This document shows, in pieces, positions 1 to 64,000 of a stretch of 64,000 nucleotides of DNA; within the stretch, counting starts at the first letter, position 1; each line of letters opens with the position of its first letter. The stretch is from Polynucleobacter sp. MWH-Spelu-300-X4 (lineage in GTDB: Bacteria; Pseudomonadota; Gammaproteobacteria; Burkholderiales; Burkholderiaceae): positions 1,364,001-1,428,000 of the forward strand of contig NZ_CP061294.1 in the NCBI RefSeq assembly GCF_018687515.1, written 5' to 3'. The notes below the pieces were generated by a model. That model made no database searches, was not told the origin of the DNA, and saw nothing but the letters and a program-made list of their open reading frames with translations. The position numbers and the translations under genes were made by a program.

Positions 1-333
1 CAATGTAATACCGCCCAACTCAAGGTTTTGGTACACAGTTAATGAACCAAATAAGTTACGGCCTTGTGGCACAAACGCTACGCCATTTTGCAACAATGTA
101 TTTGCATCGCAACCAGTAATGTCTTGGCCATCCAAATGAATAGAACCTTCACGTGGCTTTAACATACCGAATAGGGTTTTAAGAACAGTTGACTTACCTG
201 CACCGTTAGGCCCAATCAATAAAGTAATAGAACCCTTACGGATCTTCAAGCTAAGGTTATTCAGAATCATCAAATCCTTATAACCTGCAACTACATTTTT
301 AAATTCAATTGCCGGAGTTTGATTGTCTGACAT
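1..333 (-). CDS. livF: LivF-type ABC transporter ATPase, partial (3' end outside window)
   Basis: Translating the minus strand from the ATG at 333 gives the N-terminal 111 residues of an ABC ATPase: it begins MSDNQTPAIEFKNVVAGYKD and has a Walker A motif GPNGAGKST at about residue 36. The Q-loop region (VPQGRNLFGSLTVYQNL) matches the LivF branch of branched-chain amino acid type transporters. The start lies 2 nt after the livG stop, so translation is probably coupled. LivF and LivG are the cytoplasmic ATPase pair that powers import through LivH-LivM. The rest of the gene, with Walker B and signature motif, lies left of position 1. Confidence 0.9.
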   Translation of the reverse strand, partial: MSDNQTPAIEFKNVVAGYKDLMILNNLSLKIRKGSITLLIGPNGAGKSTVLKTLFGMLKPREGSIHLDGQDITGCDANTLLQNGVAFVPQGRNLFGSLTVYQNLELGGITL

Positions 334-335
334 GA

Positions 336-1082
336 TTAGCTTCCCAAATATGCTTCAAGTACTTCTTTGTTTGCACGAATTTCAGCTGGCAAACCTTCTG
401 CCAAAACCTTACCCTCAACCATCACAACGATGCGATGACAAAGATCCATCACAAAGTCCATGTTGTGTTCAATCACCACAAAGCTACCGCCCTGTTTTCT
501 GTTCATTTCTTTAAGCAAGCTGCTTAAACCAGAAACCAAGCTAGGGTTCACACCAGCGCATGGCTCGTCTAACAACACCAAGCTTGGCTTAGACATAAAC
601 GCCATAGCGATATCAACGAGCTTTTGCTGACCATAACTTAATGAACCTGCTGGCAAGTTAGCCACGTGACCCAAACGGAATGTCTCGATCAAGTCGTCAG
701 CGCGCTGACCCATATCGCAATCAGGTGATTTAAATAAACGCTTCATCATTGAATCAACGTGTTCTTGACCGGCCACGATTAAGTTATCGCGCACCGTCAT
801 CTTGCCGAACACTTGCAAAGTCTGGAAAGTACGACCCACACCTTTTTTATTCAACAACATTGGGTTCAAGTTAGTAATATCTTCACCTTTAAACAACACC
901 TTACCTGAATCAGGTTCAATCTGACCAAGCATGCTGTTAAATAAAGTCGTCTTACCTGAACCATTTGGTCCGATAACACCAAGAATCTCACCTTCTCTCA
1001 CTTCAAGAGAAACACCACCTACGGCTTGAATAGCGCCATATGATTTTTTAAGATCAACAACTTCTAATACTTTATTTGTCAT
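336..1082 (-). CDS. livG: LivG-type ABC transporter ATP-binding protein
   Basis: A 248-residue ABC ATPase of normal LivG length. Visible motifs are Walker A GPNGSGKTT (about residue 37), signature LSYGQQKLVDIAMA (about 148) and Walker B LVLLDEPCAGVNP (about 168), followed by the H-loop VVIEHNMDFVMDLC. LivG binds ATP and, with LivF, drives import of a small carboxylated solute through the LivH/LivM channel. It sits between livM (5 nt upstream) and livF (2 nt downstream) in one operon. The substrate is not defined by the ATPase; the neighbouring dehydroshikimate dehydratase genes suggest an aromatic or hydroaromatic acid rather than an amino acid. Confidence 0.93.
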   Translation of the reverse strand: MTNKVLEVVDLKKSYGAIQAVGGVSLEVREGEILGVIGPNGSGKTTLFNSMLGQIEPDSGKVLFKGEDITNLNPMLLNKKGVGRTFQTLQVFGKMTVRDNLIVAGQEHVDSMMKRLFKSPDCDMGQRADDLIETFRLGHVANLPAGSLSYGQQKLVDIAMAFMSKPSLVLLDEPCAGVNPSLVSGLSSLLKEMNRKQGGSFVVIEHNMDFVMDLCHRIVVMVEGKVLAEGLPAEIRANKEVLEAYLGS

Positions 1083-1087
1083 CTTGA

Positions 1088-2062
1088 TTACCTCGCCTGG
1101 GCAGCTGCTTTTTCTTTCGCAGCTTTTCTTTGATTAATAATTTCCGGCAAAGATAACAATCCGTTAGGCAATTTCACCATCAACAAAATCACAATCAAGC
1201 CAAAGAACAACATGTACCAACCTTCGGCAAATCTCAACCACTCAGGGAAGAGAACACCAATGATGCCACCCAAGATTGGACCCCAGAAGTAACCACTACC
1301 ACCCAACACCACCATCAAGTACAACAAAATAGATGTTTGGCTATTAAATTGAGTCGGTTCAATGTATTGCACTAATGGAGCCAACAAACAACCAGCGACT
1401 CCAGCAATGGCTGAACCTGTCGCGAATGCCAACAAGGTGTAACGCTGAATATTCACACCCACGCTTTCCGCGCGAATTTGGTTATCACGTAGTGCTGTAA
1501 ATGCCTTACCCCAAGGTGAACGTACCAAGAAATAAGTCAGCAACCCAACTGTCACCACAATAAACAGAATGAAGTAGTAGAACTCTAAGTTACCCGCCAA
1601 TGAGTAGCCAAACAATGACGGTCTAGCAATATTGTTGATACCGAAAGTACCGCCTGTGTAATGCTCTTCGTTACGGAAAATTAGCGCAACCACTTCATTG
1701 AAGCCAATTGTCGCAAATGCCAAATAGTGCATCTGTACGCGTAAAGCTGGATAACCAATGATCCAACCGATGGCAAAACAAGCAATAACCGCAATAGGAG
1801 CTGCTACCCAGAAATCAATACCAGTCTTCATCATCATGGCAACGATATAAGCAGCAATACCCATAAACGCCGCATGACCCAATGATTTAAGACCTGCATA
1901 ACCAAGAATCAAATTCAAGCCAATCGTTGCTAGAACAAAGATTAACCAGTAGCTCATTAAGTAAACGCCATAGTTCTTCAAGAACAGTGGCAAAACCAAC
2001 ATCACAAAGGATGCAATCGCAAAAAGCGACATCATGAAGGGAAGTTTTGTTTTCATTCTCAT
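1088..2062 (-). CDS. livM: LivM-type ABC transporter permease
   Basis: Hydrophobic inner-membrane permease, about 324 residues, with many TM helices and the LivM family hallmark LILGYAGLKSLGHAAFMGIA near residues 50-70. The frame stays open to 2104, but that region overlaps the end of livH. The ATG at 2062 follows an AAGG element 5 nt after the livH stop and gives a normal LivM N-terminus (MRMKTKLPFMM); the ATG at 2056 is also possible. It pairs with LivH to form the translocation channel. The C-terminus ends in an Ala/Lys-rich tail (RKAAKEKAAAQAR). Confidence 0.9.
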   Translation of the reverse strand: MRMKTKLPFMMSLFAIASFVMLVLPLFLKNYGVYLMSYWLIFVLATIGLNLILGYAGLKSLGHAAFMGIAAYIVAMMMKTGIDFWVAAPIAVIACFAIGWIIGYPALRVQMHYLAFATIGFNEVVALIFRNEEHYTGGTFGINNIARPSLFGYSLAGNLEFYYFILFIVVTVGLLTYFLVRSPWGKAFTALRDNQIRAESVGVNIQRYTLLAFATGSAIAGVAGCLLAPLVQYIEPTQFNSQTSILLYLMVVLGGSGYFWGPILGGIIGVLFPEWLRFAEGWYMLFFGLIVILLMVKLPNGLLSLPEIINQRKAAKEKAAAQAR

Positions 2063-2066
2063 CGCC

Positions 2067-2942
2067 TTAAACCTTTCTTTGCTCTGCTTTACCCAATAAA
2101 CCATTTGGTTTAATGAGGATGATCACCAAGAAGAGTACTAAAGCAACTGCTTCCTTGTACTCCGCAGAAATATAAGCACCAGCAAGGTTTTCGCAAATAC
2201 CCACAATCAAGCCACCCAACATCGCGCCACGGCTACTATTAAAGCCACCGATAATCGCTGCCAAGAAAGCTTTCATACCCAAGCTAACACCCATATCAAA
2301 CTTAGCTAAGTAAGCTGGTGTTACCAATAACGCTGCTGTTGTTGCCAATACGGCATTAATAGCAAACGTATAGAAAATCATCTTATTAACATTGATACCT
2401 AAAACAGTTGCGCTATCTGTATTTTGAGCAACCGCTTGCATTGCGCGGCCAGTCACTGTTTTGCTCAAGAAGAGGTTCAAAACAAAAATGATGACCCATG
2501 CTAAGAAAATCGTGCCAAGTTCCATATAAGAAACTGTTACGCCACCAAACTGGAAAAGATCCCCACCAAAAATTTGCGGGAATGGTTGAGCTTGCGCACC
2601 AAAACCAATACGGATACCGTTCTTTGCTACAAGAGACAAACCAATCGTAGCCACAATCACAGGCATGATGCCGTGACGAATCAGCGGATCAACCACTGCT
2701 CGTTTGAAAAAATATCCCAAAATAACTGTCGCTGCTATCAACGACAACAAGTAGCTTGCCCACAATGGCAAACCTAAACCTAAACCGGCTAGCATCAAGA
2801 AGGCTGAAACCATAACAAATTCACCGGTGGCAAAGTTAATTGTCCCCGACGCTTGCCATAGCAATGTAAAGCCAAGTGCAGCTAACGCGTAAATAGTACC
2901 GGTTGCAATGCCCGACACTAATAGTTGTATGAAATCTGTCAT
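2067..2942 (-). CDS. livH: LivH-type ABC transporter permease
   Basis: A 291-residue inner-membrane permease beginning MTDFIQLLVSGIATGTIYAL, with the LivH hallmark GTINFATGEFVMVSAF at about residues 33-48 and a second conserved stretch AFLAAIIGGFNSSRGAMLGG at about 224-243. It forms the membrane channel with LivM, whose start is only a few bases downstream. It is separated from livK upstream by about 80 bp that contain a bidirectional hairpin terminator, so livK and livHMGF are probably expressed at different levels. Confidence 0.92.
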   Translation of the reverse strand: MTDFIQLLVSGIATGTIYALAALGFTLLWQASGTINFATGEFVMVSAFLMLAGLGLGLPLWASYLLSLIAATVILGYFFKRAVVDPLIRHGIMPVIVATIGLSLVAKNGIRIGFGAQAQPFPQIFGGDLFQFGGVTVSYMELGTIFLAWVIIFVLNLFLSKTVTGRAMQAVAQNTDSATVLGINVNKMIFYTFAINAVLATTAALLVTPAYLAKFDMGVSLGMKAFLAAIIGGFNSSRGAMLGGLIVGICENLAGAYISAEYKEAVALVLFLVIILIKPNGLLGKAEQRKV

Positions 2943-2980
2943 GATTAACTTCTTTTTTAAATCAAAAAATCATTTAAGAA

Positions 2981-3015
2981 AAAAGGGGCCACCCCAAATA
3001 CGAGATGGCCCTTTT
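2981..3015 (-). terminator. Intrinsic terminator between livK and livH
   Basis: Ten-base-pair arms (2981-2991 and 3006-3015, one bulged base) form a GC-rich stem with A tracts on one side and T tracts on the other, so it can work in both directions. It lies just after the livK stop. Partial termination here is a common way to make more binding protein than permease. Confidence 0.8.
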
Positions 3016-3023
3016 CTTGGATA

Positions 3024-4169
3024 TTACTTCTTAGAAGTAAACGCTGGTTGGAACGTTTGAATAACTTCTTGTTTACCGTTCTTAACTTGAACGAAATAGC
3101 TCTCACGATCCAAGTCGCCTTTGTCATCAAAAGCGATGTCTAACAACACGCCTGGCTGATCTTTAGCCAAAATCTTGATACCGTGCATTGCCTTAGCAAC
3201 TTCTTTACGATCAAATTTACCTACTTTTTCAATCGCAGCCTTCAACACATAAACGCCTGTGTAACCTTTAATAGCGTTATGGTCAGGTACGAAGCCATAT
3301 TCTTTTTGGAATTTAGCTTTGTAAGCACGAATGTTTGCGTTTGGAGCATCAGCTGTCAAACCAACGTGAGCAATAGCACCGTTAGCAGCATCACCAGCCA
3401 AGTCAATAACTTTTTGACCTGTCAAAGTTGTTTCACCGATCAAAGGCTTGTTGAAACCTTGCTTCTTGAACTCTTTCAATGCACGAGCAGATTCTTCTTC
3501 TGTTACGTAGATGAATACTGCATCAGCATTACTTTGCTTAGCTTTCAATACAGCTGAAGAGAAGTCTACTTGAGCTTGCTCTGTAGAAATATCAGCAACT
3601 ACTTTTGTAGATGTACCTTCGATAGCCTTCATGAATACATCACGGCCACCTTTACCGAAGTCGTTATTTTGATAAATAACAGCAACAGTTTTAGCTTTAA
3701 TTGTGTTGTTAATGTACTTAACAACTTTTGGAATCGCATCAGCTTGTGTAAAGCTTGTGCGGAAAACGTATGGGTTACCTTGTTTAGTAATCGCAGCAGC
3801 CTCACCACCTGTGAAGTTAGGAACTTCAGCACGTTGTGATTCAGACATACTTACCATGATTGAACCAGAGAATACTGGGCCAAAAATTGCGAAAACGTCT
3901 TGGTCAATCACTTTTTGTGTCAAACCCTTAGCAATACCTGGGTTAGATTGTGTATCCAAAGTAGTCATGTCGATCTTACGACCCAAGATACCTTTACCAG
4001 CATTGATTTCTTTAACAGCCAAGTCAACACCATTTCTGAATGTTGTACCAGCTGTAGTACCAGCACCAGATAACTCAACAAGGCTTGCTAACTTAACAGT
4101 TTGCTGAGCTGATACGCCAGTAGCTGCAACAGCCAAAGCTACTGCGCCAATTAACTTGCGAATATTCAT
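3024..4169 (-). CDS. livK: Periplasmic solute-binding protein of the Liv/HAAT family
   Basis: Periplasmic type I substrate-binding protein (Peripla_BP_6) with a signal peptide MNIRKLIGAVALAVAATGVS and cleavage near AQQ, then the typical opening VKLASLVELSGAGTTAGTTF. The frame is open to 4214, but the ATG at 4169 follows a good GGAGA ribosome site and directly starts the signal peptide. It captures the substrate for LivHMGF. Family members bind branched-chain amino acids, amides, urea or aromatic acids. The substrate cannot be read from the sequence; the adjacent dehydroshikimate dehydratase genes make a shikimate- or benzoate-like acid plausible. Confidence 0.92.
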   Translation of the reverse strand: MNIRKLIGAVALAVAATGVSAQQTVKLASLVELSGAGTTAGTTFRNGVDLAVKEINAGKGILGRKIDMTTLDTQSNPGIAKGLTQKVIDQDVFAIFGPVFSGSIMVSMSESQRAEVPNFTGGEAAAITKQGNPYVFRTSFTQADAIPKVVKYINNTIKAKTVAVIYQNNDFGKGGRDVFMKAIEGTSTKVVADISTEQAQVDFSSAVLKAKQSNADAVFIYVTEEESARALKEFKKQGFNKPLIGETTLTGQKVIDLAGDAANGAIAHVGLTADAPNANIRAYKAKFQKEYGFVPDHNAIKGYTGVYVLKAAIEKVGKFDRKEVAKAMHGIKILAKDQPGVLLDIAFDDKGDLDRESYFVQVKNGKQEVIQTFQPAFTSKK

Positions 4170-4497
4170 TAAAGTCTCCATCTTGCTACGAGTCTTATAA
4201 GCCCCAAGACCCACGAGGTATTACTAATTTCTGTAGATGTATTGTCTGCTTGAGATGTGAAGTAAATAAGTAGGGATAGACACTAACAGCTATAACAAAA
4301 TGTTATAGAAAACCCATAAATTTCAAAAAAAATATGGCTCACACTACTATGCACTTCACCTTTATTAAGACAATTAATCTATATAAAACAAATAGATAAA
4401 ACTGAAATATCTATCAATTTACCTATCTTTTTGAAGTCTAACATGCCCCAAAATCTCGAGACTCGATACCCCTCAGGGAACTAAGGACTTTCCCTAA
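4170..4497. promoter_or_regulatory. livK upstream region with a perfect inverted repeat
   Basis: This 328-bp AT-rich stretch has no gene. It holds the livK leader and presumably its promoter. A perfect inverted repeat, CTATAACA-AAA-TGTTATAG at 4290-4308, lies 121 bp upstream of the chosen livK ATG. It could be a regulator operator or a leader hairpin. No terminator is evident after the dehydratase gene that ends at 4498. Confidence 0.5.
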
Positions 4498-5361
4498 TTA
4501 GGCCTTAGGTAAAGGTAGATAACGTCTTAGGGCTTTTTCCATCACCCACTTAGCAGAATCCATAGCTCTCTTTGTTACAACACCAGGAGGTAACTGCTGA
4601 TAGTCATCATTAAAAACTTCAAAGCTGTATTTGCCGTCGTAACCCAAGTTATCCAACTTACGCACCAAAGCCAACAAATCTTCACTATGAGCACCCTCAC
4701 CTGGGAACACTCTCATATGACGCGCTGTTTCAATACGCTCTTCAGGAGTTCTGGTTTCGCGCCACATAAAGTCAGATAACTGCACAAAGAAAATCTTTTC
4801 CGGATCGATGTAATCCAAATCCGATAAATCTGATGAATGCGCAAATATGTGGAATGAATCCAATCCCACACCTAAGTTAGGTGCATCTGCTAACGCCACC
4901 ACATCCCATGATTGAGGGTATTGGTTCACATAGCGTCCCCAAGATAAAGCCTCATAAGCAACACGAATATTCAGCGGTACTGCCAACATGGCTAGGCGCT
5001 TTAAATCTTCAGCGATCAACTCAATATCACCATCAGCATGCTTAGATGTACTAGAGCAAACTAATAACAATTGAGATCCCACGTCATGGCACATTTGCAA
5101 CATGTGCTTGGCAATTTCTAATTTGTAACCTTTTAGATCACCACTCAAGCCCTCGAAGTCTCTCAAAACCTGAAAACCTGTTACATCCAAACCGCTGTCT
5201 TTGACTGCCTTAACAGCCACATCATAGCCATCTGGATGCCCTGCGATATCTCTAGCGGACAACATGATTTCCGTAAAGCCGGCTTTCTTAACAGCCGCCA
5301 ATTTAGCCTCTAGCGTTCCCGCAAGAGTAATTGTGTCCATGCCGAAGTGATTCAAATTCAT
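4498..5361 (-). CDS. quiC: 3-dehydroshikimate dehydratase-like TIM-barrel protein
   Basis: A 287-residue AP-endonuclease/sugar isomerase-type TIM barrel. It resembles the N-terminal domain of bacterial QuiC, which converts 3-dehydroshikimate to protocatechuate in quinate/shikimate breakdown. Candidate metal ligands sit at the expected strand ends: E137 (VAYEALSWG), D168 (GVGLDSFHI), Q194 (FFVQLSDF) and E248 (YSFEVFND). In many Pseudomonas proteins this domain is fused to an HPPD-like domain; here the second domain is a separate gene ending 8 nt upstream. An AAGG site precedes the ATG. The alternative is another sugar-phosphate isomerase/epimerase, but the HPPD-like partner favours QuiC. Confidence 0.8.
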   Translation of the reverse strand: MNLNHFGMDTITLAGTLEAKLAAVKKAGFTEIMLSARDIAGHPDGYDVAVKAVKDSGLDVTGFQVLRDFEGLSGDLKGYKLEIAKHMLQMCHDVGSQLLLVCSSTSKHADGDIELIAEDLKRLAMLAVPLNIRVAYEALSWGRYVNQYPQSWDVVALADAPNLGVGLDSFHIFAHSSDLSDLDYIDPEKIFFVQLSDFMWRETRTPEERIETARHMRVFPGEGAHSEDLLALVRKLDNLGYDGKYSFEVFNDDYQQLPPGVVTKRAMDSAKWVMEKALRRYLPLPKA

Positions 5362-5369
5362 AGTAAACC

Positions 5370-6239
5370 TTACTTCAACTTAGCGCTGTTATTAACCAAC
5401 TCAAACTGCACACCACCCAAATAAGATTGAGTCAGCGCCCCTTTAGATGTGGTGTGTAACTTTTCATTATCAATAAAGTTAATGCCGCGCTCAGTGAGCG
5501 CTTTGCTAGTAGCCAAGATATCAGGCGCGCCAATACCTAAGCGAAGGTATTCCTCATCCCATTCGATATCACTGACCTGAGGTTCAATAATTTGAATATG
5601 GAATGTTTTGCAAGGACTTTGCAAAATAGTGCCTTTTTGCAAAATGCCAAAAAACTTGTCTGCTGGTAATTCTGTAAAACCTAATAGTTTTGTGTAGAAG
5701 TTGCTCCAGTCAGCAGTACGACCTTCATACGCTGTTTGCACCAAACCGAAGAAACTCATATCACCAATAGCTGGCGTATTTTTCGCATTAGGTACTTTGA
5801 TGAAATCCACGTCATAGATAGAAAAGTCTTTGTATCTATCCACAAAATAAATCACGCTTTGGCCAACACCATGAATACCTGGAACATTCAGCTCCATCGC
5901 ACTAGCTCTTGTGGCAATCGGCCAACCACCCATGCCTACAGCGCGTTGGTGAGCAAAATGAGCGTCTTTCACTCTAAAAGCAAGCGCATTAATAATAGGG
6001 CTTTCCGCGAATGTGCTGTCTTCAGCAATGCCATCCATATCAGAATTAACAATCACATTCATATGGCCCTGCTGATAAAGCAATACTTCTCGTGAGCGAT
6101 GGCGAGCAGCCAAACTAAATCCCATTTTTTCTAGCAAAAGACAAAATTGCTGAGGATGCTTCGTAGCAAACTCAATAAACTCAATTCCATCAATACCCAA
6201 GACATTGCTTGGGTCTGGCAACATTTCATTCACGCTCAT
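5370..6239 (-). CDS. HPPD-like VOC-fold partner of the dehydroshikimate dehydratase
   Basis: A 289-residue protein resembling 4-hydroxyphenylpyruvate dioxygenase. The N-terminal part (GIDGIEFIEFA, MGFSLAARHRSREVLLYQQG) and the C-terminal VOC repeat (WSNFYTKLLGF, GGVQFELV) are clear. Compared by eye with true HPPD, the metal ligands are degraded: the IDH histidine is replaced within MSFFGLV and the GIQH histidine within RLGIGAPDIL; only the final Glu (QFELV) remains. It is therefore probably not an active HPPD but the free-standing equivalent of the C-terminal half of fused QuiC proteins. It is the first gene of a two-gene operon with quiC, transcribed away from the IclR gene. Confidence 0.75.
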   Translation of the reverse strand: MSVNEMLPDPSNVLGIDGIEFIEFATKHPQQFCLLLEKMGFSLAARHRSREVLLYQQGHMNVIVNSDMDGIAEDSTFAESPIINALAFRVKDAHFAHQRAVGMGGWPIATRASAMELNVPGIHGVGQSVIYFVDRYKDFSIYDVDFIKVPNAKNTPAIGDMSFFGLVQTAYEGRTADWSNFYTKLLGFTELPADKFFGILQKGTILQSPCKTFHIQIIEPQVSDIEWDEEYLRLGIGAPDILATSKALTERGINFIDNEKLHTTSKGALTQSYLGGVQFELVNNSAKLK

Positions 6240-6334
6240 AAAGTCTCACTCATTGGGTTTTTAATTAGCGATAGCTTAACGCTTCAGCCCTATTAAATAA
6301 ATAAATACTTCATAAATATATTCGCTTATTGAAC

Positions 6335-6359
6335 AAATTGCCCGATTAACGCACAATTT
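6335..6359. promoter_or_regulatory. Candidate operator in the quiC/IclR divergent region
   Basis: The 165 bp between the divergent HPPD-like gene and the IclR-type start must hold both promoters. An inverted repeat AAATTG-N13-CAATTT lies at 6335-6359. The spacer (CCCGATTAACGCA) loosely resembles PcaU/PobR-type IclR sites. This is suggestive only. Confidence 0.35.
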
Positions 6360-6404
6360 AGTTAATTAATGATTGCCGCCTACAAAGAATCTAGCGAGAA
6401 CTAT

Positions 6405-7181
6405 ATGGAACAAACATCAGAAATCGTGATTGATGCAAAAGACAGAATCTTGGGCTTGCATAAGGGCTTAGGGATCATCGAAAGCTTCGATGAAAACAAC
6501 CCCAAGATGACGATTGCCGATGCCGCCAGATTAAACGACCTGACACGCTCAGCGGTTAGAAGGCATTTGCTAACACTCACAGAATTAGGCTATGTTGAAA
6601 CAGATGGCAAATATTATTGGCTCAGCACCAAGGTTTTAAATTTTGCCAATGCTTACCTAACATCTTCACGCCTACCTCGCGTCTTAACGCCTTTCCTACA
6701 ACGCATCACCATGAATATCGGTGAAACAGCACAAGCCTCCGTTTTAGAAAAAAATGAGGTGGTCTATATTGCCAAAAACTCTCCGCCCAAGATTATTAAT
6801 GCGGGGTGGGCCGTGGGACGGCGCATGAATCCATTCTTAGTAACACCGGGCTTAGTTATGCTGGCCAATATTCCTGAAGATAAATTCAAGAAATTACTGG
6901 ATCAATATAAGCCACAACCATTTACGCCATTTACGATGGTGAATAAAAAAGATATTGAGAAATTCATCATTGATATCAGAACCAAAGGTTACGGCATCAC
7001 TAGCCAACAGTATGAATTAGGTGTGATTGGAGCAGCAGTTCCTCTGCGCGATAGAAAAGGTCAGCTGCTAGGAGCAATTAGCGTCACTGCGCCAACATCC
7101 CGCACCACACCAGATCAAATGAGAGAGGCTGCTGTACCAGCACTCTTAGACTGCGCGCAAATTATTCGAGAGATTATTTAA
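6405..7181 (+). CDS. IclR-family transcriptional regulator (PcaR/PcaU-like)
   Basis: IclR-family regulator. A winged helix-turn-helix near the N-terminus (DAARLNDLTRSAVRRHLLTL) is followed by the IclR effector domain (ETAQASVLEKNEVVYIAKN, AISVTAPTSRTTPDQ). Its overall style matches the PcaR/PcaU/PobR group that responds to protocatechuate or related aromatics. The frame opens at an ATG at 6369 without a ribosome site; the ATG at 6405 follows GAGA and gives a start MEQTSEIVIDAKDRILGLHK, so it is preferred. Divergent placement from the dehydratase operon suggests it controls that operon and perhaps the Liv transporter. Its inducer is not known. Confidence 0.88.
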   Translation: MEQTSEIVIDAKDRILGLHKGLGIIESFDENNPKMTIADAARLNDLTRSAVRRHLLTLTELGYVETDGKYYWLSTKVLNFANAYLTSSRLPRVLTPFLQRITMNIGETAQASVLEKNEVVYIAKNSPPKIINAGWAVGRRMNPFLVTPGLVMLANIPEDKFKKLLDQYKPQPFTPFTMVNKKDIEKFIIDIRTKGYGITSQQYELGVIGAAVPLRDRKGQLLGAISVTAPTSRTTPDQMREAAVPALLDCAQIIREII

Positions 7182-7214
7182 TGAGCATTTCAATTTGGCG
7201 ATAATAGCTTTGCA

Positions 7215-7421
7215 ATGAAAATAACAGTAGAAATCGATGATGATTTATATCAAAAGGCTTTAGATGTGGCGGACCCATCTATAGATAAAGCGAATCTATT
7301 TCAAGAAGCCCTTAAAACATTCATTCGCATTAAGGCCTCTAAGCGCCTAGCGACCTTGGGAGCATCTAGCCCAAAAATCAACGACATGAAACGCTCTAGA
7401 ATCATGGACCACAATCAATGA
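7215..7421 (+). CDS. VapB-like antitoxin without a VapC partner
   Basis: A 68-residue protein with a VapB/DUF2191-type N-terminal ribbon-helix-helix (MKITVEIDDDLYQKALDVAD, then FQEALKTFIRIKASKRLATL) and the typical toxin-binding tail LGASSPKI. VapB antitoxins repress their own promoter and block a PIN-domain RNase. No PIN-domain gene follows. Instead the stop overlaps the start of a HAD hydrolase by 4 nt (ATGA), so the two are translationally coupled. Either the toxin was lost or the HAD enzyme is co-regulated with this DNA-binding protein. Confidence 0.75.
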   Translation: MKITVEIDDDLYQKALDVADPSIDKANLFQEALKTFIRIKASKRLATLGASSPKINDMKRSRIMDHNQ

Positions 7422-8065
7422 GTCAAAAAATCAAAGCAGCAGCCATTATTTTTGATTGCGATGGCACATTGGTGGATAGCGAGACTTTATCGACACGCCT
7501 GATTGTGGAGATGCTCAAGGAGCGGGATAACAATCCTAGCTATGAAGATATTTTTAATATATTTCGTGGCGAGAAATTTGCTATTTTTTTAGATAAAGTA
7601 GCCCTGCAATATAAGAACGTTAATCCAACAACATTTATTCCCGAGTACCGGGAGCGCTCCAACCATCTGCTAGCAACCGAGCTAGTTGAAATCAATGGAG
7701 CCAAGAATCTTTTAGAAAAAATAACGCACGATAAATGTATCGCCTCGAATGGCCCACGCTACAAAATAGAAACCTCCCTCAAAGCAACTTCACTATTGCC
7801 ATTTTTCGAGAATCGCATTGTGAGCGCCTATGAAGTTGACTCTTGGAAACCAGCCCCTGGCATCGTCACGCATGCAGCTCAAGTAATGGGACAGACCGCA
7901 GAAAATTGCTTATTTATAGATGACAGCCTAGCTGGAATAGAAGCCGGTATCGCTGCGGGCGCTCAGGTAGTAGCCTTTAGGATTCCGCAAGAGAAATTAA
8001 ATACTTATAACTACCCCATCAAAAGAATTGATGAACTAGCAGAAGTCTTAGATTTAATTTATTAG
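7418..8065 (+). CDS. HAD-superfamily sugar-phosphate phosphatase-like hydrolase
   Basis: A 215-residue HAD hydrolase of subfamily IA. All four motifs are visible: I FDCDGTLVDSE (D13, D15), II CIASNG, III WKPAPG (Lys) and IV LFIDDSLAGIEAG. A helical cap lies between motifs I and II. Such enzymes remove phosphate from small metabolites in the cytosol; the closest styles are YieH and phosphoglycolate phosphatase, but the substrate cannot be assigned. The start overlaps the VapB-like gene by 4 nt, and the stop faces the convergent NTF2-like gene 4 bp away. Confidence 0.88.
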   Translation: MSQKIKAAAIIFDCDGTLVDSETLSTRLIVEMLKERDNNPSYEDIFNIFRGEKFAIFLDKVALQYKNVNPTTFIPEYRERSNHLLATELVEINGAKNLLEKITHDKCIASNGPRYKIETSLKATSLLPFFENRIVSAYEVDSWKPAPGIVTHAAQVMGQTAENCLFIDDSLAGIEAGIAAGAQVVAFRIPQEKLNTYNYPIKRIDELAEVLDLIY

Positions 8066-8069
8066 GAAA

Positions 8070-8465
8070 TCAGGCTGACAAGTTTTGGGCTTGGCAGGAA
8101 GCAATGAGCCACTGATTAGTTTTCTTGACCAACATCCAAGTAAACAAACCATTTCTTGATGAAATAACTTCCTCTGACTCGTTAAGGTTTTCAACTGTCC
8201 AGTGGATATGAGCTAACACCACGCCCGGCGCAGTATTTTCACAAGCAACCTGGGTATTTTTCCATCTTGTGAAACGCAGTTGCTCTTTATGCAATTCAGC
8301 ATGTACTTTTAGTATCTCTTTACTGCCATGCCAATGATCATCACGCACACTGATCCAATGAGCATCTTTTGCAATGTAATCTTTAACCAAAGAAAAGTCA
8401 TGCTGATTCCAAGCCTGTTCCCAAGCGGAGGCTATGACTACAACAGAGCTTTGAATATTTTTCAT
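8070..8465 (-). CDS. SnoaL/NTF2-like (DUF4440) protein
   Basis: About 131 residues from the ATG at 8465 (MKNIQSSVVVIASAWEQAWN). The pattern WEQAWNQHDFSLVKDYIAKDAHWISV, split here as WEQAWNQHD and DAHWISV, is typical of the SgcJ/EcaC or DUF4440 group of small cone-shaped proteins. An ATG-less extension reaches 8561 but is not family-like. Members are often binding proteins or weak isomerases; no specific role can be given. It is convergent with the HAD gene. Confidence 0.7.
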   Translation of the reverse strand: MKNIQSSVVVIASAWEQAWNQHDFSLVKDYIAKDAHWISVRDDHWHGSKEILKVHAELHKEQLRFTRWKNTQVACENTAPGVVLAHIHWTVENLNESEEVISSRNGLFTWMLVKKTNQWLIASCQAQNLSA

Positions 8466-8602
8466 CGAACCAGTATTTAGATAGATGCTTTTCTGGTTAC
8501 AGTATAGGTGTAAAAAACTACGGCATATAAGGTGGAAAACCCTATATGCCGTATTTAACAAGCGTTTAATATGGAAATTACATCATAAAAACTAATGCCC
8601 CA

Positions 8603-8818
8603 TTAAACAGCTGCCTTTTTTAGAATCGCGAAAAGCTGATCTTTAATTAATAACTTTTCTTTTTTTAGATTTTCAATCTCAGCAGGAGCTCCAGGCTCAG
8701 CATGGGTTTCCATATTTTTAATCTTCTGGTCTAAGTCATTGTGCTTATCAAAAAGATGTACAAAATGACGATCTGTTGTTTTTAGTTTAGTAATTAAGTC
8801 TCTATGCTCTGGAAACAC
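8603..8818 (-). CDS. YdcH-family (DUF465) small protein
   Basis: A 71-residue helical protein with the DUF465 pattern (FPEHRDLITKLKTTDRHF, FDKHNDLDQKI, LKKEKLLIKDQLFAIL). It starts at a GTG at 8818, supported by a strong GAGGAG ribosome site 7 nt upstream. YdcH proteins are widespread in Proteobacteria and form short helical hairpins; their function is not established. It stands alone between the NTF2-like gene and the ion channel. Confidence 0.85.
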   Translation of the reverse strand: MFPEHRDLITKLKTTDRHFVHLFDKHNDLDQKIKNMETHAEPGAPAEIENLKKEKLLIKDQLFAILKKAAV

Positions 8819-8890
8819 GGCGCTCTCCTCTTGGTTCGTTAGTATTGTTTACAGTCTATACAAATTAACTCGCAACCACTTTGACATAGA

Positions 8891-9337
8891 TTAATCTTTA
8901 TTAATTGTCCAAAACTTCTGCATCTCCACAAATAAGAATGAGGCGGACCAAGTTACGAGAATCAAACCAGTTAAAGCCTCTACTCCCGTTAGATAACGCA
9001 TATAACCATTGGCAATCAAGTCACCATAACCCACTGTTGTGAATGTCACAAATGATAAATAAACCGCATCCAATAACTGGCCATGACTAGTAACGTCCCC
9101 GACCAAGTTGCCCATCCCCTCAATTTGAAGTGTGGCGTAGTAACCAAAAGCAAAGATCCAAATCTCTATAACATGTGTCATAAAAATGGCACATACACCA
9201 ATTAAAACTCTAAATCTTGGAGCCACGTGATGTAGTCGAGGCAATATTTTGGCGAGGTAATAAAGCACCTCGTAGTGAATCACAATGGTCGTTAAAACAA
9301 GCATTGTGTTTAATAGGAAAGCAATTAATAAATTCAT
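8891..9337 (-). CDS. Two-TM potassium channel subunit
   Basis: A 148-residue membrane protein with an N-terminal helix, a second helix, then a pore loop with the K+ selectivity filter TVGYGD (LSFVTFTTVGYGDLIANG at about 96-113) and a final TM helix. This is the Ion_trans_2 type of tetrameric K+ channel, without a cytosolic RCK domain. The ATG at 9337 overlaps the stop of the upstream gene by 1 nt; a TTG at 9340 is an alternative. It probably sets K+ flux across the inner membrane with the co-transcribed membrane protein. Confidence 0.85.
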   Translation of the reverse strand: MNLLIAFLLNTMLVLTTIVIHYEVLYYLAKILPRLHHVAPRFRVLIGVCAIFMTHVIEIWIFAFGYYATLQIEGMGNLVGDVTSHGQLLDAVYLSFVTFTTVGYGDLIANGYMRYLTGVEALTGLILVTWSASFLFVEMQKFWTINKD

Positions 9338-9642
9338 CAATGTTTATTAAAGTAATTAGTTAAACGTATTTTTTCTATTATCCGCTCAGATTGAGGTCTC
9401 AATAGTTTCTTTAAGTAATTCTGTGTATTTTTTCTATAAACATAAGCAACACCCAAGAGAGCCACACCCAGAACCAAACCCAATGTAGCAAATAGTTCCC
9501 CTAAAGACTTTTTAAAGATAAATCCAATAGCTGTCGGCACAACAAATGCCATAGTTAAAAAGCTAACATCCAATATAACAATCAATACCTCAAAGAAGGT
9601 ATAGATAAATAAGCAGATAGCAGTTAGTAGGGTTTTTCTCAT
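9337..9642 (-). CDS. Small inner-membrane protein coupled to the K+ channel
   Basis: A 101-residue protein with three hydrophobic helices (about residues 5-35, 38-50 and 55-68) and a basic cytosolic tail (YRKNTQNYLKKLLRPQSER). No family is recognised. Its stop overlaps the channel start (TGATG), which indicates translational coupling and a linked role such as an assembly or regulatory subunit. That role is inference from position only. Confidence 0.6.
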   Translation of the reverse strand: MRKTLLTAICLFIYTFFEVLIVILDVSFLTMAFVVPTAIGFIFKKSLGELFATLGLVLGVALLGVAYVYRKNTQNYLKKLLRPQSERIIEKIRLTNYFNKH

Positions 9643-9800
9643 TGTTTGTTTAAATTTAGCTCACGTTTTCATCATAGTCCAGATAGGATTTAAGTGGCGT
9701 ATATTCCATTACTGTCATTCCATTGTCGTCATCCCAATACCGCATAATGGAGTTAATTAGAAAAATCCTAAATTTGCCACCCTCCAAATTAAGTTGAGCT

Positions 9801-10457
9801 ATGCCAAAAACCATCATTTTCGATACAGAAGCCACAGACATCAAAGAGCCAGTTTTAATTGAAGCGGCCTGGCTAGAAGTAATAGGTATTCAACCTTTAA
9901 CGATTGGCGAACAATTTGTGCAGCGCTACAACCCAGGTAAAGCAATTAGTCTTGGCGCGTTAGCCACTCATCATATTTTGGATGAAGAGTTAACAGACTG
10001 CCCTCCTGCCAGCAGCTTCCAGTTACCGAGTGATACTGAATATCTCATTGGACACAATGTGGATTTTGATTGGCAGGTATTAGGAAAACCCAACATCAAG
10101 CGCATTTGCACCTTGGCTCTAGCAAGAAGCGTGTGGCCCGCCTTAGATAGCCATAATCAAAGCGCATTACTGTATTACTTGGATAGAAAGAATGCTCGCG
10201 AGCAACTACGTAACGCGCACTCAGCACTTGCTGACGTAGGTATTTGCGCAAAAATACTAGAAGCCATTTGTGTCCAACTAAATATCACAACAGCCGAGTC
10301 TTTATGGATGGCGAGCGAGAAAGCTCGTATGCCGACCCATATGCCTTTTGGCAAACATAAAGGTGTGGCACTGAATGAAGTACCAAGTGACTATAAATCT
10401 TGGTTATTGGGTCAACCTGACATTGACCCTTATTTAAGAAAAGCCTTAGAGGTTTAA
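9801..10457 (+). CDS. ExoX-like DEDDh 3'-5' exonuclease with DUF3820 tail
   Basis: A 218-residue DnaQ-superfamily exonuclease. Motif I is IIFDTEATD (D8, E10), motif II is LIGHNVDFDWQVL and motif III is RNAHSALADV (His and Asp of DEDDh). The C-terminal 45 residues contain MPFGKHKGVALNEVPSDYKS, a DUF3820 (putative quorum-sensing-regulated) tail often fused to ExoX. ExoX degrades DNA 3' ends in mismatch repair and UV tolerance. The gene is single, and is convergent with the SDR gene across about 40 bp. Confidence 0.85.
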   Translation: MPKTIIFDTEATDIKEPVLIEAAWLEVIGIQPLTIGEQFVQRYNPGKAISLGALATHHILDEELTDCPPASSFQLPSDTEYLIGHNVDFDWQVLGKPNIKRICTLALARSVWPALDSHNQSALLYYLDRKNAREQLRNAHSALADVGICAKILEAICVQLNITTAESLWMASEKARMPTHMPFGKHKGVALNEVPSDYKSWLLGQPDIDPYLRKALEV

Positions 10458-10496
10458 GATTACTTTTTAAAAGACGCAGCTTAAGCAAAAATTTTC

Positions 10497-11270
10497 TTAA
10501 CGTGCATACATCGCACCACCATCTGCATCAATCACAAGACCACTTAGATAGGAGGCCTTCTCAGATGCTAAGAAAACAACCAAATTAGCAATTTCTTCCG
10601 GTTTCTGTGGTCTACCAAAAGGCAAACCAGGAAGAAGTTCTCTCCACCTATTTTCATCACCCAATTGATATTTGGCACGTTCCTTGTAAAGCTTAATCAA
10701 GCGATCTGTCTCAGTTGGACCGGGATTAACACCCAATACCCTCACCCCTGATTTAGAAGAGTAGCCACCTACCGCTTTTGTAAACGTAATCAAAGATGCG
10801 TTAGCCATAGAACCACAAACATAATCATAGGATGGCGCAGCTCCAGCCATACCGATGATATTAATAATCACGCCAGATTTTCTTTGAATCATCTTGGGTA
10901 AAACATCCCTAATGGTGTTGATATAACCAAAGACCTTGAGATCCCAAGCTTTGCGCCACCGCTCATCATCAATAGCATCCAACCCACCACCAGGTATTGC
11001 CCCAGCGTTATTAACCAAAATATCCACATCAGCTAATAACTCAGCCATTCTTGTTTGAGCATCAGGAGCACTCAAATCAACAGCATACCCAGTAACTTTC
11101 TGGCCATATGTTGCTTGTAACTTTTGAAGTGCATGCTCAATTGATTGCGATTGGCTACTAACGACTGCAACCTCTGCTCCTTCAGCCAAAAATAATTCAG
11201 CGCAAGCATACCCAATACCTTTTGAACCACCTGTAATAAGAACCTTCTTAGATTCGAGATTTAGATTCAT
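10497..11270 (-). CDS. Short-chain dehydrogenase/reductase with atypical active site
   Basis: Rossmann-fold SDR with the cofactor motif TGGSKGIG and the NNAG motif (VDILVNNAGAIPGGG). The usual catalytic YxxxK is altered: the Tyr is present in YDYVCGSMAN but Ser replaces the Lys, and the upstream Ser of the active site is in a changed INIIGMAG context. The C-terminus VIDADGGAMYAR is normal. A small SDR group has this Y-x-x-G-S-x-x-N form, so the change is probably family-wide. The ATG at 11270 is chosen because the upstream extension begins with TTG; an AAGG element lies 10 nt before it. The substrate is unknown. Confidence 0.82.
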   Translation of the reverse strand: MNLNLESKKVLITGGSKGIGYACAELFLAEGAEVAVVSSQSQSIEHALQKLQATYGQKVTGYAVDLSAPDAQTRMAELLADVDILVNNAGAIPGGGLDAIDDERWRKAWDLKVFGYINTIRDVLPKMIQRKSGVIINIIGMAGAAPSYDYVCGSMANASLITFTKAVGGYSSKSGVRVLGVNPGPTETDRLIKLYKERAKYQLGDENRWRELLPGLPFGRPQKPEEIANLVVFLASEKASYLSGLVIDADGGAMYAR

Positions 11271-11359
11271 GAGTGATATACCTTTTTGCAATCATGCTTT
11301 TTCATGCTTCTGCACACTAAAAATAAGCCCCATTGATTCAAGGCTAGGCCCTATTAATT

Positions 11360-14300
11360 TCACTTATCACAACTTCCATCGATAGATTTACTTGAGTCAC
11401 AATTTACTTGCTCAAATTTACCCACCTCAACATCACCAGTCACCGAACTATTAGAAGCCACATCTGACATCACTTTATTAAAGGCCGAGTGCAAAGAACC
11501 TCCCAAGTTAATTGACTTCAAATCAAATAAACCTTGCGGGCGAATACCCACAGCATTCATAGCAGTGACTGCAGCCGTATTCACATTAGAGCCCCCCAAA
11601 GTAAAAGTGACTGAGGTTGTTCCATTATTTAAAGCAAAAGCTGGGGGAGCTAAACCAATATTAAATGTGATGTCAGCATGATTGGTTGTAAACACAATAT
11701 TATTATTTGCAATACTGCTAGATCCACCCAAAGTGAAATTATTAGAGGTGTACGTCTGAGCAGATGCTGTTGTCACATTAGCCATAATGTTAATTGTTCC
11801 AGCATACTGACTTGCATTAACTGGTGTGTCAGAAAAACTCTTGCCTGAAGCAATGTCCTGAATACCTGTTACCGCTGTAATAGAGTACAAAGCTTTTGTA
11901 GCGCCAATTGGATTACCAAATGTAATTACAGGATCAGTTGCTCCAGACCAATTAGATACAGCCAAAACACTTAAGGTATGCGTATTTAGCGTGGCATCAT
12001 CAATACCACCTGCGTATACCGTGCCACCCGTCATTTCATAATTACCGAATGTCACACTTGGATCTTCTGATAACAAGGTTCTAAAGAGACCATTACTTCC
12101 GTTATCACCAATCCAAACATGACCCAAGTAGGATTGAATTTCATTAGTGATGATGTCAGCATTGATGTAAATATTCTGCGCTTTAACAGTGAACTCATAA
12201 ATATTACCATCAGCAATACCTGCCAAAGTACCACGAGTACCAATAGTTTGATTGAAAACAATACTTCCTGCGCCAGCCTCGATCGTTAATGAACGTTTGT
12301 ACAAAGCTGATTGTAATCCAGCATTGATGGTGCCATTAAAAGTAATATTGCCACCATTAGAAATTAACGATACTGGGTTTAATGTGCCTCCACTCATGTA
12401 AGGACCAGTACCAGGAGCATTACCGCCAATAACGTTACCACCACGCAAGGTCACAGTGCCGTTATAAGTTTGAGAACCGTATGTTGCAATATCATTAATG
12501 TCTGCAGTACCAATTACAGTCAATCCAGAAGGTACGCCAGTCGTATTTACAATACTATTGCCACTTGTCATCACAAGAGATGAAATTGTCTGAATAGACC
12601 TAAGATCCCATACAGCACTGCCCGCCATAGCTACCGATGTGCTATCAGACAAGCTACCAGTTACGCTCAACGTACCACCATTAATCGCTGTTGCACCGGT
12701 GTAAGTATTAGCACCACCCAAGGTCAAGCTACCAGTTGTTAACGTCAAACCACCAGTACCGCTCATCACACCACTGTATGTACCGTTAGCATTAGTTAGT
12801 GTCAATGTATTAGCACCCAGCGCTGTATTACCAGCACCAGACAATGAAGTAATCGTGTCACTAGCACCTAATGCATAAGTAGCACCAGATGCCACAGCTA
12901 CCGATGTGCTATCAGACAAGCTACCAGTTACGCTCAACGTACCACCATTAATCGCTGTTGCACCGGTGTAAGTATTAGCACCACCCAAGGTCAAGCTACC
13001 AGTTGTTAACGTCAAACCACCAGTACCGCTCATCACACCACTGTATGTACCGTTAGCATTTGCCAAGGTCAAGGTGTTGCCATTCAAGTTCACAGCACCA
13101 GCACCAGACAATGAAGTAATTGTGTCACTAGCACCTAATGCATAAGTAGCACCAGATGCCACAGCTACCGATGTGCTATCAGACAAGCTACCAGTTACGC
13201 TCAACGTACCACCATTAATCGCTGTTGCACCGGTGTAAGTATTAGCACCACCCAAGGTCAAGCTACCAGTTGTTAACGTCAAACCACCAGTACCGCTCAT
13301 CACACCACTGTATGTACCGTTAGCATTTGCCAAGGTCAAGGTGTTGCCATTCAAGTTCACAGCACCAGCACCAGACAATGAAGTAATTGTGTCACTAGCA
13401 CCTAATGCATAAGTAGCACCAGATGCCACAGCTACCGATGTGCTATCAGACAAGCTACCAGTTACGCTCAACGTACCACCATTAATCGCTGTTGCACCGG
13501 TGTAAGTATTAGCACCACCCAAGGTCAAGCTACCAGTTGTTAACGTCAAACCACCAGTACCGCTCATCACACCACTGTATGTACCGTTAGCATTTGCCAA
13601 GGTCAAGGTGTTGCCATTCAAGTTCACAGCACCAGCACCAGACAATGAAGTAATTGTGTCACTAGCACCTAATGCATAAGTAGCACCAGATGCCACAGCT
13701 ACCGATGTGCTATCAGACAAGCTACCAGTTACGCTCAACGTACCACCATTAATCGCTGTTGCACCGGTGTAAGTATTAGCACCACCCAAGGTCAAGCTAC
13801 CAGTTGTTAACGTCAAACCACCAGTACCGCTCATCACACCACTGTATGTACCGTTAGCATTTGCCAAGGTCAAGGTGTTGCCATTCAAGTTCACAGCACC
13901 AGCACCAGACAATGAAGTAATTGTGTCACTAGCACCTAATGCATAAGTAGCACCAGATGCCACAGCTACCGATGTGCTATCAGACAAGCTACCAGTTACG
14001 CTCAACGTACCACCATTAATCGCTGTTGCACCGGTGTAAGTATTAGCACCACCCAAGGTCAAGCTACCAGTTGTTAACGTCAAACCACCAGTACCGCTCA
14101 TCACACCACTGTATGTACCGTTAGCATTTGCCAAGGTCAAGGTGTTGCCATTCAAGTTCACAGCACCAGCACCAGACAATGAAGTAATTGTGTCACTAGC
14201 ACCTAATGCATAAGTAGCACCAGATGCCACAGCTACCGATGTGCTATCAGACAAGCTACCAGTTACGCTCAACGTACCACCATTAATCGCTGTTGCACCG

Positions 14301-17300
14301 GTGTAAGTATTAGCACCACCCAAGGTCAAGCTACCAGTTGTTAACGTCAAACCACCAGTACCGCTCATCACACCACTGTATGTACCGTTAGCATTTGCCA
14401 AGGTCAAGGTGTTGCCATTCAAGTTCACAGCACCAGCACCAGACAATGAAGTAATTGTGTCACTAGCACCTAATGCATAAGTAGCACCAGATGCCACAGC
14501 TACCGATGTGCTATCAGACAAGCTACCAGTTACGCTCAACGTACCACCATTAATCGCTGTTGCACCGGTGTAAGTATTAGCACCACCCAAGGTCAAGCTA
14601 CCAGTTGTTAACGTCAAACCACCAGTACCGCTCATCACACCACTGTATGTACCGTTAGCATTAGTTAGTGTCAATGTATTAGCACCCAGCGCTGTATTAC
14701 CAGCACCAGACAATGAAGTAATCGTGTCACTAGCACCTAATGCATAAGTAGCACCAGATGCCACAGCTACCGATGTGCTATCAGACAAGCTACCAGTTAC
14801 GCTCAACGTACCACCATTAATCGCTGTTGCACCGGTGTAAGTATTAGCACCACTAAGCACAACAGTACCAGCACCAATCTTCGTGATGCCATAGCTACCT
14901 GAGATCACACCTGACAAAGTTAGGGTGTCGCCTGCGTTAGTTGCACCAAGGTTACTGTTAGCAGTCAAAATAATGTCACCCGCCAAGCTACTTGTGACAT
15001 CAGTTAATGTGCCGCCCGCCAAAGTAATTTGTTCTGCACCAATCGCCACGTTCTGCAGATCCAAAGTGGCCCCTGCTGCAACTGTAGTGCCACCTGCCGT
15101 TGTACCAAGTGCTGAACTATTAGTGGCAATGAGGCGACCAGCGTTAACGCTTGTTGTACCCGTGTAGGTGTTAGCACCACTTAAGGTAAGCGAACCACTA
15201 CCACGTTTAACCAATGCGCCACCGTTACCGCTAATCACACCAGAAATCGTTGTGTTATTGGCATCACCTACAGTTAATGTGTAGCTATTAAGGTTGATTG
15301 AACCTGCACCAGACAATGAAGTAATCGTGTCACTAGCACCTAATGCATAAGTAGCACCAGATGCCACAGCTACCGATGTGCTATCAGACAAGCTACCAGT
15401 TACGCTCAACGTACCACCATTAATCGCTGTTGCACCGGTGTAAGTATTAGTAGCAGATAACGTTAATGTGCCTGCGCCAGATTTAGTTAATTGACCTGAA
15501 CCAGCCAAGATCGCTGAGATAGTTGTTATGCCAGTTGCATTTGTGACATTGTAGTTAGCGCTTGTTAGTTGACCAGTCGTACCACTGATAGAACCACTTG
15601 ATAAGGTCACATTACCAACCGTGTCATTGAAACTTGCAACATCAAATGTACCCCCAGCAACATTCAATGCACCAGCATCAGCCAACACATTGCTTGCGCC
15701 TAACGCCAAGGTACCGGCATTAATGGTTGTACCACCTGTGTAAGTATTAGTACCGCTTAAGGTTTGTGTACCGCCACCTACCTTAAACCCGCCAGTACCT
15801 GCAATCACACCCGCATAAGTTTCGAAAGCATTAGTCACATTCAAGGTGCTACTACCAAGTGATACTTGGCCGTTACCACTCAATGAAACAATATTGGTTA
15901 CTGAGCTACCAACACCAACTAAAGAAGGATGGCTAAAGTTAACCCCATAGTTACCACCCCAGTTATTACCATTCACATCAGTAAATGTAATTTTTGCAGA
16001 AGTTGCAACACCAGTCAGATTCAGGGTAACTGAATAGTTAGTCAGCGTTGTAGTCGTTGTAAATTGAGTGCTGTTAGTACCAATCAGGGTATTAGAGGCA
16101 TCATATGCTTCAATCGTAATCTTGCCGGCACGTCCAGCAAACGTTGCATTTTGCTTACCATTGACAGATAAGGTTAACGCTGTGTAAACGTCTGCTAGCG
16201 CAATTGTTTTATACACAGAAACGTTAGCAGGGTATGAAAAGATCAATTCACCGTTATAAAACGCTACTGTATTAGTACTTGTAGCACTATATGTACCGAA
16301 ACCTGCGCCATTCGTTGCCCAGTTGCTGGTTGAAACAAAACTATCTGTCACCAAATTAGGTCCAAGCCCAGTTTTAGCTGTGACATCTAAAGTGCCGTTA
16401 TTAAGCAAGGCGCTATTTTCAATAGTGCCAGCTGCGCCCAGTACCAGCGTTGCACCTTGATTAACAGTTGTTAAACCAGAATAAGTATTTACGCCACTTA
16501 ATGTCTGTACACCACCAGAAACTGTAAGACCACCTGTGCCTGCAATTACGCCAGAAAAGGCATCATTAGCAGCTGTAATAGTGAGGGTTTTAGCCCCCAA
16601 AGTTACATTACCTGCACCAGCCAATGCCATGATGCTTGCACCCGCCGTCGTCGCACTGATATCCAATGTGCCTGTTGCAGTGACTTTGCTTGACGTTGCA
16701 ACTGAACCATCACCGCTCAAAATCACTGTGCCTGCGGTGATTACTGTTGCACCTGTGTAGGCATTAACACTGGACAATGTAAGAGTGCCAGCACCAGTCT
16801 TTATTAATTGACCTGAACCTGCCAAAATGGCTGAGATATTTGTAGTGCCAGATGCATTTGTAACATTGTAGTTAGCACTTATTAGTTGGCCAGTCGTACC
16901 AATGATAGAACCGCTTGATAAAGTCACCGTGCCGACTGTGTCATTGTAAGCACCCATTGCTAATGTACCGCCCGCAACATTTATTTCACCCACATCCGCC
17001 ATTGCATCGCTAGCACCAAGCGCCAAGATACCTACGTTAATTATTGTGCCACCTGTATATGTATTAGCGCCACTCAAAGTAGCTGAGCCAGCACCATTTT
17101 TCGTCAAACTACCTGTGCCTGCCAAAACGCCAGCTATAGTCAACGAAGTACCTGAAGTAGGCGCTACAGTTAACCCTGTACTTGCAGTAAACGTAGTACC
17201 ACTTGATGTATTAAGGTCTATAAGGTTGACGCTTGTTGCTGATAAAGCACCAGCAGTTAAATTGAGTGAACCCCCTGTCAATGTTGTGATATTCACGGTA

Positions 17301-20300
17301 CCCGCCTCAGCTAAACCGGACCTTACTGAAGGATTGAAAGTCACCGTTGTACCGGATGGAATTATCACCGCTTGCACATTAGATAAGTCAGGCACAACAC
17401 CTGTCACATTATTATTACTGGTCAATGCCCAGTTGGCAGGATTAAACCACTCACCCGTGGCACCGCCCACCCAAGTCACTGAAGATTGACGAGTAATCGT
17501 ACTTGCTGAGTTACCAACAAGCGTTACTTGATAGTTGTTACTGTTAACTAAAGTAACGGCATCCAATGTCACCACTTTATCGCCAGCACTCACATTCTTA
17601 TTTGCGTAAGTAATCGTTGCCGCAGTGATAGTGTCACCATTTTTCAAACCAGCACTCATGGCTGTTAAATCAGCACTCGAAGCAGCGTATGCCAAGCTAC
17701 CGTCATACACTTTAGTCACATTTGGTGCATTAATTGAAATTGTGTATTTATTTACTGTCAATCCACCAGCGGTGTAAGTAATGCTGTAGTTAGAGGTTGT
17801 AAATGTGCCGCCAGTTGCTACACTCGGTGTTAAAGCGTAAGTTCCGCCAGCGTTTGCTGTTGCTAAACCACCGCCATTTGTATCCGTAATGGTCACGCTG
17901 CCAATAGTTTCACTATTTTGTAGACCGGTAGAAGTAAACGCTGTTGAACCTGCACCATAGGTCTTAGCTGTGCCGTAAGTTTTGCTGTCGTTATTTGCAG
18001 TAATAGTCAACGCTCTGGCAGAGATCGTCACTGGTGCATTTGCCGCATTCAAGGTTGGCAATTGATAGTTACTTGTTAAGCCACCCGAGCTATCTGTAGC
18101 GTCACTCAAAGTAATAGCGCTAATATATTTGCTTGCAGCTGCCACGTTAGCATTATTAGCAACTGCCCCCGTGTAAGTAAGAGTTTCTAAACCTACGCCT
18201 GTAACAATTGTAACTGTGCCCGCACCCAAAGTCGTTGTGCCATCATAAGTTTTAGCTGCCGATAAACTCACCGTTGCTTTGTTAATCGTGCTTGCAGTGT
18301 TATCGGCATAAGTAATGCTGTAGTTATTACCGCTATTGCCATCGCTAATCGTTGCACTGCTTGTTGTTACTGTCTTATTAGCTGTGCCAGCATTTTTATT
18401 TGTAAAAGCTAGGGTAGCTGCGGTCACTGTGTCACCACTAACGCCTAATTGTGAGCTCAATGCAGTTAAATTAGCGGCAGTCGTTGTGTACGTTAACCCA
18501 CCATCATAGGTTTTAGTAATTGCTGGAGCAGTCAATGTCACAGCCTTAGCAGTGATTGTTGCAGTAGCTGAGCCAGAGATGGAAGCTGTGTAGTTAGCAC
18601 TGTCAGCACCAGTTAAAGTGCCACCGCTAATTGTAAGTGTCTTGTTTTGACCTGCATGCTTGTCACCAAATGCTGCGGTCACACTTGATACTGAAACCAA
18701 GTCATTGGTGATCTGACCTGATACCGTACCTGAGTTAGTCACAGTGGCTGTTGTTGTACCGTCATACGTCTTATCAGCAACAGTGAAACCAGAAATACTG
18801 ATGGTTTTTTGGTTCACAGTTAATGTGCCATTAGTAGCTGTCACGGTGTAACCAAGGGCAGCCATGCCACCATCAGTCAAGCTATAAGTACCCACTTTGA
18901 TGTTGCCTGAAGTAGAGTTCACACGGTTGCTAATTGCGTAAATTGGGCTATCGCCATTCACCAAACCGCTCACTGAGCCAGTGATTGATGACAAGCTATC
19001 GCCATATGTCATGGTGGCTGATGAAGTACTCATCGTCACTGCAATCGCTTCGCGGTAAATCGCATACTTGCCACTTGCACCTAAAGCCGTCGTAAAGTTG
19101 TTTGTGCCAACTTTACTCTTATAACGGAAGTTACCAGTCGCTGAACCTACATAACTTGTCACGCCAGCACTGCCGTTTACTGAACCTGTGTAAATCACTA
19201 CGCGACCATTAGTACCCGCTGTAATCGCAGGCATAGTCGATGGTGAAACCAACGCATAAGACTGAGTGTTATAAACCGTAGGCATTTGAGCCACAGTAAC
19301 GACATAACCAGCGCCAAATGTATTATTCACAGCAACGCTGGTAATCGTCTCGCCAGCATACGTCCATCCACTTGAGTTAGCTGAATAGTCAGCAACCAAG
19401 TCACCAGAATAGTCAGCACTGTTAATCCAGATATGTGAATTGAAAGAATTGCTTGCTAAGGTCTGCACAGAAGTTGAAACAGCTACACCACCATTAATAA
19501 TTACATTACCGCCAGTTGACGTACCCGCTGCAGTACTCGTACCTGCATTCAAGATGATTGCTGATGAAGAAGTATCAGCTGTCACCACTTGTTTAGCAAT
19601 GGTTAAATCGCCCGTGTAAGTGCTGATATTAATTGCACCAGATGTAGACACACCATTTGTAGCACCTACAGTACCGATGGTTAATGCATCTTTATCAGCA
19701 TAAGTTAAAGTGCTCACACCACTAGCTACCAAGGTGCCAATTGCGTTATTCGTGTTGTTATCTAAAGTCACGCTACCGCCAAGCAATAGCAAGTTAGATG
19801 CAACAACATAACCATTCGCACCGTCAGTTATAGCACCCGCGCCTTTTAGGGTGATCGTACTACCAGTTGCAGTTAAAGCTGCGTTAATTGTAATTGCGCC
19901 ACCATAGATGCTGATTGGTCCAGCAATCGTCTCCACAGCCGACATCGTAATGTCTCTAGTATTACCGTCTTTACCAATGGTTAAACCACCAAGACTGCTA
20001 ATTGCTTTGCTGAAGGTGTAAGCAGTAGTAAAGCTCGTAGATGCTGGCTGAATCACCAAACTGCCTACACCACTAAAACCACTTGTGCTAAAGCTAGGTG
20101 CATCATTTTCAATAATGATCTGACCAGCATTAATTGTTGTTGCACCGCTATAAGTATTCGCGCCTGACATCGTCAAGGCACCACTACCTTGTTTAACCAA
20201 TGCCCCAATACCACTCATGACACCGCTGTAAGTGGTGTTGGTGGCATCACCAACAGTCAATGTGTAGCTGTTAAGGTTGATGCTACCTGCACCTGCAATC

Positions 20301-23300
20301 GATGCAATCGTGTCGCTTGCACCCAAGTTATAGATTGCGCCAGATGCAACTGCCACAGCAGTTGCATCATTGAGTGAGCCAGTCACGCTTAAAGTACCTG
20401 CGTTAATGGCTGTTGTACCACTATAAGTATTAGCACCGCTTAATGTCAGCGTGCTTGCGCCAGCTTTAGTTAGGCTTGCTGTACCAGAGATGATGCCACT
20501 GATAGTTGAGGCAGCAGTATTAGTCACAGTAATACCTGTGTCTGCTTTGATAGCCGCAGCAGTTAAAGCACCAGTCGTGACACTGATATTTTTGAGTGAT
20601 GTAGTAACACCCACTGCACCAGTAAATGTCGTGTTACCTGTACCAGCTGCCACAGTGAGTGACTCCGTATTTGCTGTAGTACCATCCACTGCACCGCTGA
20701 ATGTCACTGCTGAGTTTGTTGTGGTGAATGTTGTGTCACCTGTTAACTGAACAGGGCCAGCATATGTCTGTGTGGTGGTCGTTGTTACGCCACCGCTTAA
20801 TTTAGCAGTACCTGTGGCAGCAGTTGCAAATGAGCCAGTTACAGATAGGTTATGTGCATTCGCAGCAGTACCCATGATGAAACCACCGATGTTATTCAAG
20901 GTGGTGTTTGCACCAATATTAGAAGTACCTGATGCAACTGTTTGACCAATCTTGACCGCAAAGTTAGTCGAGGCAGTTTGTACATTAGCTGCATTAACAG
21001 AACCGCCAATCGTCACTGCGCCTGTTTGAGTACCGGCGTTAAATGATGTGCCACCCACACCATTTCCAAATACAACTCGCGCATAACCATTACCCACTTG
21101 ACCAGTTTGTGTGCCACCGCCAGTTGAGGTCTGCGTCGCATTACCAGCAATCGTTACACCGCCCGTTACACCACCAACATAAGATGAACCGCCACCGCCA
21201 CCATTCCATGGTGTACCACCACCACCGCCATAATAACCACCGCCACCGCCACCGCCATGTTCGTAAGAACCGCTATAAACAGCATTGTCACCACCCACAC
21301 CAAGAGAGCCAGCAGTGCCAGTATATCCATTAGAAGAAGAAGCAGTACCACCTGATACTTGTGAACCACCCGTTGCCTCAACACCACCACCTGCAGAAGA
21401 ACTTATCCCAGTTAAACCACCACCTGCGCCGCCTGCACCTCCATTGTCAGCACCACCGCCACCGCCTGCTACGATGACACGATTTGAAAGCGCTGTTCCA
21501 CCAATACGAATATCAGTTGCACCACCACCTGAGCCTCCATTCATGCTACCGCCGCGACCACCACCATTCCAACCACCAGCGGTTCCAGCTGTACCAGCGA
21601 CGCTACCCCCTTGCCCTCCGACGTAAATACTAATTGTCTGACCAGCAGTCAAGGTATAAGTCCCTGAGGCGTAACCGCCATTACCAAAGACACTAGCAGA
21701 ATTTGCTGCAGCATTTCCACCTGAAGCACCCCAAACATAAAATGTATAGGTACCAGCAGACGCGGCTGTATATGTTTGAACTGCACCTGTGTAAGTGAAG
21801 TTACTTGTTGAACCCGCAACATATTGTCCCGTACCACCCAGGCCGAAGTAGTTCAATGCATAGGTACCACCCACGTTACCTGCTACATTGATGGCACCAC
21901 TACCACTCAACATAAACAAGTTATTAGCTCCAGCGCTTGTACCATTCACATTACCGCCAAAGGTAATGGCGCTATCAGTCGTCGAAAGCGAAATATTAGT
22001 CGCTGAAATCGTCACATTACCCGTGTATTCTTGTGTGCTGCCAGTAGCGATATTGCCACCTAAAGTCGTTGGGCCGTAAACCAGCAAGCTACCAGTCAAC
22101 GTGATGGCATTAGGCAAGGTAACAGCTGTGGCATTTGTGGTTTGACCAATAATCAAACTACCTAAACTACTAATTGGTGCATTAAACGTATATGCACTTG
22201 CAAAGCTAGAAGCGGCTGAACGCACCCACAATGTACCTGCACCTGTATAGCTACTTGATGTGTAAGTGAGTATGTCACGTTCAACAATTAAAGTACCTGC
22301 ATTAATGGTTGTGACACCCGTGTAAGTATTCGCACCAGCGAGTAGGATTGTGCCGGCGCCATTTTTAATTAAACTGCCGCCAGCCAATACACCTGCCACC
22401 GTCAACGTATCGCCAGAAACTGGGGCAACTGTGTAACCTGTGCTTGCAGTCAATGTCGTACCGCTTGATGTATTCAAGTTTGTGACGTTCACTGAGGTAG
22501 TTGATAAAGCACCGTTCGTCACTTCTAGCGAACCGCCAGTGAGTGTTGTGATATTCACCGTACCAGTTTGGGCTGTGCCTGAGCGACCAGCTACTGAGTC
22601 ATTAAATGTCACTGTGCTACCAGATGGAATCACAACTGCTGATACGTTGCTCAAATCAGGAATTGCACCTGCTGCGCTTGTACCTGTCACCGCCCAGTTA
22701 GCCGGGTTGAACCAGTCACCTGCGACCCCACCAATCCAAGTCACTGAAGCTTGACGCGTCACAGTACCGCTATTTGCCGCTGCGTAAGTTACGGTGTAGT
22801 TATTACCGTTATTGCCATCGCTAATGGTGACAGAACTTGGCGTCACTGTCTTTGAAGTGCCGACGTTTTTATCACTGTAAACCAAGGTAATCGCTGAGAT
22901 CGTATCGCCACCCACTAGAGCCGAGGCAATGGCTGCACGATCAGCTGCTTGAGTCGTATAAGTGAGTAAGCCATCGTAAGCTTTAGTGATGCTTGGAGCA
23001 GTCAATGTCACAGCCTTAGCAGTGATTGTTGCAGTAGCTGAGCCAGAGATGGAAGCTGTGTAGTTAGCACTGTCAGCACCAGTTAAAGTGCCACCGCTAA
23101 TTGTAAGTGTCTTGTTTTGACCTGCATGCTTGTCACCAAATGCTGCGGTCACACTTGATACTGAAACCAAGTCATTGGTGATCTGACCTGATACCGTACC
23201 TGAGTTAGTCACAGTGGCTGTTGTTGTACCGTCATACGTCTTATCAGCAACAGTGAAACCAGAAATACTGATGGTTTTTTGGTTCACAGTTAATGTGCCA

Positions 23301-25372
23301 TTAGTAGCTGTCACGGTGTAACCAAGGGCAGCCATGCCACCATCAGTCAAGCTATAAGTACCCACTTTGATGTTGCCTGAAGTAGAGTTCACACGGTTGC
23401 TAATTGCGTAAATTGGGCTATCGCCATTCACCAAACCGCTCACTGAGCCAGTGATTGATGACAAGCTATCGCCATATGTCATGGTGGCTGATGAAGTACT
23501 CATCGTCACTGCAATCGCTTCGCGGTAAATCGCATACTTGCCACTTGCACCAAGAGCTGTTCTGCCAGCAGTGCCTTCTTTAGCGTTGTAACGGAAGTTA
23601 CCAGAACCTGAACCTACATAATCAGTTACACCTGCGCTGTCATTCACTGAACCCGTGTAAATTACTATGCGACCATTGGTGCCTGCGGTGATTGTTTTGC
23701 CACTCGCAATCGTAACGTTACCACCAGTCGATGTGCCTGCTGCTGCTCCACTAGCAGCAATCAATACAATTGCACTGCTAGTTGTGTCGGTCGTGCTAAT
23801 GTTTTCTGAAACAGTTAAGTCACCCGTCACTGTACTAATTCGAATAGCACCAGTTGCTACGATACCTGTTGGATTCACCACGCCAACGGTTAAAGCATTG
23901 CTATCAACATAGCTGAGTGAGCTGATATCTTGCGCAGCTAAGGTGGCAACGTTATTCGTCACAGTGGTTAAACTCACTGCACCACCCATTAACGCAAGCT
24001 TGTCAGCAGTAATTGCACCTGTACCGTTCACCGAACCTGAACCGTACAGCCAAATTGTGTTAGCACCAGTTGCGGTCAAGGCAGCGTTAATAGCAATATT
24101 CGCACCGTAGATTTTTACAGCACCAGCGACACTTTGCGCTGCAGAGATTGTGATATTTGCCGTATTACCTGATTTGCCGATGGTTAAACCGCCAAGACTA
24201 GTTGTTGGAACACTAAAGGTATAAGCACCGGTGAAGCTAGCACCTGCAGATTGAATCACCAATGTGCCCGCACCGCTAAAGCCACTTGAAGTGATGCTTG
24301 GCACATTGTTCTCAAATACCAAGCTACCTCCATTAACCACTGTCGCACCTGTGTACGTGTTCGTACCAGTTAAGGTTGTTGTGCCTGTACCTGATTTAGT
24401 TAGTAACAAGCTTCCACTACCGTTTTGAATCACACCACTGAATGTTGTATCAGTATTTAGACCACCAACTGTCAATGTTTTAGCACCAGCAGTTCCTGTG
24501 GTAATCGTACCTGCACCCGCTAAGGAGCCTAGTGTTTCAGCATAGCGCAAGTCAAGCGTTGCACCACTTGCTACAGTCACAGCACTGCTATCGTCAATCG
24601 AAGTGCCGCTGGTATTTGCAGAAATTAAAGTACCTGCGTTAATGGCTGTTGTACCACTATAAGTATTAGCACCGCTTAATGTCAGCGTGCTTGCGCCAGC
24701 TTTAGTTAGGCTTGCTGTACCAGAGATGATGCCACTGATAGTTGAGGCAGCAGTATTAGTCACAGTAATACCTGTGTCTGCTTTGATAGCCGCAGCAGTT
24801 AAAGCACCAGTCGTGACACTGATATTTTTGAGTGATGTAGTAACACCCACTGCACCAGTAAATGTCGTGTTACCTGTACCAGCTGCCACAGTGAGTGACT
24901 CCGTATTTGCTGTAGTACCATCCACTGCACCGCTGAATGTCACTGCTGAGTTTGTTGTGGTGAATGTTGTGTCACCTGTTAACTGAACAGGGCCAGCATA
25001 TGTCTGTGTGGTGGTCGTTGTTACGCCACCGCTTAATTTAGCAGTACCTGTGGCAGCAGTTGCAAATGAGCCAGTTACAGATAGGTTATGTGCATTCGCA
25101 GCAGTACCCATGATGAAACCACCGATGTTATTCAAGGTGGTGTTTGCACCAATATTAGAAGTACCTGATGCAACTGTTTGACCAATCTTGACCGCAAAGT
25201 TAGTCGAGGCAGTTTGTACATTAGCTGCATTAACAGAACCGCCAATCGTCACTGCGCCTGTTTGAGTACCGGCGTTAAATATTAGAAGTACCTGATGCAA
25301 CTGTTTGACCAATCTTGACCGCAAAGTTAGTCGAGGCAGTTTGTACATTAGCTGCATTAACAGAACCGCCAA
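11360..25372 (-). CDS. Giant TPS exoprotein, C-terminal part (frame-split from 25275-44588)
   Basis: About 4,670 codons continue the giant exoprotein after a frame break at about 25277. No ribosome site or sensible start exists here; the first residues before the FNAGTQTGAV sequence are out-of-frame readings of the duplicated DNA. Content from N to C: beta-strand repeats of the LTLSGANTYSGTTAINAGTL type, an MBG/YDG cassette (about 23545-22740), a second ALK/LTK-type glycine-rich module (about 21840-21060), a long MBG/YDG cassette (about 19075-17440), a jelly-roll-like insert (about 16370-15890), an array of identical 89-residue repeats (14853-12629) and a C-terminal domain. It ends NCDSSKSIDGSCDK, a cysteine pair near the C-terminus and no beta-barrel, as expected for a TPS passenger. 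Confidence 0.85.
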   Translation of the reverse strand: MAVLLMQLMYKLPRLTLRSRLVKQLHQVLLIFNAGTQTGAVTIGGSVNAANVQTASTNFAVKIGQTVASGTSNIGANTTLNNIGGFIMGTAANAHNLSVTGSFATAATGTAKLSGGVTTTTTQTYAGPVQLTGDTTFTTTNSAVTFSGAVDGTTANTESLTVAAGTGNTTFTGAVGVTTSLKNISVTTGALTAAAIKADTGITVTNTAASTISGIISGTASLTKAGASTLTLSGANTYSGTTAINAGTLISANTSGTSIDDSSAVTVASGATLDLRYAETLGSLAGAGTITTGTAGAKTLTVGGLNTDTTFSGVIQNGSGSLLLTKSGTGTTTLTGTNTYTGATVVNGGSLVFENNVPSITSSGFSGAGTLVIQSAGASFTGAYTFSVPTTSLGGLTIGKSGNTANITISAAQSVAGAVKIYGANIAINAALTATGANTIWLYGSGSVNGTGAITADKLALMGGAVSLTTVTNNVATLAAQDISSLSYVDSNALTVGVVNPTGIVATGAIRISTVTGDLTVSENISTTDTTSSAIVLIAASGAAAGTSTGGNVTIASGKTITAGTNGRIVIYTGSVNDSAGVTDYVGSGSGNFRYNAKEGTAGRTALGASGKYAIYREAIAVTMSTSSATMTYGDSLSSITGSVSGLVNGDSPIYAISNRVNSTSGNIKVGTYSLTDGGMAALGYTVTATNGTLTVNQKTISISGFTVADKTYDGTTTATVTNSGTVSGQITNDLVSVSSVTAAFGDKHAGQNKTLTISGGTLTGADSANYTASISGSATATITAKAVTLTAPSITKAYDGLLTYTTQAADRAAIASALVGGDTISAITLVYSDKNVGTSKTVTPSSVTISDGNNGNNYTVTYAAANSGTVTRQASVTWIGGVAGDWFNPANWAVTGTSAAGAIPDLSNVSAVVIPSGSTVTFNDSVAGRSGTAQTGTVNITTLTGGSLEVTNGALSTTSVNVTNLNTSSGTTLTASTGYTVAPVSGDTLTVAGVLAGGSLIKNGAGTILLAGANTYTGVTTINAGTLIVERDILTYTSSSYTGAGTLWVRSAASSFASAYTFNAPISSLGSLIIGQTTNATAVTLPNAITLTGSLLVYGPTTLGGNIATGSTQEYTGNVTISATNISLSTTDSAITFGGNVNGTSAGANNLFMLSGSGAINVAGNVGGTYALNYFGLGGTGQYVAGSTSNFTYTGAVQTYTAASAGTYTFYVWGASGGNAAANSASVFGNGGYASGTYTLTAGQTISIYVGGQGGSVAGTAGTAGGWNGGGRGGSMNGGSGGGATDIRIGGTALSNRVIVAGGGGGADNGGAGGAGGGLTGISSSAGGGVEATGGSQVSGGTASSSNGYTGTAGSLGVGGDNAVYSGSYEHGGGGGGGYYGGGGGTPWNGGGGGSSYVGGVTGGVTIAGNATQTSTGGGTQTGQVGNGYARVVFGNGVGGTSFNAGTQTGAVTIGGSVNAANVQTASTNFAVKIGQTVASGTSNIGANTTLNNIGGFIMGTAANAHNLSVTGSFATAATGTAKLSGGVTTTTTQTYAGPVQLTGDTTFTTTNSAVTFSGAVDGTTANTESLTVAAGTGNTTFTGAVGVTTSLKNISVTTGALTAAAIKADTGITVTNTAASTISGIISGTASLTKAGASTLTLSGANTYSGTTAINAGTLSVTGSLNDATAVAVASGAIYNLGASDTIASIAGAGSINLNSYTLTVGDATNTTYSGVMSGIGALVKQGSGALTMSGANTYSGATTINAGQIIIENDAPSFSTSGFSGVGSLVIQPASTSFTTAYTFSKAISSLGGLTIGKDGNTRDITMSAVETIAGPISIYGGAITINAALTATGSTITLKGAGAITDGANGYVVASNLLLLGGSVTLDNNTNNAIGTLVASGVSTLTYADKDALTIGTVGATNGVSTSGAINISTYTGDLTIAKQVVTADTSSSAIILNAGTSTAAGTSTGGNVIINGGVAVSTSVQTLASNSFNSHIWINSADYSGDLVADYSANSSGWTYAGETITSVAVNNTFGAGYVVTVAQMPTVYNTQSYALVSPSTMPAITAGTNGRVVIYTGSVNGSAGVTSYVGSATGNFRYKSKVGTNNFTTALGASGKYAIYREAIAVTMSTSSATMTYGDSLSSITGSVSGLVNGDSPIYAISNRVNSTSGNIKVGTYSLTDGGMAALGYTVTATNGTLTVNQKTISISGFTVADKTYDGTTTATVTNSGTVSGQITNDLVSVSSVTAAFGDKHAGQNKTLTISGGTLTGADSANYTASISGSATATITAKAVTLTAPAITKTYDGGLTYTTTAANLTALSSQLGVSGDTVTAATLAFTNKNAGTANKTVTTSSATISDGNSGNNYSITYADNTASTINKATVSLSAAKTYDGTTTLGAGTVTIVTGVGLETLTYTGAVANNANVAAASKYISAITLSDATDSSGGLTSNYQLPTLNAANAPVTISARALTITANNDSKTYGTAKTYGAGSTAFTSTGLQNSETIGSVTITDTNGGGLATANAGGTYALTPSVATGGTFTTSNYSITYTAGGLTVNKYTISINAPNVTKVYDGSLAYAASSADLTAMSAGLKNGDTITAATITYANKNVSAGDKVVTLDAVTLVNSNNYQVTLVGNSASTITRQSSVTWVGGATGEWFNPANWALTSNNNVTGVVPDLSNVQAVIIPSGTTVTFNPSVRSGLAEAGTVNITTLTGGSLNLTAGALSATSVNLIDLNTSSGTTFTASTGLTVAPTSGTSLTIAGVLAGTGSLTKNGAGSATLSGANTYTGGTIINVGILALGASDAMADVGEINVAGGTLAMGAYNDTVGTVTLSSGSIIGTTGQLISANYNVTNASGTTNISAILAGSGQLIKTGAGTLTLSSVNAYTGATVITAGTVILSGDGSVATSSKVTATGTLDISATTAGASIMALAGAGNVTLGAKTLTITAANDAFSGVIAGTGGLTVSGGVQTLSGVNTYSGLTTVNQGATLVLGAAGTIENSALLNNGTLDVTAKTGLGPNLVTDSFVSTSNWATNGAGFGTYSATSTNTVAFYNGELIFSYPANVSVYKTIALADVYTALTLSVNGKQNATFAGRAGKITIEAYDASNTLIGTNSTQFTTTTTLTNYSVTLNLTGVATSAKITFTDVNGNNWGGNYGVNFSHPSLVGVGSSVTNIVSLSGNGQVSLGSSTLNVTNAFETYAGVIAGTGGFKVGGGTQTLSGTNTYTGGTTINAGTLALGASNVLADAGALNVAGGTFDVASFNDTVGNVTLSSGSISGTTGQLTSANYNVTNATGITTISAILAGSGQLTKSGAGTLTLSATNTYTGATAINGGTLSVTGSLSDSTSVAVASGATYALGASDTITSLSGAGSINLNSYTLTVGDANNTTISGVISGNGGALVKRGSGSLTLSGANTYTGTTSVNAGRLIATNSSALGTTAGGTTVAAGATLDLQNVAIGAEQITLAGGTLTDVTSSLAGDIILTANSNLGATNAGDTLTLSGVISGSYGITKIGAGTVVLSGANTYTGATAINGGTLSVTGSLSDSTSVAVASGATYALGASDTITSLSGAGNTALGANTLTLTNANGTYSGVMSGTGGLTLTTGSLTLGGANTYTGATAINGGTLSVTGSLSDSTSVAVASGATYALGASDTITSLSGAGAVNLNGNTLTLANANGTYSGVMSGTGGLTLTTGSLTLGGANTYTGATAINGGTLSVTGSLSDSTSVAVASGATYALGASDTITSLSGAGAVNLNGNTLTLANANGTYSGVMSGTGGLTLTTGSLTLGGANTYTGATAINGGTLSVTGSLSDSTSVAVASGATYALGASDTITSLSGAGAVNLNGNTLTLANANGTYSGVMSGTGGLTLTTGSLTLGGANTYTGATAINGGTLSVTGSLSDSTSVAVASGATYALGASDTITSLSGAGAVNLNGNTLTLANANGTYSGVMSGTGGLTLTTGSLTLGGANTYTGATAINGGTLSVTGSLSDSTSVAVASGATYALGASDTITSLSGAGAVNLNGNTLTLANANGTYSGVMSGTGGLTLTTGSLTLGGANTYTGATAINGGTLSVTGSLSDSTSVAVASGATYALGASDTITSLSGAGAVNLNGNTLTLANANGTYSGVMSGTGGLTLTTGSLTLGGANTYTGATAINGGTLSVTGSLSDSTSVAVASGATYALGASDTITSLSGAGNTALGANTLTLTNANGTYSGVMSGTGGLTLTTGSLTLGGANTYTGATAINGGTLSVTGSLSDSTSVAMAGSAVWDLRSIQTISSLVMTSGNSIVNTTGVPSGLTVIGTADINDIATYGSQTYNGTVTLRGGNVIGGNAPGTGPYMSGGTLNPVSLISNGGNITFNGTINAGLQSALYKRSLTIEAGAGSIVFNQTIGTRGTLAGIADGNIYEFTVKAQNIYINADIITNEIQSYLGHVWIGDNGSNGLFRTLLSEDPSVTFGNYEMTGGTVYAGGIDDATLNTHTLSVLAVSNWSGATDPVITFGNPIGATKALYSITAVTGIQDIASGKSFSDTPVNASQYAGTINIMANVTTASAQTYTSNNFTLGGSSSIANNNIVFTTNHADITFNIGLAPPAFALNNGTTSVTFTLGGSNVNTAAVTAMNAVGIRPQGLFDLKSINLGGSLHSAFNKVMSDVASNSSVTGDVEVGKFEQVNCDSSKSIDGSCDK
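12629..14853 (-). repeat. 267-bp tandem repeat array, about 8.3 copies
   Basis: The same anchor sequence recurs at exactly 267-bp steps (12631, 12898, 13165, 13432, 13699, 13966, 14233, 14500, 14767). Each unit encodes 89 residues containing SLTLGGANTYTGATAINGGT. Inner units are identical or nearly so; the first and last share a variant block (NTALGANTLTLTNANG) while inner units have AVNLNGNTLTLANANG. A detached further copy of the anchor lies at 15370. The period is a multiple of 3, so copy number can change without breaking the frame. Confidence 0.95.
18524..19081 (-). repeat. 558-bp intragenic repeat, copy A (MBG/YDG module)
   Basis: The same sequence occurs at 22994-23551, offset 4470 bp. 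It encodes an MBG domain (ATMTYGDSLSSITGSVSGLV) and a YDG domain (VADKTYDGTTTATVTNSG). Flanking sequence diverges on both sides. The near-identical DNA suggests recent duplication or gene conversion. Confidence 0.9.
20389..21044 (-). repeat. 656-bp intragenic repeat, copy A
   Basis: The same sequence occurs at 24625-25280, offset 4236 bp. It encodes the block from FNAGTQTGAVTIGGSVNAA to SGTTAINAGTL. Together with the 558-bp repeat it shows that a segment of about 4.2-4.5 kb of the exoprotein has been duplicated and has since diverged outside these blocks. Confidence 0.9.
22994..23551 (-). repeat. 558-bp intragenic repeat, copy B
   Basis: Second copy of the MBG/YDG block found at 18524-19081. 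The boundaries are where the flanks (ITKAYDG versus ITKTYDG side, and the RTALGASGKYA side) begin to differ. Confidence 0.9.
24625..25280 (-). repeat. 656-bp intragenic repeat, copy B
   Basis: Second copy of the block at 20389-21044. Its right end coincides with the frame-breaking 127-bp tandem duplication, so the disruption arose at the edge of this long repeat. Confidence 0.9.
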
Positions 25373-25404
25373 TCGTCACTGCGCCTGTTTGAGTACCGGC
25401 GTTA
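25151..25404 (-). repeat. Perfect 127-bp tandem duplication that breaks the giant frame
   Basis: Unit 1 is 25151-25277 and unit 2 is 25278-25404, identical base for base. Because 127 is not a multiple of 3, the upstream frame meets a TAA exactly at the unit junction (codons AAT ATT TAA). The frame that remains open downstream is the one obtained if a single copy is kept. Either a real recent mutation or an assembly error in repetitive DNA. Confidence 0.95.
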
Positions 25405-28400
25405 AACGTGGTAAAGCTTGCAAGCACAATGCGAGCATAACCATTACCTGCTTGGCCAGTTTGTGTGCCACCGCCAGTTGAGGTCTGCGTCGCATTACCA
25501 GCAATCGTTACACCGCCTGTTACGCCACCAATATAGGACGAGCCACCGCCGCCGCCATGGAAGCCTGAACCACCACCGTAGTAACCACCACCACCAGCAG
25601 CGCCACCCCAGCTCCAACCATTACTATCCGCACCAACACCTAAAGAACCTGCAAAATATAATGTTCCCGATTGAGCTGCCCCTGATGCACCACCTGCAGA
25701 TTGCGTACCACCAGCACCAGCACCATTACTTTCAGTAATAGCATTACCAGCACCACCTGTGAGTCCACCACCATAACCGCCAGTTGTTGGCACCGTATAT
25801 AGATAACCAGCACCACCACCACCGCCAGCAACAATCACACGATTGGTCAACGCAGTTCCACCAACACGAATATCTGTTGCGCCGCCACCGCCGCCGCCGC
25901 CAGAACCCGAATTAATAGCAGTACCGCCGCCATTCCAACCGCCAGCTGCAGAACCAGTCGTCAGACCTGATGCAGCACTATCTGCACCCGTACCACCGAC
26001 ATAAATTGAAACCGTTTGACCAGCGCTTAATACATAATTACCGTAAGAGTAACCACCCATACCACCGCTTGCATTAGCTTGAGCTGAATCGCCACCTTGC
26101 GCACCCCATGTATAGAATGTGTAAGTGCCAGCATAAGTTGCTGTGAAGGTTTGCACTGCACCTGTATAAGCAAAGTTAGTAGTAGAGCCCGCTTGATACT
26201 GTCCTGTACCACCCAAACCAAAGTAATTCAATGCATAGATATTACCCACACTACCTATCACATTGACAGAACCAGTTCCGCTCAATATATACAAGCTATT
26301 ACCGTTTGCGATTGTGCCATTCAAATTACCGCCAAAGGTAATACTGTTGCCTGTTGAGCTATTACCCATGGTCGATAGTGAAACGCTAGATGCTGAGATG
26401 CTCACATTGCCCGTGTATTCTTGCGTGCCACCTGTAGTGATGTTTGCGCCCAATGTTGTTGGTGCATTCACAAGCAAGTTACCGTTAATATTAATCGCGC
26501 CAGACAAAGTCACCGCTGTGGCATTGCCAGTTTTACCAATCGTTAAGCCACCCAAATTACTGATTGTGGCATTGAAGGTATAAGGAGAAGCAAAGTTTGC
26601 AGCAGCTGATTGCACCACTAAAGTACCTGCACCAGTAAAGCCGCTAGTTGCAAATGTCAAGGTGTCACGTTCAATCACCAACTGACCGGCGTTAATAGTT
26701 GTTGCACCAGTGTAGGTGTTAGCACCTGTGAGCGTGATGGTGTTAGATGCATTTTTAATTAAAGCACCAGAACCTGAAATCACTTTGTCATAACTAAAGT
26801 CATCGCTACGGTTAAAGGTCAAAGTTGCGTTATTAGTTACATTACCAGCGCCCAAAGTACCGACTGCCCCACCTGCACCTACCTGTAACACACCTGCTGA
26901 AATCGTTGTCGCACCATATGTATTAGCACCAGTCAATATCAAGGTACCCGCACCAGTCTTAGTTATGCTAAAGGCACCAGAAATAACACCAGACATGGTA
27001 AAGGTATCTACAGCATTTGCCACGCTGATCGTACTATTAGCTGATAGTGTCACATCCCCAGCTAAGCTACTAGTTGCATCAGCTAAGGTACCACCATTCA
27101 AAGCAATCGCTTCTGCACCTACTGTTACACCAATTAAGTCAAGCGTTGCGCCACTAGCTACTGTCGTTCCATTTGCAGTCGTACCTAGACCACCATTATT
27201 GGTAATATTCAAAGTACCTGCACTGACAGTAGTCGCGCCAGTATATGTATTAGCACCAGCTAATGTCACAGCACCTGTTTGGCTAGCCCCGTTAATCGTC
27301 AGGTTGTAAGCACCATCCACAACCCCGTTGACTATTAAGTTATTACCAGAAGTTGCTGCCAAACCACTGTTAGCAGTCATGGTAATGCCGCGATTAGCAC
27401 TCAATGTAAATGAGCCTGCCGCTTGAAGCACACCGCCACCAAGCGTGATTGAGCTTGCTGTTGTTGAAGATGGCACAGCACCCAAGCTTCGATCCGTTGT
27501 AATAGACAAGATACCTGCAGAAATAGCCGTGCTAGCCGTATAAGTGTTAGTGCCAGATAAAACCAATGTACCTGCACCCAGTTTAGTTAAAGCACCACTA
27601 CCACTTACCACGCCACCTAAAGTGATATTACCTGTTGCAGTAATTGAAGTATCAGCCGCCAATGCAACCGTACCAGCATAACTTGCCGCAGTCACTGAGC
27701 TATTAATCAAAGCACCACCTGAGCTGATACCTGTGCCACTCAAGGTCAAGGCATTTGTATTAGCCACTGTTTGACCATTTAAATCAAGTACTGCACCATC
27801 AGCCACTGAAACTGCACCAGCAGAATCACCTAGGGAAGATGCATTACCCAGTTTTACAGTACCTGCTGAAATAGTAGTGCCGCCTGCATAGGTGTTAGCG
27901 CCATTGAGTACTAAAGCCCCAGCACCTTGTTTGGTGATGGTCGTTGTATAGCCAGTTGCATTGGCAATCGCGCCAGTAATCGTACTAGTGGTAGCAGCTG
28001 AGTTAACGGTCAGAGCTCGTAAGCCACTGGTTGCGCCTGTAATGTTCACTGCACCAGCGCCAGCGTTAATATTGAGACTTGGGTTTCCACCATTCACCGA
28101 TACCTGCATCTTAAAGGCTGTTGTTCCCATGCCCACAGAGTTTTGACCTGTAAATGTCCAGTCAACATTCCCAACGGTACCTGTAGTGGTGCCAATATAG
28201 TTACCCATACCTACATCTGGCGTAGCGCCATGATTATTCCAAGCTAATACGGTCTGAACTGAACCCGAGGTGATGTTATGAACCTGGAATGACCCGTACG
28301 TACCCGCCACAGGCGTATCATTGTAGTCATACGCTGACGAACTACCTGAAGATAGCCCCCCAGCATTACTGATAGTTTGAGTGTAATTTAATGGCCACAA

Positions 28401-31400
28401 CTCCAAATAGCCTGTGAAACCTGAGCCTGTGATCACACCACTAGCTTTACTAGCAATACCCGCAGTTTGGTTAGAGCTCACCACCATGTTATTGACGATT
28501 TTTTGCAACACTAAATTATTTGACACATCAGGGATGCGTAAATCAGCCGCAGTTAAGTTATTTGCCCATGCGTCAAACGTCACCTGAACCCAGTAAGGTG
28601 TGCCGCCATAAGTCACTTCCATACGGTAAGTGATGCGGGTAATAGGCGTGCTCAACGAGCCAGAATTATCCACACTGTAGACAATCGAATTACCAGAGCG
28701 TGTTGGCGTAGTTGTTTCATACAACAAGAAATTTGAGCCCGCGACACCAGTGATTGCACCACCAATAGTCACACCACCACTTGTTGAGTTCAGACCAATA
28801 TCACCACCAACACCCAAATTACCAGTGTAAATTTGTGCGCCAGTTGTCCACACATTGCCATATAAGTTAGCTGCACCGCTCACTGACAAGCTAGTAAGGC
28901 GAGTTGAAGAAGTGCCAACAGTTGAACCTAAAGTTAAGTCACCTGTATTCGTCACAGTTAAGCCAAAAGCACCCGCAATCACACCGTTTAAGGTTAATGC
29001 GCCCGTACTCTTAATAGTGGTATCAGCCGCTAGGGTAATCGCACCAGCATAAGTAGAAGCAGTACTGCTTGAGTTATATAAAGCACCACTACCGCTAACA
29101 CCAGAACCACTTAATGTGATTGGCACTAATGTTGTGATGCTATAACCAGATAAATCTAATGCTGCGCCATCAGCAACTGTGACACCAGTAGCCGCAGTAC
29201 CTAATGGTGAATTAGCACCGCTGCTAGAAGCACCTAATTTCAAGGTGCCTGCTGAAATAGTCGTCAAGCCTGTGTATGAGCTATTACCTGATACGGTTAA
29301 TACTCCAGCACCAAGTTTTGTCACGGTAGCCGATGTACCAGAGATCGCACCACTATAAGTTGATGCGCCAGACTGAGTTACAGTCAGTGCACGACCAGTG
29401 GCTAAAGTAATTGCGCCAGCGCCTGTTAAGCCTGTCGTCGTAATCCCAATATTACCTGTCGTGGCGTTTGTTGTAGTTAAGCCGCCAGTCAACGTGACTG
29501 CAGCACCGTAGATATTAATCGGACCAGAAATACCGATGTCATTGCTAATCGTGACTGCTGAATTCGATGTTGAACTTGCGTTACCAATCGTTAAGCCAGT
29601 GAGATTTGCAATGCTGTTAATCGTGATTGCATTAATTGAGCCAGTACCGGCAAAGTTAGTGCCTGAACCGCTCCAGGTAAATGTTCTCGCAGTGCCAGCG
29701 CTATCTGTGAATGCATTACCAAATGGCGCAAAGGTCAAAGTACCCGTACTTGTAATCGTAGTCGTACTGCTATAAAAGTAATCGCCTAGGATCGTGATAG
29801 AACCACTACCAACGTTGAACACTTGTGCGGCACCATTCGCAATAGCTACATCATAACCAGTACCACTACCGACATTACCAGCTAACCAAATAGAACCGCC
29901 ACTGGTTGTCCAAGTACCTTGCGTGTCAATCGCATTTCCGTTAGCACCACCGCCAGCGCCAGCCGCACCATTCCCGACTGTTAATCCATTCCAAGTGGTT
30001 GATGTTGCACCGCCACCCGCCCAAATATGCCCACCATTGGTGGTGTACGTACCAGCTAGCGTTGTGCCAAAGCCATTACCACCATCCGACTCAGACCAGA
30101 AAATAATATTGAGCTTACCAGCACCTATTGCCGACTTAACAACAAGGCTTGAATCCCAAAAATCAATACGCGCAGTAGATTTTAAAGTCAGGGTTGAGTC
30201 TAATGCACCATTCTTTTGAATAGTTAAACCTCTTGCCGTAATCGTGCCAGCGTTATCAATCATTGCATCACCAGTAAATGTCATACCAGTAATCGTATTC
30301 ACTGCTCCGATACTAAGGGCTTGATTATTTTTAATAGAAAGTGAGCCAATACCACTAGTTGCAATCGTGCTAAAGGTATTGCTTGCATTCGTTGCAGTGT
30401 AGCTACCCGCACCGATAAACGCTACGCCATAACTCGCTGCGCCAACAGCACCAGACAATGTCATGGTGCCTGCACCACCAATATATGAAGCAGAGCCAAC
30501 AGTAATCGCACCGGTATAAGTCGCTGCATTCGTCGTACTTGAGTTAATCAATGCGCCGTTGTTACCAACGCCATAACCATTAATTGTTAGGGCTTCAACT
30601 GTTCCTAAAGTGAACCCATTCAGATCTAATGTACCGCCAGCAGAGATAGTAGTGCCGGCTGCCGTTGTGCCTAGTGGTGTATTGGTTGCATCTCCAGCAA
30701 CACCAAGTCTTAGCGTACCGCCACTAATCGTTGTGAGTCCGGTATAAGTGTTGGCGGCAGAAAGTGTTTGTGTGCCTGCACCAGATTTTGTGAGGGCAAC
30801 AGGGCCAGCAATCACACCGCTAAAGTCATAGCTACCACTCGCATTGGTAATAGCAACCGTACTGCTTGAGGTCACTGTAATACCAGCATCAGATGTATCG
30901 GTTAAACCACCAGCGCTTAAGGTGACGGAAGCAGCCGTGATGCCCGTCGTGCCATTATAGGTGCCAATATTTAATACGTTGGTTGTCGTAAAGCTTAAGC
31001 TACCTGTACCAATGTTTGCTGCCAATGATGAAATTGCGTTGCTTGCGCTATTCAATGTATAGCTTTGATTGTTGCTTAATAAGGCCAGACCATAAGCGGT
31101 CATTGCGCCTGTGATTGAAGGCGCTTTAGCTTTAATAGAAATGTAGCCGCTGGTTGTATTAGCGGTCACTGTACCGCTCCAGCTGATACCAGTTGTGGCA
31201 GCACTTGCAGGGTTAGCAGAATCTGCAATCGCAAAGTATGGGGCTGGGCTACCACTAACTACATTGCTTACAGCATTTGCAAGCGTTGTGACGGTATCCA
31301 GTTTTGAACCTTGGAACGTCACCGAACCGTTGACCGCAGAAACAGCCCTAGAAATTGAATAAATACCGTAATCAGTCGTGGTGGCGCTCGAAGTATAGCC

Positions 31401-34400
31401 AGACAAAGTCACATTACCGTTACTTGATGTTATTGACCCAATATTTAGGTAAATACCATGGCCAGCAGTTGCATAGCCGATGATATTCACATCAGTTCCA
31501 GCAGACACCGAACCATACCAAGCATCTTGGTAATACGCGTAATTTTGCCCGAGCGCAGAAACGGTTACTGAACCTAGAGTGGCGGTAATTGGTAGACGAA
31601 TGATAGCGCCACCATAAGAAGCGGCATTGCTTAAACCACTCATCACGATATTGCCAGTTTCAGAGGTGATTCCACCGCCAGTCCCAGTGGCATAGGTGAG
31701 ATAAAGACCAATGCCTGACGAAGAAACCCCTTTGAGCGTGATATCACCCTTAGCTTGAATCGTCACACAACCGCAATAAAGGGTAATACCAGCAGAAATG
31801 TTCGCCCAGTCAGTAATCGCACCGGCCGCATGATTCGCATAACCCGTCATGCTCACTGCACCGTTATAGCTTCGAACCACTTGCGCACCACCCCAAAGGA
31901 TGATGCCATGTCCTTGCTGATTAGCTGTACTTAAACCAGCCGCAGCACCATTGGCATTAACAGTAATATCACCATAGGCAATAATCTTTGTGCTCGTACC
32001 ATCCAATCTTAAAGCAGCACCATCAATCGCATTATAGGTAGAGGTCGAGTTAATCGTAATTGAGCCGCCGGCTGTTGGCGTGGTCGTATCATTACCCGCC
32101 ACCAAGCCACCGCCAGATATGTACATACCATACCCTACTGCCGCAGTAGCGGTAATATTAATATTGCCAGCTGTTGATTGAGTGAAACGGCTATCAATTT
32201 GGTAGAAAGACCAACTAGCATTACCGCTACCTGTAATAGCATTAATGATCACATCGCCAACTGCTTTTACTTGTCCAGAACCTACGAACCTCACACCATT
32301 ATCAGTCGTTAAAGCAGTTCCATTTAGAGTCATTGCCCCGTACGAAATTAAAGATCCACCATTTAGATAAATACCCTGTTGTGAGGCTCCTGTAGCGGTA
32401 ATGCTTAATGTGCCACCAGCAGTGGGTGTAGCTGTTGGCGTGGCCGTATTGCTAGTTGCATAAATACCGCCTGTAGTATTGGTATATAAACCACCATTCG
32501 TACCACTCGCAGTAATCGAGATATTGCCCGTTGACGCTGAATTAGCCTTAGTCGATTGAATAAAGCTATTGTCATACATCGTTAGACCCCAAGAACCTTG
32601 AGTCCCACTAATTGTAATATCTGAAGCCGATTGCATTTTAGCGCCTGTGCCATGCATGTAGAACGCATGCTCACCAATAGCGGTTGCCGTCACCGAGATT
32701 GCGCCAAAAGCCACTACTGAAGATGTATCCTGGCGCAAGCCCTTGTAACCAGAGGTATTGCCAGTCGCATTGATGGTAATAGTACCGCCAGAGATCATGC
32801 TCGTAAATGTGGTGCTATTACCAGCAGCAACCGTTTGCGAACCTAGATACATCCCGTTGCTACCAGTACCCGTCAGGCTGATATTGCCACCCGTCGACCA
32901 CACGGTGCCATTTCCAAGATACAAACCCCATCCACTACCGCCACTTGCACCGATACCGCTAATCGTAATATCGCCACCCGCTTTAATCGTGGTACCACCG
33001 TTATAAATCAAAACACCATAGTAACCAGAATCAGAAGTACGACCCATCATGGTGATAGCGCCAGCACCCGCATCAATCGAGCCTGAGCTTACAATCGTGA
33101 TGCCATCAACGTTATCCTGATAGCCCGGCACCCAAATAGCGCCATTCCAACCAAGCCAGTCACCGCCAGAATTTGAGGCATAGCCTGCTATACAAGTTTT
33201 AGCGGCCGCACAACCTGTAGTTATGTCACCTGTACCACCACGTAAAGTAATATTGCCACCATAAGTGGCAATGCTAGCTGTACTAGCAAGCAAAATCGCG
33301 CCGCCACCGGTGTTATCCACATCAGAATATAAATTGACCGTCAGCGGTTTGCCTGAAGCGCCATTAATTGCCTGATTAATCATGATATCTTTACCGGCCA
33401 TGATGGTCAGGGTATTGCTACCAGCACCATTGACGGTGATACCACCACTGGCACTATACATATACACATGTTCTGACGCTTTAATTAGGGTAGTACTGTT
33501 TGCGCCTGTCACAGTTAGAGATCCCGTGGAATCATCCATGTAAATATCAGCTGATGTACCACCCATCGCCAACAAAGTCACATTACCATTTACGGTTAGA
33601 TTACTTCCAATTTTAATATTCTGCGTATTCGCTAAAGAACCGATGCTTAAACCACTAATACCTGTAATTGCAAACCACCCTGTATTTACACTCTGACCGA
33701 AACCTGTGGTTGAAGCACCAGAAGCATCCCAAGTGAATGTGCCTGTAGTTTTAATTGTAGGATTGATACCACTAAAGTAGTACTTGTCATAATTGATAGT
33801 GAGGTTACTCGAGCTACTTGCTACATAACTTGAACCTGTTTTTGAGCCAAGCGCCCAAGCGGCTTCAATTTGCCAAATGCCATTAGCAATACCTGCTGAG
33901 CCCGACAATGTTTGACCACCTAGTAATTTAATATCCCCACCATTGGCCAATATTTCTACGGCGCTTCTATAAACAGCGTCATAATTTGAGCCAGTATTTT
34001 TCTGAGACGTTAAGACACTAATGCCACCACCAACACCCGTTGCATAAAGATTAAGCGGGGAATTTGTCTCAACCTCTATACCCCAAGTATCGGCACTGGT
34101 GCCCGTGGCGATGCCAACCAATTTAATTGCATTTGCCGTGGTATTCGCTGAAGTAATCGTGGTGGCGTATGAGCTATTCAAGGCAAAAAGAATGCCTGAA
34201 CCATAAGTAGAGGTATTCGTTGTTTGACTATAACCTTCAATGTAAATAGTGCCTGTACCAGAGTTAATTAACCCAGCACTATTCAAATAGTAAATACCAA
34301 AACCTGCCCCGCCGGTAGCAGCGCCGACACTCACAGCATAAGACTTACCTTTGATACTGATATTGCCGCCGCCAGATGCTAATGAAAGTACTTTATCAAT

Positions 34401-37400
34401 CCGCACACCTTCAGTGAGTGTGCTGGCCGAACTACCTAAGGCATAACCAGTACCGCTGGCATCACCACCCCCAATGGTAATATCACCGCCTCGGGTGTTC
34501 ACTGTTAAGCCTTCGCGAAGCATGATGTAACCATTAGTGGTTGTATCACCGTCTGTCGCGTCATCAATATTAGATGCGATGATTAAAGCGCCGCCCTGCG
34601 TATTTATCGTCGTTGACGATAACCCAGTATTTTTGATGTAGGTTTTAGACAACAAGCTCACACCATTCGTGGTTGATGTTGTCACGGTTAAGTTGCCGTT
34701 TAACTCTATCGCGTTAGAGGTAAGTGAAATCACACCCGCTGATGAAATGCCAGCGATGGTGTTCACCGTACCTACAGTTAATGTTGAATTATTAGTCACA
34801 GTCAGTGATGAAATACCAGTCGCAGCAATTGTGCTTAAGCTATTTGAGGTATTACTTAACGTGTAGTTACCACCATTCTTAAATGCCAAACCGAAGGTTG
34901 CTGAGGTGATCGCACCTGAAAGCGTTAGATCACCCGTGCTGCTAATAGTCGTATCAGCAGCCAAAGTTATAGCCCCTGGTAAAGTCAGAGCTGTTGATGT
35001 TGAGTTAATCAATGCACCATTACTATTTAAACCTGCGCCGCTTAAGTTAAAGGTATTAGCAATTGCGTAACCATTTAACTCTACCGTGTAGCCAGAGTTC
35101 ACTGTCACCGTGCCTGTACCAAATGGGCCGTTGGTTACTGCACCAGCAGAGCCAGTAGAAGCGATACCTGCAATCAACATACCGCCAGAAACAGTAGTGC
35201 CACCTGTATGAGTATTAGCACCAGAGAGTGTCAAGGTGCCTGGCGCAGCATTCACTGTTAATTTATTCGCGCCAGAAATAACACCTGATAGTTTTGCAGC
35301 GATTGCATTAAGTGTCAGAGTGCCACTACCTGTGAAAGTATGCAAGCTATAACCAGTGGCTGTGCCAGTACCGACAGTCTCTGTGCCACCAGAACCTGCA
35401 TCAGCGCCTAGGTAACGTACAATCACGACACCTGAGCCGCCGGCTGCACCAACACCTTCGTAGTCACCGCCGCCGCCGCCGCCGCCAGTATTGGCAGCAC
35501 CAGCTACACCATTACCTCTATCCGCATTTGCACCAGTACCACCACCACCCAAGCCACCTTGACCTGCCCTTGCTACTGGCTGCGAACCATTGTTATTGTT
35601 CGCACCACCGCCACCGCCACCACCATAGTAAGTTGATGTGCCAGTAATTGAATTGGCAGCACCAATACCACCATTACCACCCATTGTATTTTGGCCAGTC
35701 AAACCATAAGCAGTGTTATAAGCACCCACCGTCCAACCTAGACTACCTACACCGCCAGCACCACCACCACCACCTGCACCTGTTGAACCACAGGCGCAAG
35801 CGCCAGCGGCACCCGCATAACCTTGTGTCGCAGTACTTGCTGCTGCGCCACTGTCTTGACCAGCGCCGCCACCAGAGGCCCCCGATTGACCAGCGGTAAC
35901 AACTTGACCACCGCCACCACCGCCATATGCGATAGCGCTATTAAACGATGAATTGCCCCCGGTACCGCCATTTGATTTAGGCGCGTTGTTAGGTGAACCA
36001 GCCGTACCACCAGCACCAACTACCACCGCGTAGGTAGTACCAGCCAAGCTTGCTGATTGAGAAACAACGCCACCACCGCCACCGCCACCACCTGAACCAC
36101 CGCCACCGCCGCCGACGATGAGATATTCCACATTGGTATCAAAAGCCACTGTGGCATTACCTGTTAGGGAGATGTTATTAGTTACCTCTGTAATCGCACG
36201 ACCTAAAAGTAGCGTGCTGTTGTTGCCCAAGGTCAACGCACCCGCACCTATGGAACCATTGTTATAAACACCCAATGAGCCGGCTGTAACCGTTGTACCG
36301 CCAGTGTAGCTATTAGCCACAGCCAAAGAAACGGTACCTGTTTGACTTGCGCCATTAATGGTTAAACCAAAGCCGCCAGTAATAGCACCAGCGTAAACGA
36401 GCGCGTTTGTTGAAGTCGCCGCCAAGCCACTATTAGCCGTCATAGTGATACCACGATTCGGATTAAGAATCATGTTAGCTGTCGCTTGTAGAGCGCCACC
36501 ACCAAGCGCGATTGAATTTGCAGTTACTGATGCTGGCACAGCCCCCAAATTAGCATCAGAACTAATCGATAAAATACCTCCATTAATTGCCGTGATACCT
36601 GTGTAAGTATTCGCGCCACTCAAGGTAGTAGTACCGGTACCATTTTTAGTAACAGTAGCGCCAGATCCAGTAATTACATGCGCAAAGCCTATATTGCCCG
36701 CGCCCATAAATGTGACACTTCCATTGAAAATAGATTTATAAGATGGTGTAGCACTTCCATCACTCATTGTCCATGTCACACCTGAAGTGACCGAATCAAA
36801 AATTGCGCCATTTACTCCTACAGTAAGACCCCGAGTAGCTGAAGAGTCAACTGTGTTAGTTGTGCCAGAGTAACGCAAAGTGCCACCATTAATTACTAAA
36901 GCACTTGCATCAAAATACCTTTGACCAAGCCCCCCTGTGCCAGCCCAACCCCAACTGGTCAACTCCAGGACCGCGCCTGAAGCCACAGTAGTTATTGCTG
37001 AGGCAGAGCCAGCGATGCTTGTTGAGTTATAAATTACACCAGTACTAGTAAGTTTTAAGGTGCCTGCATTGACATTAGTTGCACCAGAGTAAGTACTGCT
37101 ACCACTGAGTGTTAAGGTACCTGCTCCTGTTTTAGTTAAACCCCCCACTGCTCCACTTATGTCAGCCATGATGCCACCATAAGTAAGTGTTTTAGCGCTA
37201 GCCACGTTAAAGGTGCCCCCATTTGCACCAAGGCTAATACCTCTATTTGTGTTGAGTGTGATGTCAGCAGTTGCGGATAAAGTACCGCCATTCAACACAA
37301 GCGAGCTTACAGTTGCTGAAGTTGGTGCTGTCCCTAAATTCGCATCCGCAGCAATTACCAAAGTACCGCCAGTAATAGTTGTGCTACCTGTATAAGTATT

Positions 37401-40400
37401 GGTACCAGATGGTGTCCAAGTGCCTGTCCCTGCTTTAGCGATACTCAATACAGTAGGCCCGTTATCAGCACTAGAATTGGCAATCACGCCACTGAACGTG
37501 CCTGTACCGTTGTCATTACCCACTGAAAGTGTAAGTGCTTTACCGCCACCACCTGAGGTGAAATCAACTGTACCGTTACCGGTGATCGTTCCTGCTTTAA
37601 TGGTTGCGCCAGCCGACCCATAAACGCGCAAATAAGTATTAGCGCCATTTAGATAAATTGGTGAAGTTGTATTAATGGAAGCACCTTCAAGCCAGAAGTT
37701 ACCGTAGTTGGTCACCGTCACCTGACCTGAGGTAGTGGCCGTACCTCTAAATATCATACGATTATTAAAGGTTGTGTTGCTGGTCGCACTGTTGACTGTC
37801 CATGTACCAGCACCTGAAACTGCGCCATCCAAAAATAAAACACTGGCGCTTGTTGCGTCGTATAGCACGTCAGAATTATTAGTAATGCCACCACTTAAGG
37901 CCATTGCAAAACCAGACGAAGGTGCAAACTTAAGCGTACCCGCATTGACTGTTGTCAAACCAGTATAAGTACTGTTGCCAGTCAGAGTTAAAGTTCCAGC
38001 ACCTGCTTTAGTCAGCGTCATCCCGCCTGAAATGACCCCCGAAATACTACTTGCTGCAGTATTAGTGACGCTTAACGTACCACCATTGTAGATATTGATA
38101 TTACTTGCATTTACTGCAGCGCCATTTACAGTGATGTTGCCTGTAGCCTTATTACCGCCGACAGCATTATTAAAATTAACATTGCCAGTGCCAGCATTAA
38201 TATTCAAGCCACTCGCATTACCCATATAGGTTGTCGCCGCACCTGAAACAGTAAAGTTTTTAATTCCCCAAGCTTCATCTGTATAAGCACTATCCAAATT
38301 AGAACGGAGTGCCACATTAAGACTTGTTAACGCTGACGGAGTTGTAATACTAATTTTATATTTTTGATCATCCCATCCAGCGTTACCAGTAACATTTACC
38401 AAACCTGCCCCGATTGGCTGTATCAAGGTTGTATATCCGTTTGTTGTTTGACTAGCAGCCGTTAACATTTCTGTTGCCAAGACCCCAGTACAACACACAA
38501 AGCGACCTGTAAAAACATCATTACCGCCAATTTGCACGTAGAAGTACTCAGAATCCCAAGAATCCACACGGTAGAACTCAAATGCGATAGTTCTCGCAGC
38601 GCCGCCTAAATTAATCGCTCGATTGACAGTGCCGCCTGAGCCAAATAAACCAAGTATCGTGCCCCATGATCCTGCAGAATAAGTGCCGTTAGTACCTAAG
38701 GTCCAACCATCTGTTGTTGAAACCAAATCATCAAATAAATCTGACTGACGTAAATAAGAAGAAGCAGAATCGACACTGCCATTAAATGTTACCGTTCCAC
38801 CACCTGTATTAATGGTGATATCGCCAGAATCTTTAGCTAATATTAAATTACCATTGAATGTAACGCTTCCACCAGTGCTACCAGATAGGCTTGTATCAAT
38901 CGTAAATGCATTTTGTTGCAAGGAAATGGTGGCGGCAGTGAAAGAAATCGCTCCACCTCTAGTAGTGAGGCTGTTTTCAATACCAATATACCCAGTTGAT
39001 GCATCAGCATTAAATTGCAACGCAAGTGGACCACCAGTTGATGTGATGGTATTGTTGACAAAAATACTATCGCCCGCGGTGAATGAGAAAGTGCCGGCAC
39101 CTGTTCCCGTATAAGCAAGCGCTGAATTAAGCACAATATCTGATGTTGCGCTGATGGTCACACCTCCCGCTGAACTGACCGTACTAGCACCACTAAACAT
39201 CACATTTTTCGCACTGACATTAATTTGATTTGCAGTGACCGCACCATTCACCTGCACACGACCGTTAGGTGCTGTGATGGTTGCGTTATTGATAGTCACT
39301 GGACCCGTCAAATTAACGCCAGCATTAGGCACGCCATTAAAGTAGTAGCCAACACCATTAGAAGCATCTCTTGAATTTGCACTAATCCAGTTACTATCAC
39401 CCGATAATTTGAAAGCAACTTTCAAATTATCGCCGCCAGCATTTTCACTAAACATCGCATAGATTGGATAAGCTTGACCAGCCGTTAAGCTTGGCGTGTT
39501 ACCAGTATTGTTTACACAACAGTTGGTACCATTCCAACTCGCTAGGAAACCTGGTGTGCTAGATGAAATGGGGTTCACCTCAACTTGTTTTTTAAGTTGC
39601 GCAATTGTTTGATTGGCAGCGCCCATAAATATCGCATTGCTATCGTCACCATTAATCTGGAATGTATATACCCCAGATACTTTAGGAACAAAGTAACCAG
39701 TAATACGATATGAGTAGGTATCATCACAAGAGCCGCTAGGACACACATCAATTGTGGTGCTAACAACAGAAGTTGTATTACCAGGCGCCCCAGAAACTTC
39801 AGAAGCCTGAACGTTTTGCGCGGTAGTAAAAGCAGTTAAATTGTTACCAACATAGCCATCAAATTTCTCAAAAAGCAAGCCATCAGAAAAACCAGTCGCA
39901 GTAGTGATACTACCGTTAATGGTAATACCCCCTGATGCTGATGCCACCAAACTAGCTATAGGATAAATGCCTCCGATAGCACCATTGAAAATAATTGAGC
40001 CAGTACCGGCATTAACTACTAGAGCACGAGGTGTTGTGGAAGAATCACTGTTAATCGCACCCGTGAATGTAACAATGCCAGCGGTTGTGGTAAATGTTTC
40101 ATCTGCCGTGACGGTTAATGCGCCATCAAATTTGATATTACCAGATGTGCTAGTAGTCGTGCTATTAAGCGTGATGCTAGCCGCTGTCACCGTAATATTG
40201 CTACTACTAGAGGCGAGAGTTCCTTTGCCCCACGTACCATCGATATTAATACCAGTGCCGCCCGTACCGGTTATCGTGATATCGCCGCTGGCCGCATAGA
40301 GATTGATTGGATTCGCTTGAATTGAGCGGTATGCCGTGGCAGAAGTTGCACCACTTAAACTAATGCCACCTGTGCCACTCGCAATAAAAGTTGCTATACC

Positions 40401-43400
40401 TTGATAACCGGCATATGCACCAGTTGACGTCGTTGCACCAGTTACGGAAATTGCGACGGTTGCGGAGCTAGCCGATTTTAGTGTTGGCGAAGCGCCGCCT
40501 CCACCATAAGTGAACTCAATCCCATGCCCCGTGCCAACAGCTTGACCATCTACCGTGATCGTGCCGGCACCCGCATCAATAATTTGTGTTGCGCCTGAAC
40601 TGTTACCTGAAATCCAAGCAATTCCAGGCATGCCATTTGCCGACTTACCTTTAATAACGACATTACCGCCACCACTATAGAATGCGATGCTATTAGCCAC
40701 AGTGGTATATGCGGCTAACTGAACACCCGCAGCAGCTGTGCTTCCCCAAGTCGCCGTATTGCCACTTGGGGAATAAGCGTAGCCATTTGGGAGCCCTGTC
40801 AGACTGTCTGTCGCGCTACCGCCAGCCAAGGTAATAGCGCCGCCACCTGTAGACTGGTTAGTTAACCCATTAGCACTATTAAAAGTTACGTTTTCACGTA
40901 CGCGAATATAGCCATCATTATTTCCGTCTGAATCAGCCCAAAGAGTAATGTTACCGTTATTGGTTTTAAGAGTTGTAGTAGATCCTAATCCAACAGTAAT
41001 TGATCCTGTTGCTTTGAGCAAAATACTTGCGCCTGAAGCAGTGCTAGTCAAACTGGCATCATTGAGATAAATATTTGTCCCAGTAAGGCTAATCGGACCA
41101 GCGACAGATATAGAAGAGCTCAATACAATATCAGCGTTTTGACTATATTTATAAGCATTCAATGTTGTGCCAGCTGCAGGCAAAACTAAATAGTTACCAT
41201 AGTTATTTCCCAACACCGCCATCGCATTAGAGCTAGTGCTTGGGTAATAAAAAGTCATAGCGCTCGATGAAGCATAGCTCGAAAAATCAATACCAAAATT
41301 AGAGCCAGCTGATGCACAACCAGAATCACAAAGCGCTACAGCCACTGGGCTCAGACCAAGGACCACTTTATCTGAAGTGAGCTTTAGATAATTGGTATAG
41401 ATATTGGTTGTTTGAGCTGATGTTGTATACCAACCAAGACTGATACCAGCACAGGCAATATTGCTAGTACAAGAAGCATTCGTATTTCGACCAATAATCT
41501 CTAGAGTTGGAGCCCTAAGCACGGAGCCATTCACAAATACACCTAAAGCATTAGTGCCTGTTGCTCCAGCATCAACATAGCTGGACTCCCCAGCCAATAA
41601 TAGTTTTCCAGTTGCTGACGTTGCGCGAAGATCAATCGTTGCTGAACTTCCCCAGCTAAGTTGCATACCCACACCCGCTGAACTAATGCCAAATAAGGAA
41701 ATATTTCTACCATAAACAATAGAACCAGAATACATAGTGATGCCCGCATAGCCGCCAGACCCAGTAGTATTTTTACCTGCCATAACAACATCGCCACCAA
41801 CACGTACATCGACGGCAGAGGAACCAGCACCGGATGTACCTAAATTAATAGCCGCATAATTTGCAGCCGTAGTAGCAGTATTAGCTAATGCGTAACAATT
41901 ACTACAAGCAGAATTCCAATTGGATGAAGTAATGGTGGCAACATCTTGCCCTCCCATGTAAAGAGAACCTGTGCCTGTTGATTTAGTGTAGGTCGAGTTA
42001 TTTGAAGTATTAAGCCAAATTTTTACGCCACCACTAACCGAGATAGCTCCACTAGCTAGAATGGATAAATCGTAATTAGTGTTGGTAGTGATATTACCTG
42101 TAATAGAAATATTGCCACTGCCTGCAGATCCACCACAGCTAACTCCACTACACGCAGTTGAAGTTGTTGAAACAATGACGTTACTGCTTGCCAATGCAGT
42201 AACAATAGTTCCTGCAAAAGTTGAATCAATCGTGATGTCATTTGGATCGATGAGCCACATACCACCGCGACCGGCATTAATGCTAGCTAGTAGATTTAAT
42301 GTATGGCCCGAAGTTTCAATAAAACCGCCATTGATTGCATTAGCAATATCTAACTGATTACTACTAATAGTAGTTTGTGCATCTAAATTAGCGGACAAAG
42401 AAAAAGGCAATGTGCCGTTCTTCGCATCATTGCCTATGAGAATGGTTCCGCCTTGACTCCAACCTTGTGCATTAATTGTGGATGCAACGAGTGTTGTGGA
42501 GTTAGCGCCAGAAATGCCAATGCTGCCGCCACGACCCGTTGAGCCGTTCGTCTGAATTAAGCTATTTTGAATGTTGATGTCGCCAGAGTAACTCGATAAG
42601 GTGATTTGACCACCATCGTTACCATTGGCTTGCAGAGTTGCATTTTGGATAAAGATTGTCTGGGTATCGGTAAAGGTAATTGTACCTCCACGACCAGTGC
42701 CACCATTTGCCTGAACGTAACCTTGAGAATTAATCTCGCCAGTCAAATTAGATGTTACCGTAACCTCACCACCATCAGTTAAGCCATTAGCTTCAATTCT
42801 GGATCCAGAGCTTAACGTAACCTTATTTGAGGTAACGACAACCCTGCCACCGTTACCTATTGTTAAGTCAACCGCTATCGCTCCATAAAGGTTAAATACC
42901 CCAGCTAAAATATTAACTAATGGATTAGAGCCTATCCCAGTTATAGAGCCAAAAATGTTAACTGGTCCCTGAGCTATCACTGTTACCTGATTGGCAGCAA
43001 TGTTACTTCCGGCAGCTAAAGTTACCGCACTAGAGTTAACTAAAACATTTAACAAGGATCCTGGTGCAGCATTAATCGATCCATAGTTAAAGAAAGTGCC
43101 GTCCGCAAATAAGCTCAAAGTTGTCGGTGTTGCTCCGGACTTTAGAATTTCAACCCCGGAAGCAATCGTCAAGTTACCAGACCCATTTTGAGTGCAAGTT
43201 CCCCCTGAACAAACATTACCGACCACTTGCACGGTCACATTCGAATTCTGCAACGCTAATGAAATAACCGCTGCTGAAGCAGCATCAATAGTTAAGTCAT
43301 TAGGATCTAATAACCAAGTACCAGCTTTGCCTGCAGGAGCTACAGTACTTACCTTCACATTAGGTGCAATAGCTAAACTCTCATGAGAACTAGTCTCAAT

Positions 43401-44588
43401 CAAACCACCATTACCTACACTAGAACCACCTTGAGCACTCAAGCTACCAGCCACGGTGGTTGACTTGTTTGACATCACCACAATCTTGCCGCCATTACCG
43501 GCAGTTTTTGCATTCGCTTGAATATTGCTACTAGCACCTAATTTAATCACATCACCATTCACGGCAATCTGACCACCGTTCCCAGAAGCCCCATTTGCAT
43601 TAGCTTCGAAGACGCCAGCATTCTTCACAGTACCCGCAATAATTTCAATACGGCCGCCATTGCTGACCATGGATGTCGTAGATACACGTCCAGAGTTTTT
43701 GATGACAGACGCCATCAATTGAGCAGCTGAGTTCGCCGCGATAAAGACCGCACCACCTGGCGCCTCAATCAAGCGGCGATTGACAATGAGCGATTTATAA
43801 ACCGATGCATCAACCTTCACGCTCACGAATTGATTGCCATTGAAATTCAATGTCACAACGCTACCACTCGCTAAAGCTACAGCACCATTACCAGTGCCGC
43901 CTTGCGCTGTAATCACTCCCTCATTACGCACCTCTGGCGCCATTAAAGCCACGTAATCATTGGCTTTAATCTGGCCGCGATTGGTCACTTTGCCTTGAGC
44001 ATTCACACCACCCTTCGCGGTGTAAGTTGTCTTACCCGCCATGAATTCTTCATTACTTTGATTCATGGTCGTAGCAACTACAGCACCCGCGTCAACCTGA
44101 GCTGTTTTACCAAAAGTAACACCGTTGGTATTAGCAAAAATCACCGTGCCATTTGCTTGAACAGCGCCATCAATCTGTGAAGCTGAAACCCCCGTCACAC
44201 GGTTCAATGTCACCGAATTCGCATCAGGCTGTTGGTACACCACTTTCGCTTGTGCACCTACGTTGTAAGAGCTCCAATTTACAACAGCACGCTGGGAAGA
44301 CTGGACCACATTAAGCGTATTGCCATTTTTCGTAATATTGGCGCTCCCCGCTACAACTTGACCACCAGTTGGCAAAGTAGCAGACGTGACATTTTGCGCA
44401 AATGCAGGCACCGCACTCAATGCTAAAAAAACACCTGAGATCGAAACAAGGATACTCCCTGAAACACTTTTAAAATATGGCTTGTCAGGCAGCGTGAGGA
44501 AATTTTTGATTGCACAAAACCCTTGGCTAAACAGCCAATTTTTTCTTGCTACAGAATTTGCAAAAAAATGGTTTTGATTCATGATCAT
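25275..44588 (-). CDS. Giant two-partner-secretion exoprotein (FhaB/HMW-like), N-terminal part
   Basis: About 6,437 codons. An extended signal peptide of 64 residues (ends VPAFA) is followed by a TPS/haemagglutination domain (PTGGQVVAGSANITKNGNTL to about residue 330) of the kind recognised by FhaC-type transporters. Further on are beta-helix sequences with repeated LLDPNDLTID motifs (about 43320 and 42260), a PA14-like module (about 39920-39330), a jelly-roll-like module (about 38740-38240), a glycine-rich module ending SGVVIVRYLG (36130-35390), beta-strand repeats, a module resembling one found after sialate O-acetylesterases (28735-28085) and an ALK/LTK-type glycine-rich module (26230-25440). 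The ATG at 44588 follows AGGA 8 nt upstream. Predicted to be a surface filament for adhesion or cell-cell contact, exported by the adjacent transporter. The frame ends at a duplication-created stop. Confidence 0.9.
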   Translation of the reverse strand: MIMNQNHFFANSVARKNWLFSQGFCAIKNFLTLPDKPYFKSVSGSILVSISGVFLALSAVPAFAQNVTSATLPTGGQVVAGSANITKNGNTLNVVQSSQRAVVNWSSYNVGAQAKVVYQQPDANSVTLNRVTGVSASQIDGAVQANGTVIFANTNGVTFGKTAQVDAGAVVATTMNQSNEEFMAGKTTYTAKGGVNAQGKVTNRGQIKANDYVALMAPEVRNEGVITAQGGTGNGAVALASGSVVTLNFNGNQFVSVKVDASVYKSLIVNRRLIEAPGGAVFIAANSAAQLMASVIKNSGRVSTTSMVSNGGRIEIIAGTVKNAGVFEANANGASGNGGQIAVNGDVIKLGASSNIQANAKTAGNGGKIVVMSNKSTTVAGSLSAQGGSSVGNGGLIETSSHESLAIAPNVKVSTVAPAGKAGTWLLDPNDLTIDAASAAVISLALQNSNVTVQVVGNVCSGGTCTQNGSGNLTIASGVEILKSGATPTTLSLFADGTFFNYGSINAAPGSLLNVLVNSSAVTLAAGSNIAANQVTVIAQGPVNIFGSITGIGSNPLVNILAGVFNLYGAIAVDLTIGNGGRVVVTSNKVTLSSGSRIEANGLTDGGEVTVTSNLTGEINSQGYVQANGGTGRGGTITFTDTQTIFIQNATLQANGNDGGQITLSSYSGDINIQNSLIQTNGSTGRGGSIGISGANSTTLVASTINAQGWSQGGTILIGNDAKNGTLPFSLSANLDAQTTISSNQLDIANAINGGFIETSGHTLNLLASINAGRGGMWLIDPNDITIDSTFAGTIVTALASSNVIVSTTSTACSGVSCGGSAGSGNISITGNITTNTNYDLSILASGAISVSGGVKIWLNTSNNSTYTKSTGTGSLYMGGQDVATITSSNWNSACSNCYALANTATTAANYAAINLGTSGAGSSAVDVRVGGDVVMAGKNTTGSGGYAGITMYSGSIVYGRNISLFGISSAGVGMQLSWGSSATIDLRATSATGKLLLAGESSYVDAGATGTNALGVFVNGSVLRAPTLEIIGRNTNASCTSNIACAGISLGWYTTSAQTTNIYTNYLKLTSDKVVLGLSPVAVALCDSGCASAGSNFGIDFSSYASSSAMTFYYPSTSSNAMAVLGNNYGNYLVLPAAGTTLNAYKYSQNADIVLSSSISVAGPISLTGTNIYLNDASLTSTASGASILLKATGSITVGLGSTTTLKTNNGNITLWADSDGNNDGYIRVRENVTFNSANGLTNQSTGGGAITLAGGSATDSLTGLPNGYAYSPSGNTATWGSTAAAGVQLAAYTTVANSIAFYSGGGNVVIKGKSANGMPGIAWISGNSSGATQIIDAGAGTITVDGQAVGTGHGIEFTYGGGGASPTLKSASSATVAISVTGATTSTGAYAGYQGIATFIASGTGGISLSGATSATAYRSIQANPINLYAASGDITITGTGGTGINIDGTWGKGTLASSSSNITVTAASITLNSTTTSTSGNIKFDGALTVTADETFTTTAGIVTFTGAINSDSSTTPRALVVNAGTGSIIFNGAIGGIYPIASLVASASGGITINGSITTATGFSDGLLFEKFDGYVGNNLTAFTTAQNVQASEVSGAPGNTTSVVSTTIDVCPSGSCDDTYSYRITGYFVPKVSGVYTFQINGDDSNAIFMGAANQTIAQLKKQVEVNPISSSTPGFLASWNGTNCCVNNTGNTPSLTAGQAYPIYAMFSENAGGDNLKVAFKLSGDSNWISANSRDASNGVGYYFNGVPNAGVNLTGPVTINNATITAPNGRVQVNGAVTANQINVSAKNVMFSGASTVSSAGGVTISATSDIVLNSALAYTGTGAGTFSFTAGDSIFVNNTITSTGGPLALQFNADASTGYIGIENSLTTRGGAISFTAATISLQQNAFTIDTSLSGSTGGSVTFNGNLILAKDSGDITINTGGGTVTFNGSVDSASSYLRQSDLFDDLVSTTDGWTLGTNGTYSAGSWGTILGLFGSGGTVNRAINLGGAARTIAFEFYRVDSWDSEYFYVQIGGNDVFTGRFVCCTGVLATEMLTAASQTTNGYTTLIQPIGAGLVNVTGNAGWDDQKYKISITTPSALTSLNVALRSNLDSAYTDEAWGIKNFTVSGAATTYMGNASGLNINAGTGNVNFNNAVGGNKATGNITVNGAAVNASNINIYNGGTLSVTNTAASSISGVISGGMTLTKAGAGTLTLTGNSTYTGLTTVNAGTLKFAPSSGFAMALSGGITNNSDVLYDATSASVLFLDGAVSGAGTWTVNSATSNTTFNNRMIFRGTATTSGQVTVTNYGNFWLEGASINTTSPIYLNGANTYLRVYGSAGATIKAGTITGNGTVDFTSGGGGKALTLSVGNDNGTGTFSGVIANSSADNGPTVLSIAKAGTGTWTPSGTNTYTGSTTITGGTLVIAADANLGTAPTSATVSSLVLNGGTLSATADITLNTNRGISLGANGGTFNVASAKTLTYGGIMADISGAVGGLTKTGAGTLTLSGSSTYSGATNVNAGTLKLTSTGVIYNSTSIAGSASAITTVASGAVLELTSWGWAGTGGLGQRYFDASALVINGGTLRYSGTTNTVDSSATRGLTVGVNGAIFDSVTSGVTWTMSDGSATPSYKSIFNGSVTFMGAGNIGFAHVITGSGATVTKNGTGTTTLSGANTYTGITAINGGILSISSDANLGAVPASVTANSIALGGGALQATANMILNPNRGITMTANSGLAATSTNALVYAGAITGGFGLTINGASQTGTVSLAVANSYTGGTTVTAGSLGVYNNGSIGAGALTLGNNSTLLLGRAITEVTNNISLTGNATVAFDTNVEYLIVGGGGGGSGGGGGGGGVVSQSASLAGTTYAVVVGAGGTAGSPNNAPKSNGGTGGNSSFNSAIAYGGGGGGQVVTAGQSGASGGGAGQDSGAAASTATQGYAGAAGACACGSTGAGGGGGAGGVGSLGWTVGAYNTAYGLTGQNTMGGNGGIGAANSITGTSTYYGGGGGGGANNNNGSQPVARAGQGGLGGGGTGANADRGNGVAGAANTGGGGGGGDYEGVGAAGGSGVVIVRYLGADAGSGGTETVGTGTATGYSLHTFTGSGTLTLNAIAAKLSGVISGANKLTVNAAPGTLTLSGANTHTGGTTVSGGMLIAGIASTGSAGAVTNGPFGTGTVTVNSGYTVELNGYAIANTFNLSGAGLNSNGALINSTSTALTLPGAITLAADTTISSTGDLTLSGAITSATFGLAFKNGGNYTLSNTSNSLSTIAATGISSLTVTNNSTLTVGTVNTIAGISSAGVISLTSNAIELNGNLTVTTSTTNGVSLLSKTYIKNTGLSSTTINTQGGALIIASNIDDATDGDTTTNGYIMLREGLTVNTRGGDITIGGGDASGTGYALGSSASTLTEGVRIDKVLSLASGGGNISIKGKSYAVSVGAATGGAGFGIYYLNSAGLINSGTGTIYIEGYSQTTNTSTYGSGILFALNSSYATTITSANTTANAIKLVGIATGTSADTWGIEVETNSPLNLYATGVGGGISVLTSQKNTGSNYDAVYRSAVEILANGGDIKLLGGQTLSGSAGIANGIWQIEAAWALGSKTGSSYVASSSSNLTINYDKYYFSGINPTIKTTGTFTWDASGASTTGFGQSVNTGWFAITGISGLSIGSLANTQNIKIGSNLTVNGNVTLLAMGGTSADIYMDDSTGSLTVTGANSTTLIKASEHVYMYSASGGITVNGAGSNTLTIMAGKDIMINQAINGASGKPLTVNLYSDVDNTGGGAILLASTASIATYGGNITLRGGTGDITTGCAAAKTCIAGYASNSGGDWLGWNGAIWVPGYQDNVDGITIVSSGSIDAGAGAITMMGRTSDSGYYGVLIYNGGTTIKAGGDITISGIGASGGSGWGLYLGNGTVWSTGGNISLTGTGSNGMYLGSQTVAAGNSTTFTSMISGGTITINATGNTSGYKGLRQDTSSVVAFGAISVTATAIGEHAFYMHGTGAKMQSASDITISGTQGSWGLTMYDNSFIQSTKANSASTGNISITASGTNGGLYTNTTGGIYATSNTATPTATPTAGGTLSITATGASQQGIYLNGGSLISYGAMTLNGTALTTDNGVRFVGSGQVKAVGDVIINAITGSGNASWSFYQIDSRFTQSTAGNINITATAAVGYGMYISGGGLVAGNDTTTPTAGGSITINSTSTYNAIDGAALRLDGTSTKIIAYGDITVNANGAAAGLSTANQQGHGIILWGGAQVVRSYNGAVSMTGYANHAAGAITDWANISAGITLYCGCVTIQAKGDITLKGVSSSGIGLYLTYATGTGGGITSETGNIVMSGLSNAASYGGAIIRLPITATLGSVTVSALGQNYAYYQDAWYGSVSAGTDVNIIGYATAGHGIYLNIGSITSSNGNVTLSGYTSSATTTDYGIYSISRAVSAVNGSVTFQGSKLDTVTTLANAVSNVVSGSPAPYFAIADSANPASAATTGISWSGTVTANTTSGYISIKAKAPSITGAMTAYGLALLSNNQSYTLNSASNAISSLAANIGTGSLSFTTTNVLNIGTYNGTTGITAASVTLSAGGLTDTSDAGITVTSSSTVAITNASGSYDFSGVIAGPVALTKSGAGTQTLSAANTYTGLTTISGGTLRLGVAGDATNTPLGTTAAGTTISAGGTLDLNGFTLGTVEALTINGYGVGNNGALINSSTTNAATYTGAITVGSASYIGGAGTMTLSGAVGAASYGVAFIGAGSYTATNASNTFSTIATSGIGSLSIKNNQALSIGAVNTITGMTFTGDAMIDNAGTITARGLTIQKNGALDSTLTLKSTARIDFWDSSLVVKSAIGAGKLNIIFWSESDGGNGFGTTLAGTYTTNGGHIWAGGGATSTTWNGLTVGNGAAGAGGGANGNAIDTQGTWTTSGGSIWLAGNVGSGTGYDVAIANGAAQVFNVGSGSITILGDYFYSSTTTITSTGTLTFAPFGNAFTDSAGTARTFTWSGSGTNFAGTGSINAITINSIANLTGLTIGNASSTSNSAVTISNDIGISGPINIYGAAVTLTGGLTTTNATTGNIGITTTGLTGAGAITLATGRALTVTQSGASTYSGAISGTSATVTKLGAGVLTVSGNSSYTGLTTISAGTLKLGASSSGANSPLGTAATGVTVADGAALDLSGYSITTLVPITLSGSGVSGSGALYNSSSTASTYAGAITLAADTTIKSTGALTLNGVIAGAFGLTVTNTGDLTLGSTVGTSSTRLTSLSVSGAANLYGNVWTTGAQIYTGNLGVGGDIGLNSTSGGVTIGGAITGVAGSNFLLYETTTPTRSGNSIVYSVDNSGSLSTPITRITYRMEVTYGGTPYWVQVTFDAWANNLTAADLRIPDVSNNLVLQKIVNNMVVSSNQTAGIASKASGVITGSGFTGYLELWPLNYTQTISNAGGLSSGSSSAYDYNDTPVAGTYGSFQVHNITSGSVQTVLAWNNHGATPDVGMGNYIGTTTGTVGNVDWTFTGQNSVGMGTTAFKMQVSVNGGNPSLNINAGAGAVNITGATSGLRALTVNSAATTSTITGAIANATGYTTTITKQGAGALVLNGANTYAGGTTISAGTVKLGNASSLGDSAGAVSVADGAVLDLNGQTVANTNALTLSGTGISSGGALINSSVTAASYAGTVALAADTSITATGNITLGGVVSGSGALTKLGAGTLVLSGTNTYTASTAISAGILSITTDRSLGAVPSSTTASSITLGGGVLQAAGSFTLSANRGITMTANSGLAATSGNNLIVNGVVDGAYNLTINGASQTGAVTLAGANTYTGATTVSAGTLNITNNGGLGTTANGTTVASGATLDLIGVTVGAEAIALNGGTLADATSSLAGDVTLSANSTISVANAVDTFTMSGVISGAFSITKTGAGTLILTGANTYGATTISAGVLQVGAGGAVGTLGAGNVTNNATLTFNRSDDFSYDKVISGSGALIKNASNTITLTGANTYTGATTINAGQLVIERDTLTFATSGFTGAGTLVVQSAAANFASPYTFNATISNLGGLTIGKTGNATAVTLSGAININGNLLVNAPTTLGANITTGGTQEYTGNVSISASSVSLSTMGNSSTGNSITFGGNLNGTIANGNSLYILSGTGSVNVIGSVGNIYALNYFGLGGTGQYQAGSTTNFAYTGAVQTFTATYAGTYTFYTWGAQGGDSAQANASGGMGGYSYGNYVLSAGQTVSIYVGGTGADSAASGLTTGSAAGGWNGGGTAINSGSGGGGGGGATDIRVGGTALTNRVIVAGGGGGAGYLYTVPTTGGYGGGLTGGAGNAITESNGAGAGGTQSAGGASGAAQSGTLYFAGSLGVGADSNGWSWGGAAGGGGYYGGGSGFHGGGGGSSYIGGVTGGVTIAGNATQTSTGGGTQTGQAGNGYARIVLASFTTFNAGTQTGAVTIGGSVNAANVQTASTNFAVKIGQTVASGTSNI

Positions 44589-44690
44589 TCACATAGTCCT
44601 CAGACCCAAAAAATCTGAGGGAATGGAATGATAAAAGAAAACCCTGGGAGGCGCAATAAATAAGGCTCCCAGAGGATTTTAGACACCCAA
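44589..44690 (-). promoter_or_regulatory. Structured mRNA leader of the giant exoprotein
   Basis: Reading the minus strand, a hairpin CTGGGAG-N15-CTCCCAG (44672-44644) is followed by GGTTTTCTTTT, an intrinsic-terminator-like layout. Then CCTCAGA-N9-TCTGAGG (44620-44598) forms a stem whose 3' arm contains the GAGG of the ribosome site that serves the ATG at 44588. An AATTATTT-N5-AAATAATT inverted repeat lies further upstream at 44723-44743. No gene is seen between 44589 and 44994. Confidence 0.6.
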
Positions 44691-44879
44691 AAACTGACAC
44701 TTCCTGACGCTTTATTCTCAATAATTATTTCTAAAAAATAATTCTAAAAATAAGCGCAAATGACCACTTTAAATCCGGGCATGAAAAAACCATGGTTATC
44801 CCCCATAAAAGCCAATTAACTAGACCAGTTAAAAATGAGCTCTTTTTAGATCAATTCAAAAATAAAAATAGCCAAAATA

Positions 44880-44901
44880 AAACCCCTCAACGGAGGGGTT
44901 T
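44880..44901 (-). terminator. Intrinsic terminator after the FhaC-type gene
   Basis: A perfect 9-bp stem (AAACCCCTC, loop AACG, GAGGGGTTT) followed on the minus strand by TTTTATTTT. It ends the LuxR-transporter transcript and separates it from the giant exoprotein gene, which therefore needs its own promoter. Confidence 0.85.
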
Positions 44902-44994
44902 ACATAGATAAAAGGTTAATATTTTTGAAACTTTACTTTTTCTATTTTTATCTTAACCTGAAATGGTTGTTAACATTAAAAATCATTATAAAAA

Positions 44995-46749
44995 TTAGAA
45001 TTTATAGATACCTTGTAACCAGAAATAGTTACCTGCGCGGCCATCACTATTTTGTTTTACGTAATCAGTACTGTTATATCGGTAAAGAGGGTTGCTACCA
45101 ACTGGGATAGCATAAAAACCGTTTACCGTAATACTTTGCCAAGTATATTTAACTCCAATACCGTAACCGGCCAAACTATAGTTATTAGCTGCCTTAAAGT
45201 ATTGTGCATTTACTTGTTGGTAAACACTTTCTGATTTGTACTGTTGGACCCAACCTTTATCATAAAAAGCGTAACCAACAATCCCTTCTGGTAACTGTTG
45301 TTGAACCTCTAGGTTTAACATAGCGCCTTCGTCACCAGAACCTTGAGAGGATGGATAAGCTCTAACCCCGTTAGGACCACCTAAAAAGAAACGCTCTACC
45401 GTATCCAAATTATTAGCTGCGCGTTGCCCCGATAAAGTAGCCGTTAAAACAGTTTGGTCTGTAACTAATTGTTGATTACGGCTAAGGGAAAAATTGAACT
45501 TACTGTAATTAGGGCTTGTGTATTGGCCATAATTATTAGTGGCTGTTGTATCCCATAATGGATTTGTCCACTTACCTTTTGTCATACTTAAAGAGGCTGT
45601 GGAAATGCCACCACCCATCCAAGCATCATAGTGATTGCCTGAAAAACCCAAAGTCCAAGTCTTGACGTTATAGTCACTATTAGTAACTCCTGAAGTCAGG
45701 CTATTCACATAAGACTTATGGTCGTAGGCTAAAGTCGCATTAGCATTGGTCGTTTGACTACGCAACAATGGATAAGACAAATTCAACCCACTGGTTTTTG
45801 AAGAACCTAGGCTACCGGTAAATTCATTAACGGTGTGATACTTCATATCACTAATGGATGCGCCTAAACGTAAGCCGCTCTCATGAATCGGGGCACTATA
45901 ACTAGCTTGAGAATAATCAGTTCCCTTTGTTTTAAATCCATTCAAACTTAATTGATCGCCAATACCTAATGGATTATTTAAACTAAGATTGACCATGCCC
46001 TGTTCTTGGCCAGTAGAAGCACTACCGTAATTACTTACCGTGACACTACCAGATATAAGAGGCGTACTCGCAGCCTTCACATTTAAAGCAATCTCACCAT
46101 CATTCTCACCAGGCGCTAATTCTGTAGTAACAGCCATGCCAGGCATTTCATTGATGACATAAATCGCTTCTTCAATATCTTTTGTTTGCACAAATTGTCC
46201 AATACGATTACGGTAAAGAATGTATTTGGCTACCATGTCTTTATCAAAACGCGTCTCACCTTCCGTTTCCACATTCACAGCGCCCAACTTGGCCTCTAAT
46301 ACCTTAATGAGTACAACACCATCTGACTCAATTTTTTGTGGCGGAATAAAAGCTTGCGCTAAAAATCCTTTTGACTGGTAGTACTGAGCAATAGCATCTG
46401 CTGCTTTATTTAACTCAGTCAAATTCAATGTCTTATTTAACCAAGGTTCAACAACAGCCAGTAAATCTGCTTCAGGTAATAAAGTCACGCCCTCTAATCG
46501 GAATCGCTTGACATGTACAGTCACATCCGATGTTTCAGGAGCAGACAACTCTTGAGAACGTTTTTCTGGACCTGGCAACGGTAGTGCAGGCTGAGGAAGT
46601 TCACGCTCAATCCCTCGTTGAATAGAACCTGCTGTTGGATCATTCGGTTGAGCAGATCGCTCTGGCGCTGGAGTGACAGCCCAAACACCAGACATACTTA
46701 GGCCTACACATACAACAATAAAATTTCTAATAAACATAGTCGACTTCAT
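44995..46749 (-). CDS. FhaC/ShlB-type TpsB outer-membrane transporter
   Basis: Outer-membrane partner of a two-partner secretion system. From the ATG at 46749: a signal peptide (MFIRNFIVVCVGLSMSGVWA), a Pro-rich linker, POTRA domains (VKRFRLEGVTLLPEADLLAV and KLGAVNVETEG), then a 16-strand-type ShlB barrel with the conserved lid-loop motif LGGPNGVRAYP and a final strand ending FWLQGIYKF. The frame extends to 46803 within the preceding gene, but that part is not signal-like. It lies 13 nt after the LuxR-type gene and just before the giant exoprotein, its likely cargo: the POTRA domains bind the TPS domain and the barrel passes the unfolded chain outward. Confidence 0.93.
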   Translation of the reverse strand: MKSTMFIRNFIVVCVGLSMSGVWAVTPAPERSAQPNDPTAGSIQRGIERELPQPALPLPGPEKRSQELSAPETSDVTVHVKRFRLEGVTLLPEADLLAVVEPWLNKTLNLTELNKAADAIAQYYQSKGFLAQAFIPPQKIESDGVVLIKVLEAKLGAVNVETEGETRFDKDMVAKYILYRNRIGQFVQTKDIEEAIYVINEMPGMAVTTELAPGENDGEIALNVKAASTPLISGSVTVSNYGSASTGQEQGMVNLSLNNPLGIGDQLSLNGFKTKGTDYSQASYSAPIHESGLRLGASISDMKYHTVNEFTGSLGSSKTSGLNLSYPLLRSQTTNANATLAYDHKSYVNSLTSGVTNSDYNVKTWTLGFSGNHYDAWMGGGISTASLSMTKGKWTNPLWDTTATNNYGQYTSPNYSKFNFSLSRNQQLVTDQTVLTATLSGQRAANNLDTVERFFLGGPNGVRAYPSSQGSGDEGAMLNLEVQQQLPEGIVGYAFYDKGWVQQYKSESVYQQVNAQYFKAANNYSLAGYGIGVKYTWQSITVNGFYAIPVGSNPLYRYNSTDYVKQNSDGRAGNYFWLQGIYKF

Positions 46750-46762
46750 AACAAAATAACCT

Positions 46763-47845
46763 TTATGACTGATTCTGTGAGGTGGTATCAGAAGCAATTT
46801 CAACAGCGGCAGTCGCAGTGGTAGCTACAGGCACTGATTCTTGTGGAGATCCCGCATCTATCTGCTGCAATGACAAAGTTAATTCCGGCAAGGTTTTCAC
46901 ACCTAATTTAGCTGTCATACGAGACTTATGAACCTTCACACTTGCTTCAGAGATCTGTAGCTCATCGGCGATCTCTTTATTCTTTTTTCCAGAAACTACC
47001 AAACGTAAGACCTCTAACTCTTTGGCTGTTAAATGAGAATCTTGTACAGAATCTGCTGAATTTTTATTTGCGTCAGCCGATACCGCATCTTTTTTTCGTT
47101 TAGATGAAACGCTTTGGTTTGCTATCCCAGAGGTTTTATTATTTTTTGTTGTGGCTGATAGATTTAACTTCAATACACCAGCAAATGTTTCTTGTTTTTT
47201 GATAGCCACATCAATTACCCACAACATTGGTAATGCCAATTGAATAACAAAAGAAATTAAAGCTACCGTACTCGGAACCAAGGTTTCTGGATGAACATAA
47301 TCTTGACCGATACCTGCCAAAGCTCCTATTGCCAACACACCATAGATAGCACATTCTAAGCAAAGGATATACGTCATCAATAGCATCGGTGACAATTGAA
47401 GATCTTGACGTTGATCCCATAAATACTTAGCTGTTAATCCAGAAGCAACTCCCAAAGGCAACAAAACAATCGTTTCCAAACTACCTAGTGGCGCACCTAA
47501 AGAATGGCACCAGCTAAATAAAATACCCACAAAAACAATTGTTCCAAGCCCCAAACCTAAAAAGCGTTTGGTTAAGGCTGCACCCAACGATAAAGACATT
47601 GCAACAAAACGTGCTAAATAAGCTCCCAACACAAAAAGAACTGAAAGCACATAAAAATCAGCAACCTCACCAACTAAGCCACTAGCTAAAAGCAAAAACC
47701 CTAAGCCCATAAGTAGCTGATAGCCTAACCATGCCGCTTGCTCGCGAGATACTTTTCGACCTAATAAAAGAAAGTAGATAAGAGCTTGGCCCAAACTGGC
47801 CAACCCGGTTAAGTAAAGCACTGTTAATGTGTGAATGCCAAGCAT
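46763..47845 (-). CDS. Membrane-bound LuxR-type transcriptional regulator
   Basis: A 360-residue protein whose first about 220 residues form about seven TM helices (starting MLGIHTLTVLYLTGLASLGQ). A charged linker follows, then a GerE/LuxR helix-turn-helix at about 270-325 (LTAKELEVLRLVVSGKKNKE and ISEASVKVHKSRM). There is no receiver domain, so it appears to be a one-component regulator that senses at the membrane and binds DNA from there. An AGAGG ribosome site precedes the ATG. It is the first gene of an operon with the TpsB transporter and probably controls that operon or the exoprotein. The signal is unknown. Confidence 0.85.
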   Translation of the reverse strand: MLGIHTLTVLYLTGLASLGQALIYFLLLGRKVSREQAAWLGYQLLMGLGFLLLASGLVGEVADFYVLSVLFVLGAYLARFVAMSLSLGAALTKRFLGLGLGTIVFVGILFSWCHSLGAPLGSLETIVLLPLGVASGLTAKYLWDQRQDLQLSPMLLMTYILCLECAIYGVLAIGALAGIGQDYVHPETLVPSTVALISFVIQLALPMLWVIDVAIKKQETFAGVLKLNLSATTKNNKTSGIANQSVSSKRKKDAVSADANKNSADSVQDSHLTAKELEVLRLVVSGKKNKEIADELQISEASVKVHKSRMTAKLGVKTLPELTLSLQQIDAGSPQESVPVATTATAAVEIASDTTSQNQS

Positions 47846-47950
47846 CGCTAACCTCTTTATGAAATCTTAACCCAACAATTTTAACATCTTATAGTATTGA
47901 TTTTTATGAATTTTATATAAAATAGCCTAACTTAATTACACAAAACTCTT

Positions 47951-48823
47951 ATGAAACTTCCCGCATCTTTTATAAAGTCCGCACTCTTAACCACTAGTCT
48001 TTTTTTATGTAGCCAACTAGCCCTAGCTCAAACTGGCCAGACCAACCCAAAAGACAATGAAGCGACTAGCGAAACAACTAGTCAAGTACCCGCAGTTAAC
48101 TTGTTACTCCATGGCATCGTTTTAGATAAGGATTTATTTGAATTTCGCTTACAAAACGCATTGCAAAATGGTCAAACAGACAGCACTGAATTACGTATAG
48201 CGATTCGAGATGAGTTGTATAACCGCGCCCTCCTAATGGAGCAGGCTAAAAATGCTGGCTTTACTAAAAATAAAAGCGTCAAATTACTCGCGCAAGAAAC
48301 ACAAGAAAATGTCTATATTGACCTTGTATTCCAGGAGTATTTGAAGAGCCATGCCGTAACAGACCGCTTATTAAAAGCAGAATATGATCGTCTAGTTAAA
48401 GAATTAAGTCCTCAAGGAGTTTTGGTCGAATACCACTTGGCAACAATCGCCGTCGCCGATGAAAAACTCGCCCAAGAAATTCTTGATAGAACTAAAACTG
48501 TCAGCTTTTCTCAACTAGCCACAGAATATTCTATAGATGCTTCTGCTAGCAATGGTGGCGATTTAGGCTGGGTGAATGTTGTCCAACTATCTCCTGCTTT
48601 AAAAGCGGCGTTACCGCACAAGAACCAACCTCACATCATTAAAAACCCCATACAAATTGGTAGAAACTGGCACATCATTAAGTTTTTTGAGCGCCGTGAA
48701 GGTAAACCTTCTAGCTTTGCCGAAAGCAAAGAGCGCCTAAAGCCAGCAGTTATCCAAAAGCTGCGCCAGGAACACATTGAGGAGCTGCGTCAAGCAAGAA
48801 TCCAAGTGCGTGGAGAAAAATAA
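47951..48823 (+). CDS. Periplasmic parvulin-type peptidyl-prolyl isomerase
   Basis: A 290-residue secreted protein with a signal peptide (ends SQLALAQ), an N-terminal chaperone-like helical region and a parvulin rotamase domain at about 160-250 (YHLATIAVADEKLAQEILD, FSQLATEYSIDASASNGGDL, GWVNVVQLSPAL). It resembles Bordetella Par27 and PrsA/SurA folding factors. It is divergent from the LuxR-TpsB operon across 105 bp, so it likely shares control. Par27 is known to assist FHA in Bordetella; the same job for the giant exoprotein here is inference. Confidence 0.85.
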   Translation: MKLPASFIKSALLTTSLFLCSQLALAQTGQTNPKDNEATSETTSQVPAVNLLLHGIVLDKDLFEFRLQNALQNGQTDSTELRIAIRDELYNRALLMEQAKNAGFTKNKSVKLLAQETQENVYIDLVFQEYLKSHAVTDRLLKAEYDRLVKELSPQGVLVEYHLATIAVADEKLAQEILDRTKTVSFSQLATEYSIDASASNGGDLGWVNVVQLSPALKAALPHKNQPHIIKNPIQIGRNWHIIKFFERREGKPSSFAESKERLKPAVIQKLRQEHIEELRQARIQVRGEK

Positions 48824-48885
48824 ACTAACTTCCTGGAGTTGCAAAAGTACTATCCGTTAACACGTTAGCGCAATAACGATATCTC

Positions 48886-49308
48886 TCATTTCTTCTTGGT
48901 ACTGTTACCGGATAGGGTTACAAAAGATAGTTTAGTAACGCCATTAGATTGCGCCAAAGCCATGATCTCTGCAATACGACCATACTCAGCCTTCTTATCC
49001 GCATGGATTTGTAACTGATAAGTCTTGTCAGAAGATTTTTTCTTAAACTCTTCCATCAACTCCTTATCAGTTATCGGACTATCTTGATAAACCAAAGACC
49101 CATCAGATAAAACAACCAACTGTACATTTTTGACGGGATCTTTTTGCGTCACGGCAGCAGTTTTAGGCAGATTCACTTTCATAGATTGAGGCACCATGAG
49201 TGGCGAGATCAAAATAAAAATTACCAACAAAACCAACATCACGTCCACCAAGGGAGTGACGTTAAGATCCGCCATCAAGCCATCATCAGCCCCACTTTTA
49301 CTTTGCAT
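48886..49308 (-). CDS. exbD: ExbD-type proton-channel subunit
   Basis: A 140-residue protein from the ATG at 49308 (MQSKSGADDGLMADLNVTPL). It has a short cytosolic tail, one TM helix with the proton-conducting Asp in the context VTPLVDVMLVLLVIF, and a periplasmic domain. A GTG at 49317 is an alternative start. It overlaps exbB by 11 nt. With ExbB it converts proton motive force into movement of TonB. Last gene of the seven-gene minus-strand series; a TolR role is less likely because tolA and tolB are absent. Confidence 0.9.
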   Translation of the reverse strand: MQSKSGADDGLMADLNVTPLVDVMLVLLVIFILISPLMVPQSMKVNLPKTAAVTQKDPVKNVQLVVLSDGSLVYQDSPITDKELMEEFKKKSSDKTYQLQIHADKKAEYGRIAEIMALAQSNGVTKLSFVTLSGNSTKKK

Positions 49309-49963
49309 TGTCTTCACCCGCTACTTTTTTAGGCTTAATCTGACGGCTAGCCAATCGAATAAAAGCCTCATTAAAAGTATCTAATTCAGTCGTTAAGATT
49401 TTCATCTTACGTAAAAAGTAGTTATAAAAAATAACTGCTGGCAAAGCCGCCGCAATACCAATCGCTGTAGCCACTAAAGCTTCACCAATCGGGCCCGCCA
49501 CCATATCAATCGTAGCCTGACCACTCTCACTAATCGTACGCATTGCATTAATGATGCCCCAGACCGTACCAAACAAGCCAATGAATGGGGCCGTTGACCC
49601 AATAGAAGCCAACTCTGCTAAACCACGCTCATGACGGCGCAAGATTTTCTGCGTTTCCTGATGAAGCGGGCTTTCTAACGCCTCGCGTATATCTCCAGCA
49701 TACTTTAAGGCACCGGTATTTTTACTATATTCATTAAAAACACTAAAACCTTCCTGGGCGATTAAGGCTAAATCTGACTGACTATCATCAGCAATCTTTT
49801 CGCCTTCCTTCCAGCTTTTAGCATTCCAGAATTCTTTATTAAATTCTTCGGCAACCAAAGCAACCTGCTTCATTTGCTTGTATTTCATAAAAGCAATTGA
49901 CCAAGTTGCAATTGATACGAGTATTAATAATAAAAATACAGAATTAACAATCAAGGTATCCAT
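49298..49963 (-). CDS. exbB: ExbB-type proton-channel subunit (MotA/TolQ/ExbB family)
   Basis: A 221-residue membrane protein with three TM helices: one at the N-terminus (IVNSVFLLLILVSIATWSIA), a long cytosolic loop, then two containing the family signature (IGSTAPFIGLFGTVWGIINA and GEALVATAIGIAAALPAVIF). ExbB forms the pentameric motor core around ExbD. It follows tonB by 14 nt and precedes exbD with an 11-nt overlap, a classic tonB-exbB-exbD order. Confidence 0.93.
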   Translation of the reverse strand: MDTLIVNSVFLLLILVSIATWSIAFMKYKQMKQVALVAEEFNKEFWNAKSWKEGEKIADDSQSDLALIAQEGFSVFNEYSKNTGALKYAGDIREALESPLHQETQKILRRHERGLAELASIGSTAPFIGLFGTVWGIINAMRTISESGQATIDMVAGPIGEALVATAIGIAAALPAVIFYNYFLRKMKILTTELDTFNEAFIRLASRQIKPKKVAGEDNAK

Positions 49964-49977
49964 AAATAACTTTCTAA

Positions 49978-51531
49978 TTAACGATTTTTCAAACTAAATG
50001 TGATTGGCACTTTGATAACTTGACTAACAATCACGCCATTTTTTCTTGCTGGTGTAAATTTCCAACTCTTCACTGCATCCAATGCGGAATGATCCAAAGA
50101 TTCATTACCACTTGACTCAGCAATCGTCACCCTATTCACAGAACCATTCTCAGCAACATCAACTGTCAAGAGAACTTTACCCTGAATCTTCATCTTAAAT
50201 GCTAGCAATGGATAGGCTGGCTTAGGATTGCTTTGGGTTAGAGCTTTAGGCTCAGCATCAAGCGTTGGTGCGGATGCTGGCGCATTAGAAATGCTAGCAC
50301 TCATAGAGCCACCAGCCCCCGATGCGGACGATGAGGAACCACCAGATGTTAGTGGTGCCGATGCAGCAGCTGAAGAAGATGGGGTCGCTGAGCTGGATGG
50401 AGGCGGGGATGATGCAGGAGCACTCGGCGCAGGTATTGATGGCGCCGCAGGAGTCGCTGGGGCTGGAGGAGGTGGCAAAGTACCATCCCTCTCCAATTTC
50501 TTAGGCTCAGGCAATTTCTCTTTTTGTTTTTGTTGCTTTTGTTGTTGCTCTAATTGCTTTTCTCGTTGCTTTTGCTCCTGAACTTCTTTTTGTTTTTGCC
50601 TCTCTTGCTCTCTTGCTCGATCCTGTTCTTTTTTCTTTTCTTGCTCTAAATCTTTAATTCTTTGACGCTCTCTCTCAAGCTCCCTCTTTCTCTCCTGCTC
50701 TAACTCTCTAGCTCTTTGGCGATCACGCTCCTGCTCTTTAACCCGCTCCAAATTAAGCTCTCGCTCTTTCTCTTTTTGCTTTTGTCTTTCACGCTCAATT
50801 TCTTTTCGCCTCTCCCGCTCCAACTCTAGCTCTTTATTTTTCTCCAAACGCTTAAGCTCGCGCTCCTTCATAAGCTGTGTATCAACATTTTCAGTTACCG
50901 ACGATGTTTTAGGTACATCCTTCACAGGATTAGGTAAACCCTGCTCACCAGGCGATTGAGACAAGCCATCAGAAGCTGCCGGTGACCCCGATAACTCAAT
51001 CATAAGGTCTGGAATTTTCTTACTATTTAATTCAGAAAAACTTAAGGCTAAAAAAAAGAGAATCGCATGAACTAATGCAACAAAAAGAAAAGTTTTTCTT
51101 GCATCTTTACTCTCATAAGAAAAAATTGCAACCCCACCATTAAATCTAACCTGATCAGAGTTAATCAACCAATACTGAAATTTATAAAACTGTCGAGCAC
51201 AATAACTCAAGGGAGGACTGAGTTTTAAGGTAACGCATCCTTGAAGATTGATGAATTCTTTAGTGACTTTATTAAAAATCGGCAACAAAAATCTCAGCGA
51301 GTGAGGACATTGCCAATTAGAAAAAATACCGGCTAATTTATCTGGTAAATGGGTAAGGATCTGTTGACAACGACCTACAAAATCTAAAGCCTTTAAATGA
51401 ATATGATTTTCAATAAAAACACTGGCCTTCACCATATACAAATTAATGGCTGACTTGATAGGGTTAATTGGCCGCTTCTTTTTCAAAAATTTCACATTCT
51501 GTTCAGTGACAACTTGATCGATGACTCTCAA
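49978..51531 (-). CDS. tonB: TonB-family protein with N-terminal extension and long ER/K helix
   Basis: At 517 residues this is about twice the usual TonB length. Residues 1-147 form an unusual, mostly cytosolic extension. A single TM helix spans about 148-165 (FLFVALVHAILFFLALSFSE). Residues 220-339 are almost purely Glu/Arg/Lys/Gln, a likely single alpha-helix that could reach about 18 nm. A Pro/Ala/Ser-rich stretch follows, then the TonB C-terminal domain (YPLLAFKMKIQGKVLLTVDV, SWKFTPARKNG). No alternative ATG lies near the TM helix, so the extension is probably real. Grouped with exbB-exbD and a sensor pair; its outer-membrane partner is not in the operon unless the autotransporter is involved. 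Confidence 0.9.
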   Translation of the reverse strand: MRVIDQVVTEQNVKFLKKKRPINPIKSAINLYMVKASVFIENHIHLKALDFVGRCQQILTHLPDKLAGIFSNWQCPHSLRFLLPIFNKVTKEFINLQGCVTLKLSPPLSYCARQFYKFQYWLINSDQVRFNGGVAIFSYESKDARKTFLFVALVHAILFFLALSFSELNSKKIPDLMIELSGSPAASDGLSQSPGEQGLPNPVKDVPKTSSVTENVDTQLMKERELKRLEKNKELELERERRKEIERERQKQKEKERELNLERVKEQERDRQRARELEQERKRELERERQRIKDLEQEKKKEQDRAREQERQKQKEVQEQKQREKQLEQQQKQQKQKEKLPEPKKLERDGTLPPPPAPATPAAPSIPAPSAPASSPPPSSSATPSSSAAASAPLTSGGSSSSASGAGGSMSASISNAPASAPTLDAEPKALTQSNPKPAYPLLAFKMKIQGKVLLTVDVAENGSVNRVTIAESSGNESLDHSALDAVKSWKFTPARKNGVIVSQVIKVPITFSLKNR

Positions 51532-51548
51532 TTCGACTTGTATTTTAA

Positions 51549-52244
51549 CTATTCAATAATGCAATCCACACATAACTGATAACCATAACCCCAAACTGAT
51601 TTAATAACATCTTTTGCCATGGCTACTTCGGCAATTTTTCTCCGCAATCTGCTAATAATGGCTTCAAGTTGATTTTTAGAGAACTCGCCTTCTATTTTCC
51701 CCAATTTACTACTCAAAATATCTGTTCGAACTTTTCTCTCAGAAGATAAAGCAAGCATTTCGACAATAGTCAATTCATTTGAAGTTAGCTTTACTTCTAC
51801 TCCAACTGGAGACTGGAGTATATTTTCTTTAGGCCGCAATCTCCATAGGCTGTCTCTTTTTGCAACCGGCTGTAATCTAATGAGTAAATTAGACATAGCT
51901 GCCAGCAACTCTTCTGGCTTAGCTGGCTTAGTAATATAAACATCTGCACCAGACTCGTAACCAACGACCTTATCAGCTCCAGTAATGCGAGCTGTCATCA
52001 TGATGATGCCAATTGCAGGCTGTAGAGCCCTTACTCGCTTAGCAATACTTAGACCGTCTTCACCCGGCAAATTGAGATCCAAGATTAAGATGTCTGGAAG
52101 CCTTAGTTTTAGGGCATCATTAAGCTGTTCTCCACCATCCACGGCGGCCACATCAAAGCCCTTAGCCTGAAGAAATTCAGTTAATTGTTCTCTTAATAAC
52201 TCGTAATCCTCAACAAGAACTACGTATGGATTTTCATTGACCAT
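51549..52244 (-). CDS. OmpR/PhoB-type response regulator
   Basis: A receiver domain begins VVLVEDYELLREQL, has the phospho-acceptor Asp in ILILDLNLPGEDG (D56 counted from the chosen ATG) and the conserved Lys in ITKPAKPEEL. A C-terminal winged helix follows (KLTSNELTIVEMLALSSE, ending SVWGYGYQLCV). The ATG at 52244 overlaps the kinase stop by 11 nt; the frame also has an ATG at 52259. It is the cognate partner of the upstream kinase and lies 17 nt before tonB. It probably controls this operon. Confidence 0.9.
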   Translation of the reverse strand: MVNENPYVVLVEDYELLREQLTEFLQAKGFDVAAVDGGEQLNDALKLRLPDILILDLNLPGEDGLSIAKRVRALQPAIGIIMMTARITGADKVVGYESGADVYITKPAKPEELLAAMSNLLIRLQPVAKRDSLWRLRPKENILQSPVGVEVKLTSNELTIVEMLALSSERKVRTDILSSKLGKIEGEFSKNQLEAIISRLRRKIAEVAMAKDVIKSVWGYGYQLCVDCIIE

Positions 52245-54123
52245 CTCGAGCCCACACAATTGAAAAATTAATCACATCTCCCTTAGCGTCATAAGTTAAT
52301 TCAGCATTCATGAGATGAGCAATAGAACGACTTAACCACAAACCTAAACCCGTACCACGATTTTTCTGCGCCTTCTCTGAACGATAGTATTTTTCAAACA
52401 ATTTTTTTTCATCCGGCAATCCAGAATACCCAGCTTGGTTTTTGATGGAAATAGCAGTTTTGAGATCATCCGATATCACTTGAACATCAATCGGCGAGTC
52501 AGCTTCAGCATACTTAATAGCGTTATCAATTAAATTAATAACAATCACCTTAAGCAAATCAGGATCAAGATCGACATAGACATTCTTGCTGCAATCCCAA
52601 TGCAACCTGTTAGCGCCTTGCATTTCTAGCGCCAACTCTCTAAAGAAATCAGCCAAATTAGTATTCTTTTTTGAAACATAAATTTTCTCTTGATCTAAAC
52701 GATCAACATCAATACATCTAGCAATCACCAAATTAATATCATCCATCGCCTTTGAAATATTAATTAGGTTTTTATCTAATGAAGGTGAATCTCCCTTCAA
52801 CTTTGAAGAAATAAGGCTCACAGCCAGATCAACCACAGCTAAAGAGTTTTTCAACTCATGCGTCAACATACCCACAAGACGACCTTGATCTTCTCTACGT
52901 ATTTGTTCTTGTTGCGCCTTACTTGATTCAACTAAGATTCTCTCAAGCTGCATTTCGCTTATTTTTTTAGCGCGGTACTGTAACAGTGAAAACAACATCA
53001 ACCCACTTAATAACCCGTGAATGAAAAGAGCATGCAAACTAAACTCGACCGCTTTAATTAACCCCATCATAGGTAATAAAGTCACCAAGAGAATAAGTAG
53101 TAATAAGGTGTAATACGCCTTAATAAATGATTTTGGCAAGACAGCTCCCACTGGATTAACGGCATTAGAATCAAATCCATAATATGTGGTTATAGCAAGG
53201 AAAGTTGTAGCGAAAATCAAACTAGTAGCATTAAGTTGTAAGCCACTAGTCACATAACCCAAAGCGATCAAAATGAATGAAAAAATTGGTACCAATAAGA
53301 AAATCCACAATATCCATTTAAAAGATTTTTTAACCCCATATTCACTCAATAAATTGACATGTGAGTAAAGTGCAATTCCCACATAACTAACAATTAAATA
53401 ATTGGTCACATCATTTAAATGATGTGGAGAAATTACATCATCAAAGATAGCTCGAAAAAACCCAAACATGGCTGCTGCATAAAAAATAGCAGCTAATTGA
53501 GTGATTGAAAACAACCCAAGCACTTTCTCTTTATTGAGGCTCCAGGCACTAATTAGCCAAACAAATAAAATGACCAAAAATCCCAGATACGAGAAATAAA
53601 TTAGCTCTAATTTTCTATCTGAAGCCTCAGCGGTTGATAAATCTAGCGCCTCAGCATGAAGCATATAGGTGTGGGCACTTTTAACGCGCAAATAAACATC
53701 GCGGTCTAACGCTGTCTTTTTAATTTTAAAATTTAAGTTGAGTGACTGATATTCATCGTCAGACCATGCATGCATATCACCCGTCAAACGAGGCTTCAGC
53801 TTGTTATTTTGATCGAGTGGATCAAATAGCTCGATTTCATCCGTGTAACTAGGCCTCAATCGAAGAACCAGTGAATCATTGACTTCATTTAGCTGACCAC
53901 CTTTTATCGTGAGCTTTAACCAGAAAGTTGAATGGCTATACCCTCCAGTTAGGATATCCTGATAAACGGAGAAGCTTTTGGTTTTAACTTCTTCAAAAGT
54001 TAATTGATTGCTAACATCTTCAAAATATCCTTGGGCAATCACATAATCTTTTTTAGCATTAGCAACTTGCATAGATAATGCCATTAGAAAAATTGCTATG
54101 TAATAGAGAATTTTTTTAGTCAT
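52234..54123 (-). CDS. 7TMR-DISM sensor histidine kinase
   Basis: A 629-residue kinase: signal sequence (1-23), a 7TMR-DISMED2 periplasmic jelly-roll domain (about 28-165, e.g. GYSHSTFWLKLTIKG), seven TM helices (about 175-385), a HisKA box with H422 (MLTHELKNSLAV), an N box NLIDNAIKYAE (N534) and a G2 box GTGLGLWLSRS. The usual DxG of the G1 box is replaced by KNQAGYSG. DISMED2 domains bind carbohydrate-like or other extracellular ligands. It overlaps the response regulator by 11 nt. The start codon lies in an inverted repeat and has no clear ribosome site. Confidence 0.9.
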   Translation of the reverse strand: MTKKILYYIAIFLMALSMQVANAKKDYVIAQGYFEDVSNQLTFEEVKTKSFSVYQDILTGGYSHSTFWLKLTIKGGQLNEVNDSLVLRLRPSYTDEIELFDPLDQNNKLKPRLTGDMHAWSDDEYQSLNLNFKIKKTALDRDVYLRVKSAHTYMLHAEALDLSTAEASDRKLELIYFSYLGFLVILFVWLISAWSLNKEKVLGLFSITQLAAIFYAAAMFGFFRAIFDDVISPHHLNDVTNYLIVSYVGIALYSHVNLLSEYGVKKSFKWILWIFLLVPIFSFILIALGYVTSGLQLNATSLIFATTFLAITTYYGFDSNAVNPVGAVLPKSFIKAYYTLLLLILLVTLLPMMGLIKAVEFSLHALFIHGLLSGLMLFSLLQYRAKKISEMQLERILVESSKAQQEQIRREDQGRLVGMLTHELKNSLAVVDLAVSLISSKLKGDSPSLDKNLINISKAMDDINLVIARCIDVDRLDQEKIYVSKKNTNLADFFRELALEMQGANRLHWDCSKNVYVDLDPDLLKVIVINLIDNAIKYAEADSPIDVQVISDDLKTAISIKNQAGYSGLPDEKKLFEKYYRSEKAQKNRGTGLGLWLSRSIAHLMNAELTYDAKGDVINFSIVWARDGQ

Positions 54124-54143
54124 AGTGACATTATGACTAAAAA
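54113..54143 (-). promoter_or_regulatory. Inverted repeat covering the kinase start codon
   Basis: Perfect 12-bp arms (TTTTTAGTCATA at 54113-54124, TATGACTAAAAA at 54132-54143) around a 7-nt loop. In the mRNA the ATG of the kinase gene lies in the 3' arm. It can act as a translation-blocking hairpin or as a DNA operator. Confidence 0.65.
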
Positions 54144-54168
54144 GTGGTCTTTTTATTAAAAAACCACT
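54139..54168 (-). terminator. Terminator-like hairpin between the IalB-like and kinase genes
   Basis: On the minus strand AGTGGTTTTTT and AAAAAGACCACT form a stem (54168-54143, one bulge) followed directly by TTTTT. The T tract is also the first arm of the start-codon hairpin, so the two structures compete. Expected effect: high autotransporter/IalB expression, lower expression of the kinase-TonB part. Confidence 0.6.
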
Positions 54169-54185
54169 AGTTAGGGTATTTAACG

Positions 54186-54680
54186 CTATTGCTTAATTTT
54201 CTCAAATACCGAATCAAAACCTGAGAAATCAAAGTTAATAACTGCTTTATTTGCATTAAAAGCTTGGTATTTAAGAACTAATGTCTTTTTCTTCTTCAAA
54301 CTAGCTAGCATATCGTCAGTAAGTTTAATTTGCGTCACGCAACCAGTCTGATCACAAAACAAAAATGATAATTTCTTTTCCTCAAGCCCCTGAAGATCTA
54401 GAGTCAATCCTTCCGATATTAAAGCACCCAATGGCGTAACTAGAGTTAGAACAACTGCTTCATTTTGTGCAGTTCTTAACCCAACAGAAACCATTCTTTG
54501 TGACATAGACTTGTCATAGAACAAATGCTTCTCCATCACACACACCTTCGCCGATGAAGCAGTAGAAGAATTACAACTACTACTCCATGAAGAAATATAT
54601 GCATCATGTTTTACATCAGCTGCGATCGAAAAAATAGGGTTCGCTAATACACACAATAAAAATAATAGTCGATAAATCAT
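54186..54680 (-). CDS. IalB-family (invasion-associated locus B-like) secreted protein
   Basis: A 164-residue exported protein with a signal peptide (MIYRLLFLLCVLANPIFSIA). The mature part has the IalB pattern: an N-terminal Trp and Cys (ISSWSSSCN, AKVCVMEK), the LVTPLGALISEGLTL turn, and a Cys pair FLFCDQTGCVTQIKL. IalB-type proteins are small periplasmic or outer-membrane-associated beta proteins linked to host-cell invasion in Bartonella; in environmental bacteria their role is not established. It follows the autotransporter gene by 7 nt, so the two are co-expressed. Confidence 0.75.
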   Translation of the reverse strand: MIYRLLFLLCVLANPIFSIAADVKHDAYISSWSSSCNSSTASSAKVCVMEKHLFYDKSMSQRMVSVGLRTAQNEAVVLTLVTPLGALISEGLTLDLQGLEEKKLSFLFCDQTGCVTQIKLTDDMLASLKKKKTLVLKYQAFNANKAVINFDFSGFDSVFEKIKQ

Positions 54681-54687
54681 GGCTATT

Positions 54688-57423
54688 TTATAAACCTACT
54701 GTGTAAATCAACATACCAGATAATGAGCTGATACCTTTAAATTGATCTTGGCGATATGACCCACCAAGGTAAACAGATTCATTCTTTTCCAACATATAAC
54801 TAAAACCAAGAGTGGCAAACGATCTTGTATGACGAGCGGCTGTTGATGGCGCCAAATTAAAACTACTTAAACCATAGATATTGCTCGTACCAGAATAACT
54901 TGGGTCATTGTGTTTGATGTCTGTATCAACACCCACTGAAGCAGAGTACTTCACTTTAGGATCCAAATTACCATCAAACTTAAGGCCACCATATGCCATG
55001 GTTGCCCATTGAGAATACTTGGCGTATGTCACTGGCACCTGGACAGATGCGCTTGCTGACTCTGCGTACGCTCCCATGCTACCGTTAACATTTTTAAATC
55101 CAATAAATGGAGAAACTACTGAATCAGGCACAACACGATCAAAACCATAGGCTAGCTCAGCCAAAGCAGCCACACCTTGATAGGATGTTTTCCCATGACC
55201 TGGCTCAGTATTTAGCAACTGCTTACGAGTAATATCAATGTTCTTATCAACATATGAGGCAGCTAACTTAACTTGCCATTCCGTGTTATTACCCGATGGG
55301 TAATACACACCAAAAATACCAAACATTGGATTAGAGTTAGATACTTTTACATTACCACCCTGTGTATGTAAGTCTTGATCAACCCAAGCACCAACCCTTA
55401 ATGTTGGATCGACTCTATAGGCACCAATTAATAATGCTGAAGTAGTCATTGGGCTATGTCCATCAAAGCCATCTAGCTTGTTGTACACATAACTAATCCG
55501 CCCTCCCAGGTTCAAGCAAATATTATTTTCACCAAAAAGTGAGCAGTCATAATTAAGGCCATTCATTAACGCCGAGCTTTCGGATGCAAACACACTTCTT
55601 ATTTGTTCATAATTATCATTTAAGCTAACAGTAGTATTAACGTAATCTGGGCCTAGCGTTAAGTAGACATTGTTATTGTCATAACTTAAAAAGTAACCCA
55701 ATGTTGTATATGAGCTTAGATCTGTCGAGAATGTATTAAAGGTTCCAGACCGTCCTGATGATGTTACAAGTGTGTAACGTGTTGGGGTATAAGTCCCTGA
55801 AGACCCATTAACTGTTAATGTGCCATCAAGCGTTGCAGTTCCAGCAACAGCGAGCAAGTCGTTTGTCGTAGGAGTTAATCCTAAAAGTAAATTGCCCCCA
55901 CTATTTTGAACATAAGCACCGCCCACTGATAACGTAGCTATACTGTTATTACCAGGGGATACTGTTCCTGAATTAGTTAGAGTTGTTCCAGTAGCACCAA
56001 CAGTTCCATAGCCAGCAAGCGTTCCACCAGATGAAACTGTTGTGGAACTAACAATAGCAGCTGATGATTGATTTGAAGCATCGCCAACTATTAATGTACC
56101 GCCATTAATAGTCGTGTCACCAGTATAAGTATTAACGCCATTCAAGGTTTGAGTGCCGTTAGTTAAATTTACCCCCCCAGTACCCGACATTACCCCAGAA
56201 AAAATACCTAAGGCATTTGTGATAGTCAGCGTCTTTGAACCCAAGATAACAGAACCAGAACCAGTTAAAGCCTGAATAGACGTACCAGTAGTTGTGCCAG
56301 AAATATCAAACGTACCATTAGCAATAACGCCACTTGATGCGGCTATTGAGCCAGATCCAGTTAACGCTAAAGTTGCACCACTATCAATAGTAGTCGTACC
56401 AGTATATGTATTAATCGCTGTTAATGTTAGAACACCTCCAGAGCCAGAGTTTGTTACTCTTAAACTACCAGCTGCGCTTGAGTCATTTGCAATAACAGTA
56501 TCTATCGTAGCAGTGTTACCACTTACATCTACAGTACCGTTATTACTTGTAATCGTGAATGTATACGTGCTACCTAACGATGTGCCATCTAGAACCAAAG
56601 TACCGCCATCAAATCTCGGATTTAAAGTCGTTCCCAAATTTGCCGCTAACTCATTACTCCCCACAATATCATGAGCCGTAGGAGCTGCCACATTAACTGT
56701 CAGGCCCTGCGGTGCATTTGCGCCCATGTAATCTAAATAAACATACCCCCAATGCCCACCAGCATTACAGTCTGATGCCAGCAATGCAAGTGTATAGTCA
56801 TGTCCGGCTGTCACGTTAATACCATCAGCACGCCAACCAGAAACATAAACGCCATTTAGATTAGTAAAAAATGATGCAGTTGTTGCAGAGCTATATGAAA
56901 TAGATGCCACATCGGTATTAGTAGTGTCATCATGAACTTTAATCACAAAATGATCTGAATCCGTTGGACCATGAGAACCCTGCAAAACAGCCAACCATGC
57001 CACATAAATAGTGGAAGCAGAATAGTTGGTTACGGATTGGCGAATAACGCTAACGGAAAAATTATTAGCGTTATTGTTAACTCTAACAGCATTACTTCCG
57101 TCAAATACAGGAGTTATATTGGTGTTGTTGGCCGCATTGTATTGAGTAATATACGTATCAGTAGTAGTACTGTTCACCACAGTCACTGAAGCATTAGATG
57201 AGTTTAATGACCACGCTGAACTAAATGGATCCAACGGCGCTAAAGAAGGTGTAGAACCTTGCCAAAGTCCACCATAAATAGACCAACCTGAAGTATCACC
57301 AGTCTCAAAACCACCATTGATGAAATCTGCAGCCTCTGCATATGTTGAGGGCAATAACCCACCCAAAACAAGAGCAACAACCAAAGGAATTGCTTTTACT
57401 TTTTTAAGTTGACGAGTAGACAT
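54688..57423 (-). CDS. Autotransporter with beta-strand repeats and C-terminal barrel
   Basis: A 911-residue type V autotransporter. A signal peptide (about 1-32, ends STYAEA) is followed by a carbohydrate-binding-like jelly roll (FINGGFETGDTSGW, to about 235), a beta-helix with PATR motifs (LTLTAINTYTGTTTIDSG, QTLNGVNTYTGDTTINGGTL) and a C-terminal autotransporter barrel from about 640 to the end (LNLGGRISYVYNKLDGFDG). The final residues are YTVGL rather than an aromatic residue, slightly unusual for BAM recognition. It is the first gene of the series ending in exbD. It shares PATR repeats with the giant exoprotein, so both may sit on the same surface. Confidence 0.88.
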   Translation of the reverse strand: MSTRQLKKVKAIPLVVALVLGGLLPSTYAEAADFINGGFETGDTSGWSIYGGLWQGSTPSLAPLDPFSSAWSLNSSNASVTVVNSTTTDTYITQYNAANNTNITPVFDGSNAVRVNNNANNFSVSVIRQSVTNYSASTIYVAWLAVLQGSHGPTDSDHFVIKVHDDTTNTDVASISYSSATTASFFTNLNGVYVSGWRADGINVTAGHDYTLALLASDCNAGGHWGYVYLDYMGANAPQGLTVNVAAPTAHDIVGSNELAANLGTTLNPRFDGGTLVLDGTSLGSTYTFTITSNNGTVDVSGNTATIDTVIANDSSAAGSLRVTNSGSGGVLTLTAINTYTGTTTIDSGATLALTGSGSIAASSGVIANGTFDISGTTTGTSIQALTGSGSVILGSKTLTITNALGIFSGVMSGTGGVNLTNGTQTLNGVNTYTGDTTINGGTLIVGDASNQSSAAIVSSTTVSSGGTLAGYGTVGATGTTLTNSGTVSPGNNSIATLSVGGAYVQNSGGNLLLGLTPTTNDLLAVAGTATLDGTLTVNGSSGTYTPTRYTLVTSSGRSGTFNTFSTDLSSYTTLGYFLSYDNNNVYLTLGPDYVNTTVSLNDNYEQIRSVFASESSALMNGLNYDCSLFGENNICLNLGGRISYVYNKLDGFDGHSPMTTSALLIGAYRVDPTLRVGAWVDQDLHTQGGNVKVSNSNPMFGIFGVYYPSGNNTEWQVKLAASYVDKNIDITRKQLLNTEPGHGKTSYQGVAALAELAYGFDRVVPDSVVSPFIGFKNVNGSMGAYAESASASVQVPVTYAKYSQWATMAYGGLKFDGNLDPKVKYSASVGVDTDIKHNDPSYSGTSNIYGLSSFNLAPSTAARHTRSFATLGFSYMLEKNESVYLGGSYRQDQFKGISSLSGMLIYTVGL

Positions 57424-57688
57424 AGTGATATTTTTCAGAAATTAATTGATTAATTAATGGCTATTAGCCTTAGGGCTAATTATTGCAATTAATTACAAAC
57501 TATTACAATTAATTACTAAAAAATAGATGGATTAACCACGCTTTTTATAAGGGTTAACCCTTATTTATACTGGCAACGGCATAAATAAATACTGTATTGC
57601 CCCAATAAATTTCTATAGATCAATTGGGTTTAGAGTCATTTTTGTGGGGATTTACTACTTACCAACTATAGAAAAAAAGCTTGGTTAT
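57424..57688 (-). promoter_or_regulatory. Autotransporter upstream region with several symmetric sites
   Basis: No gene. A perfect 18-bp palindrome ATAAGGGTTAACCCTTAT lies at 57547-57564, 124 bp upstream of the autotransporter ATG. Two 20-bp direct repeats (TATTRCAATTAATTAC core) lie at 57481-57520. A hairpin ATTAGCC-TTAG-GGCTAAT lies at 57463-57480. These are candidates for binding by the operon's own response regulator or the LuxR-type protein. Confidence 0.5.
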
Positions 57689-58330
57689 TTAGTCATCTAA
57701 ACGGCAATTACCATCACCGTCATAGTCAAGACAGACGATTTCTAAACCAGTACCACCTTTAGAAACTTTTCGAGACTCTTCTATGATGTCGCTATTCACT
57801 TTTGATGTACGGTGAATTTCAGATAACACCAATGCAGCAGTAATATCGTTACTAGATAACTTTGCCAATCTAATGGATTCAGTATCAATAACTCTATATG
57901 TATTACCTCCTACTGCTGTTGGCGCCACATTGGAACCCGTTGCTCCAGTGTTAAAGATCACACGACCCTCAGAAGCGGTAAAGGTATAAGCGCTTGTTGA
58001 CTGGCTGGTACCGATATCAATTTGATTCGCCGTATATTCCTGATTACCTAAAGTTGTCACATCACCCGAAATAGTGACCGTCCCCAAATAACGCGCTTGC
58101 ATGATCTCTGAGAAAATCGGCGGCGTGCCGGCTCTCTCTTGCTCCCCCGTCACAACAGTAAAGGTTTTAAAAGCTTGGGCAACGCCCAAAAACTCAAGGG
58201 GCGATGAATAATCGTGGACCTGATAACCGGCAAATTCCAACAACCCTTTTAAGGTCGCACGCATAGATTCATCATCTTCAATTAAGAAGATGTGTTTTGC
58301 ACGATTAGAAATGAGAAATTGATTCGCCAT
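57689..58330 (-). pseudogene. Response-regulator N-terminus fused to a TPS exoprotein C-terminus
   Basis: From the ATG at 58330 the first about 55 residues are a FixJ/CheY-type receiver start (HIFLIEDDESMRATLKGLLE, then FAGYQVHDYSSPLEFL). It stops before the phospho-acceptor Asp. The rest looks like an exoprotein tail (GTVTISGDVTTLGNQEYTAN, TASEGRVIFNTGATGSN) and ends VCLDYDGDGNCRLDD, a cysteine pair like that at the end of the giant exoprotein. The best reading is an in-frame deletion fusion of a regulator gene with a lost second exoprotein gene. It cannot be phosphorylated normally and has no signal peptide, so neither parent function is expected. A new function cannot be excluded. Confidence 0.7.
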
Positions 58331-58505
58331 AAATGTCAGAAGTTGGTTTGATTTTATTAAACCACATACCTCTAGGCAATTTATGTTCAATGACAATATT
58401 TATTACTTAAACCCATAGCCAATTTTTGATAAATTTCGAAAACAGCTAATTATTCCAACGCCAAAAAACTTTGTGATTAGTAAATTCTAAAAAATTAGAG
58501 ATTGC

Positions 58506-59447
58506 CTACAAAATTTTTAGATGTTCACTAATTCGATTTATCAAATCAGAAAAACTTGGCTGGCCTTTGTAATATAGGCTAGCTACTTTTTGATATTCAG
58601 ACTCAAATAACTTTCTGTCTTCAATATCAGCCAAAAGAAAAGCTGGATTCTGAATAATGATCAAATTATCTGACCTAGAAAACCTCTCCCTCTTTCTAGC
58701 TTGATACCGATCAGTTTTAATAAACTCTAGGACAGGCTGATAACCCAAAAGGCAATATACATCGTAGTAATGTCTTAAAAAATTCTTAGGAAACCCCTTG
58801 CCGTCTTTGTACTGGCGATACTTTGTAGAAATAGTTTGTAGCTTTTCCACAAAGGTGTACTCAGGCAAATAACACAAGACATTTTTAACCCTATTGTCAT
58901 CAATATCTTTAACATACTGAACCGCATAATCATATGCCCATGATGAAATATCTACAGGTTTGTTGGGCGCCGTATCGTCAAAGCCGAGCTCCAATAACAC
59001 ACCATCCTTTAATCCACGCAACGATGGTGTTGCAGATGGGTAATTTAAGCGAACCCCACCACTGCGCATTTTTTCTTCATCATCAAATGCATGGTCTCGT
59101 ACTACATCTTGTATGCCAGAAATTTTCAAGTTGCTGGCAACCCAATCGTAATATTCAAATCTAGATTTTATGTGCGCTTCTTTATCTTGATTTTTACCAA
59201 CCTTAACATTCATGCCTGTTGGCGGTTCAATGCGGATATCAATATCTTCAGAAAAACGATGGATTAGCCCAAATCCTTTTGATAGTGAAGTTCCACCCTT
59301 CAATTCAAATGCAAATCCTTGTTGCTTCAATCCCCACAAACAATGCATGATCCAATAGTCTTTTTCAACCAAGGTGGGATCAATATTCATTGCATCCGAT
59401 ACTGTCGCAATCAGATCTTTGAAATTTTTATGGTCATGCAACAGCAT
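58506..59447 (-). CDS. abiEii: AbiEii-type nucleotidyltransferase toxin
   Basis: About 313 residues from the ATG at 59447, which overlaps the stop of the antitoxin gene by 1 nt (TAATG). The nucleotidyltransferase motif is clear: ELKGGTSLSKGFGLIHRFSE followed by DIDIRI. AbiEii toxins transfer nucleotides, shown for relatives to act on tRNA, and stop growth during phage infection or when the antitoxin is lacking. The C-terminal half is mostly helical. It is the second gene of a type IV-like toxin-antitoxin pair beside a tRNA integration site. Confidence 0.88.
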   Translation of the reverse strand: MLLHDHKNFKDLIATVSDAMNIDPTLVEKDYWIMHCLWGLKQQGFAFELKGGTSLSKGFGLIHRFSEDIDIRIEPPTGMNVKVGKNQDKEAHIKSRFEYYDWVASNLKISGIQDVVRDHAFDDEEKMRSGGVRLNYPSATPSLRGLKDGVLLELGFDDTAPNKPVDISSWAYDYAVQYVKDIDDNRVKNVLCYLPEYTFVEKLQTISTKYRQYKDGKGFPKNFLRHYYDVYCLLGYQPVLEFIKTDRYQARKRERFSRSDNLIIIQNPAFLLADIEDRKLFESEYQKVASLYYKGQPSFSDLINRISEHLKIL

Positions 59448-60091
59448 TAAGCGCTCACTCTTTGGAGGTGATGCAACCAAGACGAAAACCGCTTTTTAGT
59501 TCTTCCTGCACCATAAGCACTAACCATTTTTTGCAATTTACCAGTTTCAAACTTATCTAACTGCTTCTCTGCCATAGCCAACACATCGCCTTGATTCTCG
59601 GCAAGGGAGTCAAGGTTATTTAATAGATCGACCAACAAGAACTCTTTATCTACTTTTTTGGGAAAGTTCGGCTTTAACCGAAACTCAAAACTTCTATTAC
59701 CCAATTTAAAGACACCGTGACGTTTGTGGTTATACACAACCATCTTGTTATATAGTTGGGTTGTTCCTAGACCCAAAGAGTTATAACTATTGGGCGAAAG
59801 TAATAAAAAATTTTCATCTTTTAAAAAAGCTCCTACTAACTCACTATCTTTAGGAGGCACCCTACCAAATGCTGAGGATTTAGGTGCGTAATATAGCCCT
59901 TGAGCAAGTTTCTCTAAATCACCCGCATCAACCAATTGCCTTAAATGGCGGTCAATCGCACTAGAGCCGACTAGAAGATCCTCCCTTCTATAGACATGGC
60001 CCTTTTTTAAATGCGAACGAAGTCTTCCCAAAGCACTATCTTCAGATTTAGAACGTTCATTTAAAGAAGGTTTAATTAAGTTATTTTGCAT
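59447..60091 (-). CDS. abiEi: AbiEi/DUF6088-type antitoxin regulator
   Basis: A 214-residue protein with an N-terminal winged helix-turn-helix (VYRREDLLVGSSAIDRHLRQ, then LVDAGDLEKLAQGLYYAP) and a C-terminal AbiEi-like domain (LLSPNSYNSLGLGTTQLYNK). AbiEi proteins repress their own promoter and neutralise AbiEii without a stable complex. It is the first gene, coupled to the toxin. The 240 bp upstream (60092-60334) hold its promoter and show no other gene. Confidence 0.85.
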   Translation of the reverse strand: MQNNLIKPSLNERSKSEDSALGRLRSHLKKGHVYRREDLLVGSSAIDRHLRQLVDAGDLEKLAQGLYYAPKSSAFGRVPPKDSELVGAFLKDENFLLLSPNSYNSLGLGTTQLYNKMVVYNHKRHGVFKLGNRSFEFRLKPNFPKKVDKEFLLVDLLNNLDSLAENQGDVLAMAEKQLDKFETGKLQKMVSAYGAGRTKKRFSSWLHHLQRVSA

Positions 60092-60334
60092 GATTTTTAA
60101 TTAAAATTTCATGCATTTTAACACACAAAAAACTCAATAACAGCCCCAAAAAGCTTCATATTTTGTGAGATAAGGCTGATTATTTATATAAGCATTTATG
60201 TAGTTAAAACCCAATATTTTTAAAACTGTTGTATGAGCTTAGTTTGTAAAAATATTTAGGGTAGCGACCCAAATACCCCATTGCGATAAATAATTTTTTG
60301 CAGATTACTAAAGACTACTTAAAGTGACTCAAAA

Positions 60335-60360
60335 AAATACCAACCCGAAGGTTGGTATTT
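60335..60360 (-). terminator. Terminator of the disrupted tRNA-Met gene
   Basis: A perfect 11-bp stem (AAATACCAACC and GGTTGGTATTT) with a UUCG loop in minus-strand RNA, followed by a T tract. It lies 8 bp beyond the CCA end of the tRNA fragment, as expected for the original tRNA terminator. This shows which side of the junction is old chromosome. Confidence 0.88.
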
Positions 60361-60367
60361 CCATTAC

Positions 60368-60412
60368 TGGTGGGCCCTCGCGGACTTGAACCGCGGACCA
60401 AAGGATTATGAG
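60368..60412 (-). other. tRNA-Met 3' half: probable attachment site of an integrative element
   Basis: The minus strand reads CTCATAA (anticodon loop, CAU), the 3' anticodon arm, a T arm CGCGG-TTCAAGT-CCGCG, the acceptor strand AGGGCCC and ACCA. The 5' half of the tRNA is missing; sequence identity stops at the anticodon loop. A 45-bp tRNA 3' end with CCA is the classic distal copy left by a tyrosine integrase. The intact tRNA should lie at the other end of the element, to the right of this window. Confidence 0.85.
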
Positions 60413-60702
60413 AAGAGCAACCCCTACCTAAGCCTTATAGAATATGGCTTAGAAGCACTTTAAGTAAAGTGTAGAGGTGAATGTAGAAGCTCTTTTTGAA
60501 ATTATTAGATTAGCTTTTGCAACACAATAAAGCACTGCAACTGCATGTAACAAAAGTGTATCACTACAAAAATATAATGAACAAATCGTTTAAACGATTT
60601 GCATACTTTTATATTCAAATTCGCGTTCGTTCGCTTTTTCTGCGCTTCAAATCAAAAATATATAACAATACGTTTGAAACGATTTAAATAACGCAGAGAA
60701 TG
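60413..60702. promoter_or_regulatory. Element-end region with inverted repeats and related palindromes
   Basis: No gene in these 290 bp. Close to the att site are CTAAGCC-N11-GGCTTAG (60428-60452) and CACTTT-AAGT-AAAGTG (60456-60471), possible integrase or excisionase arm sites or a terminator. Further on a perfect 20-bp palindrome CAAATCGTTTAAACGATTTG (60582-60601) is echoed by CGTTTGAAACGATTT at about 60671-60685. Confidence 0.5.
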
Positions 60703-61989
60703 TCATTTACCACTTAACTTTGTAAGCCATTCCATTGCAGTAGGAGGCAAGCCCTCGTCCTTCACTATGCCATCACCCGTTGGTCTAAAAAGCGCAGCAA
60801 GGATTGTTCCAATATTATCTTTACCTTCAAATGAACCATCACGTATTAAGGCAAGATACGTTTTAGCCATAGTGACACGTTCAGCCGCATCATTCTCAAG
60901 GTGAATATGACTGAGGAAAATTCGAACAAGCAAGCGAATAAACCAAAACGCCAAGGTCACAAGAAGAATGTAGGCTCCAATCTTCCACGTTGCCAAGACA
61001 TCAAGTAATGGCGACAACGTACTAGAGGCAGTCGCTGTTGCAACTGTGCTTCCTAGCTTTGCATTGGTTGCACTTGAGGCAACAGCGGCAATTCTTGTGT
61101 CTTCAATCATTTGCGCTACACCACGCAACTCCCAAAACAGTACACCTCCAAATGCGACCATACAAAGTGTCAATCCGATGAATGACCACTTAGCCCACTT
61201 GCCATGTTTCTTTTGCTTCTCCTCCCAGTAACTAACTGGAGCTGCCAACGCCATATACGCATCATATGTAGCATTCAGCTGTTTAAGTTCTTCTGCTGTT
61301 GCTGTTAGTTGAGCAGTCCATTGCGAATCACGTTCAGTTTGAGCCTGTTCAAAGCTCTCACCTTGTGCCGCAACCTGATTCGAGACACCTAAATTTAATG
61401 CAGTGAATTCAGCAACTTGGGCGGCCTTTAACTGCTTATGCTCATCCAATAACGTAGACATATCACCAACAAGCCTTTTCAAAGCGGCACCTTCAGATTT
61501 CACACGATCTTTTATGCCGCGAGAAAAGAGTTCAAACTCAACAAGAGCTGGGATAAGTTTAGAAAGTGGCGCTCCGTTTAAATCTTGGTCGAGCAAATAC
61601 GATGTTATTAACCCAGCTTCAACTGACCTACCCCCATCTCGCAAATCAAAAATGTATTTTCCATAAGAGCTATTTGGCAAAAGGAATGGATATTTTCCAA
61701 ATAACCGTTCTAAAGCCTTCCCAGCCTCAGACTTCATATGTTCATTATGTTTTTCATTATCTTTGTGCTGTTCTGCACTATTTAAGTTATTCGTAAAATT
61801 ACTTACGGCGTTCCATATGACAGCCCATGCGGTGTTGGTTGGATTGGTATTCTGTTGAGAAATCCACTGCCAATCATTTCGTTGCTTAGATACCCAAGCA
61901 TTTACCTCATCATAACTAGACCAGCTATAGATTCCACCTTCTTCGCCAAAGTTAGCCGTCAGGTACGATGTAGCAGTAGGTTCACTCAT
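60703..61989 (-). CDS. Two-TM coiled-coil membrane protein beside hsdR (DUF6161-like)
   Basis: A 428-residue protein. The N-terminal about 260 residues are soluble and largely helical, with a coiled-coil-like stretch near 195-250 (QAQTERDSQWTAQLTATAEE). Two TM helices follow (WSFIGLTLCMVAFGGVLFWE and IGAYILLVTLAFWFIRLLVR) around a Ser/Thr/Ala-rich loop. The C-terminus is a conserved-looking cytosolic domain (RVTMAKTYLALIRDG, ILAALFRPTGDGIVKDEGLP). It resembles DUF6161 proteins from memory only. It starts 41 bp after the hsdR stop, on the same strand, so it is probably part of the restriction operon and may be a defence accessory. Confidence 0.7.
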   Translation of the reverse strand: MSEPTATSYLTANFGEEGGIYSWSSYDEVNAWVSKQRNDWQWISQQNTNPTNTAWAVIWNAVSNFTNNLNSAEQHKDNEKHNEHMKSEAGKALERLFGKYPFLLPNSSYGKYIFDLRDGGRSVEAGLITSYLLDQDLNGAPLSKLIPALVEFELFSRGIKDRVKSEGAALKRLVGDMSTLLDEHKQLKAAQVAEFTALNLGVSNQVAAQGESFEQAQTERDSQWTAQLTATAEELKQLNATYDAYMALAAPVSYWEEKQKKHGKWAKWSFIGLTLCMVAFGGVLFWELRGVAQMIEDTRIAAVASSATNAKLGSTVATATASSTLSPLLDVLATWKIGAYILLVTLAFWFIRLLVRIFLSHIHLENDAAERVTMAKTYLALIRDGSFEGKDNIGTILAALFRPTGDGIVKDEGLPPTAMEWLTKLSGK

Positions 61990-62030
61990 AAATTTTTAAC
62001 CATCTTCAAAGAATTAGTTTCAGCACAAAA

Positions 62031-64000
62031 TTAGGCAGCATCAACCCATTCATCTCCAAGCGCCTGGACTTGTTGCAACACTAACTCAACAGCTCCATCT
62101 TGTTGATCTGGTGGGTATTTGTATTTTCGCAAGATACGTTTAACCATTAGACGCAAGTTGGCGCGGACGCTTTCACGCTCCGCCCAATCTACTTTGATAT
62201 TTTGACGTAGGTTTTCAGTCAGCTCATGTGCGATCTTCTTGAGTATCTCGTCATTGAGTTCACGAACTGCTGACTCGTTATTTGCAAGCGCATCATAAAA
62301 CTTAACTTCATCATCCGTAAGTCCTAGTTGCTCCCCCCGACTTGAAGCTTCTCGAAACTTCTTAGCCATCTCTATAAGTTCTTCCATCACCTGCGCTGTC
62401 TCAATAGCGCGGTTTTGGTATCGTTGAATCACATTGGTCAGCAGGTCACTAAACTTTTTCTCCTGCACCACATTACTGCTGAATCGGCTTCTGATTTCAC
62501 CTTGCAACAAACGCTCAAGCAGCTCAACAGCTAGGTTGCGTTCAGGGATGTTTTTAACCTGCGCCAAAAACTCATCGTCCAGCAGTCCAATGTTTGGCTT
62601 GTCCAAGCCCACAGCATCAAAAATATCTACTACGCTATCCGACACCACAGCAGAGCTAATAATTTGACGAATCGCTAAGTCACGCTGCTCATCTGTCTTA
62701 CGCTGTGCAGTTATGTCACGCTTTGTCAGCAAGACTTTGATGCCCTGCATAAACGCGACTTCTTCGCGAACAGATTTGGCTTCATCTAATGTGCAGCACA
62801 AGGTGAATGCCTTGCTCAATGCAACTGCCGTATCGGCAAATCGTTTCTTGCCATCCTTTAAGCCAAGCACGTGGTTAGCTGCACCAGCCAACGTTTTGTG
62901 ACCAGCCGCCAAAAAGTTGCTGTAGTCAAAGCCGTGCAGCATTCCGCGCAATATGTCCAACTTCTCGGCGAGTATGCTGTAGGCTTCGTGGGCATCAACT
63001 GTTGTCCTACCCCGTCCGCTGCTGTTCGTATATTCCTTCATCGCGGCTTTTAGCTCGTTGCCAATGCCGATGTAGTCCACGACCAAGCCACCTTGCTTAT
63101 CCTTGAACACGCGATTAACCCGTGCAATGGCTTGCATCAGGTTATGCCCTTTCATCGGCTTATCAACGTACAGTGTATGCACACAAGGCGCATCAAATCC
63201 TGTCAGCCACATATCGCGAACGATCACCAACTTCAACTCGTCGCCTGGGTCTTTAAACCGCTTCTCAAGGCGTTTTTTGGTTTTGCCATCGTAAATATGG
63301 GGGCGCAGTAAAGCCTTGTCACTTGCCGAACCAGTCATCACGATTTTTATTGCGCCTTTTTCGGGGTCTTCATCGTGCCAATCAGGGCGCAGCTTGACGA
63401 TTTCGTTGTAGAGGTGAACGCAAATATCGCGGCTCATTGCAACAACCATTGCCTTGCCAGCCATTGCCTTGTTGCGCTCTTCAAAGTGCGCAACCAAATC
63501 AGCAGCCACTTGCGCTACACGAGGTTCAGCACCAACAACCCTCTCCAATGCGGCCCACCGGCTTTTGAGTTTGCTTTGTGCGCTTTCCTCTTCATCCTCT
63601 GCAAGCTCATCCACTTCTGCATCAATAGTGGGCATCTGCTGCTCATTGAGCTTCAACTTGGCAAGCCGTGATTCGTAATAGATTGCAACAGTTGCGCCAT
63701 CTTCTTTGGCCTGTTGCATATCGTAAATATGGATGTAGTCACCAAACACTGCGCGAGTGTCACGGTCTTCACTACTTACGGGAGTGCCCGTGAAAGCGAC
63801 AAAGGTTGCGTTTGGCAAAGCATCACGCAAGTGCTGTGCATAGCCAGCTTGGTAACGTTCTTCACCCGCCTTGCCCTTTAGCTTGGCATCAAATCCGTAT
63901 TGAGTGCGGTGCGCTTCGTCCGCAATCACCACGATGTTGCTGCGGTCGGACAAGACAGGAAACGTGTCCTCGTCTTCGCCCAGCATAAATTTTTGAATAG
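62031..64000 (-). CDS. hsdR: Type I restriction enzyme R subunit, partial (5' end outside window)
   Basis: The C-terminal about 656 residues of HsdR. The frame continues past 64000: codons before the internal ATG at 63986 read IQKF, part of the conserved TTIQKF helicase segment. The DEAH box is [13 protein letters not shown]; motif III is VAFTGTP; motif V/VI is [16 protein letters not shown] and [18 protein letters not shown]. The C-terminal helical region binds the methylase-specificity core. HsdR translocates DNA and cuts unmethylated invading DNA. It is visibly richer in G+C than the genes to the left, in line with arrival on a mobile element. hsdM and hsdS should lie to the right. Confidence 0.93.

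What the first reader, a model, noticed from the sequence alone, without database searches (positions are those of the whole stretch)
25151..25404. A perfect 127-bp tandem duplication splits an 11,033-residue reading frame
Two identical 127-bp units lie head to tail. The stop (TAA) of the upstream frame is made by the junction itself. The span 11360-44588 is 33,229 bp; minus 127 it is 33,102 bp, exactly 11,034 codons, and the two frames then coincide. So the gene was a single giant gene very recently. The change may be a reversible on/off switch by repeat loss and gain, a fresh null mutation, or an assembly error in repetitive DNA.
Basis: seen in the sequence. Interest (0 to 1): 0.85.

Follow-up and report, generated by a model that had tools for sequence, protein, structure and literature searches.

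The report
Assembly overlap splitting a giant gene
The perfect 127-base duplication that cuts a giant surface-protein gene in two is most likely not in the bacterium but an overlap left over from joining the ends of the genome assembly, so the gene is probably whole.

Summary
The duplication is in the record as described: two identical 127-bp units, 256 bp of period 127. They split one reading frame of a giant two-partner-secretion surface protein. Most likely it is an assembly artefact. The unit length equals a usual top k-mer of SPAdes. The unit is exactly the last 127 bases of a 655-bp exact repeat whose other copy lies 4.2 kb away in the same gene, and the duplication stops on the very base where that repeat ends. 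De Bruijn contigs overlap by one k-mer at just such repeat ends; only 138 of 33,103 placements in the gene would give that coincidence. The record is one contig starting at dnaA, with one 16S gene; in 463,745 bases checked (26% of the genome), repeated 127-mers occur only in this window. A toy circular genome gives the same signature in 40 of 40 runs. Against it: none of 16 single-contig relatives shows the same fault in the stretches scanned, and no reads or assembly record were at hand. A real duplication keeps about 13%. Nothing found speaks positively for a switch.

The parts
25153..25279 (.). First 127-bp unit, in the register that ends at the repeat end; last 127 bases of the second copy of the 655-bp repeat
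25280..25406 (.). Second 127-bp unit, the probable untrimmed overlap; its last base is the last base of the long repeat
24625..25279 (.). Second copy of the 655-bp exact repeat (the exact match runs one base further, to 25280)
20389..21043 (.). First copy of the 655-bp exact repeat, with a single unit at its end
25275..44588 (-). Upstream piece of the giant gene: TPS (filamentous haemagglutinin) N-terminal domain, PATR repeats, PA14
11360..25372 (-). Downstream piece of the giant gene: PATR repeats, YDG domains
44995..46803 (-). TpsB-type outer-membrane transporter (POTRA_2 and ShlB domains), open frame
25275..25277 (-). TAA that ends the upstream frame; inside the first unit, in frame only because of the 127-bp shift

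Best explanation
The second 127-bp unit is an untrimmed assembly overlap. A de Bruijn assembler of the SPAdes type with k = 127 left a contig whose two ends were the same 127-mer, namely the branch point where a 655-bp exact repeat of the giant gene ends. The contig was closed into a circle and rotated to dnaA without removing one copy, so the branch-point 127-mer now stands twice in a row inside the gene. Shown: the unit length, the exact coincidence with the repeat end, the start of the record at dnaA, and the absence of other repeated 127-mers in the sampled part of the genome. Inferred: the assembler, the k value and the joining. In the cell there is then one uninterrupted gene for a secreted two-partner-secretion surface protein of about 11,000 residues.
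For: Unit exactly 127 bp and perfect. The unit is the last 127 bases of a 655-bp exact repeat and ends on its last base. It is one of 6 right-branching 127-mers in the window. Only 69 (right ends) or 138 (both ends) of 33,103 placements in the gene would coincide so, two bases of slack allowed. One contig, one SSU rRNA gene, dnaA as first gene. Repeated 127-mers: 4,045 positions in the window, none in 399,745 bases of 20 stretches elsewhere in the genome. Toy circular genome with a planted repeat, with the walk round the circle imposed by me: exactly 127 extra bases and a duplicated repeat end in 40 of 40 runs. Published: contig-end repeats of k-mer length, with 55, 77 and 99 bp as examples (PMC8116208, passages incl. 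figure legend); SPAdes with 127 as largest k (PMC5478533, PMC8530038, passages); a phage contig with 127-bp direct terminal repeats (PMC9009655, passage); SPAdes contigs of freshwater bacteria with overlapping ends circularised in silico (PMC6794327, passage). The perfect tandem periods found in relatives' giant-gene stretches are multiples of three (11 rows); 127 is not.
Against: No reads and no assembly method for this record were seen. The fault does not recur in the scanned stretches of 16 single-contig relatives (775 kb), though at least one of them (G119, by its length TUM22923) was a Unicycler hybrid assembly and the stretches do not always cover the whole gene. One large freshwater isolate project that includes Polynucleobacter used SPAdes with a top k of 129, not 127 (PMC12381374, passage). 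The exact 267-bp array in the same gene (6.8 perfect copies) would be hard for short reads alone, so other data may have gone into the assembly.
Confidence: 0.87

Rival explanations
1. A real, recent and fixed tandem duplication (slippage or microhomology) in the sequenced strain, leaving a truncated 6,437-residue product: a fresh null mutation, perhaps arisen in culture.
For: Perfect identity fits a recent event; 2 bases of matching flank would serve as microhomology. Surface-protein genes of this kind do decay in the genus: in G107 the TpsB match is broken by stops and the region holds many shorter frames.
Against: Leaves both the length of 127 and the exact end at the repeat boundary (0.2-0.4% of placements) to coincidence. 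It is the one break found in a frame of about 11,000 codons, with TpsB open.
Confidence: 0.08
2. A reversible on/off switch: gain and loss of the 127-bp unit toggles the giant protein between full length and truncated.
For: The unit is not a multiple of three, the gene encodes a surface protein, and direct repeats of this size can be lost again (general knowledge).
Against: No variant with one unit was found: the protein search listed no independent copy, and no relative has a comparable frame-breaking duplication in the stretches scanned. It explains neither the length nor the boundary.
Confidence: 0.04
3. Out-of-register gene conversion between the two module copies: DNA copied from the first repeat to its end rejoined the second repeat 127 bases too early.
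For: The two modules are mosaics of exact tracts (558 and 656 bp) and diverged stretches (blastn pieces of 70-94% identity), as gene conversion would leave. It would partly explain the end at the repeat boundary.
Against: Does not explain the length of 127, and needs rejoining on about 2 bases.
Confidence: 0.01

Closest known systems
k-mer-length end overlaps of de Bruijn assemblies (SPAdes and similar)
   Same: Perfect repeat whose length is a usual k value, at a graph branch point, in a record that was closed and rotated
   Different: Usually seen at contig ends; here inside the record, after rotation. The k value is inferred, and the CheckV legend names 55, 77 and 99, not 127
Two-partner-secretion exoproteins (TpsA) and the Polynucleobacter giant gene region
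   Same: TPS N-terminal domain, beta-strand repeats, TpsB neighbour, very long frame; a giant gene of up to 42 kb is in print for P. asymbioticus (PMC5644125, passages)
   Different: Split in this record only by the 127-bp duplication; whether it sits in the same genomic island as the published one was not tested
Phase-variable surface-protein genes
   Same: Direct repeat whose unit is not a multiple of three inside a surface-protein gene
   Different: No variation seen, only two copies of a long unit, and the site coincides with an assembly branch point

Membership tests
k-mer overlap artefact | Length equals an assembler k value | tested here: met
   127 exactly; 127 as largest SPAdes k in PMC5478533 and PMC8530038. 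The k used for this record is not known
k-mer overlap artefact | Unit is a branch-point k-mer, i.e. ends exactly where a longer exact repeat ends | tested here: met
k-mer overlap artefact | Record closed and rotated, so that original contig ends lie inside it | tested here: met
   single contig, dnaA first
k-mer overlap artefact | Reads contain one unit only | not testable with these tools
   no reads held
Two-partner-secretion exoprotein | TPS N-terminal domain | tested here: met
   TIGR01901, E 8.9e-20, residues 103-177 of the upstream piece; Pfam showed no such domain there
Two-partner-secretion exoprotein | Adjacent TpsB with POTRA and FhaC-type barrel | tested here: met
   POTRA_2 and ShlB in 44998-46803
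Two-partner-secretion exoprotein | N-terminal signal sequence | tested here: inconclusive
   looks present by eye; no predictor was run
Phase-variable switch | Copy number varies between cells or strains | tested here: inconclusive
   no independent copy of this gene among the 120 listed of 257 protein hits; cells not testable
Phase-variable switch | Unit not a multiple of three | tested here: met
   127 = 1 mod 3

The most novel reading that the evidence does not exclude
The duplication is real and reversible: loss or gain of a 127-bp unit at the end of a module repeat toggles a freshwater bacterium between a surface protein of about 11,000 residues and a 6,437-residue truncated form.
Probability: 0.04. 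Interest if true: 0.55.

Novelty: not a real feature. Interest (0 to 1): 0.12.

Why it matters
It warns that split giant genes in closed genomes may be joining faults, and gives a simple test that needs no reads: a perfect duplication whose length is a usual k value, ending exactly at the end of a longer exact repeat, in a record rotated to dnaA. Were the duplication real, it would be an unusual large-unit switch of a giant surface protein.

Tried and rejected
Named relatives of the site: two scans of genome contigs gave 40 and 4 pattern matches, none confirmed (the tool says records very near the window may be left out). Independent copy with one unit: a protein search with the last 738 residues of the upstream piece scored 835 candidates, 257 passed, 120 were listed; the only near-identical one is the window's own piece (P0001, 100%; 3 member sequences on 1 contig, members not inspected); the others reach at most 63% identity, one of them (P0012) being the window's downstream piece. 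Recurrence: 0 of 16 single-contig relatives with a match show a 127-bp duplication in the 775 kb scanned. Paper with the genome's length: one unrelated hit. Papers on Polynucleobacter assembly: searches gave no paper that I could tie to this genome. Papers on 127-bp SPAdes overlaps: searches; most hits seen as listings only. Naming the genus through a transporter protein gave only Burkholderiales-level names among the listed hits. The idea that the junction creates the stop was rejected.

In the first toy run the unit did not equal the end of the planted repeat in some of the 20 trials (the number was not printed). The rerun, which counts chance extension of the repeat, agreed in 40 of 40. The toy imposes the walk that an assembler could take; SPAdes itself was not run.

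Mended: the wording, the coverage of relatives' genes, the assembler of PMC9009655 (not seen), the k of 129 in PMC12381374 (added). The odds of the main readings add up as given; the 'about 10%' for a real duplication in the first summary is now 13%, the sum of the three rivals.
Full report
What is there. The record holds two identical 127-bp units head to tail; the period-127 stretch is 25151-25406. On the minus strand they separate ORF 25275-44588 (6,437 aa) from ORF 11360-25372 (4,670 aa). The TAA is not made by the junction: it lies inside the first unit and stands out of frame in the other two copies.

What the gene is. The upstream piece starts with a signal-like sequence (by eye) and a filamentous-haemagglutinin N-terminal domain (TIGR01901). 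The searched pieces carry PATR beta-strand repeats; the downstream piece has YDG domains and the upstream one a PA14 domain. Next to it lies an open TpsB gene with POTRA_2 and ShlB domains. This is a giant two-partner-secretion exoprotein. Of 151 genomes of the genus searched (own included; an even draw from a larger group), 42 match a 666-aa piece of it. The longest open frames holding a match in relatives are 17,033 (G062), 15,362 (G037), 15,344 (G124) and 14,866 (G120) residues; other relatives have much shorter frames, down to a few hundred.

The genus is probably Polynucleobacter. This is inferred: contig G119 has 1,860,127 bases, the published size of Polynucleobacter sp. TUM22923 (PMC10353399, abstract start and passages). 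A giant gene region is in print for that genus (PMC5644125, passages).

The clue. The unit is present a third time, at 20915-21041. The stretch 24625-25280 equals 20389-21044 exactly, and 25278-25406 equals 20915-21043 exactly. So the first unit is the end of a 655-bp exact repeat, and the second unit ends on the very base where the repeat ends. Directly beyond it the two places are 27% identical over 55 ungapped bases, although the modules are similar again further on (62 exact bases at 21102 and 25456). In a graph of 127-mers this unit is a branch point, one of 6 right-branching 127-mers (26 positions) in the window. Of 33,103 possible placements of a unit in the gene, 69 would end at such a repeat end, or 138 counting left ends too, with the two bases of slack allowed. 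For a duplication unrelated to assembly this is a 0.2-0.4% coincidence, on top of a length that happens to be a usual top k-mer.

How it most likely arose. Assemblers of the de Bruijn type output contigs that overlap by one k-mer at branch points (general knowledge). The CheckV authors describe contig-end repeats of k-mer length, naming 55, 77 and 99 bp, left when a circular template is broken (PMC8116208, passages incl. a figure legend). SPAdes with 127 as the largest k is in print (PMC5478533, PMC8530038, passages), and so is a phage contig with 127-bp direct terminal repeats (PMC9009655, passage; I did not see the sentence naming its assembler). Closing of SPAdes contigs with overlapping ends in silico is described for freshwater Methylophilaceae (PMC6794327, passage). 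Another freshwater project that includes Polynucleobacter used a top k of 129 (PMC12381374, passage), which would not fit.

The present record is one contig of 1,785,745 bases with a single SSU rRNA gene, and its first gene is dnaA, so its original ends lie somewhere inside. In 463,745 bases (window plus 20 sampled stretches, 26% of the genome) the repeated 127-mers are 4,045 positions in the window and none in the 399,745 sampled bases. A walk that starts on the large unique edge after the repeat and runs round the circle would end with the repeat, and so carry the same 127-mer at both ends. Rotation without trimming then gives what is seen. In a toy with random sequence, where I imposed this walk, the result had exactly 127 extra bases and a duplicated repeat end in 40 of 40 runs.

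Tests against it. If the fault were a habit of one laboratory, other closed genomes of the genus might show it. I scanned stretches around the matches in all 16 single-contig relatives with a match (385 kb, periods 20-2999; 390 kb, periods 25-699). The stretches do not always cover the whole giant gene. None shows a 127-bp duplication. The perfect tandem repeats found are 144, 273 (four places), 327, 330, 567, 1551, 1671 and 1824 bp: 11 rows, all multiples of three, after dropping multiples of a shorter period and one run of N. The relatives' stretches gave no row. In the sampled own genome one place has overlapping periods of 28 and 32. So recurrence is not shown; a one-off fault is not excluded by this, and at least one relative (TUM22923) was assembled by Unicycler from short and long reads. 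The exact 267-bp array in the same gene (6.8 perfect copies) would be difficult for short reads alone; how it was resolved is unknown.

Rivals. A real fixed duplication (8%), a reversible switch (4%) and out-of-register gene conversion (1%) remain possible because no reads or assembly record were held. The genus shows signs of true decay of such genes: in G107 the TpsB match is broken by stops and the neighbouring region holds many shorter frames (not analysed further). No independent copy of this gene with one unit was found.

Verdict.

Noticed in passing
window 12624-14853: A 267-bp array of 8.4 copies in the same gene, 6.8 of them perfect; its copy number may be unreliable if the assembly rests on short reads.
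   Followed up: partly
window 18524-21043 and 22994-25406: Two large modules of the giant gene share exact tracts of 558 and 656 bp amid stretches of 70-94% identity, which suggests recent gene conversion between modules.
   Followed up: partly
window 54688-57423: A second, smaller PATR-repeat protein (911 aa) near the giant gene.
   Followed up: no
window 58506-63998: An AbiEii-type protein, a DUF6161 protein and a type I restriction subunit lie together, possibly a defence cluster.
   Followed up: no
L032 and L033 (G107), and G107:C1:558630-560315: The TpsB match is broken by stops and the region next to it holds many shorter frames; looks like true decay of such a system.
   Followed up: partly
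L025:14855-14947 (G037): A run of N in the giant-gene region of a single-contig relative, a sign that these genes are hard to assemble.
   Followed up: no
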